This document shows, piece by piece, positions 1 through 64,000 of a DNA stretch of 64,000 nucleotides. Both the position numbers and the translations under genes were made by a program. Under the pieces are notes generated by a model, which ran no database searches, was not told the DNA's origin, and saw only the letters and a program-made list of their open reading frames with translations. Every line of letters starts with the position of its first letter. The first letter of the stretch is position 1. Origin of the DNA: Chamaelirium japonicum (lineage: Eukaryota > Streptophyta > Magnoliopsida > Liliales > Melanthiaceae); NCBI GenBank assembly GCA_947650365.1, contig OX393557.1, positions 52,212,472 to 52,276,471 of the forward strand, given 5' to 3'.

Positions 1-44
1 AGTTTCTGGTATTATATTAATAAAATCTGGGTTAGTATGTTCCA

Positions 45-158
45 TAGTACCAAAACTCGGTCCGACTCGACTCGGCTGAAAATTGAGTCGACTCGGACTG
101 GCTGTGACTCGGGCCAACTCGGTCCAACTTGGGCTATTTATTATTTTGAGTTTTAAAA

Positions 159-221
<63 letters not shown>

Positions 222-310
222 AAATTACCGAGTCACCCGAGTCGAGTTTTCGAGTTACTCGACTCGGTGGACTTTCGAGTTGAGTCCAGGTTCCGGGTTT
301 TTGAACACTA
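45..310. repeat. degenerate hAT-like MITE with ACTCG-rich interior
   Basis: The ends are roughly inverted: TAGTACCAAAACTCGG at the left, and the right end reads TAGTGTTCAAAAACCCGG on the other strand. The interior is built of ACTCG/GAGTC words. Flanks ATGTTCCA (37-44) and ATGTTCTG (313-320) resemble an 8-bp target duplication with two mismatches, set off by 2 bp at the right end. This matches a common plant class of non-autonomous hAT elements with low-complexity interiors. The superfamily is inferred from the ends only. Confidence 0.5.
160..221. repeat. (CA)n(TA)n microsatellite
   Basis: About 21 CA units run directly into about 9 TA units, inside the MITE at 45-310. Any open frame across it (Thr-His, Ile-Tyr repeats) is an artefact. 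Confidence 0.95.
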
Positions 311-669
311 ATATGTTCTGAAGGGCACCGATGGTTGAGATTAAAACTGGAACCGATGGTTAGATGGAGGCGACGTAATTATTTGGTAACATGACATTTA
401 TATGAGCTTTAATTAAAGCTTCATGGGCTTTCAAGAGAGACTCGTGTCCCCGCTTGTCACCATCTTCCTCGACCTCGTCTCGAGAAGGCCTAGTTTCGGC
501 ACCGAAGAATTCAGTGATAACTGCTTAATAATGCTAAATTATCCTTTCTTTTAATAGCATTATCACGATTCTCCAACGTAATAGTTTGTTTTTACACGTA
601 AACATGTGTGTTTTCTCTTTACCACTTGCGTAGTACACGTTTTTCTGATTAGAAAGGTATATTTGTATG
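311..669. other. gene-free spacer
   Basis: AT-rich sequence between the MITE and the first copia LTR. I see no coding region, RNA gene or clear repeat. It may belong to the older element that the copia copies landed in. Confidence 0.4.
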
Positions 670-810
670 TGTTAGGAGATGACGGCTAGGGTTTGGAGAG
701 GAATAGAATGCTCTCTATTGAGGGACTCAAGCCCAATATATATGTACATGTATGACCATACAACCCGACCCGACTGTACATGTAACCCGACCCATCTATA
801 TACATTAACA
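670..810 (-). repeat. 3' LTR of copia element 1
   Basis: 141 bp, TG...CA, nearly identical to 4193-4333. It holds the polyadenylation end of the element on the minus strand. Confidence 0.93.
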
Positions 811-823
811 CTCCCCCTCAAAC

Positions 824-3628
824 TCACGGTGGATCATGAACCGAGAGTTTGCCGATAAAGTGCCGGAAGCGAGCAATCGTAAAGGGCTTCGTCAGGAAAT
901 CAACAGTTTGCTCCGATGATGAAATGAATGGCAAGGAGATGGTGTGGTCGAGAAACTCCTGGCGACAATAATGACAATCAACCTCAATATGTTTTGTTCG
1001 CTCATGGAAGACCGGGTTGCTAGCAATTTGAATAGCACTCCGGTTGTCACAGAAGAGAGGCGTGGGCCCGGATATCACAACTCCCAAGTCGAGCAGAAGG
1101 CGGCGAAGCCAGACAATCTCTGCGGTGGTGGAAGCCATAGCCCTGTATTCGGCTTCGGTGCTGGAGCGAGCAACAGACTCCTGTTTCTTGCTGCGCCACG
1201 AAATAAGCGAATCACCCAGAAACACACAGTATCCTGTAGTAGAGCGGCGAGTGGTTGCATCTCCTGCCCAATCTGCATCGGAGTAGGCACGCAGCACCAA
1301 CAGAGAGGTGGAGGGAAACAGTAGTGAACGGGTGATGGTGCCCCGGAGGTAGCGGATAATCCGAAGGACAGCTGCATAGTGAACTGAACGTGGAGCCTGA
1401 ACAAACTGACTGACAATGCCAACAACATGGGCAATGTCTGGCCGGGTCATAGTGAGATAGACGAGCATCCCAACCAGCCTCTGGTAGCGGGAGACATCCT
1501 GGAGCGGCTCACCATCTGTAGCTAGAAGCTTTAAATTGAGCTCCATGGGTGTATCAGCAGTGCGAGAGATAGTAAGAGCATCGTCAGCAAAGATGTCGGA
1601 GATGTACTTTTGCTGGGAGACCAACAGATCACGAGCTGACCGGGCAATCTCAAGGCCCAAAAAGTAGCGAATAGAGCCCAGATCTTTCATCTCAAACTGA
1701 CTCTGGAGGTGCCGCTGAAGGGATGCTATGGTGGCACTGTCATCCCCAGTGATGATCATATCATCTACATAGAGAAGAAGAACTGCAATACCCTGACTGG
1801 AGGAGCGAGTGAACATGGCATAGTCGGAGTGACGCTCAACAAACCCGGCGGCCAGGACTGCACTGCGGAATCGCTCAAACCAGGTACGAGGGGCCTGCTT
1901 GAGCCCATAGATGGCTCGGCGCAACCGACACACGTGCCCTGGAGGAACTGAAACGCCCGGAGGAGGAGCCATGTAGACTTCCTCGGAGAGATCACCGTGG
2001 AGGAAGACATTGGTGACATCCATCTGATGGAGAGGCCACCCTCGAGCAGCTGCCACAGCTAAGAGGGTGCGCACAGTAGTCATCCGAGCAACTGGAGCAA
2101 ACATCTCCTCGTAATCAATCCCATACTCATGGGAGAAGCCACGGGCAACGAGGCGAGCCTTGTGCCGCTCAATGGATCCATCAGGTCGAGTCTTGACCTT
2201 TAATATCCACTTGCAGCTAACAGGCACCACACCTGAGGGACAAGGCATCAAATCCCATGTCTGGGTCCGCTGAAAAGCCTCAAGCTCAACTGACATGGCC
2301 TGCCGCCACTCTGGATGTAAAGCTGCCTCACGGTACGATTGGGGCTCCCGATGGGTGTGTATAGCAGTAAGAAAAGCCTGAAAAGATGGTGAATAGGAGG
2401 CACTGGCAGAGTAGCCAGAGGAGTCAGGAGAGTCAGAGGGAAAGACAGAGTAGCCAAACCTGTCAGGAGAGTAGTCATATCTGTCAGGAGGGTGATGTTC
2501 GCGCGCTGGGTAGCGCCGAGCAGGAGCATGATCCACGACCGGGGAGGAGGGGGCAGCAGCATCAGGCGAGGGAGTACCAGTGTGAACCGACTCTGGAGGA
2601 GGAGCTGGAGACCGACGAACATAGACACAAGTAACCGGTGGTGGTGGAGGTGTCGGGGAAGACGGAGGAGGTGGTGGCGGTGGTGATGGTGGTGGTGGAG
2701 GTGGCGGGGAAGAGGGAGGAGTAGGCGTGGATGGGATAACAGAAAACGGGGGTAGAACGGGGATGTGGAGATGTGAGGAAGGCGAGGAGGGTGACGCAGG
2801 AGGCAAGGAAAGATCCCGAGACTCAGGTGAGAAGTACGGGACATCCTCAACAAAGGAAACGTGACGGGAGACACGGATCCGACGAGCCAAGGGATCGTAG
2901 CACCGATATCCCTTGTGCTCCCGACTGAGCCCTAAGTGAACACACCTAACAGACTTCGCAGAGAGTTTGGTGCGCTCATGGGGAGGAAGAAGAACGAAGC
3001 ACGTGCAGCCAAACTTGTGAAGAAGAGAGTAGTCAGGTGGGCTGGAGTGGAGGCGCTCATATGGGGTGGCACCGGACAGGGCAGACGACGGAGTGATATT
3101 GATGAGGTGGACAGCCGTCATGACAGCTTCAGCCCAGTAGGAGTGAGGAACAGACGCAGAGAGAAGCAAGGCTCGTGCAGTCTCAAGGACATGATGATGT
3201 TTGCGTTCGGCAACGCCGTTCTGCTCATGGGTGTGGGGACATGACTGCTGGTGAAGAGTGCCGTGAGACTGAAGAATCTCACGCATCTCGGAGGAGAGAT
3301 ACTCCTTGGCACAATCAGACCGAAAGGTCTTGATGCGCCGACCAAACTGAGTGTGTATCATAGTGGTGAATCTCCTAAAGATGTGAGGGACTTCAGATCG
3401 ATGACGCATAAGATAAACCCAGGTGCACCTAGAATAGTCATCGATAAAACACACATAGTACATGTAACCCGAAATAGATGCAACAGGAGCTGGACCCCAA
3501 ATGTCCGAATGTATTAAATCAAATAAAGCATCAGATTGGGAAGCGCCAGCAGAGAATGGAAGAGCTAGATTCTTTGCCAATCTACAACCCGTACAGATAG
3601 AGAGGGGGGAGAAGGACGCTCGACCCAA
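824..3628 (-). CDS. copia pol core: integrase, reverse transcriptase, RNase H
   Basis: This is the polyprotein part of copia element 1, about 934 codons. The order is a partial gag-pre-integrase zinc region, the integrase core (DLIHSDIWGP, FIDDYSRCTWVYL), a proline/serine-rich linker with PPPPPPP runs, the RVT_2 reverse transcriptase (CKWILKVKTRPDGSIERHKA and the active-site motif LLYVDDMIITG), and the RNase H segment (YSDADWAGD, RSSTEAEYRAM, EVDCHY). It is transposon machinery and not a host gene. As part of a fossil element its state is summarised in the element entry. Confidence 0.9.
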   Translation of the reverse strand: MGRASFSPLSICTGCRLAKNLALPFSAGASQSDALFDLIHSDIWGPAPVASISGYMYYVCFIDDYSRCTWVYLMRHRSEVPHIFRRFTTMIHTQFGRRIKTFRSDCAKEYLSSEMREILQSHGTLHQQSCPHTHEQNGVAERKHHHVLETARALLLSASVPHSYWAEAVMTAVHLINITPSSALSGATPYERLHSSPPDYSLLHKFGCTCFVLLPPHERTKLSAKSVRCVHLGLSREHKGYRCYDPLARRIRVSRHVSFVEDVPYFSPESRDLSLPPASPSSPSSHLHIPVLPPFSVIPSTPTPPSSPPPPPPPSPPPPPPPSSPTPPPPPVTCVYVRRSPAPPPESVHTGTPSPDAAAPSSPVVDHAPARRYPAREHHPPDRYDYSPDRFGYSVFPSDSPDSSGYSASASYSPSFQAFLTAIHTHREPQSYREAALHPEWRQAMSVELEAFQRTQTWDLMPCPSGVVPVSCKWILKVKTRPDGSIERHKARLVARGFSHEYGIDYEEMFAPVARMTTVRTLLAVAAARGWPLHQMDVTNVFLHGDLSEEVYMAPPPGVSVPPGHVCRLRRAIYGLKQAPRTWFERFRSAVLAAGFVERHSDYAMFTRSSSQGIAVLLLYVDDMIITGDDSATIASLQRHLQSQFEMKDLGSIRYFLGLEIARSARDLLVSQQKYISDIFADDALTISRTADTPMELNLKLLATDGEPLQDVSRYQRLVGMLVYLTMTRPDIAHVVGIVSQFVQAPRSVHYAAVLRIIRYLRGTITRSLLFPSTSLLVLRAYSDADWAGDATTRRSTTGYCVFLGDSLISWRSKKQESVARSSTEAEYRAMASTTAEIVWLRRLLLDLGVVISGPTPLFCDNRSAIQIASNPVFHERTKHIEVDCHYCRQEFLDHTISLPFISSSEQTVDFLTKPFTIARFRHFIGKLSVHDPP

Positions 3629-4192
3629 AGCGCCCGAACGGAATACGCTTTTGAGTCGATCACTCGATATATGACCTAACCTTCTGTGCTACAGGTCGGC
3701 ATAAGAGGTAACAGACATGACAGACGCAACAGGAACGGAAGACACATGTAGATGGTCCAGCTGGTAAAGTCCTCCTGCTCTACGGCCCAGTCCAATCCTC
3801 TGATCCGTCCGCGAATTCTGCACAACACAAACAAAAGGGGTGAAGGTGACAGTCAGGCCAGAGTCGCAAAGAGAACTGATAGAGATCAGATTAATGTTAA
3901 GACGAGGGGCATGATGGACATGGGGTAGGGTCGGGGGGGGGCTGGGGAGGTGGCGGGTGAGGTCGGGGGGGGGGGGGGGGGGGGGCTGTCGGGGCAGAGG
4001 AAGGGGGTGGGGGGGCTGGGGAGGTGGCGGTTGGGGCCGGTGGGGCTGTCGGGGTAGAGGGAGAGGGCGGGAGTGGGCAGAGGTGCTGCCGGGGTGGAGG
4101 AGAGGCCGGAGGTGCTGCCGGGGTGGAGGAGAGGCCGGAGTTTGGTGCCGTCGTCGCCGTCGTCGCGCGAGAAACCCTAGAGCTCGATACCA

Positions 4193-4333
4193 TGTTAGGA
4201 GATGACGGCTAGGGCTTGGAGAGGAATAGAATGCTCTCTATTGAGGGACTCAAGCCCAATATATATGTACATGTATGACCATACAACCCGACCCGACTGT
4301 ACATGTAACCCGACCCATCTATATACATTAACA
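4193..4333 (-). repeat. 5' LTR of copia element 1
   Basis: 141 bp, pair of 670-810. The adjacent primer-binding site lies just inside it, on the lower-coordinate side. Confidence 0.93.
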
Positions 4334-4950
4334 ATATGCATTCATATGAGTCCCGAAGACCCCCATGCAAAGTGTTTCTAAAAATATTGATTACATATAT
4401 TTTCTCGTGTAGGAATATTATCAAGGCCTAACTTGTGATAAAAGCCCACTCGAAGTGGCTCGAGCCCAAATATGAGTTCACTGTGTGCCCATGTTCAGCC
4501 ACGTTGCACGGTTTAGAAAAGTGTGACATGAAGCCAGTAATGATGGCAGAGCTCATGTTGAAGAAGGCCATTGCATGAAAAAGGACGTCACACACTTGTG
4601 AAACACGGCTAGTGCATCAATGTTGGTTCAAGCAGGATGCGCGTCTGATTTCAAGGGAAGTGAAGAATAGAAAATAGATTCCAAAATGGGTGCACCCTAA
4701 TCCCATTTAAAACAACAATAAATGGGAGTTTGCGTATGGATTGAAAATTAGAGAGTACAAGTGGGTATGTGGTTGTAATAGTCCAGATCTCTTCTTACCC
4801 CACTTTTCTCTCTTGACTTGGATTCTAAAATGGGAAACAAATTCCACCATCAATGGCAATGCTCGGTTGCACATGGGAGCCATGTTTATCATGCTGAAAT
4901 TAAGGAGGGATGCACGACTGGCTTGGAAAAGATCATACATGGCGTGGGAT
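4334..4950. other. spacer between the two copia elements, probably older LTR sequence
   Basis: No gene is visible. Copia element 2 duplicated GGGAT on insertion, so this stretch was once continuous with 10,387 onward, which has a CTATAAATC TATA-like motif and leads to a gypsy primer-binding site at 11,596. I infer that it is the upstream part of that gypsy LTR. Confidence 0.45.
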
Positions 4951-5133
4951 TGTGACAAACGTTCCCTAGCATGGAGAGAGAGAGAGAGGCTAGGGTTTTG
5001 GGGAGAATGGATCAAACCCTCTCATTAGGCCAAGGGCCAAATATATATGAATCATACAAGAAAAGGACAAAGGGTATCCTATACAGGTTATCTACGGGTA
5101 TGTGTATCTCAACACTATACACTATCACTAACA
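4951..5133 (-). repeat. 3' LTR of copia element 2
   Basis: 183 bp with a short (GA)n tract. It pairs with 10166-10386, which is 38 bp longer because its GA tract is expanded. Confidence 0.93.
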
Positions 5134-8100
5134 GCCCTCCTCAAACTCAAGGTGGGTCATGCACCATGAGTTTGCTAAGCAGAAATTGAAAACGTGGAGC
5201 AGGGTGTGACTTCGTGAAGAAGTCAGCAATCTGTTCTCCAGAGGAAACAAAGGGGAGAGAGATGGTCCCGGCCTCATACTCCTGGCAAGAGTAGTTGCAA
5301 TCGAGCTCGATGTGCTTCGTCCTTTCGTGGAAGACCGGGTTGGTGACAATCTGTATTGCACGCCGATTGTCACAGTGAAGGGCTGTAGGTTCAGAGATCT
5401 TAACCCCTAGATCTCCAAGAAGTCGTCGCAAGTGAACGGTTTCTTTGGTAGTAGAGGCCATGGCTCGAAACTCTACTTCAGTACTGGAGAGAGAGAGACA
5501 ACGCTTTGCTTTTTGCTGCGCCATGAGATAAGAGAATCTCCAAGAAATAGGCAATAGCCAGTGGTCGATCGACGAGTGGTCGGATCACCAGCCCAGTTAG
5601 CATCCGAGTAGGCACGTAGGACCAGAGGAGAAGTCGATGATAGGAAGAGCGACCGGGTGATAGTGCCTCGAAGATAACGGAGAAGTCGAAGAAGGGCAGC
5701 ATAGTGAGCAGAGCGAGGGGCTTCGACAAACTGGCTGATGATGCTGACGGCGTGAACAATGTCGGGCCTGGTGATGCAGAGGTAAACCAACTGATCAACG
5801 ATCTGTCGGTACCGAGTAGGATCTGAGAGAGGCTCACCATCGGTGGGATGAAGCTTCACGTGAAGCTCGAGAGGGGTGACAGTAGAGCGATCATCGGAAA
5901 GGGCAGCTCGGCTAAGGATGTCAGCTGTGTACTTCTGCTGGGATAGCAGAATCCCTCGCTCACTGTGGACGATCTCTAGCCCAAGGAAGTAGCGAAGAGG
6001 ACGTAAATCCTTCATCTGGAACCGGCACCGAAGATGCTGCTGAAGGGAAGTGATGGCAGCGGAGTCATCACTTGTGATGATCATATCGTCGACATATAAT
6101 AGGAGAATTGCCCTGCCCTGAGGAGATGACCGCACAAAAAGCGAGTGGTCCTGCGAGCTCTCAATGTAGCTGATCTCGGTGACGGCTCGTCGGAAACACT
6201 CGAACCAAGCTCGAGAGGCTTGCTTGAGCCTGTAGATAGCTCGACGGAGGCGACAAATATGCTGGGGAGGAGTATGCAAACCAGGGGGTGGCTGCATGTA
6301 GACGACCTCTGAAAGATCACCATGGAGAAAGGCATTCTTCACGTCCATCTGGAGAAGAGGCCATCGGCGGACTGTTGCAACTGCTAGGAGTGCACGAACG
6401 GAGGTCATCTGAGCTACGGGTGCAAAAGTCTCCTCGTAGTCTATTCCGTATGCCTGAGTGAAGCCACGGGCCACCAACCGAGCCTTGTGCCACTCGATGG
6501 AACCATCAGGTCGCCGCTTGACCTTGTAGACCCACCGGCAACTGATAGGCTCAACGCCAACAGGAAGGGGGACGATATCCCAAGTCTGAGTCTGCTCAAA
6601 TGCCTGAAATTCCTCGCTCATAGCCTGCCGCCACTGAGGGGACTGGACGGCCTCCCCGTATGATCGAGGCTCTTGGTCTGTGTGAAGGGCTGCAATAAAG
6701 GCTGTAAATTGAGGCGAGTAGGAGGTGACCGTGGCAAAGCCAAAACGGTCAGGTGGGCTAGAGCAAAAGCTGAAGCGATCAGGTGGGTGGTGCTCGCGTT
6801 GAGGATGGCGGGGCGGTGGGCGAGGATCCATGACCGGCGACGTCTGACTGGGTGTAGCAGGCGGAGTACCATGGACGTCGGGAGTATAAGGAAGACCTAC
6901 GGAAGAAATCGGTGACGGAGGAGAGGAGGGGACGGAGGAAGACTCCGTGGAAGAATCACTGGAAGCAAGGGGAGAAATGGAACTGGATGAAAGTGGTGAT
7001 AGAAGGGGCTCGAGAGTCGGAGACAGGGTGGTAGGAGTCTCCAAGAAGGTGAGGTCCTGAGCTGCAGAGGAGTAGTAAGGGGCATCCTCGACGAAGGAGA
7101 CGTGTCGAGAGATGCGAAGGCGACGAGTCAAGGAGTCATAGCAACGATAACCCTTGTGCTCGGCGCTGATTCCTAGGAGGATGCATTTAACTGCACGTTT
7201 GGACAGCTTCGTGCGCTCATGGGGTGGAAGGAGAACGAAACAGGTGCACCCGAAGGTACAAAGCAGATTGTAGTCAGGAGGGGAAGAGAAAAGACGCTTG
7301 TGGGGAGATGCACCACCCGGGAAAACAGAAGAAGGGGTGATGTTGATGAGGTTGACTGATGTCAAGACAGCCTCAGCCTAGAAAGTGCGTGGAATGGAAG
7401 CAGAGAGAAGAAGAGCACGCGTCGTCTCAAGGATATGATGGTGCTTTCGCTCGGTTACTCCGTTTTGCTCGTGTGTGTGAGGACATGAGTGCTAGAATAG
7501 GGTCCCATGGGACTGAAGAAGTGTCCGCATAGCAGTGGAGAGGTACTTGAGGGCGCAATCAGACCGAAAGGTCTTAATGCGACAACCGAACTGTGTGTGG
7601 ACCATCGAGGTGAAAATCTGGTAAACCTGAGGAACCTCAGAGCGGTGCTGAAGAAGGTAGACCCAAGTGTATCGACTGAAGTCATCGATGAAAGAAATAT
7701 AGTAGCGATAGCCACACATCGAAGGAAGAGGTGCAGGGCTCCAGATATCGGAGTGTACTAAGTCAAAGGGAGCAGGACTCTGAGAGATACTAGAAGGAAA
7801 AGGTAAGGCTGTAGCTTTGGCAAGCTTACAACCGGTACATGTAGATAAAGAAGAAAAAGAGCAATGACCTAGAGCTCCAGTCTGGAGTAAGCTCTTAAGT
7901 CGAAACTCAGAAATGTGGCCTAGTCTTCGGTGCCACAAGTCGGCATCGGGAGAAGTTAAACTACAGACACCAGAAGGGGGAATGAGGGAAAGATGGAGAT
8001 GCTCGAGGTGGTACAGCCCGCCTGACCTACGACCAGCGCCAATCACTCGTCCGGTACGTGGATCCTGCACAACACAAGAAGAAGGGGAGAAAGTCACAAC

Positions 8101-9639
8101 ACATCCAGAGTCACAGAGGCTGATAATGGAGATGAGCTGCATGCGAAGCTGGGGGACATGCAACACAGTGGGTAAAGAGAGACGACCGCTCGGTTCTGTA
8201 GTGGCGGTAATCGATCCACACTGCAAGATGGCTAAAGAAGAGCCATCTGCAGTATGTATTGATGGGATGTGCGGTGCCGGTCGGCAATCGGTAAGCAAGG
8301 AAGTATTGGAAGTCATGTGATGGGAGGCCCCAGAGTCCAGAATCCAAGTAGCGAAGGTACCAGGAGTGGCTAAGTGAGCAGAGGAGCTGGAGACGTTGGA
8401 AGCCTCGGCGGAGCTGAATAGGCGGAACTGAAGTTGTGCAAGCTACTGCTGAAGGAGCTGAGTAGCGTCGGGGGCGTCCAAGGAACCCCGGGGTGATGAT
8501 GGAACCGTGCGAGGAGAGGACGGAGCAGTAGCAGCAGCAGCAGTAGAGCCAACGGGTCGACCACGTCCTTGGGGTCTCTGCCTCTTCTCGGGATGTAGCT
8601 TCCAACATGTGGCGACGACATGACCTGGTTTGTGGCAGTGAGTGCACACAAACCGATCACGACCAGAAGCAGAAGTAAGAGAGGCAGCTGGGGCTGTAGC
8701 AAGGATGCCCGTGTTGCTGGAGGGGGACGGAGGAGCCCTGGTGGCGATGGTGCGCAGCCTGGTCTCTTCGGCGACGAACTCAGCAATGTCAGCATCCAAG
8801 TGTGGAAGTGGGTCTCGGTGGATCAGAGCGCCAGCAAGTGGGTCAAACTCTGGTCGAAGGGCCATCAGGAACTGGTAAAGTTGGCGGCGCTCCCAGAAGG
8901 CTTGGTGGGCGGCACGACACTCGGGAGAGACGGGAGGTACCAGTGACTGAAGCTCCCGCCAGTAACCACGCATCTGCGCATGGAATTGCTGGATCGACGA
9001 TCACCCTGCTGTTGGGACTGGACCTGGGAGAGAAGGGCATACTCGCGGGCGCCGCTAGACTCCACGAAGCGCTCAATTAAGGAGCGCCATATAGCTGCGG
9101 ATGCTCCAAGGGCGGCGAGGTCAGCACGCATCGTCCGATCGACTGAAGCGACAAAGTAGGCGGCGACCCGTGCATCACGAAGACGCCACGCTTGAAGAGC
9201 GGCAGGGAAAGCCTGACTCGGTGCCGTGGTGGTGCCGTCGAGTAATCCAAAAAGGTCACGTCCGAGAAGCGTGGTCTGGACGGTGGCTGCCCATGCTTCC
9301 TAATCGGCGGAGGAGGCGAGAGGAAAGTCCGTCGAGCTCGGCAGGAAGTCATGAGTGTACTCGAATGGGAGGCTCTCATGGTGTTGTGGCATGGGCGGAG
9401 GAGCATCTACGGAGGAGGAGTCGGCCATGGTGGCTCGCCGGTCGGATCAGTGGCTTCACTCGGAGCTCAGAGACCGAAGATGCAGATCTAGAGTTCGCCG
9501 GTGCGAGATCGAGATCGAGATCGTCGCGAGATTGAGAGGGCCAGAACTGGAGTTCGCCGGCGCAAGAGAGGGCTCGAGGCTGCTGGCCGGAACTCAGAGT
9601 TCGCCGGAGCTGCGCAGAACCGGCGCAATAGAGGGCTGA

Positions 9640-10130
9640 ATCTGGATGAGATTTGAGAGGTGAGGAGGGCTCAGATCTGAGGAGGTGAGAGGAGCTCGCC
9701 GGACGGATGCAGAGATCTGAGGGGTGAGGAGGGCTCAGATTTGAGGAGGTGAGAGGAGCTCGCCGGACGGACGCAGAGATCTGAGAGGTGGGAGGGCTCA
9801 GATCTGAGGAGGTGAGAGGAGCTCGCCGGACGGATGCAGTCGCCGGAGATCTGCACCGGATCCGAGGGAGGAGAGCTCTGGCCTCGCGCGACGGACGGAT
9901 GCAGTCGCCGGACCAGAAAGGGAGGAGAGCTCTGGCCTCGCGCGACGGCGGATCTGCGCCGGATCCGAGGGAGGAGAGCTCTGGCCTTGCACGACGGCGG
10001 ATGCAGTCGCCGGACCGGAAAGGGAGGAGATCTGCGCCGGATCCGAGGGAGGAGATCTGCGCCGGATTCGAGGGAGGAGAGCTCTGGCCTCGCGCGACGG
10101 CAGATCTGCGCCGGAGGAGGGTCAGATCTT
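9640..10130. repeat. tandem repeats in the leader of copia element 2
   Basis: A unit of about 62-64 bp containing GAGGAGCTCGCCGGACGGA is repeated about three times (9.66-9.84 kb). It is followed by shuffled copies of a second unit containing GGATCCGAGGGAGGAGAGC and CTGGCCTCGCGCGACGG (9.86-10.12 kb). The repeats explain long repetitive open frames on both strands, which are not genes. Confidence 0.75.
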
Positions 10131-10165
10131 GTCGGAGGACCTCAGGATCGATGGCTCTGATACCA

Positions 10166-10184
10166 TGTGACAAACGTTCCCTAG

Positions 10185-10242
<58 letters not shown>

Positions 10243-10386
10243 CTAGGGTTTTGGGGAGAATGGATCAAACCCTCTCATTCGGCCAAGGGCCAAATATATA
10301 TGAATCATACAAGAAAAGGATAAAGGGTATCCTATACAGGTTATCTACGGGTATGTGTATCTCAACACTATACACTATCACTAACA
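10166..10386 (-). repeat. 5' LTR of copia element 2 with expanded GA tract
   Basis: 221 bp. It is the same LTR as 4951-5133 but with (GA)n at about 10,190-10,240. The primer-binding site lies just inside, at about 10,148-10,165. Confidence 0.93.
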
Positions 10387-10514
10387 GGGATATTTGCTGA
10401 ACCCAGCTCTCTTTTTCCCTCTATAAATCTCTTAATCTATGCTTGTGAGAGATGAGAGCAAATAAAGAAAGAGAAGGCTGAGCGTTGGGATCCTCTAGAG
10501 GCGCCTAGAGGCGC

Positions 10515-10895
10515 CACTCTTTAAAGGAGGCGTTTTTTCAGCCTATTATGTGTATGACTTACGATTTTGCCCATAACTTTTGACTTAAATATTGGATTAA
10601 GGCGATGCTAGGGGTGTTGGAAAGGGGATTCAAAGGGGAACATTATCATATTGATGATCCCTAAATATGACGTTTCAGGGGTCAAAACAGGCTGTCAAGT
10701 TGAGGAGGCATTTTTCCAGCATAATCTGTGCATGACTTACTGTTTTGCTCATAACTTTTGACTTAGATATTGGATTAAGGAGACACTAGATGCATTCGAA
10801 AGGGGATTTAAAGGGGAACAAATTGTATTTCATGATAATCTCCGAATTTTGACGTTTCATGGGTCAGAACAGGCTATCAAGTTGAAGACTTATAT
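10515..10895. repeat. 178-bp tandem duplication in the gypsy LTR
   Basis: The motif CATAACTTTTGACTTA recurs at about 10,572 and 10,750, with the surrounding sequence (GGAAAGGGGATT, GACGTTTCA) also repeated. There are two diverged copies. Confidence 0.75.
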
Positions 10896-11595
10896 ATAGA
10901 TGAGGAGGCTCTCTCTGGTGGGTGTGGGCTCTGAGTTTTATTTCTTTTTTTATCTCTCTCTTGAATTAGACAAAAGGAAACCTTCATCATGCTACCAACG
11001 GCGAGGAAAAAAAAGTACAAATTTTGTGACGATAAAGTGATGTAATCGTGACTGGTTATCCCATTAAATTAATGGAATCTCATTTTAATCTCTTTGCTTG
11101 TTTTAATACTATGCTTGGCTAATTTCTCTTTGCTTGTTTTAATACTATGTGATCGTTTTTTTAGTTCCCAATTCCTGCAGTTTAGTTTTAATTTCCATAT
11201 TCAATAATTTTTATTACTTGTTCTTTGGAACTTAACCATGCTTAGATTAAAGACCTTGATGGTGTGTGTTTGTGGTTGAAAAGTAATCATTAAATATTGA
11301 CACCGAAAAGAAGTGGTGATTTCAAGTGGTTTAATCTTCTGAGTCAAGGATATTGAGTTATCCTTGATTTGAGTTAAAAAAAAGGCGGGAAAAAGAAATT
11401 AAAATAGGATTTAATTTTATTATGCTCTAACTGGAATCCGACGCCCTAGTTCCTCCATCTTGTCTTTTTCTTTTATCTTATTGTGATATTTTCTTCTCTC
11501 TTTATTTGTTTTATTTGAGTTAGTTTAACAAATTTCACCCAATCTCCAATGGGACCATTGCCCACTAATTTAATCATTAAGGTAGAATTTAAATT

Positions 11596-11613
11596 TGGTA
11601 TCATTGCCGGGGA
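11596..11613 (+). other. gypsy primer-binding site
   Basis: TGGTATCATTGCCGGGGA, a close relative of the PBS used by Athila-type elements. It marks the 3' limit of the 5' LTR at about 11,595. Confidence 0.7.
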
Positions 11614-12424
11614 TTTGGGTCTGAAAACCTGTTAAATTTTAATTTAATTTTTTAACTAGTTTAGTTTAGGATTTCTCTAAAGAAAAACAAGAAAAAAAAA
11701 TCTAGGATTCAGTCATTTAGAAAATTTCTTTTACATAGCAATTTCTTTTTCTTTTTTTTCTCTTTTTGTAATTTTTGTGTTGTTTTGCAGGAAGTCGTGT
11801 GCTCATAAGGAAACTTGCATAATCGAAGCGGCGAGAGAAAAAAAAATTCTTCCCTTAATCTGAGTGGGTGCTGGGTATTGAAGCCCTACTCACGCCTCTC
11901 TTGACTAACAAATGGGTTGGATTGATTTAATTGCAGCAAAAGTGTGAATGCTTGATTGTCACAAAAATTAATCTGGACCACACTAAGTAAGGGAACTTAC
12001 CCTTACAAGATAAGAACATGATTTCATCACTGGATTCTTGCCCATTAGGTTATACATACCCCACATAGTCACCCAACCTAATCTAAACTTAAGTAGACAT
12101 TTGCCTTAAGGATCACTAGGTCACTAGGGCGAAAACCATCAAAAGTTGCACCAATTGCCCTCTTTGACCAACTCGATGCCTAGGTAAGCCCTATTCCTAT
12201 AAAGGGTGACAGTTTCTGTCCTAGGAGTGTGGTTTTTAAGCGGGACCCATGCCTAGAGCATTATGACCCTACCACTTAACCTAGGGGTTACCTGGTCGAA
12301 TTCGTTTCATAAGACCGAATTGGAAGCTTAGGTTCACTCTTCAAACCAGTTAGGAGTTGTCTAGTTGAAATATGCTAAACAATAGATTGTTGGTGTGCTT
12401 GACTGCGTGTGCATCATTTTATAG

Positions 12425-12972
12425 TAGGGGTGCAACTAGGGTCGGGTAAAACTGAGAACCGACCCAACCCGACCTAAATGGGTCGGGTTGGTTTGGGTAT
12501 TTTGACTAAACGGGTTGGTTCGGTTCTAAGTTTTGTGGACCCGACTAAATACGGGTCGGTTACGGGTTGGGGCTCGGGTTGACCCGACCCAACCCGAGAA
12601 CCAAACTCATATATATTAGTCCACATAAATATATGTCACGGATTTGGACTTTTGGGCTCCATCACACTAGCACCCGAGTCAACGTTATTTGTTTGCTAAT
12701 GTTGAACCAACTACCGAGAGAACTCTACGGGTGGCTAAAGCCTAAAGCTCAACATGGATCCTTAGTTTGCTAGTAAATAGTCGATAACCATTATTTTTTT
12801 AGATCAACTCCCAACCCGAGAACCGACCCAAACCAACCCGACCTTAGTGTGGGTTGGGTTGGTTTGGGTCTATACCCAAGTTGGGTTGGTTTGGGTTTCA
12901 ATATGGTAGAACCGAAGGTCCGGTTTCTGGTTGGCTCAAAACCGAACCAACCCAACCCAAGTTGCACCCCTA
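12425..12972. mobile_element. hAT-type MITE, TIR TAGGGGTGCAACT
   Basis: Perfect 8-bp target duplication TTTTATAG (12,417-12,424 and 12,973-12,980). The terminal inverted repeats are TAGGGGTGCAACT and, on the other strand, TAGGGGTGCAACTT. The interior is iterated GGGTCGG/GGGTTGG and CCGACCC words with no transposase. Eight-bp duplications and TAGGG ends indicate the hAT superfamily. It is inserted in the decayed gypsy element. Confidence 0.92.
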
Positions 12973-13189
12973 TTTTATAGGGCCTAGATTTGCATTCAAA
13001 TAGGAATTATCCTGGTTTGTGCAACCTTGGGCATGTGTGAGAGGTCAATTAATCCGAACTGAAGAGAACTATGCTAATATCCAATAAATGGGAGACAAAC
13101 ATGAAGATGTCACTCTAACGGATTATATGTACCCAACTAGGACTACCCAACCCTCCTGTGTTACCTTACCCGCCACCAATGCCACCTTT

Positions 13190-13720
13190 AACCTGAAGTC
13201 TGACTTAATCCAGATGCTCCCCATATTTGGTGGGATGGACCGGGAGAACCCATATGCGGGACTATGAAATATAATCAAATGTTTGGAAAATCCTTAATCT
13301 TAGGTTATTCCTGTTCTCGTTGAAAGAAAAGGCTAAAGCATGGTTTTATGCCTTACAAGCTGGGTCCATAACCGCATGTGCATGGCTGGTTGAAGTATTT
13401 TATAAAAAATTATATTCCAAGTAGAGAACCGTCTCAATTCGTCAGATCCTGAATGGTTTCCACTAATTGGAGTGAGAGACCATGCATGGTTACTTAGATA
13501 GGTTCAAAGACCATTTACTCTAATGCACATACCATAGGTTCGAAAAAATTATACTAGTCTAAGTCCTTTATGAAGGATTAGACTACCCAACCAAGACCAT
13601 GGTTGAATCTTTTCGTAATAGTTGGTTTTCCCAAAAGACGGCGAACCAAGCTTGGAGTACTTAGACGAGGTCGTTGAAAATACAGTCTAGTGGGAGCCCA
13701 TAAAAGAAGAGCCAAAGAAA
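13190..13720 (+). pseudogene. gypsy gag fossil
   Basis: Fossil gag region of the Athila-like element, recognisable by the plant gypsy gag core (FSLKEKAKAWFYAL, then HGYLDRFKD and a later YLDEVVE segment). It is broken in several places and not a functional gene. Confidence 0.65.
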
Positions 13721-13957
13721 CCAATCTTTGTTGATAGATATATTCATTTAGTTGAACCTAGGATTGAGGCAGAGGCCAATTTGGCCACTATAATGAGACA
13801 TTTAGAAGCCGTCGAACTAAACCAATGAGTTCGAAGGTCTACTCCAAACACCTTGGAATCACTAAACCTTAGTCAATCAATGAGTTGTGGCAATAAGGCC
13901 AATATTATGCCATGCTCGATCTGTGGTGACCGCACCTATGCTGGACCTCGATTTACT

Positions 13958-15905
13958 TGAGCCTATATTGAGGTAAGTTTGGGAGAGTGGTTCCCGAGAC
14001 CAAATAAATTGCATGTTGAATGTCACGCATCGAAGGTAGTTCATTAGGAAGGCCCTCAGGGAACATGTTCTGAAATTCTTTTAAGATAGGTTGAACTTCT
14101 TTCCGGGGATCTATTTGAGAACAGGAGCACATCCTTGGATTATATCACAATGGCTATGGATGATTTGGTTGTTTCATTCTCTGGGCTAATGATTTAAAGG
14201 TGTTTCTTAGAGTTGTTTTTGCCATTCTTTCCAATAGAGGGAGCCCTAGGAGGCAGAGGGTTAGACGAATCTTCTTGCCCTTGTAGACAAAGGAACACGA
14301 GTTGGATTTGCCATAACTGGTAACATCTAGGTCGTATAGTCAAGGTCAACCAATGATGATGTGTCCGATATCCATGGAGATGACATCAAACCAGACCTTA
14401 TCCTTGTATTCAACGGAGTTGATTGGGACAGACAACATTCAAAGACTGGTATGGATGTCATGTCATCTCATGACACATTGTACGGACTAGGATGAGGCAT
14501 TGTCTTCAACTGTAGTCGTTAATAGTGTTGATGGACACCGCATTGACACAAGTCCCACTGTAGATGATGATCTTACAGTTGTGCTCCCCACATTTAACGT
14601 GCTTCTGAAAAATGGAGTGATGTCTGTAATCATTATAATCCTTTTTAGGTTGAGCAAGGATGCACCTTACTACGATCAAATGAGATAGTCCCTCTATGAA
14701 GCTGGTTTGTATATGCATAGTAGTCTATCCTCTAGTTCATTCAGTCATCAGAGTTGACATCAGGTTCGTAGACTACCTCGTCATTCTCTTCAGTTTCCTC
14801 ATCTTCTTGTTCTTCGATGATGATGAATTTCTTGGTAGGGCATTGACTAGCAATGTGCCCAAAGCTGAAGCATCGGTAACACTTATCTCGAGACACTATA
14901 GGCTGATCACCTAAGAGTCTAAGACTCGTTTGTTTTTAAAATCCCTAGAGTTGATGGTAATAGGGTTTTGACATCATCCAGTTTGATTCTTATTATTGGG
15001 CTTGCTCCAAGTGTTGGGCTTGCTTCAAGTATTGGGTTTGCTGGTTGATTCTTTTGGATCAAATCACTTGAAGGTGGATTTATTGTTGTAATGCTTTAGG
15101 TCTTGTACTAATTGGTATGCATGTTCCAGTTTGTTGACCTCACGAAGGATGAGTTCCTTCTGTAGGTTATCTCGCATACCAGACCTAAAACTAGACAAAG
15201 TCAATTCCACATTGTCACGTGTGCCACAACGCATGAAGAATTCAATAAATTGAGCAATTACTTAGTTACGGGCTTGTTCCCTTGATTCAACCTCTGCCAA
15301 TGATCTAAAAGTTGAATCTTATAAAAAATGGGGAGATATTTTTCTTTTAATTTTCCCTTCATCGCATCCCACTGCACTATTGGAGGTTGTCTTGCCCTAT
15401 TGATCAGACTTTCAATCGTATTTCAGTGCAACTTGGCTGGACCAATCAGCTTCATTTTTGCACAGCGAACTCTGCGATCTTCAAACTTGACTTACCCTTA
15501 GTGGTCCATTTCGGTGAGCTAGTTTATGAAGGCTTTCGGCCCAAGGCGACCATCGTAACTCGATGCTTCTATTTTGATGTTACACATTGCATGTTCATCA
15601 GGTGTCTCTCGTGCTCCTTTCTCACTTATTGCCCTTGGCCTTTTGGGCGGGGCTCTTCAACTTCACCTTGCTGAGATTGGTGATTGAATTCTCAGCTAAT
15701 ACCAAACGGGTGTTCATCCGATTCTCATTCTTAGTGACTCGAGCACCTAAAGTCACTCCTAAAGCCGTGATAGCATCTAGCATTTGTTGATTCAGATTTG
15801 GATCCGTTTTAGAAGAGTAGGTCGAACTGCTACCCGTTCTCATACACCCGAGTGCAGAAAAAATTTACCCTAATCTAAGCCTGTTGCTCTGATACCAATA
15901 CCAAA
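13958..15905 (-). mobile_element. decayed Ty3/gypsy element, minus strand (gag, protease, start of RT)
   Basis: Minus-strand parts in order are a primer-binding site TGGTATCAGAGCAACAGG (about 15,880-15,897), gag, a CCHC zinc knuckle CYRCFSFGHIASQC (about 14.83-14.88 kb), an acidic stretch, a retropepsin region with IGHIIIGRPWLYDLDV (about 14.28-14.36 kb), and the lead into reverse transcriptase (LPSMRDIQHAIYLV, LPNLPQY, about 13.97-14.03 kb). It stops where the plus-strand gypsy fossil begins. Many breaks are present and the copy is old. No LTR pair was found, so the limits are approximate. Confidence 0.75.
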
Positions 15906-16049
15906 GCTAATGCTAGACAGACGAAGGAACAAAGCCCTTAATAAAGATTTTAAAGGGCGCAGAAGGGTGTGTGCCCTCACCATAAAGGTTTCTCTCCTAG
16001 ACTAGCTAGGTAGGTTTATGTTTTCTCGTGCTCCTTGAAGCTACCTTGT

Positions 16050-17660
16050 TCTATTAACGGGTCGTTAGGTTGCAAGTTCAAGATGTACAAAAGATTGAAA
16101 GGATGCCCTTTGTCGCCTTACCTTTTCATCTTAGTGATTGAAGCTTTCGATGCCCTCGTTAAAAGGATTCGAATGTCGGAGTTTTATGAGGCTTAGGGTA
16201 AAGACTCAAACCTTCATTTCATTGATGATACCTTACTTTTTTGTGAAGCTTATTGCAGATTATTTTATTGATAAGGTAACTGAGGTTCTCGATTTACAAT
16301 AGGAAGTTGAGGTAGGAAGATTTTCATTCAGAAGGTTGATGCGAAATTGTAAGGAATGAAAAGAAGATGTCTCTCTTTCGTGAATTCAGTTCTCTCAGCA
16401 ATTCCTTCATACTACCCTGTGCACTTTAAGTTTCCATCCTTGGTCATCTCGAAGCTTGACCATATTAGACGTGACTTCTTGTGGAGAGGTTCAGAAAGTT
16501 CGTGGCATACTACAACCTCCTCAAGTGGGACCATGTTTGCTCAACAAAGAAGGTAAGTGGCCTAGGTGTTCTGGACCTGAGGAAGTTCAATGTCTATATG
16601 CTAGGGATCTGGTGGTGGCGAATCAAGCAATAGGGGGAGGAAATTTGAAGTCAATTCTCCTTTCCCTCTACTTGCATCGCTTCTCTCCAATACAAATTCG
16701 ATCGAGAAACTCGGGTAAAATCTTTCCCTTTTGGAAGTGTGTCCTTAAAGTGAAAGATTTGTACAACTCAGACTATGGAGTGAGGTTGACATTCTAAGGA
16801 TCTATGGCTGGGGTTTGTCCTTTCAGCCTCATTGTTCCTGACCTATGCGCTGGCAGCTGACAAAGGAGCTTTGCTTCTTCCCTCTTTAGGGGGAGATCTA
16901 TAGGATCACCTTGGAGGATCAGGTTCACAACCCCTCTATCAGTAGATTTTCAACAGCAACTGCAAGATCTAACTCAAATTGTTTTGCCTATTTCTCCTTG
17001 GTGATAGACTGGCCAAATCTTCTTGGTGTTGGCACTCCTCCCGTAACTTCTCTGTCAAATCTTTCTATTCATCCCTATCGTCAAATGGAGATCCTTTCCC
17101 AGTAGTTGCTTCAATATGGAGATCCTTTCCAAAGATCAAAATCTCCTCTGATGGCAACGAGCAATAAGATCCTCACGAAGGTGGACCTGATCAAGCGGAA
17201 TGACCGAAATGTATAGAGTCAGCCACTTTCTGTTGAGATGCTGATGAGAATTCTTCCCATGTCTTACATAGATGCAGCTTTGTCAATTGGGTTTGGGATT
17301 TCTTCCTTTCGAATTTAGAGACCACCTCCTTTCCTTCTAGCCTCAAGAGCATTTGGTCGACTTGGAGGAGGTGTAGGATCAAAACGTCTGCAAGACTGGC
17401 TTGGGATATTCTGGTGTTGGTTGTTTCCTGGTCTATCTAGATGGAGAGGAATAATTAGATCTTTCAAGGCAGAAGTGTGACAAGTGTCAATGCAGATGGG
17501 ATATGTAGGAGAGTTGCAGAGCTTTTCAAATTGTAGTCCTCCCTTCTACTTTCGGACAGTTCATAGGATGTTTTAGCTTTCTGTAATTTGATCCAAGTCT
17601 ACTTTATTAATAACTTGGTCTGGGGCTATCTTAATCCTCCCTCATTCAAAGGGTTTCACA
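16050..17660 (+). pseudogene. L1-type LINE remnant (reverse transcriptase 3' part)
   Basis: Conceptual translation gives the non-LTR reverse transcriptase motifs GCPLSPYLFILVIEA (from about 16,101) and FIDDTLLFC (about 16,219). It then shows the plant LINE downstream region (SVLSAIPSYYPVHFKFP, HIRRDFLWRG, FWKCVLKVKDLY) and the C-terminal W-x-x-x-ERNN-x-IF signature near 17,430-17,460. An A-rich end follows at about 17,648-17,665. Frameshifts and stops break it throughout, including a stop inside the WSI-MERNN motif. The 5' part with the endonuclease is missing, as usual for 5'-truncated LINEs. It lies just upstream of the first resolved exon of the WD40 gene, probably within its first intron. 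Confidence 0.8.
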
Positions 17661-17998
17661 AAAAATAAAAAATTAGTACCGTCTTTTATTTTTTGCCTTA
17701 AAATTTATTTTTTATCATCTATTGCCCAAGATGAGTTGACAAGACTTCTTTTATAGTTTTTGCACTGCCCGACTATGGATGGAAGCTGAAATTAGACTCG
17801 TTTTAATTGCTTGTCCGAAGATTTTGGGAGTTCTTATGATGGTTTTCTGGTTGACCTTATCAAATTATGCACTACTAGTCAACTAGAAGAAATCCAAGAT
17901 TTCAAATTGCTTAATATTCATACTCGCTCATGATAAACTGTTTTTTCTTTTGCTTTTGAAATGTGAAATCCATTAATATTTGAATATCTGCTATTCAG

Positions 17999-26997
<8,999 letters not shown>

Positions 26998-28777
26998 ACA
27001 TTCCCAACCTAAATATGTAAGTAGCACAAATGTATGTGATTGCAACACTCAACTGCCAAAACTCAATGAGCTGGTACCATGTGAGATAAATAATTATTAT
27101 TTGTTAATTCATGTTTTTTCTACACACTGCTCTATAACTGGTGACCCTTTTTGTGCTGGCTTATGCTTTGTATATTGCTAATAATAATTAGGGTAGATTA
27201 CTTGAAAACCCCCTGAACTATTTCCCATTTTCACATTACCCCCCGAACTAAAAAACCGAACAAAATACCCCATGTACTATGAAATATATTCACTTAGTCC
27301 CCTCTCCGTACAAGTTCAATTTGTTCAGAAAATGGTAAATGATCATGTTTTCTGTCAATTGTTTACCCCACTAGATAATTATACACAGGTACACAAATTC
27401 AGACGTACCTTGGTAAAGATATCCACATATATATGCACATAGAAGTATGTGTCATGCACACGTACAAGTACATGCAAATATTAATTATATACATATATGA
27501 TCCTTTGTATACATGATTGTGAATCTTTAAACCCCCTCTTAATTAAAAACACTTTAATGCTGTTTCGTTTCAGTTATTTTGTAATTTCTCTAGGATATTA
27601 ATGCAATTTTCTTATGTCCTATCTTATCTTCAACCCCCTGAACTAAAAATCTTAGAGGGTTGATCCTTGTTCTTTGAGAAAGTCTTTGAAGTTTTGTACC
27701 TAGTTGGTTAAGTTTTTGGCTTCATTTTTAGAGGGTTGACATCAAGTTGACAACCAATGTGAAAATTATTGTCAATCATTTTCTCAAACTTTCGTAACTA
27801 GAGTCGTGATCCATAATAGGGGAAGACTTAGGCTGGTGAATATGCAGGCACAAACACATGCATACATGAATACATGCAAAAGTACTATGCACGGACAAAC
27901 GCATGCATACATGAATACATGCCTAATTTCATGTGCTTATATGATATATATTGATTATTGTTTTTATTTACTGATTTTTTTATGGGAAATTTTAATCTTA
28001 CCCCAAATATCTGAAAACAGACGATGTTTACTCTTGGTCTCTCGATCACTTGGCAAATCTGTTAAAGGGCCAACTATAATCTTTCTTATATCCCACAACT
28101 CTCACCAAACCTTAGTACATATGGGTGAACGAGGAGTTAGCGGCCTCGACGGCGTTCATAAGGTGTGCTCAGCACCACCCACCTTTGACTGTCAACCTCA
28201 TCGGCGAGAAAGAGTAAGGTAGGGAGTTTGATTGGGGTGTATTCAAGAGAGACAAGGGGGGGTTAATTGGGGTGTATTCAAGGTGGCAAGGGTATTTTCG
28301 GGATAAGAGTGATGTATGATCCAAGAAAATGGAGTGTATTCAAGTTTGATAGAAAACAGGTGCGGAGTATGTATAAAATTTTCTTTTTTTATACACAAAT
28401 GATGAGTTGGCATTTCTTCTTCTTTTAAAGGTGTGGAAACTTGGAAATAGAGAACTTCCAGTTTGGCAAAATTTTAGATTTGGAGGGACATTGAAATTTT
28501 GGAGTTCCCCCATTATGGTGAAACTTGTTCCTATGCCATTGTTTAGTCCCACATAGCCTAGAGCATCACAGATTCCTAGAGCGTTCCCTATTTTAGGAGC
28601 TCTTAGATGCCACATTGGCAAAGCAGGGAGTGAGGATTGAAGAGCACTACAATGGACTCCTGGTGCCACTCCCGGTTTCCAAAAGGTCCAGAAACCCCTC
28701 CTCTTTTCCATGAAATGACAAAACCTAATTTTTTTAAAAAATATGATTGAATCCCAGTCGTCCAATCTCCTGTAAAC
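26998..28777. other. gene-free region downstream of the WD40 gene
   Basis: It holds the 3' UTR of the WD40 gene, then MITE-like C-rich lines (ACCCCCTGAACTA, CCCCCCGAACTA near 27,210-27,250). A 53-bp-spaced direct repeat around GCATACATGAATACATGC lies at about 27,850-27,925, and GGGGTGTATTCAAG occurs twice near 28,235-28,280. No gene is supported. Confidence 0.5.
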
Positions 28778-28896
28778 CCCAAAACCCATCGGTGAGTTTC
28801 TACTATGTGACAAATTTTTTTCGGGGTTACTATATTGGCTACAATAACTCCGATAAATTTTTGTGCCTAGTAGAAACTCACTTATGGATTTTGGAG
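28778..28896. repeat. foldback (inverted repeat about 60 bp per arm)
   Basis: The left arm CCCAAAACCCATCGGTGAGT onward mirrors the right arm ending ACTCACTTATGGATTTTGGAG, with scattered mismatches. The form is MITE-like or pre-miRNA-like. Mismatches are spread evenly and nothing marks a mature small RNA. Confidence 0.7.
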
Positions 28897-29887
28897 TTTT
28901 CATGCGATCATTCGTTAACCCAACCCTATTATTTTCATGCGATCACACGTTGACGTCGCTTTCGAGCTTGTTGTCGCCGCTAATGTGAGCTGGGGGCCCA
29001 TGATTTAGCAGGGCGTGGGAGCTACTGTAGCGAGTCCCTTGGAGATGCTCGTAGGAAGTGAGCATTCACCTTACGTGTAGATCTTTGACCCCAAGAGTTG
29101 GCCCCCATGTAAGCTAAATTTGAATTTAAAATTTTAAATTTCCAACTGCCATCACCAAATCGCCCAATTACTGTGTAGTATTACTGCACTTCGATCGATC
29201 GAGTTATAATCCGGTTCAAAATTTTAAACCCGAGCTCGTCGTCTCGCTTCGTCTCTCCTTCGGGCTTCTTCATCATGGTAAATTTTGCACTGCATGGTCG
29301 GTGACTAGGTTTCCCAGTCCTCTCTATCATAGAAGGGGCATGTGACTAGATCGTTTACGAGAGAAGAAGAGAGAGAGGGGGGCAGTAAGGAGATCTAGAT
29401 TTAGGGTTCTTGTTAGATGCCGTGAAGAGAGAAGAGAAGGAAGGAAGTAAGAGAGAGAGAAGAGAAGAATAAAGGAAGAAAGAGGATATGTGTATCTCTG
29501 ACAATTTGTTTAGGTCATTCTTCGATTCTCCTTCAGGTTCCTCGGTGCATCTCCTTTGCTTTTACTTAGGCCGTTTCTTTCATCTCTTGTTGATTCTCTG
29601 GTATATCTCTGTATCTCTTGGGCCGGTGAATCTCTACTTTGTGCGTGCGGGTGTTCTGTGAGGATCAATGAGAGGATCATGTATAATTTCTTGATAGTGA
29701 TAAGTCAAATCCTTGATTGTCAATGATATTTTATTATTCGTATAATTTTGTGGGTATATCGGATTCTTATTGCTTTGTTGTTGGGCGTGATCTCTAGACT
29801 TTGATCCTCGATCCTCCAACTGCCAGTACTCGATTGCCAGTCTGAGCAGAGCGCCATTCACTAGTTGCGACCCGAGTAAAAACCGAC
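28897..29887. other. gene-free spacer
   Basis: GA-rich patches near 29,360-29,480 and otherwise unremarkable sequence. No exon, RNA gene or element end was recognised. Confidence 0.4.
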
Positions 29888-30033
29888 GACTGTGATAAAT
29901 ACCACTTAAGCCGTCTGTAAACTTTTATGTAAACCCATCTGGTTGAATAACATTAATTTCGACTGTGATAAATACCACTTAAGCCGTCTGTAAACTTTTA
30001 TGTAAACCCATTTGGTTGAATAACATTAATTTC
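29888..30033. repeat. 73-bp tandem duplication
   Basis: Two adjacent copies (29,888-29,960 and 29,961-30,033) beginning GACTGTGATAAATACC differ at one base by my reading. This is a recent duplication. Confidence 0.93.
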
Positions 30034-30170
30034 TCATCTGGAAAATAATTCAACAGAAGGAAAAAAAAAAAAACAGACAGATCCACCAAGAAAGATCCAC
30101 GAAGCATTGCCCGTGCATTTAACCTAGTTTGGATAGGGGTTCTAGGTGCATTACCCAAAACTTTCTTTAT

Positions 30171-30447
30171 GGGCTATTTTGACTTTGCCCCCAAATTTAC
30201 CTTGAATTAGACTTTACCCCCCATATTTTTATTAATTAAACTTTACCCCCCAAAACTAACTGTTCCGTCAGCTCAACCCCCAAAACTTTCTTTCTTTTCC
30301 GTCAGCTCACCCTTTTTCTTAGACGGTAAGCTGACGGAACATTTAGTTTTGGGGGGGGGGGGGGGGGGGGGTAAAGTCTAATTAAGGAAAAATGGGGCGT
30401 AAAGTCTAATTCAAGGCAAAATTTGGGGGGCAAAGTCAAAATAACCC
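30171..30447. mobile_element. foldback MITE with long inverted arms and a 21-G run
   Basis: The ends are inverted: GGGCTATTTTGACTTTGC and GGGTTATTTTGACTTTGC on the opposite strand. The arms continue inward over about 100 bp (TAGACTTTACCCCCC, CTGACGGAACA). A G run occupies 30,351-30,371. The flanks share only AACTTT-AT like bases, so a target duplication is uncertain and the superfamily is not assigned. Confidence 0.75.
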
Positions 30448-30805
30448 AAACTTTATCAGACGGGCAATGAAGAGCACCGGTTCGTCTGCATTCCGGCTTT
30501 GTTCCTAGTCCCCAGATGCAGGGATCGATGGCCTCAGTGCCGTCCGATGGCCCAGGCATGCCCAATATCCGAGATGTAGGACTCTGATGTCATTGATTAC
30601 GGAATTCGGAAGACCGGAAGGAATCTAGAATACAGACGAATCGGTCTCGATACGACATTAGTAAGTAAGTAGACTGGAACGCAGTACATTGGCCACGTTT
30701 CACGCATGTGGAAGGTTCCTTCGGCAGTAGAAGCTGACGTAACCTACCGCAGGCTGCTTGCCCCATGGTATGGGCCCCACCACTAAGGACATATGCTCCT
30801 CCATC

Positions 30806-31421
30806 TAGAGGTGTATAGAAAATCGGTGGAACCGAAGAACCGAACCAAACTGAACAGGTTTAGATCGTACGGTTTGGTTCGGTTAATTTCATACAGGATC
30901 GGTTCAGTTCTAATTCCTAAAGTATAGAATCGTAAGGATCGGTTCGATTTCCGATTCAGGATGCCAATTATCCGAGCCGAATTGAAACTGTTGCTACATA
31001 CACATCATGGGTCGAGCCAAATACGAATGATGGACTTGATGTGTACCTGGACTTTTGCTGCCTCCTATTTTAAAATATCTGAAGTCCTCCAAATCCTAAA
31101 TCTTTGATGATGAACATATGAAACTCTCTCCTTGGCCATATATTCATGTTAGTCTCTATACTTATTTTTCTATTTACGAGTGTATAGTTGGTTTTCTGTT
31201 TGCAAACTTTGCTTGCTGTGTTGAATGTTATTCATGATCTTCTATCTGTCATCTCTACATATTTTAGAATCATTGGAATCGAACCGAAGCGATTTTGTAT
31301 GGTTTGGTCCGATCTGGTTCTATGCTCCCAACTATACGATTCTAATTCCTAATTTTTGAGAACTATTGGGATCGGTTCGAACCCTAATTCACCCTGAAAC
31401 TGAACCGAACCGAACCCCCAA
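30806..31421. mobile_element. hAT-like MITE with CCGAACC/GGTTCGG interior
   Basis: The interior alternates GGTTCGG and CCGAACC words, as in other plant hAT-type MITEs. The left end is TAGAGGTGTA; the right end reads TTGGGGGTTC on the other strand. Flanks CCTCCATC and GCTCCACC match at 6 of 8 positions, an aged target duplication. No transposase. Confidence 0.55.
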
Positions 31422-31790
31422 GCTCCACCCAACATTAATAGGCCAGATCATATCGACCACTTGACTGGTGGAACATCCAGGCTGGCTCCTAGGACAGCAA
31501 AGCTTTATTTATATAAATATTGTCATTATTCAACCCTTGGTTAAATAAAGGGTCAGCCTTAAGTTCTGTTAAAGGTTATAAAGAGATCTCCAAGCAGACT
31601 GCTTACGTCCCCACACCGACGTAGACAGCTCGATCGTCCGAAATCCACACCGACGTAGACAGCTCGATCGTCACATGCAACTTCCAGTTCAGAGAGAGAA
31701 AGAGAGAGAGAGAGAGTAGAGAGAGAGAGAGAGAGAGAGTTTGACTGAATCCACACGTGACACCTAGTGGTCAGCGAGGTCCCCAATGCA

Positions 31791-31804
31791 CGCATGCATG
31801 CATT
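31791..31804 (+). promoter_or_regulatory. RY-type motif upstream of GASA gene 1
   Basis: GCATGCATGCAT, about 205 bp before the start codon. CATGCA is the core bound by plant B3-domain factors such as ABI3/FUS3. The same motif is kept in the duplicated upstream blocks at 56,028 and 59,211, which suggests a shared ancestral promoter. Confidence 0.55.
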
Positions 31805-31883
31805 TCACAGCCCACTGCCAGCCTACTAACCCACTGCCTCAGGTTCAGCCTCACCGACCCTCCTCCTCCTCCTCCTCCTGTGT

Positions 31884-31891
31884 CTATAAAT
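31884..31891 (+). promoter_or_regulatory. TATA box of GASA gene 1
   Basis: CTATAAAT, about 115 bp before the ATG. A (CT)n leader at 31,923-31,964 lies between, so most of the 5' UTR is the CT tract. Confidence 0.65.
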
Positions 31892-31922
31892 CCTCACCCA
31901 GACTCACCCAAACTACTCACCC

Positions 31923-31965
<43 letters not shown>

Positions 31966-32001
31966 GCTATCTATCACTCTCTAGCTCTCTCTCTCTCTAA
32001 A

Positions 32002-33714
32002 ATGAAGGTTTTCTCCATCACCTTGGTGCTCCTGGTGCTGCTCCTCACCTCATCTTACATTGAATCTGTTGAAGTTGCTTCAGGTAATTAAACACTAACG
32101 ATACCCGGCTTCGTGGTTTGTATTCTTTCCATGTAATGATAATCACGCAGGGTAAGAGTCGCCTCATCCCAGTAGGATGCCCTCTAGTTATATGTCCTAA
32201 CTCCATGAATTTCATCATGTACGTCCCACCATCTCATGACCCCACCAGGACACCCAAATCACTATAGTCTTCATATATCCTTTGTGGGCCCCTCCTTATA
32301 ATCCGGCTTTTGGGACGAGAGGTTATGTATATATCCAACCATGATATCAGAGCTAGGTTCTGCTCAGTCGGACTCAGTTAGACTGAAATGTGGGCGAGGT
32401 TCTGTCCGAGGAGTGCAGAGGAGGGGGGACAAGAGGATATCCAACAGTAAAAACCCCCCATGTGGGGGGTTTTATGTAGATAAATTAATGCTATTCAGCC
32501 TGAAGGTTTTCTTGATTCCGTTCAGCCCGATTGACGTGGCAGTACGTAACTGGTGGTGTAAAAGATTTAAATATCGCTAGCAGGTTTCAGCCACCAGTTG
32601 TATGGTGCCAAATAAACCATGCTGGCGGAATAGGAAAAACCTTCGGGCTGAATAACATATCTCTTTTATGTAATATCATAATATAAACATGCAGGGTTGG
32701 GGGTTTTATTAACAAATTCTGACATCTACTTTTTTAAAACTAAAACTGCTTGTGTGGGGGGTTTTATGTAATATCACAATACGTGGCTGGGGGTTTATTA
32801 ATTAAAAGCCAAGGTTATCTCTAAACCTTAGGGATGGGACTTGGGCGGGTTGAAGGATCTGCCCAACCTAACTTGTACAAATCTTAATCCGTTTTGTCCG
32901 TGGAACCCGAGGAGGCCCAACCCATGCTTGCCCATTCTAGTTGCTCGGGTTCCTCGGGTTGCCTAATTTGCAAAATAATGGATGGGTTGGGCAGGTTGCC
33001 CAATTACAAATGCTTGTGCACATAAATAGATGAAAAAAAAACCCTACAAAATTTTCAATTGGATAAAAAAATCTTTAAAATGCATAACGAAAACATAAAC
33101 TCCAACCCATATCCTCACATATTTCAAACGAATTCTTAGCATTCAACATCAAACAGAGTGTCTTTGATTTCTATAAAAATAACTACCAAAGCATTCAACC
33201 TAGCTTAGTGTGTCACTTCCTCGGGTTCCTCGGGTTGGGAAGATCAGTATCCAAATCCATCCAAATTGAAATCGGGTTGATCTTTTTTTATCCAAACCCT
33301 TCCAAGTTTTTAACTAGGTTTACCCATTTTTGTCCATTGTTCGGGTTGGATGGGTCGGGTTTAGGTTAGACCCGCCCAAATCCCACCTCTAGTAAAACTT
33401 TAAAAAAAGTGTATTTTGTATAATATCAATATTTGTCAGGTACTTGTATGCAAAAATTCCAATTAATCTAGCAGTTATTACACCTTGATTGACGATGGGG
33501 TTGGGTTGCGTGTGCCGGAGCAGCCTTCTGCGATGGCAAGTGCAAGGTGCGGTGCAGCAAGGCCGGGAAGGAGTCGCGGTGCTACAGGTACTGCATGATG
33601 TGCTGCGGGGAGTGCCACTGCGTGCCGTCGGGGACTTACGGGCACAAGGACGAGTGCCCCTGCTACAGGGACAAGGTCACCACCGGACCCATCAAGAAAC
33701 CCAAGTGCCCCTGA
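32002..33714 (+). CDS. GASA/snakin-type gibberellin-regulated cysteine-rich peptide 1
   Basis: Two exons, 32002-32083 and 33524-33714 (phase 1), give 90 residues. The first exon encodes a signal peptide ([18 protein letters not shown]). The second encodes the 12-cysteine GASA domain beginning [15 protein letters not shown], with [19 protein letters not shown], then DECPCYRD and the terminal KPKCP. Members of this family are secreted, disulfide-rich peptides linked to hormone response and antimicrobial defence; the exact role here is unknown. The 1,440-bp intron holds two repeat insertions. The acceptor (GCCGGAGCAG/CCTTC) lacks a good pyrimidine tract but is the only one I found that keeps the frame. 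It is also at the same position as in GASA gene 2, whose exons have the same lengths (82 and 191 nt). Confidence 0.9.
32488..32658. repeat. inverted-repeat insertion in the GASA 1 intron
   Basis: 33-bp arms, ATGCTATTCAGCCTGAAGG... facing ...CCTTCGGGCTGAATAACAT, bound a 171-bp segment. The surrounding intron also repeats TGTGGGGGGTTTTATGTA at about 32,460 and 32,753. It is MITE-like. No target duplication is evident. Confidence 0.65.
32829..33391. mobile_element. hAT-type MITE in the GASA 1 intron
   Basis: The terminal repeats are TAGGGATGGGACTTGGGCGG and, on the other strand, TAGAGGTGGGATTTGGGCGG. Flanks CTAAACCT and GTAAAACT match at 6 of 8 positions. The interior has GGGTTGGG-type words and an AT-rich core. 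It is older than the other hAT copies by its flank decay. Confidence 0.82.
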
Positions 33715-33812
33715 ACCCGATCTCTCTCTCCATGCTCCATCGATCTACAGTACATGCTGGTGGCATCAAGTTAATGTAGTGCAAATAATAATTAGTCCAA
33801 TAAGCATGTTTC

Positions 33813-33813
<1 letters not shown>

Positions 33814-33880
<67 letters not shown>
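33814..33880. repeat. (CT)n microsatellite in the GASA 1 3' UTR
   Basis: About 33 CT units, 100 bp after the stop codon. A candidate AATAAA polyadenylation signal follows at 33,963-33,968. Confidence 0.92.
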
Positions 33881-33883
<3 letters not shown>

Positions 33884-34019
33884 GTATTTCATACTTTGTA
33901 TCAGATGGAGTTCTCTTTGTTGGACGTGTGTGCCCTGAAGGTTAATGTAGTCTTGACATATTAATAAAATTTGAATTTTTTTTTGTCTAATATAATCTTG
34001 TGCCTCCAATTGTTTTTTC

Positions 34020-34980
34020 CTATTATTTTTAGTCGCAGACACCATGACATACATAATTGTGTATAAGTTTTATATGTTAGGTGCATGACAGGAGACCATA
34101 AAGTCAAAGATCCCGTATAGTATGTATAGCTATATGTTGAGACTCGAAGGCTTTGACGATCTAGATCCGGCCATCGGGTCTTCTGCAAAAGCGATGCCGT
34201 AAGTGATCGAGATTGAGATTCTTGAGAATACGGAGATCACTCACCGAATAAGATGATAACCACATAAGCAAGCACAACAACAGAGAGATGCAGACAGTCA
34301 AGGAATATGATTTTACAATTAAGAGTTTACAATCACCCGGCGGTGGGTCACCGTTTGTTGGACCGGCGCACATCGTATCTTTAGCCTCTTAAATCTTAGA
34401 ACACTCACATGATGAAGACAAACTTAAGCGGGTGATACACAAGAGAATGCCAAACACCATTGAGAGTAGAAGCACCGTAGAATTTATCGAAGTAGACCCG
34501 CTGAGAAACCCGGAGATGATCACAACACTGTTTTTTTTCTTCTTTTCTTTTCTTATCTCTCACAAGTTTTTTCTTTCTCACGACGACTGTAACAACACCA
34601 CGCGTTCTTCTTACCCTAAAGCCCAACGGATCCCCTTTTATAATAGAAAAATATATATAGCTTTAGTTTTTCCAATACAACACCGTCTCGTATCTTATTT
34701 GCGTCATGCGCACGATATCTCCAAGATTTTTCTCATCCGACTTTTTTGCTGATTCACTGTGTACTCGATCTAGGAGGTTGCGTGTACGTTCCTATCTCGG
34801 GTATTTGGCTTTTACAAACCAAGAATCCAATAATCTCCACCTTGGAACCATCGCCGCTAATCGTTATGACTTTATTTTTTTCTATTATTTATAGTCGGGG
34901 TATGGAGTGTAACTCACTCGTGCATAGAAGACCATAAAGTCATAAGCCTAGTATAGCTTGTATGTTGCACCTTTGTATTT
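34020..34980 (-). mobile_element. probable LTR-element relic (minus strand)
   Basis: On the minus strand a polypurine-like AAGGTGGAGAT (about 34,837-34,847) is followed by TATTGGATTCTTGG, resembling a copia PPT and LTR start. A TATTATAAAAGG promoter-like motif lies at about 34,637-34,648. Segments around AGACCATAAAGTC occur on both sides (about 34,092 and 34,928) and look like a diverged flanking duplication. No coding part is seen. An old solo LTR or fragment is the best guess. Confidence 0.4.
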
Positions 34981-35236
34981 GAGCATGATGATCGGACTCG
35001 CTATAACATAATGTCCATGGTGGTGTGCTGGGTGTGTTGGACATGTTGAATTGGATTGATGATGAATAACAAATCTTGAATTGTAGTCGGCTTGGATTTT
35101 TTCTTTTTTTGTTAGAAATAACTTTTTAGCTTCACAGGCAATCCAGTCACCTTATATGATTTTTGGTAAATATGAGAAATTCTCGGATTGAAAATTATTT
35201 CAAATCCGGAAAAAAAAAAGAATCATCTGGTTCTAC

Positions 35237-35720
35237 TAGGGGTGGCAATGGGTCGGGTCGGGTCGGGTCGGGCTCGTGTCGTGTCTAGTTTCGGGTCGTG
35301 TCCAAAACCCCTAGACCCGGATCCAACCCGTTTAACTAAGCATGTCTATATCCTAAACTCGTACCCGACCCGCTTATAAACGGGTAGACCCGATAAGACC
35401 CGTTTACCACACGGGTCTATTAAGTAGACCTGATCTGACCCAATCCGACTCGACCCGACCTGACCCGATAGACCCACTGGTACTACATATTACAGTATCA
35501 GATTGCGGATAGACTCGACCCGACATGACCCGTTGAATTTTAAACGGGTCTTCTCAGGTCTACCGTGTCCAGACCCTAAACCCAGACCCGACCCGCTTAT
35601 TAAACGGGTCTATCGTGTCGATCCGTTTACAACCCGAACCGTTTAACCTTGACCCAGACCCGCTAACTTCGTGTCCTGTCGTGTGAGTCTGTCGTGTCGG
35701 GTCCAAAATTGCCAGCCCTA
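35237..35720. mobile_element. hAT-type MITE, TIR TAGGG(G/C)TGGCAAT
   Basis: Perfect 8-bp target duplication GGTTCTAC (35,229-35,236 and 35,721-35,728). The ends are TAGGGGTGGCAAT and, on the other strand, TAGGGCTGGCAAT. The interior is GGGTCGGGTC and GACCCGACCCG iterations. It sits about 70 bp outside the left CACTA subterminal repeats. Confidence 0.93.
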
Positions 35721-35800
35721 GGTTCTACCCAAAACAATTTGGTGATGACTATTGAACCACGTACTCGATCGTGAACCCAAAGACGTACCCTATATATATT

Positions 35801-36120
35801 ACCGACGAATATTATATGCCGTCGGCATATTATTTATAATTTTAAAAAAATGAAAATATTATTACCGACGGAATAATTAATGTCCGTCGGTAATAAGTAT
35901 GTTTTTTTTTTTATAAATTTACCTAAATAATGTTATTTAATTCCTGTGATTTACAACAATACCACAATATATTACCACAATTTATCAAATATTACCACAA
36001 TTTATAAAATATTACCGCAAATTTTAAAATATTACCTAAATTGATAAAAAATTATAGCAAATTATCAAATATTACCACAGTACCCGACAATTATAGACAA
36101 GAACAAAAAATAACCACATA
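35801..36120. repeat. left subterminal region of the CACTA element
   Basis: Paired motifs ACCGACGAA...GCCGTCGGC and ACCGACGGA...TCCGTCGGT are followed by repeated ATTACCACAA words. The ATTACCACAA words recur near the right end at 53.44-53.80 kb. Confidence 0.75.
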
Positions 36121-36166
36121 TTACAAAATAATATTTACACAATCCAAAACTGAGAGATGATACATA

Positions 36167-36352
36167 CCCTATCTCAACCACCCCCGCCCGCCACCAACGC
36201 TGGTGCTCTCATCGATCCCCTGACGCCGCCCTATCTCAACCACCCCCGCCCGACACCAACACTGGTGCTCTCATCAATCCTCTGACGCCGCCCTATCTCA
36301 ACCACCCTCACCCGCCACCAACGCTGGTGCACTCATCGATCCCCTGACGCCG
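36167..36352. repeat. three 62-bp tandem repeats
   Basis: Copies start at 36,167, 36,229 and 36,291 with CCCTATCTCAACCACCC and include CTGGTGC(T/A)CTCATC. They are GC-rich, unlike the AT-rich flanks. On the minus strand, frame QEQDGVRGSMSAPALVAG ends within the first copy met and follows a possible splice acceptor TTAATTGCAG, so this may be the 3' end of the second CACTA gene. Confidence 0.8.
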
Positions 36353-36407
36353 TCCTGCTCCTGCAATTAACATGTATTTGTTAAAAAAATAGTTTATATC
36401 TATAACT

Positions 36408-39400
36408 GAGTCTAAGCGTTAAAAAATGATAAGTTAGCGTGTTTCGGTTTTGAAATAGGTTTGGATTCGATCAGATCGGTATCAGATAATTCGAAGTTGG
36501 AAGTATTCCGTATTTCGGACTTGCGAGCGAGTTCTAATTGGATATTTGACCAATTTACGCTCCGATTCACCGATTTAGAGTCTAAGTGTTGGAAAATCAT
36601 AAGTTAGCGTGTTTCGGATATGAAATAGGTTTGGATTCGATCGGATCGTCATCGGATCGGCATCCGATAATTCGAACTTGGAATTATTCCGTATTTTAGA
36701 CTTGCGAGCGAGTTCTAATTGGATATTTGACCAATTTACGCTCCGATTCACCGATTTAGAGTCTAAGTGTTGGAAAATGATAAGTTAGCGTGTTTCGGAT
36801 ATGAAATAGGTTTGGATTCGATCCGATCGTCATCGGATCGGCATCCGATAATTCAAACTTGGAATTATTCTGTATTTCGGACTTGCGAGCGGGTTCTAAT
36901 TGGATATTTGACCAATTTACGATCCGATTGATTCACCGATTTATAGTCTAAGTGTTGGAAAATCATAAGTTAGCGTGTTTCGGATATGAAATAGGTTTGG
37001 ATTCGATCGGATCATCAACGGATCGGCATCCGATAATTCGAACTTGGAATTATTCCGTATTTCGGACTTGCGAGCGGGTTCTAATTGGATATTTGACCAA
37101 TTTACGATCCGATCGATTCACCGATTTAGAGTCTAAGGGTTGGAAAATCATAAGTTAGCGTGTTTCGGATATGAAATAGGTTTGGATTCGATCGGATCGT
37201 CAACGGATCGGCATCCGATAAATCGAACTTGGAATAATTCCGTATTTCGAACTTGCGAGTGGGTTCTAATTGGATATTTGACCAATTTACGATCCGATTC
37301 ACCGATTTAGAGTCTAAGTGTTGAAAAATCATAAGTTAGCGTGTTTCGGATATGAAATATGTTTGGATTCGATCGGATCGTCATCGGATCGGTATCCGAT
37401 AATTCGAACTTGGAATTATTCCGTATTTCGGACTTGCGAGCGGGTTCTAATTGGATATTTGACCAATTTACGATCCGATCGATTCACCGATTTAGAGTCT
37501 AAGTGTTGGAAAATCATAAGTTAGCGTGTTTCGGATATGAAATAGGTTTGGATTCGATCGGTTCGTCAACGGATCGGCATCCGATAATTCGAACTTGGAA
37601 TTATTCCGTATTTTGGACTTGCGAGCGGATACTAATTGGATATTTGACCAATTTACGCTCCGATTCACCGATTTAGAGTCTAAGTGTTGGAAAATCATAA
37701 GTTAGCGTGTTTCGGATATGAAATAGGTTTGGATTCGATCGGATCGTCAACGGATCGGCATCCGATAATTCGAACTTGGAATAATTCCGTATTTCGGACT
37801 TGCGAGTGGGTTCTAATTGGATATTTGACCAATTTACGATCCGATTCACCGATTTAGAGTCTAAGTGTTGGAAAATCATAAGTTAGCGTGTTTCGGATAT
37901 GAAATAGGTTTGGATTCGATCCGATCGTCATCGGATCGGCATCCGATAATTCGAACTTGGAATTATTCCGTATTTCGTACTTTCGAGCGAGTTATAATTG
38001 GATAATTGACCAATTTACGCTCTGATTCACCGATTTAGAGTCTAAGTGTTGGAAAATCATAAGTTAGCGTGTTTCGGATATGAAATATGTTTGGATTCGA
38101 TCGGATCGTCAACGGATCGGCATCCGATAATTCGAACTTAGAATTATTCCGTATTTCGGACTTGCGAGCGGGTTCTAATTGGATATTTGACCAATTTACG
38201 ATCCGATTCACCGATTTAGAGTCTAAGTGTTGGAAAATCATAAGTTAGCGTGTTTCAGATATGAAATATGTTTGGATTCGATCGGATCGTCATCGGATCG
38301 GCATCCGATAATTCGAACTTGGAATTATTCCGTATTTCGGAGTTGCGAGCGGGTTCTAATTGGATATTTGACCAATTTACGATCCGATTCACCGATTTAG
38401 AGTCTAAGTGTTGGAAAATCATAAGTTAGCGTGTTTCGGATATGAAATAGGTTTGGATTCGATCCGATCGTCATCGGATCGGCATCCGATAATTCGAACT
38501 TGGAATTATTCCGTATTTCGGACTTGCGAGCGGGTTCTAATTGGATATTTGACCAATTTACGCTCCGATTCACCGATTTAGAGTCTAAGTACGTGTTGGA
38601 AAATCATAAGTTAGCGTGTTTCGGATATGAAATAGGTTTGGATTCGATCGGATCGTCAACGGATCGGCATCCGATAATTCGAACTTGGAATTATTCCGAA
38701 TTTCGGACTTGCGGGCGGGTTCTAATTGGATATTTGACCAATTTACGATCCGATTCACCGATTTAGAGTCTAAGTGTTGGAAAATCATAAGTTAGCGTGT
38801 TTCGGATATGAAATAGGTTTGGATTCGATCCGATCGTCATCGGATCGGCATCCGATAATTCGAACTTGGAATTATTCTGTATTTCGGACTTGCGAGCGAG
38901 TTATAATTGGATATTTGATCAATTTACGCTCCGATTCACCGATTTAGAGTCTAAGTGTTGGAAAATCATAAGTTAGCGTGTTTCGGATATGAAATAGGTT
39001 TGGATTCGATCGGATCGTCAACGGATCGGCATCCGATAATTCGAACTTGGAATTATTCCGTATTTCGGACTTGCGAGCGGGTTCTAATTGGATATTTGAC
39101 CAATTTACGATCCGATCGATTCACCGATTTAGAGTCTAAGTGTTGGAAAATCATAAGTTAGCGTGTTTCGGATATGAAATAGGTTTGGATTCGATCGGAT
39201 CGTCAACGGATCGGCATCCGATAATTCGAACTTGGAATTATTCTTTATTTCGGAGTTGCGAGCGGGTTCTAATTGGATATTTGACCAATTTACGATCCGA
39301 TTCACCGATTTAGAGTCTAAGTGTTGGAAAATCATACGTTCGCGTGTTTCGGATATGAAATAGGTTTGGATTCGATCGGATCGTCATCGAATCGGCATTC

Positions 39401-42400
39401 GATAATTCGAACTTGGAATTATTCCGTATTTCGGACTTGCGAGAGGGTTCTAATTGGATATTTGACCAATTTACGCTCCGATTCACCGATTTAGAGTCTA
39501 AGTATTGGAAAATCATAAGTTAGCGTGTTTCGGTTATGAAATAGGTTTGGATTCGATCGGATCGTCAACGGATCGGCATCCGATAATTCGAACTTGGAAT
39601 TATTCCGTATTTCGGACTTGCGAGCGGGTTCTAATTAGATATTTGACTAATTTACGATCCGATCGATTCACCGATTTAGAGTCTAAGTGTTGGAAAATCA
39701 TAAGTTAGCGTGTTTTGGATATGAAATAGGTTTGGATTCGATCGGATCGTCAATGGATCGGCATCCGATAATTCGAACTTGGAATTATTCCGTATTTCGG
39801 ACTTTCAAGCGGGTTCTAATTGGATATTTGACCAATTTACGATCCGATTCACCGATTTAGAGTCTAAGTGTTGGAAAATCATAAGTTAGCGTGTTTCGGA
39901 TATGAAATAGGTTTGGATTCGATCCGATCGTCAACGGATCGGCATCCGATAATTCGAACTTGGAATTATTCCGTATTTCGGAGTTGCGAGCGGGTTCTAA
40001 TTGGATATTTGACCAATTTACGATCCGATTCACCGATTTAGAGTCTAAGTGTTGGAAAATCATAAGTTAGCGTGTTTCGGATATGAAATAGGTTTGGATT
40101 CGATCGGATCGTCAACGGATGGGCATCCGATAATTCGAACTTGGAATTATTCCGTATTTCGGACTTGCGAGCGGGTTCTAATTGGATATTTGACCAATTT
40201 ACGATCCGATTCACTGATTTAGAGTCTAAGTGTTGGAAAATCATAAGTTAGCGTGTTTCGGATATGAAATAGGTTTGGATTCGATCCGATCGTCAACGGA
40301 TCGGCATCCGATAATTCGAACTTGGAATTATTCCATATTTTGGAGTTGCGAGCGGGTTCTAATTGGATATTTAACCAATTTACGATCCGATTCACCGATT
40401 TAGAGTCTAAGTGTTGGATAATCATAAGTTAGCGTGTTTCGGATATGAAATAGGTTTGGATTCGATCGGATCGTCATCGGATCGGCATCCGATAATTCGA
40501 ACTTGGAATTATTCCGTATTTCGGACTTGCGAGCGGGTTCTAATTGGATATTTGACCAATTTACGATCCGATTCACCGATTTAGAGTCTAAGTGTTGGAA
40601 AATCATAAGTTAGCGTGTTTCGGATATGAAATAGGTTTGGATTCGATCGGATCGTCAACGGATCGACATCAGATAATTCGAACTTGGAATTATTCCGTAT
40701 TTCGGACTTGCGAGCGGGTTCTAATTGGATATTTGACCAATTTACGATCCGATCGATTCACCGATTTAGAGTCTAAGTGTTGGAAAATCATAAGTTAGCG
40801 TGTTTCGGATATGAAATAGGTTTGGATTCGATCGGATCGTCAAAGGATCGGCATCTGATAATTCAAACTTGTAATTATTCCGTATTTCGGACTTGTGAGC
40901 GGGTTCTAATTGGATATTTGACCAATTTACGATCCGATTCACTGATTTAGAGTCTAAGTGTTGGAAAATCATAAGTTAGCGTGTTTCGGATATGAAATAG
41001 GTTTGGATTCGATCCGATCGTCAACGGATCGGCATCCGATAATTTGAACTTGGAATTATTCCGTATTTCGGAGTTGCGAGCGGGTTCTAATTGGATATTT
41101 GACCAATTTACGATCCGATTCACCGATTTAGAGTCTAATTGTTGGAAAATCATAAGTTAGCGTGTTTCGGATATGAAATAGGTTTGGATTCGATCGGATC
41201 GTCGTCGGATCGGCATCCGATAATTCGAACTTGGAATTATTCCGTATTTCGGACTTGCGAGCAGGTTCTAATTGGATATTTGACCAATTTACGATCCGAT
41301 TCACCGATTTAGAGTCTAAGTGTTGGAAAATCATAAGTTAGCGTGTGTCGGATATGAAATAGGTTTGGATTCGATCGGATCATCAACGGATCGGCATCCG
41401 TTAATTCGAACTTGGAATTATTCCGTATTTCGGACTTGCGAGCGGGTTCTAATTGGATATTTGACCAATTTACGATCCGATCGATTCACCGATTTAGAGT
41501 CTAAGTGTTGGAAAATCATAAGTTAGCGTTTTCGAATATGAAATAGGTTTGGATTCGATCGGATCGTCAACGGTTCGGCATCCGATAATTCGAACTTCGA
41601 ATTATTCCATATTTCGGACTTGCGAGCGGGTTCTAATTGGATATTTGACCAGTTTACGATCCGATTCACCGATTTAGACTCTAAGTGTTGGAAAATCATA
41701 AGTTAGCGTGTTTCAGATATGAAATAGGTTTGGATTCAATCCGATCGTCAACGGATCGGCATCCGATAATTCGAACTTGGAATTATTCCGTATTTCGGAG
41801 TTGCGAGCGAGTTCTAATTGGATATTTGACCAATTTACGATCCGATTCACCGATTTAGAGTCTAAGTGTTGGAAAATCATAAGTTAGCGTGTTTCGGATA
41901 TGAAATAGGTTTGGATTCGATCGGATCATCATCGGATCGGCATCCGATAATTCGAACTTGGAATTATTCCGTATTTCGGACTTGCGATCGGGTTCTAATT
42001 GGATATTTGACCAATTTACGATCCGATTCACCGATTTAGAGTCTAAGTGTTGGAAAATCATAAGTTAGCGTGTTTCGAATATGAAATAGGTTTGGATTCG
42101 ATCCGATCGTCATCGGATCGGCATCCGATAATTCGAACTTGGAATTATTCTGTATTTCGGAGTTGCGAGCGGGTTCTAATTGGATATTTGACCAATTTAC
42201 GATCCGATCGATTCACCGATTTAGAGTCTAAGTGTTGGAAAATCATAAGTTAGCGTGTTTCGTATATGAAATAGGTTTGGATTCGATCGGATCATCAACG
42301 GATCGGCATCCGATAATTCAAACTTGGAATTATTCCGTATTTCGGACTTGCGAGCGGGTTCTAATTGGATATTTGACCAATTTACGATCCGATTCACCGA

Positions 42401-45400
42401 TTTAGAGTCTAAGTGTTGGAAAATCATAAGTTAGCTTGTTTCGGATATGAAATAGGTTTGGATTCGATCGGATCGTCAACGGATCGGCATCCGATAATTC
42501 GAACTTGGAATTATTCCGTATTTCGGACTTGCGAGCGGGTTCTAATTGGATATTTGACCAATTTACGATCCGATTCACCGATTTAGAGTCTAAGTGTTGG
42601 AAAATCATAAGTTAGCGTGTTTCGGATATGAAATAGGCTTGGATTTGATCGGATTGTCAACGGATCGGCATCCGATAATTCGAACTTGGAATTATTCCGT
42701 ATTTCGGACTTGCGAGCGGGTTCTAATTGGATATTTGACCAATTTACGATCCGATTCACCGATTTAGAGTCTAAGTGTTGGAAAATCATAAGTTAGCGTG
42801 TTTCGGATATGAAATAGGTTTGGATTCGATCCGATCGTCAACGGATCGGCATCCGATAATTCGAACTTGGAATTATTCCGTATTTCGGACTTGCGAGCGG
42901 GTTCTAATTGGATATTTGACCAATTTACGATCCGTTTCACCGATTTAGAGTCTAAGTGTTGGAAAATCATAAAGTTAGCGTGTTTCAGATATGAAATAGG
43001 TTTGGATTCGATCGGATCGTCATCGGATCGGCATCCGATAATTCGAACTTGTAATTATTCTGTATTTCGGACTTGCGAGCGGGTTCTAATTGGATATTTG
43101 ACCAATTTACGATCCGATTCACCGATTAAGAGTCTAAGTGTTGAAAAATCATAAGTTAGCGTGTTTCGGATATGAAATAGGTTTGGATTCGATCCGATCG
43201 TCATCGGATCGGCATCCGATAATTCGAACTTGGAATTATTTCGTATTTCGGACTTGCGAGCGGGTTCTAATTGGATATTTGACCAATTTACGCTCCGATT
43301 CACCGATTTATAGTCTAAGTGTTGAAAAATCATAAGTTAGCGTGTTTCGGATATGAAATAGGTTTGGATTCGATCCGATCGTCATCGGATCGGCATCCGA
43401 TAATTCGAACTTTGAATTATTTCGTATTTCGGACTTGCGAGCGGTTTCTAATTAGATATTTGACCAATTTACGCTCCGATTCACCGATTTAGGGTCTAAG
43501 TGTTGGAAAATAATAAGTTAGCGTGTTTCGGATATGAAATAGGTTTGGATTCGATCCGATCGTCATCGGATCGGCATCCGATAATTCGAACTTGGAATTA
43601 TATTCCGTATTTCGGACTTGTGAGCGGGTTCTAATTGGATATTTGACCAATTTACGATCCGATTCACCGATTTAGAGTCTAAGTGTTGGAAAATCATAAG
43701 TTAGCTTGTTTCGGATATGAAATAGGTTTCGATTCGATCGGATCGTCATCGAATCGGCATCCGATAATTCGAACTTGGAATTATTCCGTATTTCGGACTT
43801 GCGAGCAGGTTCAAATTGGATATTTGACCAATTTACGCTCCGATTCACCGATTTAGAGTCTAAGTGTTGGAAAATCATAAGTTAGCGTGTTTCGGATATG
43901 AAATAGGTTTGGATTCGATCGGATCGTCAACGGATCAGCATCCGATAATTCGAACTTGGAATTATTTCGTATTTCGGACTTGCGAGCGGGTTCTAATTGG
44001 ATATTTGACCAATTTACGATCCGATCGATTCACCGATTTAGAGTCTAAGTGTTGGAAAATCATAAGCTAGCGTGTTTCGGATATGAAATAGGTTTGGATT
44101 CGATCGGATCGTCAATGGATCGGCATCCGATAATTCGAACTTGGAATTATTCCGTATTTCGGACTTGCGAGCGGGTTCTAATTGGATATTTGACCAATTT
44201 TCGATCCGATTCACCGATTTAGAGTCTAAGTGTTGAAAAATCATAAGTTAGCGTGTTTCGGATATGAAATAGGTTTGGATTCGATCCGATCGTCAACGGA
44301 TCGACATCCGATAATTCGAACTTGAAATTATACCGTATTTCGGAGTTGCAAGCGGGTTCTAAATGGATATTTGACCAATTTACGATCCGATTCACCGATT
44401 TAGAGTCTAAGTGTTGGAAAATCATAAGTTAGCGTGTTTCGGATATGAAATAGGTTTGGATTCGATCGGATCGTCATCGGATCGGCATCCGATAATTCAA
44501 ACTTGGAATTATTCCGTATTTCGGGCTTGCGAGTGGGTTCTAATTGGATATTTGACCAATTTACGATCCGATTCACCGATTTAGAGTCTAAGTGTTGGAA
44601 AATCATAAGTTAGCGTGTTTCGGATATGAAATAGGTTTGGATTCGATCGGATCGTCAACGGATCGGCATCCGATAATTCGAACTTGGAATTATTCCGTAT
44701 TTCGGACTTGCGAGCGGGTTCTAATTAGATATTTGACCAATTTACGATCCGATCGATTCACCGATTTAGAGTCTAAGTGTTGGAAAATCATAAGTTAGCG
44801 TGTTTCGGATATGAAATAGGTTTGGATTCGATCGGATCGTCAACAGATCGGCATCCGATAATTCGAACTTGGAATTATTCCGTATTTCAGACTTGCGAGC
44901 GGGTTCTAATTGGATATTTGACCAATTTACGATCCGATTCACCGATTTAGAGTCTAAGTGTTGGAAAATCATAAGTTAGTGTGTTTCGGATATGAAATAG
45001 GTTTGGATTCGATCCGATCGTCAACGGATCGGCATCCGATAATTTGAACTTGGAATTATTCCGTATTTCGGAGTTGCGAGCGGGTTCTAATTGGATATTT
45101 AACTAATTTACGATCCGATTCACCGATTTAGAGTATAAGTGTTGGAAAATCATAAGTTAGCGTGTTTCGGATATGAAATAGGTTTGGATTCGATCGGATC
45201 GTCATCGGATCGGCATCCGATAATTCGAACTTGGAATTATTCCGTATTTCGGACATGCGAGCGGGTTCTAATTGGATATTTGACCAATTTACGATCCTAT
45301 TCACCGATTTAGATTCTAAGTGTTGGAAAATCATAAGTTAGCGTGTTGCGGATATGAAATAGGTTTGGATTCGATCGGATCGTCAACGGATCGGCATCCG

Positions 45401-48400
45401 ATAATTCGAACTTGGAATTATTCCGTATTTCGGACTTGCGAGCGGGTTCTAATTGGATATTTGACCAATTTACGATCCGATCGATTCACCGATTTAGAGT
45501 CTAAGTGTTGGAAAATAATAAGTTAGCGTGTTTCGGATATGAAATAGGTTTGGATTCGATCGGATCGTCAAAGGATCGGCATCCGATAATTCGAACTTGC
45601 AATTATTCCGTATTTCGGACTTGCGAGCGGATTCTAATTAGATATTTAACCAATTTACGATCCGATTCACTGATTTAGAGTCTAAGTGTTGGAAAATCAT
45701 AAGTTAGCGTGTTTCGGATATGAAATAGGTTTGGATTCGATCCGATCGTCAACGGATCGGCATCCGATAATTCGAACTTAGAATTATTCCGTATTTCGGA
45801 GTTGCGAGCGGGTTCTAATTGGATATTTGACCAATTTACGATCCGATTCACCGATTTAGAGTCTAAGTGTTGGAAAATCATAAGTTAGCGTGTTTCGGAT
45901 ATGAAATAGGTCTGGATTCGATCGGATCGTCATCGGATCGGCATCCGATAATTCGAACTTGGAATTATTTCGTATTTCGTACTTGCGAGCGGGTTCTAAT
46001 TGGATATTTGACAAATTTACGATCCGATTCACCGATTTAGAGTCTAAGTGTTGGAAAATCATAAGTTAGCGTGTTTCGGATATGAAATAGGTTTGGATTC
46101 GATCGGATCGTCAACGGATCGGAATCCGATAATTCGAACTTGGAATTATTCCGTATTTCGGACTTGCGAGCGGGTTCTAATTGGATATTTGACCAATTTA
46201 CGATCCGATCGATTCACCGATTTAGAGTCTAAGTGTTGGAAAATCATAAGTTAGCGTGTTTCGAATATGAAATAAGTTTGGATTCGATCGGATCGTCAAC
46301 GGTTCGGCATCCGATAATTCGAACTTCGAATTATTCCGTATTTCGGACTTGCGAGCGGGTTCTAATTGGATATTTGACCAATTTACAATCCGATTCACCG
46401 ATTTAGACTCTAAGTGTTGGAAAATCATAAGTTAGCGTGTTTCAGATATGAAATAGGTTTGGATTCGATCCGATCGTCAACGGATCGGCATCCGATAAAT
46501 CGAACTTGGAATTATTCTGTATTTCAGAGTTGCGAGCGAGTTCTAATTGGATATTTGACCAATTTACGATCCGATTCACCGATTTAGAGTCTAAGTGTTG
46601 GAAAATCATAAGTTTGCGTGTTTCGGATATGAAATAGGTTTGGATTCGATCGGATCGTCATCGAATCAGCATTCGATAATTCGAACTTAGAATTATTCCG
46701 TATTTCGGACTTGCGAGCGGGTTCTAATTGGATATTTGACCAATTTACGATCCGATTCACCGATTTAGAGTCTAAGTGTTGGAAAATCATAAGTTAGCGT
46801 GTTTCAGATATGAAATAGGTTTGGATTCGATCCGATCGTCATCGGATCGGCATCCGATAATTCGAACTTGGAATTATTCCATATTTCGGAGTTGCGAGCG
46901 GGTTCTAATTGGATATTTGACCAATTTACGATCCGATCGATTCACCGATTTAGAGTCTAAGTGTTGGAAAATCATAAGTTAGCGTGTTTCGGATATGAAA
47001 TAGGTTTGGATTCGATCGGATCATCAACGGATTGGCATCCGATAATTCAAACTTGGAATTATTCCGTATTTCGGACTTGCGAGCGGGTTCTAATTGGATA
47101 TTTAACCAATTTACAATCCGTTTCGCCGATTTAGCGTCTAAGTGTTGGAAAATCATAAATTAGCGTGTTTCGGATATTAAATAGGTTTGGATTCGATCGG
47201 ATCGTCAACGGATCGGCATCCGATAATTCGAACTTGGAATTATTCCGTATTTCGGACTTGCGAGCGGGTTCTAATTGGATATTTGACCAATTTACGATCC
47301 GATTCACCGATTTAGAGTCTAAGTGTTGGAAAATCATATGTTAGCGTGTTTCGGATATGAAATAGGTTTGGATTCGATCGAATCGTCAACGGATCGGCAT
47401 CCGATAATTCGAACTTGGAATTATTCCGTATTTCGGACTTGCGAGCGGGTTCTAATTTGATATTTGACCAATTTACGATCCGATTCACCGATTTAGAGTC
47501 TAAGTGTTGGAAAATCATAAGTTAGCGTGTTTCGGATATGAAATAGGTTTGGATTCGATCCGATCGTCAACGGATCGGCATCCGATAATTCGAACATGGA
47601 ATTATTCCGTATTTCGGACTTGCGAGCGGGTTCTAATTGGATATTTGACCAATTTACGATCCGATTCACCGATTTATAGTCTAAGTGTTGGAAAATCATA
47701 AGTTAGCGTGTTTCGGATATGAAATAGGTTTGGATTCGATCGGATCGTCATCGGATCGGCATCCGATAATTCAAACTTGGAATTATTCTGTATTTCGGAC
47801 TTGCGAGCCGGTTCTAATTGGATATTTGACCAATTTACGATCCGATTCACCGATTTAGAGTCTATGTGTTGAAAAATTATAAGTTAGCGTGTTTCGGATA
47901 TAAAATAGGTTTGGATTCGATCCGATCGTCATCGGATCGGCATCCGATAATTCGAACTTAGAATTATTTCGTATTTCGGACTTGCGAGCGGGTTCTAATT
48001 GGATATTTGACCAATTTACGCTCCAATTCACTGATTTAGAGTCTAAGTGTTGGAAAATCATAAGTTAGCGTGTTTCGGATATGAAATAGGTTTGGATTCG
48101 ATCCGATCGTCATCGGATCGGCATCCGATAATTCGAACTTGGAATTATTTCGTATTTCGGACTTGCGAGCGGTTTCTAATTAGATATTTGACCAATTTAT
48201 GCTCCGATTCACCGATTTAGAGTCTAAGTGTTGGAAAATCATAAGTTAGCGTGTTTCGGATATGAAATAGGTTTGGATTCGATCCGATCGTCATCGGATC
48301 GGCATCCGATAATTCGAACTTGGAATTATATTCCGTATTTCGGACTTGTGAGCGGGTTCTAATTGGATATTTGACCAATTTACGATCCGATTCACCGATT

Positions 48401-48597
48401 TAGAGTCTAAGTGTTGGAAAATCATAAGTTAGCGTGTTTCGGATATGAAATAGGTTTGGATTCGATCCGATCGTCATCGGATCGGCATCCGATAATTCGA
48501 ACTTGGTATTATTCCGTATTTCGGAGTTGCGAGCGAGTTATAATTGGATATTTGACCAATTTACGCTCCGATTCATCGATTTAGAGTCTAAGTGTTG
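36408..48597. repeat. satellite array, about 67 monomers of 181/185 bp with higher-order structure
   Basis: Head-to-tail monomers each contain AAATCATAAGTTAGCGTGTT, GGATCGGCATCCGATAATTC and TTGGATATTTGACCAATTTA in fixed order. The usual period is 181 bp. A variant with an extra GATC-type insertion (CCGATCGATTCACC) is 185 bp. In 40.6-42.0 kb and 43.9-47.0 kb the variant recurs every 728 bp, a four-monomer higher-order repeat. Private variants recur at a constant 4,728-bp offset (for example 41,573 with 46,301 and 43,591 with 48,319). The array begins and ends at the same word, GAGTCTAAG-GTT. The many 68-codon frames on both strands are by-products of the monomer and not genes. Confidence 0.97.
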
Positions 48598-48762
48598 AGC
48601 ACTGCTCGAAGCTTCGGAGGCTGCGACCACATCAGGAGCTGGTGTGGAGAGAGGAGCAGCACTACCAGATCCGGACGGCTCAGCCTCGGACCCTGGGGTG
48701 GCAGCCGGAGCGCTCCGAGCTACCCCACCCCTGCCTCTACGAACATATGACCGTGATGCCAT
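48598..48762 (-). pseudogene. 5' fragment of a second CACTA gene, cut by the satellite
   Basis: From an ATG at 48,762 the minus strand encodes MASRSYVRRGRGGVARSAP and then a Ser/Ala/Pro-rich stretch (EAEPSGSGSAAPLSTPAPD). The frame then runs into the satellite at 48,597. Its position beyond the 3' end of the transposase fits the second (TNPA-like) gene of CACTA elements. The basic, Arg/Gly-rich start suits a nucleic-acid-binding protein. No domain was recognised and the satellite separates it from any downstream exons. Confidence 0.5.
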
Positions 48763-48769
48763 CTGAAAC

Positions 48770-49050
48770 AGATTAATTTACATATGAAACAGTAAGATTT
48801 ACATATGAAACAATATGAAACAGTTTGATTTACATATGAAACAGTAAGATTTACATATGAAACAATATAAAACAGTTTGATTTACATATGAAACAGTATG
48901 ATTTATGAAACAATATGAAACAGTTTGATTTACATATGAAACAGTATGATTTACATATGAAACAGTATAAATTAATATGATATACATATGAAACAATATG
49001 ATTTATATATGAAACAATTTGATTTAAATATGAAACAATTTGATTTACAT
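48770..49050. repeat. short tandem repeat around TTTACATATGAAACA
   Basis: About a dozen imperfect copies of ATTTACATATGAAACAGTATG or shorter forms lie between the two CACTA genes. This AT-rich region is probably the transposase 3' UTR and the upstream region of the second gene. Confidence 0.85.
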
Positions 49051-49055
49051 ACGGT

Positions 49056-52000
49056 CTAGTCATTTTCTGTCTCATCTCTGTCACTCTCATCGCTTCCCTC
49101 TTCTATTATTTGAACTACATTCGCTGTCCAGTTTATATTGTCGACATCTTCATTTTCATCATGCACTGCGTCGACAATGATTATCTCATCATTCTGGTAT
49201 GCATCCAAATCATCATCGACGACCCCCGTATCCTTGTCTCCCATGTCATAAAAATCTCTGGGTGGTGACCTGACTACAATTTGCCAACCTGGAAAGGTAT
49301 TATCCGGTGCATAAAATATCTGTTGCGCTTGAGAGGCAAGAATGAATGGATCTTCATATTGGGTATTCAATCTCTTGCCAGTGTTGATGCTGATAAAACC
49401 GTATTTGTCGATATTATAACCAGTCCCGCGATTATTAACATCATACCAAACGCATTTGAATAATACGATCCGATTTTGGCCAAGGAATTTAATCTCGAGA
49501 ATCTCGTTGAGGACGCCGTAGAAATCGATATTTTCTAATTCTTCTTGCTCACCGTTGACGACAACCCCACTATTTTGGGTTCTTCGTGATTTTTCACTAT
49601 TTTTCGTCCGAAATCTATAACCGTTCACGATATAACCATCGTACGATATTGCGTCTTGCAAAGGACTACAAGATAAGCGCCAGAGATCCTCATTCATCAG
49701 TGGATCGTGGTTGTCGTGCAGCTCCTGTGCCTATAATAACCACATGATATTCATGATATGAACACATAATTATTGTTCGGTAATGGATGTCAATGAAATT
49801 CAGTAATGATGTGAATACTTACGTGTTTCTCAAACCACGATGGGAATTCACGATCATGAATTTGGGGAGCATTTCGAGTACCCCGATTATTAATGATGGC
49901 TTTATGCTTCCTGTTTTACCGGTTATGAATTAGATTATAATTAGCACATATACTTAATGAATGGACTGAAAGAATGAGTAAATGATCGTAAAATGCTTAC
50001 TCAATGAATGGCCACACTTCATCACATTGGCGCAACACATACATATGTGCCTGTTGAATCTCATCTACAGACAATCGACGGGTTTTGCCTCCTCCTACAG
50101 GTCTACCCATTTCGGCAAATATACACAGACCCCCATCGAAGTCTATTGGACCACTGTCATAGTTCCGCTCAAGTTGATTGAATCGCGTGTCTATACCATG
50201 TAGGTATCTTGAGCAGAATATTAGACATTCTTCTGCTAGGTATCCTTCAGCAATTGATCCCTCCGGATGACTTTTATTACGAACATATGATTTCAATGTT
50301 CGCAAGTACCTAATTTGAGAAAAAAATATTTGGATGAATATATCAAGAACGATCAAATACATTGTGCGAATGAGACGAGACGATTACCTCTCGATAAAAT
50401 ACATCCAGCGGTAATGAACTGGGCCGCCGAGTTTGGCCTCATTTGCCAAGTGAACGGTCAAATGCACCATGACATCAAAGAAGGAAGGTAGAAATATCAT
50501 CTCTAACTTGCACAATGTGAGCGCAATATCCCTCTCCAACTGTTCAAGTTGGTCCACTCTAAGTACCTTCGAGCACAACTGTCTGAAAAAAGTGCTGAGC
50601 TTAATTAACGGACCGGACATCTGTTCGGTTAAATTCCCACGTATAGCAAGAGATAACAATCGCTGCATAAGAACATGACAATCGTGGCTCTTTAATCCAG
50701 ACAACTTCCAGCCGTTCTCTTGCACGCATCGTGCGATATTCGAAGAATAATTGTCTGGCTTTTTCACAGACCGTAGGAATGCACATAAGGCTGCCTTTTA
50801 CTGTGAGCTCATGGTGTAGCATGCAACATGCAACACATACTTATCCTCAATCTCTTAGGGATGAAGTGATTTTCGGATGCCCAACTTCTTAAGATCGAGA
50901 CGAGATTTAAGATTATCCTTCGTCTTACCGTTGAGATTCAGCAGTGTTCCTATAATGTTGTCACACACATTTTTCTCGATATGCATGACATCCAAGTTAT
51001 GCCGCAAGAGTAGGCTGCTCCAGTACGGTAGTTTAAAGAAAATACTCTTCTTCTTCCAGTTATGCTCACGCGTAGAATCTTCATGTGTTCTCTTCTTTTT
51101 ACCTTTTCCAAGTGCCACGGCATCAAGCTGATCCAATTCGCACAAGACTTCTACCCCCGAAAGCTGCTCCGGGGCCTTTACAAGTTCCTTCTTGCCGTTG
51201 AAAGCTCTTTTGTTCTGTCTCCACTTATGGCCGTCAACAAGGAATCTTCGATGGCCCATATAATAGAACTTGCCTCCGTTCTTCAACCGTAATGAATCTG
51301 TCTCCTTATTGCATGTAGGGCACGCCAATTTTCCTTTAGTACTCTACCCGGATAAGTTGGCATATGCAGGAAAATCGTTGATGGTCCATAGAAGTGCCGC
51401 ATGCATCCGAAAATTCTAGCGCAATGAGGCATCATACGTATCGGCCCCAACTTCCCATAACTCGTTCAACTCCTCAATCAACGGCTGCAAGTAAACGTCA
51501 ATATCATTACCAGGCGACCTGGGTCCGGGAATGAGCAAGGAGAGCATTGTGTATGGCTTTTTTAAGCACATCCAGGGAGGCAAATTGTATGGAACTAGGA
51601 CAACTGGCCAAATGTTGTACGACACACTCATATTCCCAAAGGGATTGAAGCCATCGCTAGCAAGCCCTAACCTGACGTTGTGAACTTCACATGCGAATTC
51701 AGGATAGGTATGATCAAAATCTTTCCACGTCAGAGAGTCGGCCGGATGTCTCATAATCCCGTCATCTGTACGTTCTCGTGCATGCCACCTCATATGCTCA
51801 GCAGTCTTCGATGACATAAACAACCTCTGAAGCCTGTCCCTGAGCGGGAAGTATAGGAGAGCCTTTGCAGATATATTTTTCTTCCTTTGACTGGTACTAG
51901 ACTCGGCATCCGTCTCTTTATATCTCGTTGCTCCGCATATGTGGCATGACCGCGCATGTTCATACTCTTTCTGGTACAACATACAATCGTTCACGCATGC

Positions 52001-52656
52001 ATCAATTTTCTCATAACCCAGACCGAGATCTTTAATTGTCTTCTTCGCCTCGTAGAATGATTTCGGTACTGTCTCACCCATAGGAAAAGCCTCTTTCAGC
52101 AACTCTACCAACATATTAAATGACTTATTACTCCAACCATTGAGGCACTTCAAATGAAGAAGCTTTACAGTGAAAGAGAGTTTTGAAAACTTCTCACACC
52201 CCGGGTATAGAGGTTGTTCGGCATCTTTAAGCAATCTGTAGAACTTGTCCCTTCGATATTGGGCTGATCACCTAACGGTGTTTCCGTGCCTATTCCACCT
52301 TGCAAATCATGTATCATACGCTGCATGTCATCGTCATCGTCTGTATTAATATTATCATCAGCGATCACTGTATTTGAAGTTTCACCGTGAGCTGCCATGG
52401 GGACTGCATCTAGCTCCTTACCGTGCGAGAACCAACGGGTATAGCTAATGTCAATGCCATGCATTACCAGATCAACCTCACATTCCTCTCGAACCTTCCT
52501 AATCACCCTTCCGCAGTCTATACAGGGACACACAATTTTTCCATCAAGCGGTGCAAGACGCTCAAATGCAAAATCCAGAAATTTCCTGACTCCTTCTCTG
52601 TACTCTTGGCTCATGCGATTCGAATTACACATCCAACTCTTATCGATCGAAGACAT
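49056..52656 (-). pseudogene. CACTA transposase (tnp2 family), broken
   Basis: In minus-strand order the gene has a Transpos_assoc N-terminus (MSSIDKSWM, then IVCPCIDCGRV), the tnp2 transposase core (LYPGCEKFSKLSFTVKLLHL, SCHICGATRYKE, ACPTCNKETDSLRL), a DUF4218-like part (GLKSHDCHVLMQRLL, FFDVMVHLTVHL) and a DUF4216-like C-terminus (VLFKCVWYDV, DPFILASQAQQIFYA). Introns with good sites include 50,310-50,387 and one starting at 50,000. A short exon reads HKAIINNRGTRNAPQ near 49.83-49.91 kb. Damage: a frameshift near 52.23 kb between the N-terminus and the core, two in-frame TAG codons near 51.41 and 51.35 kb, and stops near 50.85 and 50.80 kb. The copy is not expected to make active transposase. 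Confidence 0.88.
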
Positions 52657-53224
52657 CTTCGTCTATCTGGCTATACAACACCTGACATATAATTTCAAAC
52701 AATATTATAAGACTCCGCACAATTTCGGTTTCGGTTCCCGGGTATGGAACACCGAACCAAAACTTCTACAGGCCATCCACATCCCTAATGGATGAGTGTA
52801 TTATGATGAGTAGACTAGTCACATAGTAAACCTAGGGTTGCTGGCCAGCATTTGAACTGCTGATAGTTCGAATGCTAGGCATAGCACCAAAGTTATGCGA
52901 CAGTAAGTCAACAAGTCAGGGAGCCTCATCAAGTAAACACTTGGGGTCTGACGGTTCTCTCTGTCGCTCGAGTAGATTTATGGCTTTAGCATACCTCATA
53001 TCACACCGAACCGACAAAAACCGACCATTTCGGTTTCGGTTTCGGTTTCGGTTTCGGTTTTGGTTTCGGTTTCGGTTTCGGTTTTGATTTTTCGTAAACC
53101 GAAAAAAATATAACCGACAAAACCCACACCGAAACCGACCGACAAAACCGACGCTCACCCTAGTTTAAAAACTACATTTTGCCCCCCATTCCCCCATTCA
53201 ATTCAGTTTTGATAGGATAAAAAT
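52657..53224. other. intron or leader of the CACTA transposase with (TTTCGG)n
   Basis: The acceptor ATATGTCAG/GTGTTG (minus strand, about 52,682-52,692) lies just before the transposase ATG. A TTTCGG hexamer tract runs at about 53,028-53,090, with CCGACAAAACCG words on both sides. The right part ends in GACGCTCACCCTAG, similar to a hAT-type MITE end. The matching left end was not found. Confidence 0.5.
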
Positions 53225-53439
53225 CAATGTTTTAAAACACGAAAACTCGACTCGACTCGAAACCTTAATGAGTCGAGTAGACACGACAACTCGACTAAAA
53301 CCCGACAAAACTCGAGTCGGATCGAAACTCAGCCGAGTCGGATCGAAACTCGAGTTTTGGACCGAGTCGGATCGAAACTCAGCCGAGTCGAGTCGACTCG
53401 GCCGAGTTTTGAGTCGACTCGGCGAGTTTTAAAACAGTG
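53225..53439. mobile_element. small hAT-like MITE with ACTCGACTCG interior
   Basis: The ends are CAATGTTTTAAAAC and, on the other strand, CACTGTTTTAAAAC. Both flanks carry TAAAAAT (53,218-53,224 and 53,440-53,446), a 7-bp match to a target duplication. The 215-bp interior resembles the element at 45-310. It is nested in the CACTA element. Confidence 0.78.
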
Positions 53440-53800
53440 TAAAAATTACCAAATGAGGGAATTAACCACAATATATTACCACAAATATATTACCACAAAT
53501 TGTGGTATTGTTGTAAATCACAATATATTACCACAAGATAAAAATTACCACAATATATTACCTAAATAAAAATTACCACAATATATTACCTAAATAAATT
53601 ACCACAATATATTACCACAATATATTGTGGTAATTTTGTATTGTTGTAATATATTGTGGTAATATATTGTGGTAATTTTGTGGTATTGTTGTAATATATT
53701 GTGGTAATATATTCCTGTGATTTACAACAATACCACAATATATTTAATTCCTGTGATTTTACCTAAATAAAAATTACCACAATATATTACCACAAATTAA
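53440..53800. repeat. ATTACCACAATAT repeat region of the CACTA element
   Basis: Direct and inverted copies of TTACCACAATATATTACC and their complements give many small palindromes. It shares the sequence CCTGTGATTTACAACAATAC with the left end at about 35,944. Confidence 0.8.
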
Positions 53801-53804
53801 CCTA

Positions 53805-53999
53805 AGGGGGAAAGGGAGGAGGAGGAGGAGCTCACCAGCGATGGTCGGCAGGCCTCGAGAAGGAGGAGGAGCACTAGTGTCGCAGTCGGTGGTGCGAGAA
53901 AGGGGAGGGGTGGCCGGAGGTGCAAGGGAGGGGATGGGTGGCCGGCCGGAGGGGGGGTTTAGATCGAGAGAGAGAGAGAGAGAGGTGAGGGGAGGAAGT

Positions 54000-54042
<43 letters not shown>

Positions 54043-54290
54043 AGGATATGGAGGCCGGGGAGGGGGGGGATGAGGCCGGGGGGAGAGAGAGAGAGGGCCG
54101 GGAGGCCGGGGAGGGGCGGAGGTCGGGAGGGGGATGGGTGGCCGGGAGGGGGATGGGTGGCCGGAGGGGATCGCGGGGCTGCCGGAGGGGGACGGGGTCG
54201 CCGGACGGGTCGGGTCGGTGAGAGAGAGAGAGAGAGAGAGAGATTGAGAGAGGGGCGCCGAAGCTTCGGTCGAAACACAAAAAGAAAAGG
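53805..54290 (-). other. GA/GC-rich leader region of the CACTA element
   Basis: Purine-rich on the plus strand, with two (GA)n tracts (53,970-54,039 and 54,220-54,242) and GGGGATGGGTGGCCGG repeats. On the minus strand it could be a spliced, non-coding 5' exon, since ACCATCGCTG/GTGAGC near 53,840 is a plausible donor. The long open frames across it are low-complexity and not believed. Confidence 0.5.
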
Positions 54291-54317
54291 GTGCAGGCTG
54301 CGGTGTATTGTTGAAGA

Positions 54318-55064
54318 GTTTTTACCGACGGAACTTATAAGTTCCGTCGGTATAATTACTTTATACCAACGGTAGTATAATTTCCGTCGGTAAAAATCAG
54401 CAACGAAACTCAGGGTTCCATTTTTTCCCAGAGGCTCTGGTTTCACCCTGAGTTTCGTCGGGACACTTTTACCGACGGATATTTAATTACCGTCGGTATC
54501 TTACTGACGGACATATAAGTTCCGTCGGTATAATTAGTTATACCGACGGATATATAACGTCCGTCGGTACAAATCGCCGACGAAACTCAGGGTTCCATTT
54601 TTTTTCAGAGGCTCGGTTTTTACCCTGAGTTTCGTCGGGACAATTTTACCGACGGATATTTAATTACCGTCGGTATCGTGCCGACGGCCATAAAATTTCC
54701 GTCGGTATAATTAGTTATACCGACGGACATATAAAGTCCGTCGGTAAAAATCGCCGACGAAACTCAGGGTTCTATTTTTTTTCCAGAGGCTCGGTTTTTA
54801 CCCTGAGTTTCGTCGTGACATTTTACTGACGGTCTTTATGTAGCCGTCGGTATAAAGTATATTACCGACGGTACATATATATACCGTCGGTATAAATCAT
54901 TTTACCGACGAATACTTTTTGACCGTCGGTAATAAATGTGCAAACAAAATTTAAAAAATTGAAGTTATAATACCGACGGATATTATAGTCACCGTCGGTA
55001 AAAAGTATATTATTACCGACGGTGATAATAATGTCCGTCGGTAAAGACCCTATTTCTTGTAGTG
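54318..55064. repeat. right subterminal repeats of the CACTA element
   Basis: More than a dozen short inverted pairs of ACCGACGGA/TCCGTCGGT occur. Part of the region is a 177-bp tandem repeat whose GAAACTCAGGGTTC word occurs at about 54,405, 54,582 and 54,759. Each copy forms a hairpin with ACCCTGAGTTTCGTCG. Such subterminal arrays are the known binding sites of CACTA transposition proteins. Confidence 0.9.
55046..55064 (-). other. CACTA terminal inverted repeat
   Basis: Reads CACTACAAGAAATAGGGTC on the minus strand. It is an exact CACTA terminus followed inward by ACCGACGG. Confidence 0.9.
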
Positions 55065-55622
55065 GGCCAAGTGCAGTCCACCCCGTTCCTCCTTTTCCCT
55101 TGAGTTCTCTTCTTTGCGGGAAAGCAAAGAGAGAGAGATAAAGTGCAGCCCATCTTCTCTCCTTGCGGTTTCCTTGGTTTGCAAAGGATATATAAGAGAG
55201 GGAAAGGAGATCTTGGCTTGTTTCCTCTTTTCCCTCGAGGTTTTCAGCTCTCCGTTAGATCGCATGAGAGAGAGAGATCGAATTATTCGGTCTCGCAATT
55301 CATCTCTCTCGTCTCGTCGATTTTGTGGGGTCTCCACATGGGTTTTTAGTCGTCAAGAAGAACCGGAGTTGAAGGCTTCCACCTAGGATCATCGGATCCC
55401 GCCACTTGCAATTTCTTCCTCCATTGTGGCATGATTTCACTCAAGGAAGAAGTTGTCTTCATCTAGAACAAAATTGTGAATCGTCACTTGACAAGTTATG
55501 GCCGAAGGTATGTTTCGATCCACCGCTTCCGCTTAAAGGTCTCTATGTTTATCTTTTTCAAAACTTATGGCTCTCGATAATAGAGATATTGTTTGCTTTG
55601 TGTAGAATAGTTCTTACACATG
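55065..55622 (+). other. unassigned segment, possibly LTR fragment
   Basis: It contains a TATA-like GGATATATAAGAG at about 55,183-55,195 and ACCGCTTCCGCTTAAAGG near the end, both seen in copia LTRs. No PBS, pair or target duplication was found. It abuts the point where the GASA relic loses its coding sequence. Confidence 0.3.
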
Positions 55623-55770
55623 AGGCCCAAGGTGATGGTGAGTAGTGAGAACCTTCAAGTTTCTAAGAGTTTCTAAGAGAGAGAGAGGGAGGGAGGGAGA
55701 GAGAGAGAGATAGAGATAGAGAGAGAGAGGCGTAGAAGTGGGTGATGAGTTAGGGTGAGTATACACAAAG

Positions 55771-55899
<129 letters not shown>

Positions 55900-56063
55900 G
55901 AGAAGTGGGTGATGAGTTAGGGTGAGTATACACAAAGAAGGGAGGGAGGGGTTGGCCGGTTGGGTGAGGCCTCACTTGAGGCAGTGGGCTCTCAGGCTGG
56001 CTGTGGCTCGTGGTAGGTAAAAGTACACGCATGCATGCATGCATTGGGGGCCGCGCTGAGCGT

Positions 56064-56065
<2 letters not shown>

Positions 56066-56096
<31 letters not shown>
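56066..56096. repeat. 31-base G run
   Basis: A homopolymer within the duplicated GASA upstream block. Its length is likely variable and prone to sequencing error. Confidence 0.85.
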
Positions 56097-56205
56097 CTGA
56101 GCGTGTAAGAATACTCTCTCTCTCTCTCTCATATTGGAGAGAGTTTGAAAAGCTAAAGAAAATTTTACTGGGATTTAACCAAGGAGGTGCACATGGATTA
56201 CGACC

Positions 56206-57257
56206 CCTTCATTTTGACCACACGAGGGGGACACCTCAAGGGGTGAGGTGTCCCTCCCCTTGACCTGGTTAGACCACTCATTAGATATTTAGGGTTGGGG
56301 ACACCTATCTAGGGTTTAGGTTTAGACTTTAGGTTTAACTATTTGGTTTAATGCTAAACTAATTAGCTAATTAATCCTAATTAATGAAACTATATAATTA
56401 TGTAAATAAATAACAAAATATATTTTTATTCACAAATAAGTCCCTTTTATTTATATTTCAATCAGATATAAGTATTTATCATTTTGAAGAAAAAAAATCC
56501 ATTTTTTATATTTATGATTTTACTCTTTTCTCGTAAAAGCCCCCATTTCCCCGACCTGTACAAGCTCCCGTGCACTGAGCCAGTGCATCAAAGCTTGGAG
56601 AGAAGAGTTCTCCTAGACTAATAGAGGAGGAATGCCTCCTAGGGCGTTCCCTCGGGTACCCTAACTTGTTAGGGATATATCAATAAATCATGAATTAGTT
56701 AGAGTCCATAATTATCCGATGGAAAATGCACTTATCTGTGTTTAATCCTATCCTACCAAGCCTAATTTTAATCCTGAATTAATGCCAAACACGACCTAAG
56801 AGTGTATGATGATTGGAGCTAGCTTAGCTTAAGCTCAACCTTTGAGGTTAATTTGTGAGTAAAGAATGTGCTTCTTTGGCTCTAAACCGAGTTATTAACG
56901 ATCGAGGAAAATCAGTTAACCACCTTATCATCCAATTTTTGCCCCACCCCCCAATTAACCAACACACATCTCCAACAATTGCATCTGATACAAAACATGG
57001 AAGGATGGAGAGACAAAGAGAGAGATCTCTATCACCATCCATTATTCATCATCAAGGAAATTAACCCAACACATTTGAAGCTACACATAGCCTACTTATC
57101 ACTGTCATCATTTGTGATCAATGACAATGTGCAAGCCGCCATAATTATTACTTAATTGTTAATACCAACAACTTAACACAACCAACCATATATATAAATA
57201 GAGAGAGAGAGAGAGAGAGGCCGTGGAGCATGGAGAGATCCGGATAGAGCTTAATTT
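56206..57257. other. spacer and 3' flank of GASA gene 2
   Basis: A short palindrome GGGACACCTC...GAGGTGTCCC lies at about 56,228-56,258. The rest is AT-rich. A GA tract (about 57,198-57,219) lies in the probable 3' UTR of GASA gene 2. No further gene. Confidence 0.5.
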
Positions 57258-57972
57258 TCATGGGCACTTGTACTTCTTCAAGGGTCCGTTGACGATGATC
57301 TTGGTCATGTAGCAGGGGCACTTGCTCTCGTCCTTTAGGCTCGGCACGCACTTGCAAGCCATGCAGCAGTCGACGCAGTCCTTGTAGCACCGCCGCTTGG
57401 GCTTCGGGCCCTTGTAGCACCGCTCCATGCACTTGCCCTGGCAGAAGTCTGCACAAACATCAGACCCATCAACCCAAACTGAAATTGCAAAACAAAGTAA
57501 ATTTAAAACTTGGAACAAACTAATTATAATGTAAAGGTCGATCGGTCTGCAAACGAGCCAAGTTGCAGAGCTCATGAACAAGCTCGGTAAGTGTGGCTCG
57601 ATCGAGATTGTTCGATTATTAATTGAGCCAATCCCAAATCCGGCGGGGTCTATATTAGGCTCGTTCGAAATTGTTGGATTGTTAGTTCAGCCATATCTAA
57701 CCTTCGGGCTTAATTAGGCTAATTTGATAAACGAGTCGAGCTCAATCAGACCAATGTTAGGCTGGATACAATTAATAGTCGAGCCAACCTAATTTTTGAC
57801 CAAGCCGAGTTTAAATAGACGAAAGCTCTATGACACTACTGTTGCTCAGAAAGATTACAAGCTGTAAGAGACTAATATTGTTAGTACTACCTGAAGCAGC
57901 AATTGCAGATTCAAGGTAGGATGAAGTTATGAGGAGGAGCATGAGAGCCAAGGTGAGAGTGAGAACCTTCAT
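57258..57972 (-). CDS. GASA/snakin-type cysteine-rich peptide 2 (divergent)
   Basis: Two exons, 57891-57972 and 57258-57448, with a 442-bp intron (donor TTCAG/GTAGTA, acceptor TTTGTGCAG/AC), encode 90 residues. The signal peptide is MKVLTLTLALMLLLITSS. The domain has all 12 cysteines (DFCQGKCMERC, RRCYKDCVDCCMACKC, SKCPCYM, YKCP). It departs from the family norm: the usual CSKAG becomes CYKGPKPK, and the usual VPSGTYGNK loop is shortened to VPSLKDES. Exon lengths equal those of GASA gene 1, so the two are paralogs in opposite orientation about 25 kb apart. The peptide is expected to be secreted. Altered loops hint at a changed role (inference). Confidence 0.92.
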
Positions 57973-57976
57973 GTTT

Positions 57977-57978
<2 letters not shown>

Positions 57979-58018
<40 letters not shown>
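57979..58018. repeat. (GA)n tract in the GASA 2 leader
   Basis: Lies just before the start codon on the minus strand, in the same place as the CT tract of GASA gene 1. Confidence 0.92.
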
Positions 58019-58020
<2 letters not shown>

Positions 58021-58062
58021 AGCGTAGAAGTGGGTGATGAGTTGGGAGAGTAAGGGTGAGTA

Positions 58063-58073
58063 TCTATATAGAG
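58063..58073 (-). promoter_or_regulatory. TATA box of GASA gene 2
   Basis: TCTATATAGA on the minus strand, about 95 bp upstream of the ATG, equivalent to the TATA at 31,884 in GASA gene 1. Confidence 0.6.
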
Positions 58074-58137
58074 AGAGAGAGAGAGAGAAAGGAGGGAGGG
58101 AGCTAGGGACTGGGTGAGGCTTCAACTGAGGCAGTGG

Positions 58138-58584
58138 CAGGGGTGTAAAACGGGCCGGCCGGACCTATAATATCTCGTGCAGGACGGGTCGGGCCTATAT
58201 ATATGCTAAGCCCGGAGTAGTCCATCGGGCTGGGCCAGGATGCAGGCCTAATATCTGAGTCCGGGCCGAGCCTATGTATACATGTATTGGTAAATTCAGA
58301 CCGGGCCGGCTTTGGGTTAAAACATATGGTTTGATAAAAAAATTCTTCTAAAGATATGGGTAGGATCAAACACAGAACCTCATGACAATTCTCAGAATCT
58401 TTAGCCACTATACTATACTTATTTGGTGTTACTTTAGGGTTTCGTTTCGGACCAGGCCGGACTGAGCTGCAGGCTTAGGTGGTGGCCCGAGCCTGACTCA
58501 TGGTGCTTTCAGGCCCGACCAGGCCGGGTCGGCCCTTTGACTTTGAGGCCGGGTTCGGGTATGTGAGTTTTTTTTACACCCCTA
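58138..58584. mobile_element. hAT-type MITE in the GASA 2 promoter, TIR (C/T)AGGGGTGTAAAA
   Basis: Perfect 8-bp target duplication GGCAGTGG (58,130-58,137 and 58,585-58,592). The ends are CAGGGGTGTAAAA and, on the other strand, TAGGGGTGTAAAA. The interior has CGGGCCGG-type words. The related block at 55.98 kb shows the uninterrupted site. Confidence 0.94.
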
Positions 58585-58617
58585 GGCAGTGGGGTCTCGG
58601 GCTAGCTGTGGCCAGTG

Positions 58618-59187
58618 TAGGGATGGCAACGGGTCGGGTTTGGGACGGGTCGGCCCTATCCCGAACCCGCGCCATAATATTTTATCCCGCCCATACCCGT
58701 TCCAAACCCGCGTCGGGTTTTGAGGGTAATTTCCAAACCCGTCCCAATTAATATTGGAGAAACCTATACCCGCCCCGCCTCGCCCCATTTATGCATTGCG
58801 GGTCGGGTCGGGTCGGATCGGCTACATAAAAAACTACATATTTAGCTTCTTTGGCCCACCTAGCCGTAACTCTACATAGAGAAAAATACAGAGCAAATGT
58901 TCCTCCTATATTACGATCACATAGTTATAAGCACAAGTCAACTTATTATATAATCTTGAGAACCAACATATCAAATAATATTTAAGATATATGAATATAT
59001 GATAGGTTATATACCCGGGTCGGGTCGGGGCGGATTGGAGTAAAACCCGAACCCGACCCAAACCCGACCGGGTTTTAAATTCAAATCCCAAACCCGTCCT
59101 AAACCCATTTTTGAGCATCCCAAACCCGTCCCAATCGGGTCGGGTCGGGTCGGGTAACCCGGTAAACCCGGATAATTGCCATCCCTA
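58618..59187. mobile_element. second hAT-type MITE in the GASA 2 promoter, TIR TAGGGATGGCAA
   Basis: Perfect 8-bp target duplication GGCCAGTG (58,610-58,617 and 59,188-59,195). The ends are TAGGGATGGCAAC and, on the other strand, TAGGGATGGCAAT. The interior is GGGTCGGG iterations with an AT-rich centre. It is the same family type as 35,237-35,720. Confidence 0.94.
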
Positions 59188-59210
59188 GGCCAGTGGTTTC
59201 TAAAAGTATA

Positions 59211-59223
59211 CGCATGCATGCAT
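59211..59223 (-). promoter_or_regulatory. RY-type motif displaced from GASA gene 2
   Basis: GCATGCATGCATG, about 1.24 kb upstream of the GASA 2 start. Without the two MITEs (about 1,033 bp with their duplications) it would sit about 0.2 kb away, as in GASA gene 1. Confidence 0.55.
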
Positions 59224-59334
59224 GGGGAAGCGTGTAAGAATTCTCTCTCTCTCTCTCTCATGGGAGAAGTCCAAGTTGAAAGTAAGAGAGTTTTAGTGGG
59301 ATTTAACCGAGGAGGTGCACATGGTGGCCGCCCG

Positions 59335-60085
59335 GGGTGGGTCTCATGTGAGTCCGCTGCAACTGATGGAGTCTGTGTGGGGGAAGAGAGGCTTGATCAT
59401 CAACTTGTTACGTTATAGGTGGCTTCAGTCCCCAGATATCTCTATCCAACTCTTCAAGCAAAGGGATTAGGGCAAGCTCACTATCATAACATGGTCTTAT
59501 GGACCATATCTTGCAAAATCCCGGGGTTGGGATACTAGGATCGTCTTTAGTCAATGCCTAGGATCTTGTCTTTGCCGCTGTTATGGAGAGAAGTGATACA
59601 CTTGAATCCTTGAAGGTTTGAGCCGTAGTAATCCATGCACCAATACTGTTGAAAAAGGACGGCCAATGATCTTTATTTTTCAATATGACGTTTTTTAGTT
59701 TATCGTTTTTTAATACTCGTTATTTTTTACCATTAAAAAAAATAAATTGATCGTCGTTTATTAAAAGATAAAATTTATCCGTCGTTTATTTATGTAATTT
59801 ATTTCTCAAATTAGTGTAACCTCCTAATGTACTGGATGCTCCTGCTCAAAATCTCGCTATCCCTTCCAAACCATGCTCTTCCGGTTTTAGATTGGATTCT
59901 GGAGCGCAGATTCAGATTTTGGGAAGTACAGTTTCGTTACGTGGTTACAAATATATTCCTTCATAAAAATGTATAGTAACATCGATTATTCTTTATAAAT
60001 GACCTTTCAAAACGTCTACTTAAATATCCTATAATTGATAGTACATTGTTTGTTGCTATTGTTGTTATATTGTAATAAATTTATT
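59335..60085. other. gene-free spacer
   Basis: The duplicated GASA upstream block ends near 59,330. Beyond it I see AT-rich sequence with no gene, RNA or element ends. Confidence 0.4.
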
Positions 60086-60087
60086 AT

Positions 60088-60562
<475 letters not shown>

Positions 60563-60612
<50 letters not shown>
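60563..60612. repeat. (TA)n microsatellite
   Basis: About 25 TA units bordering the MITE on its right. Confidence 0.95.
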
Positions 60613-60615
<3 letters not shown>

Positions 60616-60981
60616 AATTTGACGCTCTCGTGCACCCGCTCCATGCTCTGGTTATTTACCGTGGGTGCAATTTTTCGATGACCACGCCCACAAGAAACGT
60701 CACATCCTCCCTTGGAAGTGGCAACTTCGAACTCCTCCTTATCTCCTCTGCCCCGAGCGAGCAGGTCGAGACGAGGATGATGCGCTAGGGACTTCGCCTC
60801 CTCCATGGAGTTTGGGTACCCGATGTCTAGCATTGAACTCGAGCGAGGGATGCGAGAAGATCTAAGATCTCTAGAATGGGTGCCCCCATGGGTTTTTACT
60901 GCTCTGGGTTGAGGGGTCTTCAGGTGACAAGGAGAAGAAGAGCGAGTGGGTGTGAACTAGGTGATTCATTCACGTAAGGTA
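60613..60981. other. gene-free spacer
   Basis: No coding region or repeat recognised between the TA tract and the solo LTR. Confidence 0.4.
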
Positions 60982-63291
60982 TGTTGGAAATAAATCCATA
61001 GTAGAGGCCCGCAGCGGAAGCAAAGTGAAGGTCCAAAGACTGAGAGCGTTGTGCGTTACATATCAAAATTTTCATCGAAACGATCTACACGTGTGTGTAT
61101 GAATCTAGCATGACAACTACGCGAACCCCTAACATCGATCTAACGCGAAATAACAATCTAGCATGTATGCATGTTCTATCTATGCTAGATCTACAAGTTA
61201 GAGATCTTACCTACGTGCGGATTCTTTCACCGCGATAAGTTTCTTCTTTGTCGATGGAGACGGGCTCAGATTTGCTCAACATACCTTCGGTGTAACATCC
61301 ATAACTTTCTGATCTGAACTCCGATTGGGCTGAATTTTGGACGGCAAGTAGAGAACTTCTAGACGCAACTTTTGCAGGTAGTTTCACATCGTTTGGATTT
61401 CTGAATCTCATGCAATCGCAGAAACATCGCTAATTTCTGTACAGATTATGGATAGCAAAAGCTTGCGGGAGATGCCTTCTAGTTCACCCGATCTCGCATG
61501 ATGCATAGCACCTTGTCGATGGATCTCTGAGTGCCTTCATCCGACAAGCCTTTTCCTTCTATAAAACACCACGCGAGGAAGACGAGTTGCCATCCAATGG
61601 TGCAAGCGAAGGAGAGAGACGAGAGAGGAGAGGAGAAAAGAGGAGAGAGGGGCGGATAGGGTTTCCCCAATAGGCATTATGCATGGTCGGCCCTCCCTCT
61701 CCCCCATTGCTCTTATATAGGGCTGCCCTATCCTTTGGATAAAGCTCTAACGGATAAGTTTAACTGATTCAAACCTCTTCCTATATATCTCTTATTTTAT
61801 CTCTATCTTTTTCTTGGTTTTGAAAATGGTCGAAACCAGCCCATTTTCTGTGCCTCATAATCGGCGCCTTTCATTGAAGGCAACAACCTCTTATAACAAA
61901 GGGGGCCGGCCTTGACCAGTCTCATAACACTTAGGACCAGCCCCCCTAGTGTATAGTGGCGCATGGTATGACCAAAACGCCCTTATGTCACTAGTAGGCC
62001 GTTCCTCGTGTACGAGACTTTGCAAGGCACATATAAGTGAAGTGCACTAGTGATTTCACTATTCTCTGAGGTTCCCGTAGGGTGACCCTAGTGAAGTCAA
62101 CTAGTTAATTCGCAACATGTCCCAGTACATCGCACCCATATGGCAAAGTCCACTAATGGCAAGGAATTGCTAATGCATCTCTGCACTAACCTAGGGTTTT
62201 CCCTTAGTGCTCACACGTAGCTACGCATCTACCATGCACTAGTGCTAAGCACTCACGGAGCGTAGACTTAGACTTCTCACTTTCTCTAACTGCGTTCTAT
62301 GTTTTGAGGAGATGGTACAAGGACCGTACATAATATGGATAAGGTAGAACCTTCAGGGACCAGGGTTCATGGCTTCCAAATTAGACTCGATTGACACACT
62401 ACCTGAGTGTACCATCGATCCTCTGAGTCCTAGTTAACCTGCGTGGCCACCTAGAGTGCGACGCAGGCTGCACTCTGATTCCCCCGGACTTACTATGTTC
62501 TTCTGCATACCCCTGCTCTCCACTTAGTATGGTAAACCTGTTGTCCCTCCACATGGTGCCATGATGCAACTCGAGTAGTGGAGAATACCGTCAAACTCGA
62601 GTGCTCATATGACTTGGTTCCTTCCAGGTTGACCTTGTACATCGTACCTCTGATTACTCTGCTGAGTAACCGGATTCGTCACTAGTCCAACTGATGACCA
62701 CCTGGCCAGGGTTTAATACGACGTAGGTCAGACCAAGGAACGCACCTCTCGTCAGAGATGTGGATGGCCTACAGGAGTGACAAGCTAATGCAACGCCAGT
62801 CGGGTAACCCAGTACACTATGGTTTTGGATCGATCATTGTATCCGAATCCTCACATATTAGTGCACCAAAAACACCACTCAACTAGTTAGTCCATCAGAC
62901 ATGGTTCCTCAGGGTTTAGGATCATTTTACCCTAAGCAGAAACATGGCTTAGTGCACCGGTGTCTGCTCACCGTTCTGTGCACCGTGTTGGTTCCGTTCG
63001 ACCACAAACACTGTGCCTGGTAATGACCGTGGTGGAGACACCCATGCTCTGTCATCCCAACAGCTTATCTTGATAGGGCGACCAACCCTAATCAGTGCTG
63101 CGAATATATTTAGGTTACATGGGACTAGTCCCTTGAGTCTCCCACTCAAGTGGATTACCATGTAGCCATGGCTCTCTGTTTTGTAATCAGAACACGTACT
63201 AAGGTACGTACCAAGATGCAATCCTAAGCTATCAACCATACATAGCTAAATTATAGATTTTTACAAGCTGTAGACCTCATCAATTCTAACA
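60982..63291 (-). mobile_element. solo LTR, about 2.3 kb
   Basis: Bounded by TG...CA (TGTTGGAAATAAATCC to TCAATTCTAACA on the plus strand) and flanked by a perfect 5-bp duplication AGGTA (60,977-60,981 and 63,292-63,296). On the minus strand CCTATATAAGAGC (about 61,713) is a TATA-like promoter and TTCCGCTGCGGGCC lies near the 3' end, as in many copia LTRs, so the minus strand is the probable sense. No internal region is present, fitting loss by LTR-LTR recombination. The long LTR suggests a SIRE/Maximus-like copia, which is not certain. Confidence 0.8.
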
Positions 63292-63296
63292 AGGTA

Positions 63297-64000
63297 AGCT
63301 AGAAAAGCCTTTGCCCTACAAAGGACCCACACTTTTTTTAGTACCTCTACCCCACCTTTTATAGGAAGATCTGGAAGAAAGGTTTGGGGCCTATTATTAC
63401 ATGATACATGTCTCACATGTCCCTCACATGTGATGTCCTTACTAATTACAATCTCGACCTATCCCTCTTGGACAATTGTACTCTTTGAGTAGGTACTAGA
63501 GCTCACATCATGGGCACGTCCAGGTGTCATCCATTGAGTTGTGAGACCACAAGATTTTATCCCTCTTTTGGCGAGGTTACTTTCTGCTGTCTTCGACTCT
63601 GGATCGGGATCCTGCGAAGAGGCGTCCATAGGGAACTAGCCCCTCGTGGGGGTGCCTATTCCTTCTGGTGTCTCCTTAACTCACACTTGGGTGACTATGG
63701 GAAGTTGTGGCCAGACCCTCTGAGGGATCATACCCCGGAAGAAGGGGGGGGGGGGGGCGCTCTCGTTAGCGACTCTATCCCCATGGGTAACTATTTTTCC
63801 TGTTGGTAGCTTTGCTTCCAAGGTCGATTTGTCCGTCCTATTGGCGGCTTTGGCCAAAGGGTGGCTTGTTCGCTTTTTTGGTGGCTCTACCCCCAAAGGC
63901 ACTTTGTCATACCTATTGGGACTTTGCCCCTAGGGGCGGCTTTTGAAATTGCAATGCCCCTACTAGGGTAGTTCTCGTAGTGCGGAAGGAACAATACCAA
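63297..64000. other. unassigned sequence with short diverged repeats
   Basis: A G run at about 63,746-63,757 and loosely repeated TTGGCGGCTTTG / TTGGTGGCTCTA / GGGGCGGCTTTT phrases occur near 63,780-63,950. No gene is supported; it could be part of another element that continues past the window. Confidence 0.35.

What the first reader, a model, noticed from the sequence alone, without database searches (positions are those of the whole stretch)
35795..55064. A 12-kb satellite array lies inside a CACTA transposon
Seen directly: CACTA terminus and tnp2 transposase on the right, CACTA subterminal words on the left, and about 67 satellite monomers between. Both CACTA ends share a 20-bp word (CCTGTGATTTACAACAATAC). 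If this is one element, it is a transposon that hosts, and could spread, a mature satellite with higher-order structure. Short tandem repeats inside transposons are known; an array this long and ordered inside a CACTA element would be a striking case of satellite birth or capture.
Basis: partly seen in the sequence, partly recalled or inferred. Interest (0 to 1): 0.9.

Follow-up and report, generated by a model that had tools for sequence, protein, structure and literature searches.

The report
Satellite array carried by CACTA transposons
A 12-kb tandem repeat in this plant window is a built-in part of a jumping gene family that carries the same repeat, in varying length, at about a thousand or more places in its genome.

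Summary
The finding holds and is much larger than one locus. The window has a 181-bp satellite (66.7 copies, 36474-48597) inside a CACTA element whose right end is at 55064. The window's own genome (1.52 Gb, unnamed plant) shows that the array is a standing part of the family. Its commonest left junction occurs at 1,341 places and its right junction at 1,099. On contig C1, 44 of 45 TNPA-bearing places below 79.8 Mb have an array junction upstream on the same strand. The monomer core occurs 60,220 times (about 10.9 Mb, 0.7%). One complete 16.2-kb copy has both CACTA ends and a perfect 3-bp target duplication; another is 13.9 kb with 26 monomers. Measured arrays run from 8 to 105 monomers (median about 30). 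The array lies 3' of TNPA, and about 70 copies hold a second, inverted array between TNPA and TNP2. Every array edge that I examined was CACTA sequence; 27-40% of the monomers stay unassigned. The window copy is damaged: its left terminus and most of TNPA are gone. Satellite arrays near the 3' end of CACTA elements are known from Chenopodium quinoa (PMC8978399), with an unrelated monomer and few cases shown. This is a genome-scale variant of a known kind.

The parts
35791..36394 (+). Remaining left (3') subterminal region of the CACTA element; the outermost 356 bp with the left terminus are missing
   Evidence: BLAST colinearity with complete copy E4 (window 35791 = E4 551; E4 left end at 195)
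35943..35962 (+). 20-bp word CCTGTGATTTACAACAATAC, left copy (859 exact places in the genome)
36167..36356 (+). 62-bp GC-rich tandem repeat, 3.1 copies, also present in E4
36395..36420 (+). Left array junction TATATCTATAACTG|AGTCTAAGCGTT, of the type found at 1,341 places in the genome
36409..48598 (+). 181-bp satellite array, about 67 monomers (TRF core 36474-48597), with an internal duplication at a lag of 26 monomers
48598..48762 (-). TNPA-like gene, exon 1 only; later exons absent in this copy (E4 5858-7807 missing)
48764..49051 (+). ATATGAAACA-type minisatellite between TNPA and TNP2; the place where about 70 other copies hold a second, inverted satellite array
49056..52662 (-). TNP2 transposase gene region (Transpos_assoc, Transposase_21, DUF4218, DUF4216)
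53714..53733 (+). 20-bp word, right copy, same strand as the left one; not present in E4
54322..54937 (.). Right (5') subterminal repeats, TACCGACGG words
55046..55064 (-). Right CACTA terminus, CACTACAAGAAATAGGGTC on the - strand

Best explanation
This is a damaged member of a high-copy CACTA (En/Spm-type) transposon family in which a 181-bp satellite array is a standing part of the element. The array sits in the 3' non-coding stretch between the end of the TNPA gene and the 3' subterminal repeats. Shown: nearly all copies sampled carry the array; most share the same left and right junctions, while one subfamily (L001, L003, L004) has another left boundary; junctions lie at over a thousand dispersed places; a whole copy with array lies between CACTA ends and a 3-bp target duplication; array length differs from copy to copy; monomers in one array are enriched for nearest relatives in the same array. 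Inferred: TNP2/TNPA cut and paste moves the array as cargo; element number rises by the usual replication-linked or gap-repair routes; array length changes by unequal exchange, slippage and gap-repair errors; arrays homogenise within element lineages, so that subfamilies of the transposon have their own satellite subfamilies. The transposon thus dispersed most, perhaps all, of this satellite.
For: Satellite beside the left word in 8 of 8 and 37 of 40 places on C1. Left junction at 1,341 places (pattern with two ambiguous bases and a 0-2 gap, no mismatch) and right junction at 1,099 places with up to 3 mismatches; reversed-pattern controls 0. TNPA start at 977 places. Of 85 exact TNPA starts on C1 up to 127.8 Mb, 62 have the exact right junction about 1.75 kb upstream; below 79.8 Mb, where the left-junction list also reaches, 32 of 45 have it and 12 of the other 13 have a left junction upstream. 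44 of 56 exact right junctions on C1 pair with a left junction on the proper side, giving 8-105 monomers, median 29.5; wrong side 3, other strand 7 of 56. Complete copy E4, 13,941 bp, 25.7 monomers. Complete copy C1:12240248-12256487, both ends, CGA on both sides. Monomer core 60,220 times against 1 for the reversed control. Nearest neighbour in the same array 30% against 4% permuted; lag-26 duplication in the window array. Monomer divergence within the window array 4.3%, to E4 5.1%, to other subfamilies 13-23%. No joint without an array: 0.
Against: E4 flanks agree in only 2 of 3 TSD bases (agg/tgg), so a perfect TSD rests on one copy; in two further copies the right end was not in the fetched stretch. 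The position lists cover the first 100 places, so contig C1 almost only (137 of 1,519 Mb). At the measured mean of 33 monomers, 1,099 right or 1,341 left junctions account for about 60% or 73% of the 60,220 monomers; diverged subfamilies, site-2 arrays and lost junctions are plausible for the rest, but free arrays are not excluded. Left boundary not shared by all: 2 of 8 aligned sequences (L001, L004) differ. Two word places (L085, L098) had no satellite in the probed 1.2 kb, though L085's word has a left junction 3.3 kb on; one TNPA start had neither junction upstream. The longest measured arrays (95 and 105 monomers) may include nested insertions. Movement with the array was not observed directly.
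Confidence: 0.86

Rival explanations
1. The array is not mere cargo but a maintained, useful part of the element, for example a spacer, a protein-binding platform or a chromatin module near the 3' end, with a lower limit on length.
For: Array junctions in 44 of 45 TNPA-bearing places; shortest of 44 junction-to-junction arrays at site 1 is 8 monomers and no array-less joint was found; a better conserved core in the monomer across subfamilies; a second array taken up in inverted orientation between TNPA and TNP2, with at least two different junctions and about 70 copies of one.
Against: Recent spread from a master copy with about 30 monomers gives the same picture without selection; the length range (8-105) is wide; arrays at the second site can be shorter (about 5 monomers in L067); no binding, transcript or chromatin data.
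Confidence: 0.2
2. An independent satellite existed first, and CACTA elements insert into it or next to it by target preference.
For: In one place (C1 about 483-500 kb) a second left junction lies inside or beside an older element's array, so nesting near arrays occurs.
Against: Junctions at the same base in over 1,000 places, array on the inner side of both element ends, and target duplication outside the array. Of five arrays without the exact word among the first places, three were fetched at their edges and all three are CACTA-bound; the other two carry the right junction and the site-2 junction. Of 30 satellite loci, 10 were given to the edge test, 9 had an edge and all 9 are CACTA.
Confidence: 0.03
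3. Assembly misjoin or collapsed repeat at this locus.
For: Long arrays are hard to assemble; the window copy differs from E4 by missing stretches at two places.
Against: The same order is seen in E4 and, by junction patterns, at hundreds of other places.
Confidence: 0.02
4. Origin by capture: the first array came from an outside satellite or circular DNA, rather than by tandem duplication of the element's own 3' sequence. This concerns the origin only and can be true together with the best explanation.
For: Apart from one 57-bp piece at the array's own right boundary, the monomer has no match in the rest of E4 or the window at E 1; an ARGONAUTE fragment was captured by this family too.
Against: No outside array of the monomer was seen; the array begins and ends within about 26 bp of the same monomer phase (GAGTCTAAG... 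on the left, GAGTCTAAGTGTTGGAAAATCATAAGT on the right), as expected for whole-unit tandem growth in place.
Confidence: 0.4

Closest known systems
CACTA-like element Jozin with captured satDNA array in Chenopodium quinoa (PMC8978399; passages seen)
   Same: Satellite array inside a CACTA with near-complete ends, close to the 3' end, in several copies; monomer of similar size (171 bp); FISH even along chromosomes.
   Different: There 5.55 kb, 32.5 monomers, four scaffolds named. Here the array is in nearly all TNPA-bearing places sampled, over 1,000 junctions, arrays to about 105 monomers, a second inverted site. Monomers unrelated: 194 of 200 shuffles score as high.
CficCl-61-40 satellite from the tnp2 region of Chenopodium CACTA elements (PMC7320549; abstract seen)
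   Same: Link between CACTA elements and a major satellite.
   Different: There an about 40-bp fragment of tnp2 serves as the start monomer; here a 181-bp non-coding monomer 3' of TNPA, kept inside the element.
Cg_HINE non-autonomous Helentrons of the Pacific oyster (PMC7492417; abstract and passages seen)
   Same: Satellite-like monomers as a fixed central module spread genome-wide (4.8 Mb, 0.85%).
   Different: Another superfamily, non-autonomous, arrays on average up to 5 monomers, longest about 29.
Ogre LTR-retrotransposon-derived satellites of Lathyrus sativus (PMC7004042; passages seen)
   Same: Short tandem arrays inside dispersed mobile elements as the source of satellites.
   Different: Retrotransposons; long arrays there expanded mainly in primary constrictions; here the arrays sampled stay inside the elements.

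Membership tests
CACTA (En/Spm, DTC) superfamily | CACTA terminal inverted repeats at both ends | tested here: met
   Both ends in E4 and in C1:12240248-12256487. The window copy has only the right end.
CACTA (En/Spm, DTC) superfamily | 3-bp target site duplication | tested here: met
   CGA/CGA in one complete copy; E4 has agg/tgg, 2 of 3 bases. Two other copies probed: right end not in the fetched stretch. The window copy cannot be tested, its left end being lost.
CACTA (En/Spm, DTC) superfamily | TNP2-type transposase (Pfam Transposase_21) | tested here: met
   Two window stretches, E 6e-57 and 1.3e-20, above the curated cut-off.
CACTA (En/Spm, DTC) superfamily | TNPA-like second gene (Pfam Transposase_24) | tested here: met
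   E 1.1e-15 for exons of E4 joined by eye; of the single stretches one gave 0.039, the others no such match. Only exon 1 remains in the window.
CACTA (En/Spm, DTC) superfamily | Subterminal short repeats at both ends | tested here: met
   TACCGACGG words at both ends, seen directly.
Satellite DNA | Long head-to-tail arrays of similar, homogenised monomers | tested here: met
   67 monomers in the window with 4.3% mean divergence; 8-105 units between junctions on C1.
Satellite DNA | Heterochromatic or centromeric block location | not testable with these tools
   On C1 the junctions are dispersed along the contig; chromatin unknown.
Chenopodium quinoa CACTA-captured 171-bp satellite | Homologous monomer | tested here: not met
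   Local score 15 against a shuffled mean of 18.1; 194 of 200 shuffles at or above.

The most novel reading that the evidence does not exclude
The satellite is a selected module of an autonomous transposon: a length-variable array that the CACTA family needs or benefits from, kept in nearly every copy, and taken up at least twice more in inverted orientation between its two genes. On this reading a major satellite of a plant genome is not a chromosomal repeat at all but a transposon organ that has reached about 11 Mb.
Probability: 0.2. Interest if true: 0.85.

Novelty: new variant of a known kind. Interest (0 to 1): 0.64.

Why it matters
How satellites become dispersed and how transposons seed them is a long-standing question. 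Here one genome offers about a thousand or more arrays that mostly share both boundaries, sit in datable elements and differ in length, so array growth, contraction and homogenisation can be measured copy by copy against the age of each insertion. It also warns that a satellite of this abundance (about 0.7% of the assembly) can be mainly transposon-borne.

Tried and rejected
Chimera idea: the element at C1:483116-499900 first looked like a recombinant between two subfamilies within the array. A left junction at C1:494285 points instead to a younger element nested in or beside an older one; dropped. The first right-junction pattern (32 places, 28 exact) turned out to mark only copies of the E4 type, in which a stretch with an ARGONAUTE fragment interrupts the last monomer; the commoner right junction was then searched. 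Relation of the monomer to the C. quinoa monomer: none. A mixed-orientation array in L046: only a 13.7-bit partial hit, not counted. Search for an array-less joint: 0 places. Array lengths from word to junction (30 of 100 words paired; wrong side 4, other strand 4) were replaced by junction-to-junction lengths. TSD in two further copies: right end not in the fetched stretch. Papers: searches, of which I saw the listings; the search for '181 bp' with satellite, CACTA and genome assembly gave 0 papers.
Full report
What is there. The window (C9:52212472-52276471 of an unnamed 1.52-Gb plant assembly) contains a 181-bp tandem array at 36474-48597 with 66.7 copies. To its right lie, on the minus strand, TNPA exon 1, then an ATATGAAACA minisatellite, a minus-strand TNP2 gene with Transpos_assoc, Transposase_21, DUF4218 and DUF4216 domains, subterminal TACCGACGG repeats and a CACTA terminus ending at 55064. 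To its left lie a 62-bp repeat, AT-rich words and subterminal repeats starting at 35791. The 20-bp word is present on both sides in the same orientation.

Is it one element? A second copy, E4 (in C1:5919800-5934900, L069+L070), is complete: 13,941 bp from CACTACAAAAAAAACAG to CTTGTAGTG, with a 25.7-copy array of the same satellite. The window is colinear with it: the four main blocks, the first of which runs into the array, are 93.7-97.0% identical. The window lacks E4 195-550 (left terminus) and E4 5858-7807 (rest of TNPA); window 53469-53791, with the right copy of the 20-bp word, has no partner in E4, which holds the word once. In E4 the array lies beyond the last TNPA exon that I could read and before the 3' subterminal repeats. 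Joined TNPA exons match Transposase_24 at E 1.1e-15.

Is it a family trait? The 20-bp word occurs at 859 places. The first 8 listed all have the satellite beside them. The next 40 in order were probed with 1.2 kb each: 37 have it, in the expected orientation. Of the three without, L102 is a right-end copy of the word, L085 has a left junction 3.3 kb further on, and L098 shows none. In an alignment of eight copies, six (window, E4, L002, L005, L006, L008) share the left junction to the base; L001 and L004 have another left boundary, and L003 matches L001 in the stretch printed. The common left junction occurs at 1,341 places and the right junction at 1,099 with up to 3 mismatches; reversed-pattern controls gave 0. 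TNPA starts number 977. On C1 up to 127.8 Mb there are 85 exact TNPA starts, 62 with an exact right junction about 1.75 kb upstream on the same strand. Below 79.8 Mb, where the left-junction list also reaches, there are 45: 32 have the right junction, and 12 of the other 13 have a left junction 3.7-8.8 kb upstream, so 44 of 45; the ten misses above 79.8 Mb could not be checked this way. No joint without an array was found. Lists show only the first 100 places, hence mostly C1.

Does the satellite live elsewhere? Five arrays among the first places lack the exact word nearby. Three were fetched at their edges and all three are CACTA-bound; the other two carry the right junction and the site-2 junction. 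Of 30 satellite loci, I gave 10 to the edge test; 9 show an edge and all 9 edges are CACTA. The monomer core occurs 60,220 times, about 10.9 Mb or 0.7%. At the measured mean of 33 monomers, the right or left junctions account for 60% or 73% of these, so 27-40% are not assigned; I cannot exclude some free arrays.

Does it move with the element? The copy at C1:12240248-12256487 (16,240 bp; about 41 monomers from the word-to-junction distance) has both CACTA ends and CGA on both sides. E4 has agg and tgg, one mismatch. Together with shared junctions at over a thousand dispersed places this supports movement as cargo; movement itself was not observed.

How does the array change? Junction-to-junction lengths on C1 (44 of 56 right junctions paired) run from 8.0 to 104.7 monomer units, median 29.5; controls on the wrong side 3 and other strand 7 of 56. 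The window's 67 is in the upper tail, 2 of 44 being longer. In the window array a block of about 20 monomers is repeated at a lag of 26 (0 of 1000 permutations reach it), and a longer variant recurs every fourth monomer in part. Across 37 arrays and 528 monomers (five overlapping or duplicate loci dropped; L061 and L064, 8 kb apart, were kept as two), the nearest neighbour lies in the same array in 30% of 502 young-subfamily monomers against 4% when labels are permuted, and in 58% against 18% of 26 older ones. Mean divergence is 4.3% within the window array, 5.1% to E4, 13% to L002 and 22.5% to L001. So arrays were inherited with standing variety, then turned over locally, and subfamilies of the transposon carry their own satellite subfamilies. 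Unequal exchange, slippage and gap-repair error are the likely routes (inference).

A second site. In L015, L032, L051 and L067 an array in inverted orientation sits in the minisatellite between TNPA and TNP2, with one identical junction. That junction occurs at 70 places, 60 exactly. By comparing the lists by eye, 11 of 13 such places on C1 have the site-1 right junction 1.9-2.0 kb upstream on the same strand. L114 shows a different junction, so a second event. Such copies have two opposed arrays.

A captured gene piece. In E4 the last monomer is split by a stretch of about 296 bp whose 42-residue reading frame matches the PIWI region of ARGONAUTE proteins (AGO10, E 1e-10; Pfam Piwi E 0.0017, below the curated cut-off). 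The left joint of that stretch occurs at 32 places, E4 among them; the stretch itself was read in full only in E4, and L116 shares its last part.

Comparison. The closest case is the 5.55-kb, 32.5 x 171-bp array near the 3' end of CACTA elements in Chenopodium quinoa (PMC8978399, passages). The position near the 3' end is the same; the monomers are unrelated. Other parallels are Helentrons of the oyster (PMC7492417) and Ogre elements of Lathyrus (PMC7004042). The kind of thing is therefore known; the near-universal presence, the number of copies, the array lengths and the second inverted site are what I found no parallel for in the papers seen.

Verdict. Whether the array is cargo (favoured) or a useful part of the element is the open and testable question.

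Noticed in passing
window 35229-35728: A hAT-like short element (TIR TAGGGGTGGCAAT / ATTGCCAGCCCTA, about 484 bp) with an 8-bp target duplication GGTTCTAC, just left of the truncated CACTA end. The hAT label is recalled, not from a library.
   Followed up: partly
L069:9026-9154 (within E4 5858-6153): ARGONAUTE (PIWI region) fragment captured inside the last satellite monomer of E4; the left joint of that stretch is present at 32 places in the genome.
   Followed up: partly
L015, L032, L051, L067, L114: Second satellite array, inverted, between TNPA and TNP2; at least two different insertion junctions; about 70 copies of one.
   Followed up: partly
C1 about 483-500 kb and 5.198-5.215 Mb: Two like arrangements of a young element nested in or beside an older subfamily's array, with matching left sequences; duplication or repeated nesting not resolved.
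   Followed up: no
C1:13933085 (-) and C1:13929456 (+): The one TNPA start without an upstream array junction has a left junction 3.6 kb away on the opposite strand, perhaps an inverted copy.
   Followed up: no
window 824-8442 (-): Two retrotransposon polyprotein stretches (RVT_2, rve, gag_pre-integrs; Copia type by recall) one after the other.
   Followed up: no
window 22337-24868 (+): Gene pieces resembling the DHU1 (DWD hypersensitive to UV-B 1) N-terminus, followed by WD40 repeats.
   Followed up: no
window 57258-57686 (-): GASA (gibberellin-regulated) cysteine-rich peptide.
   Followed up: no
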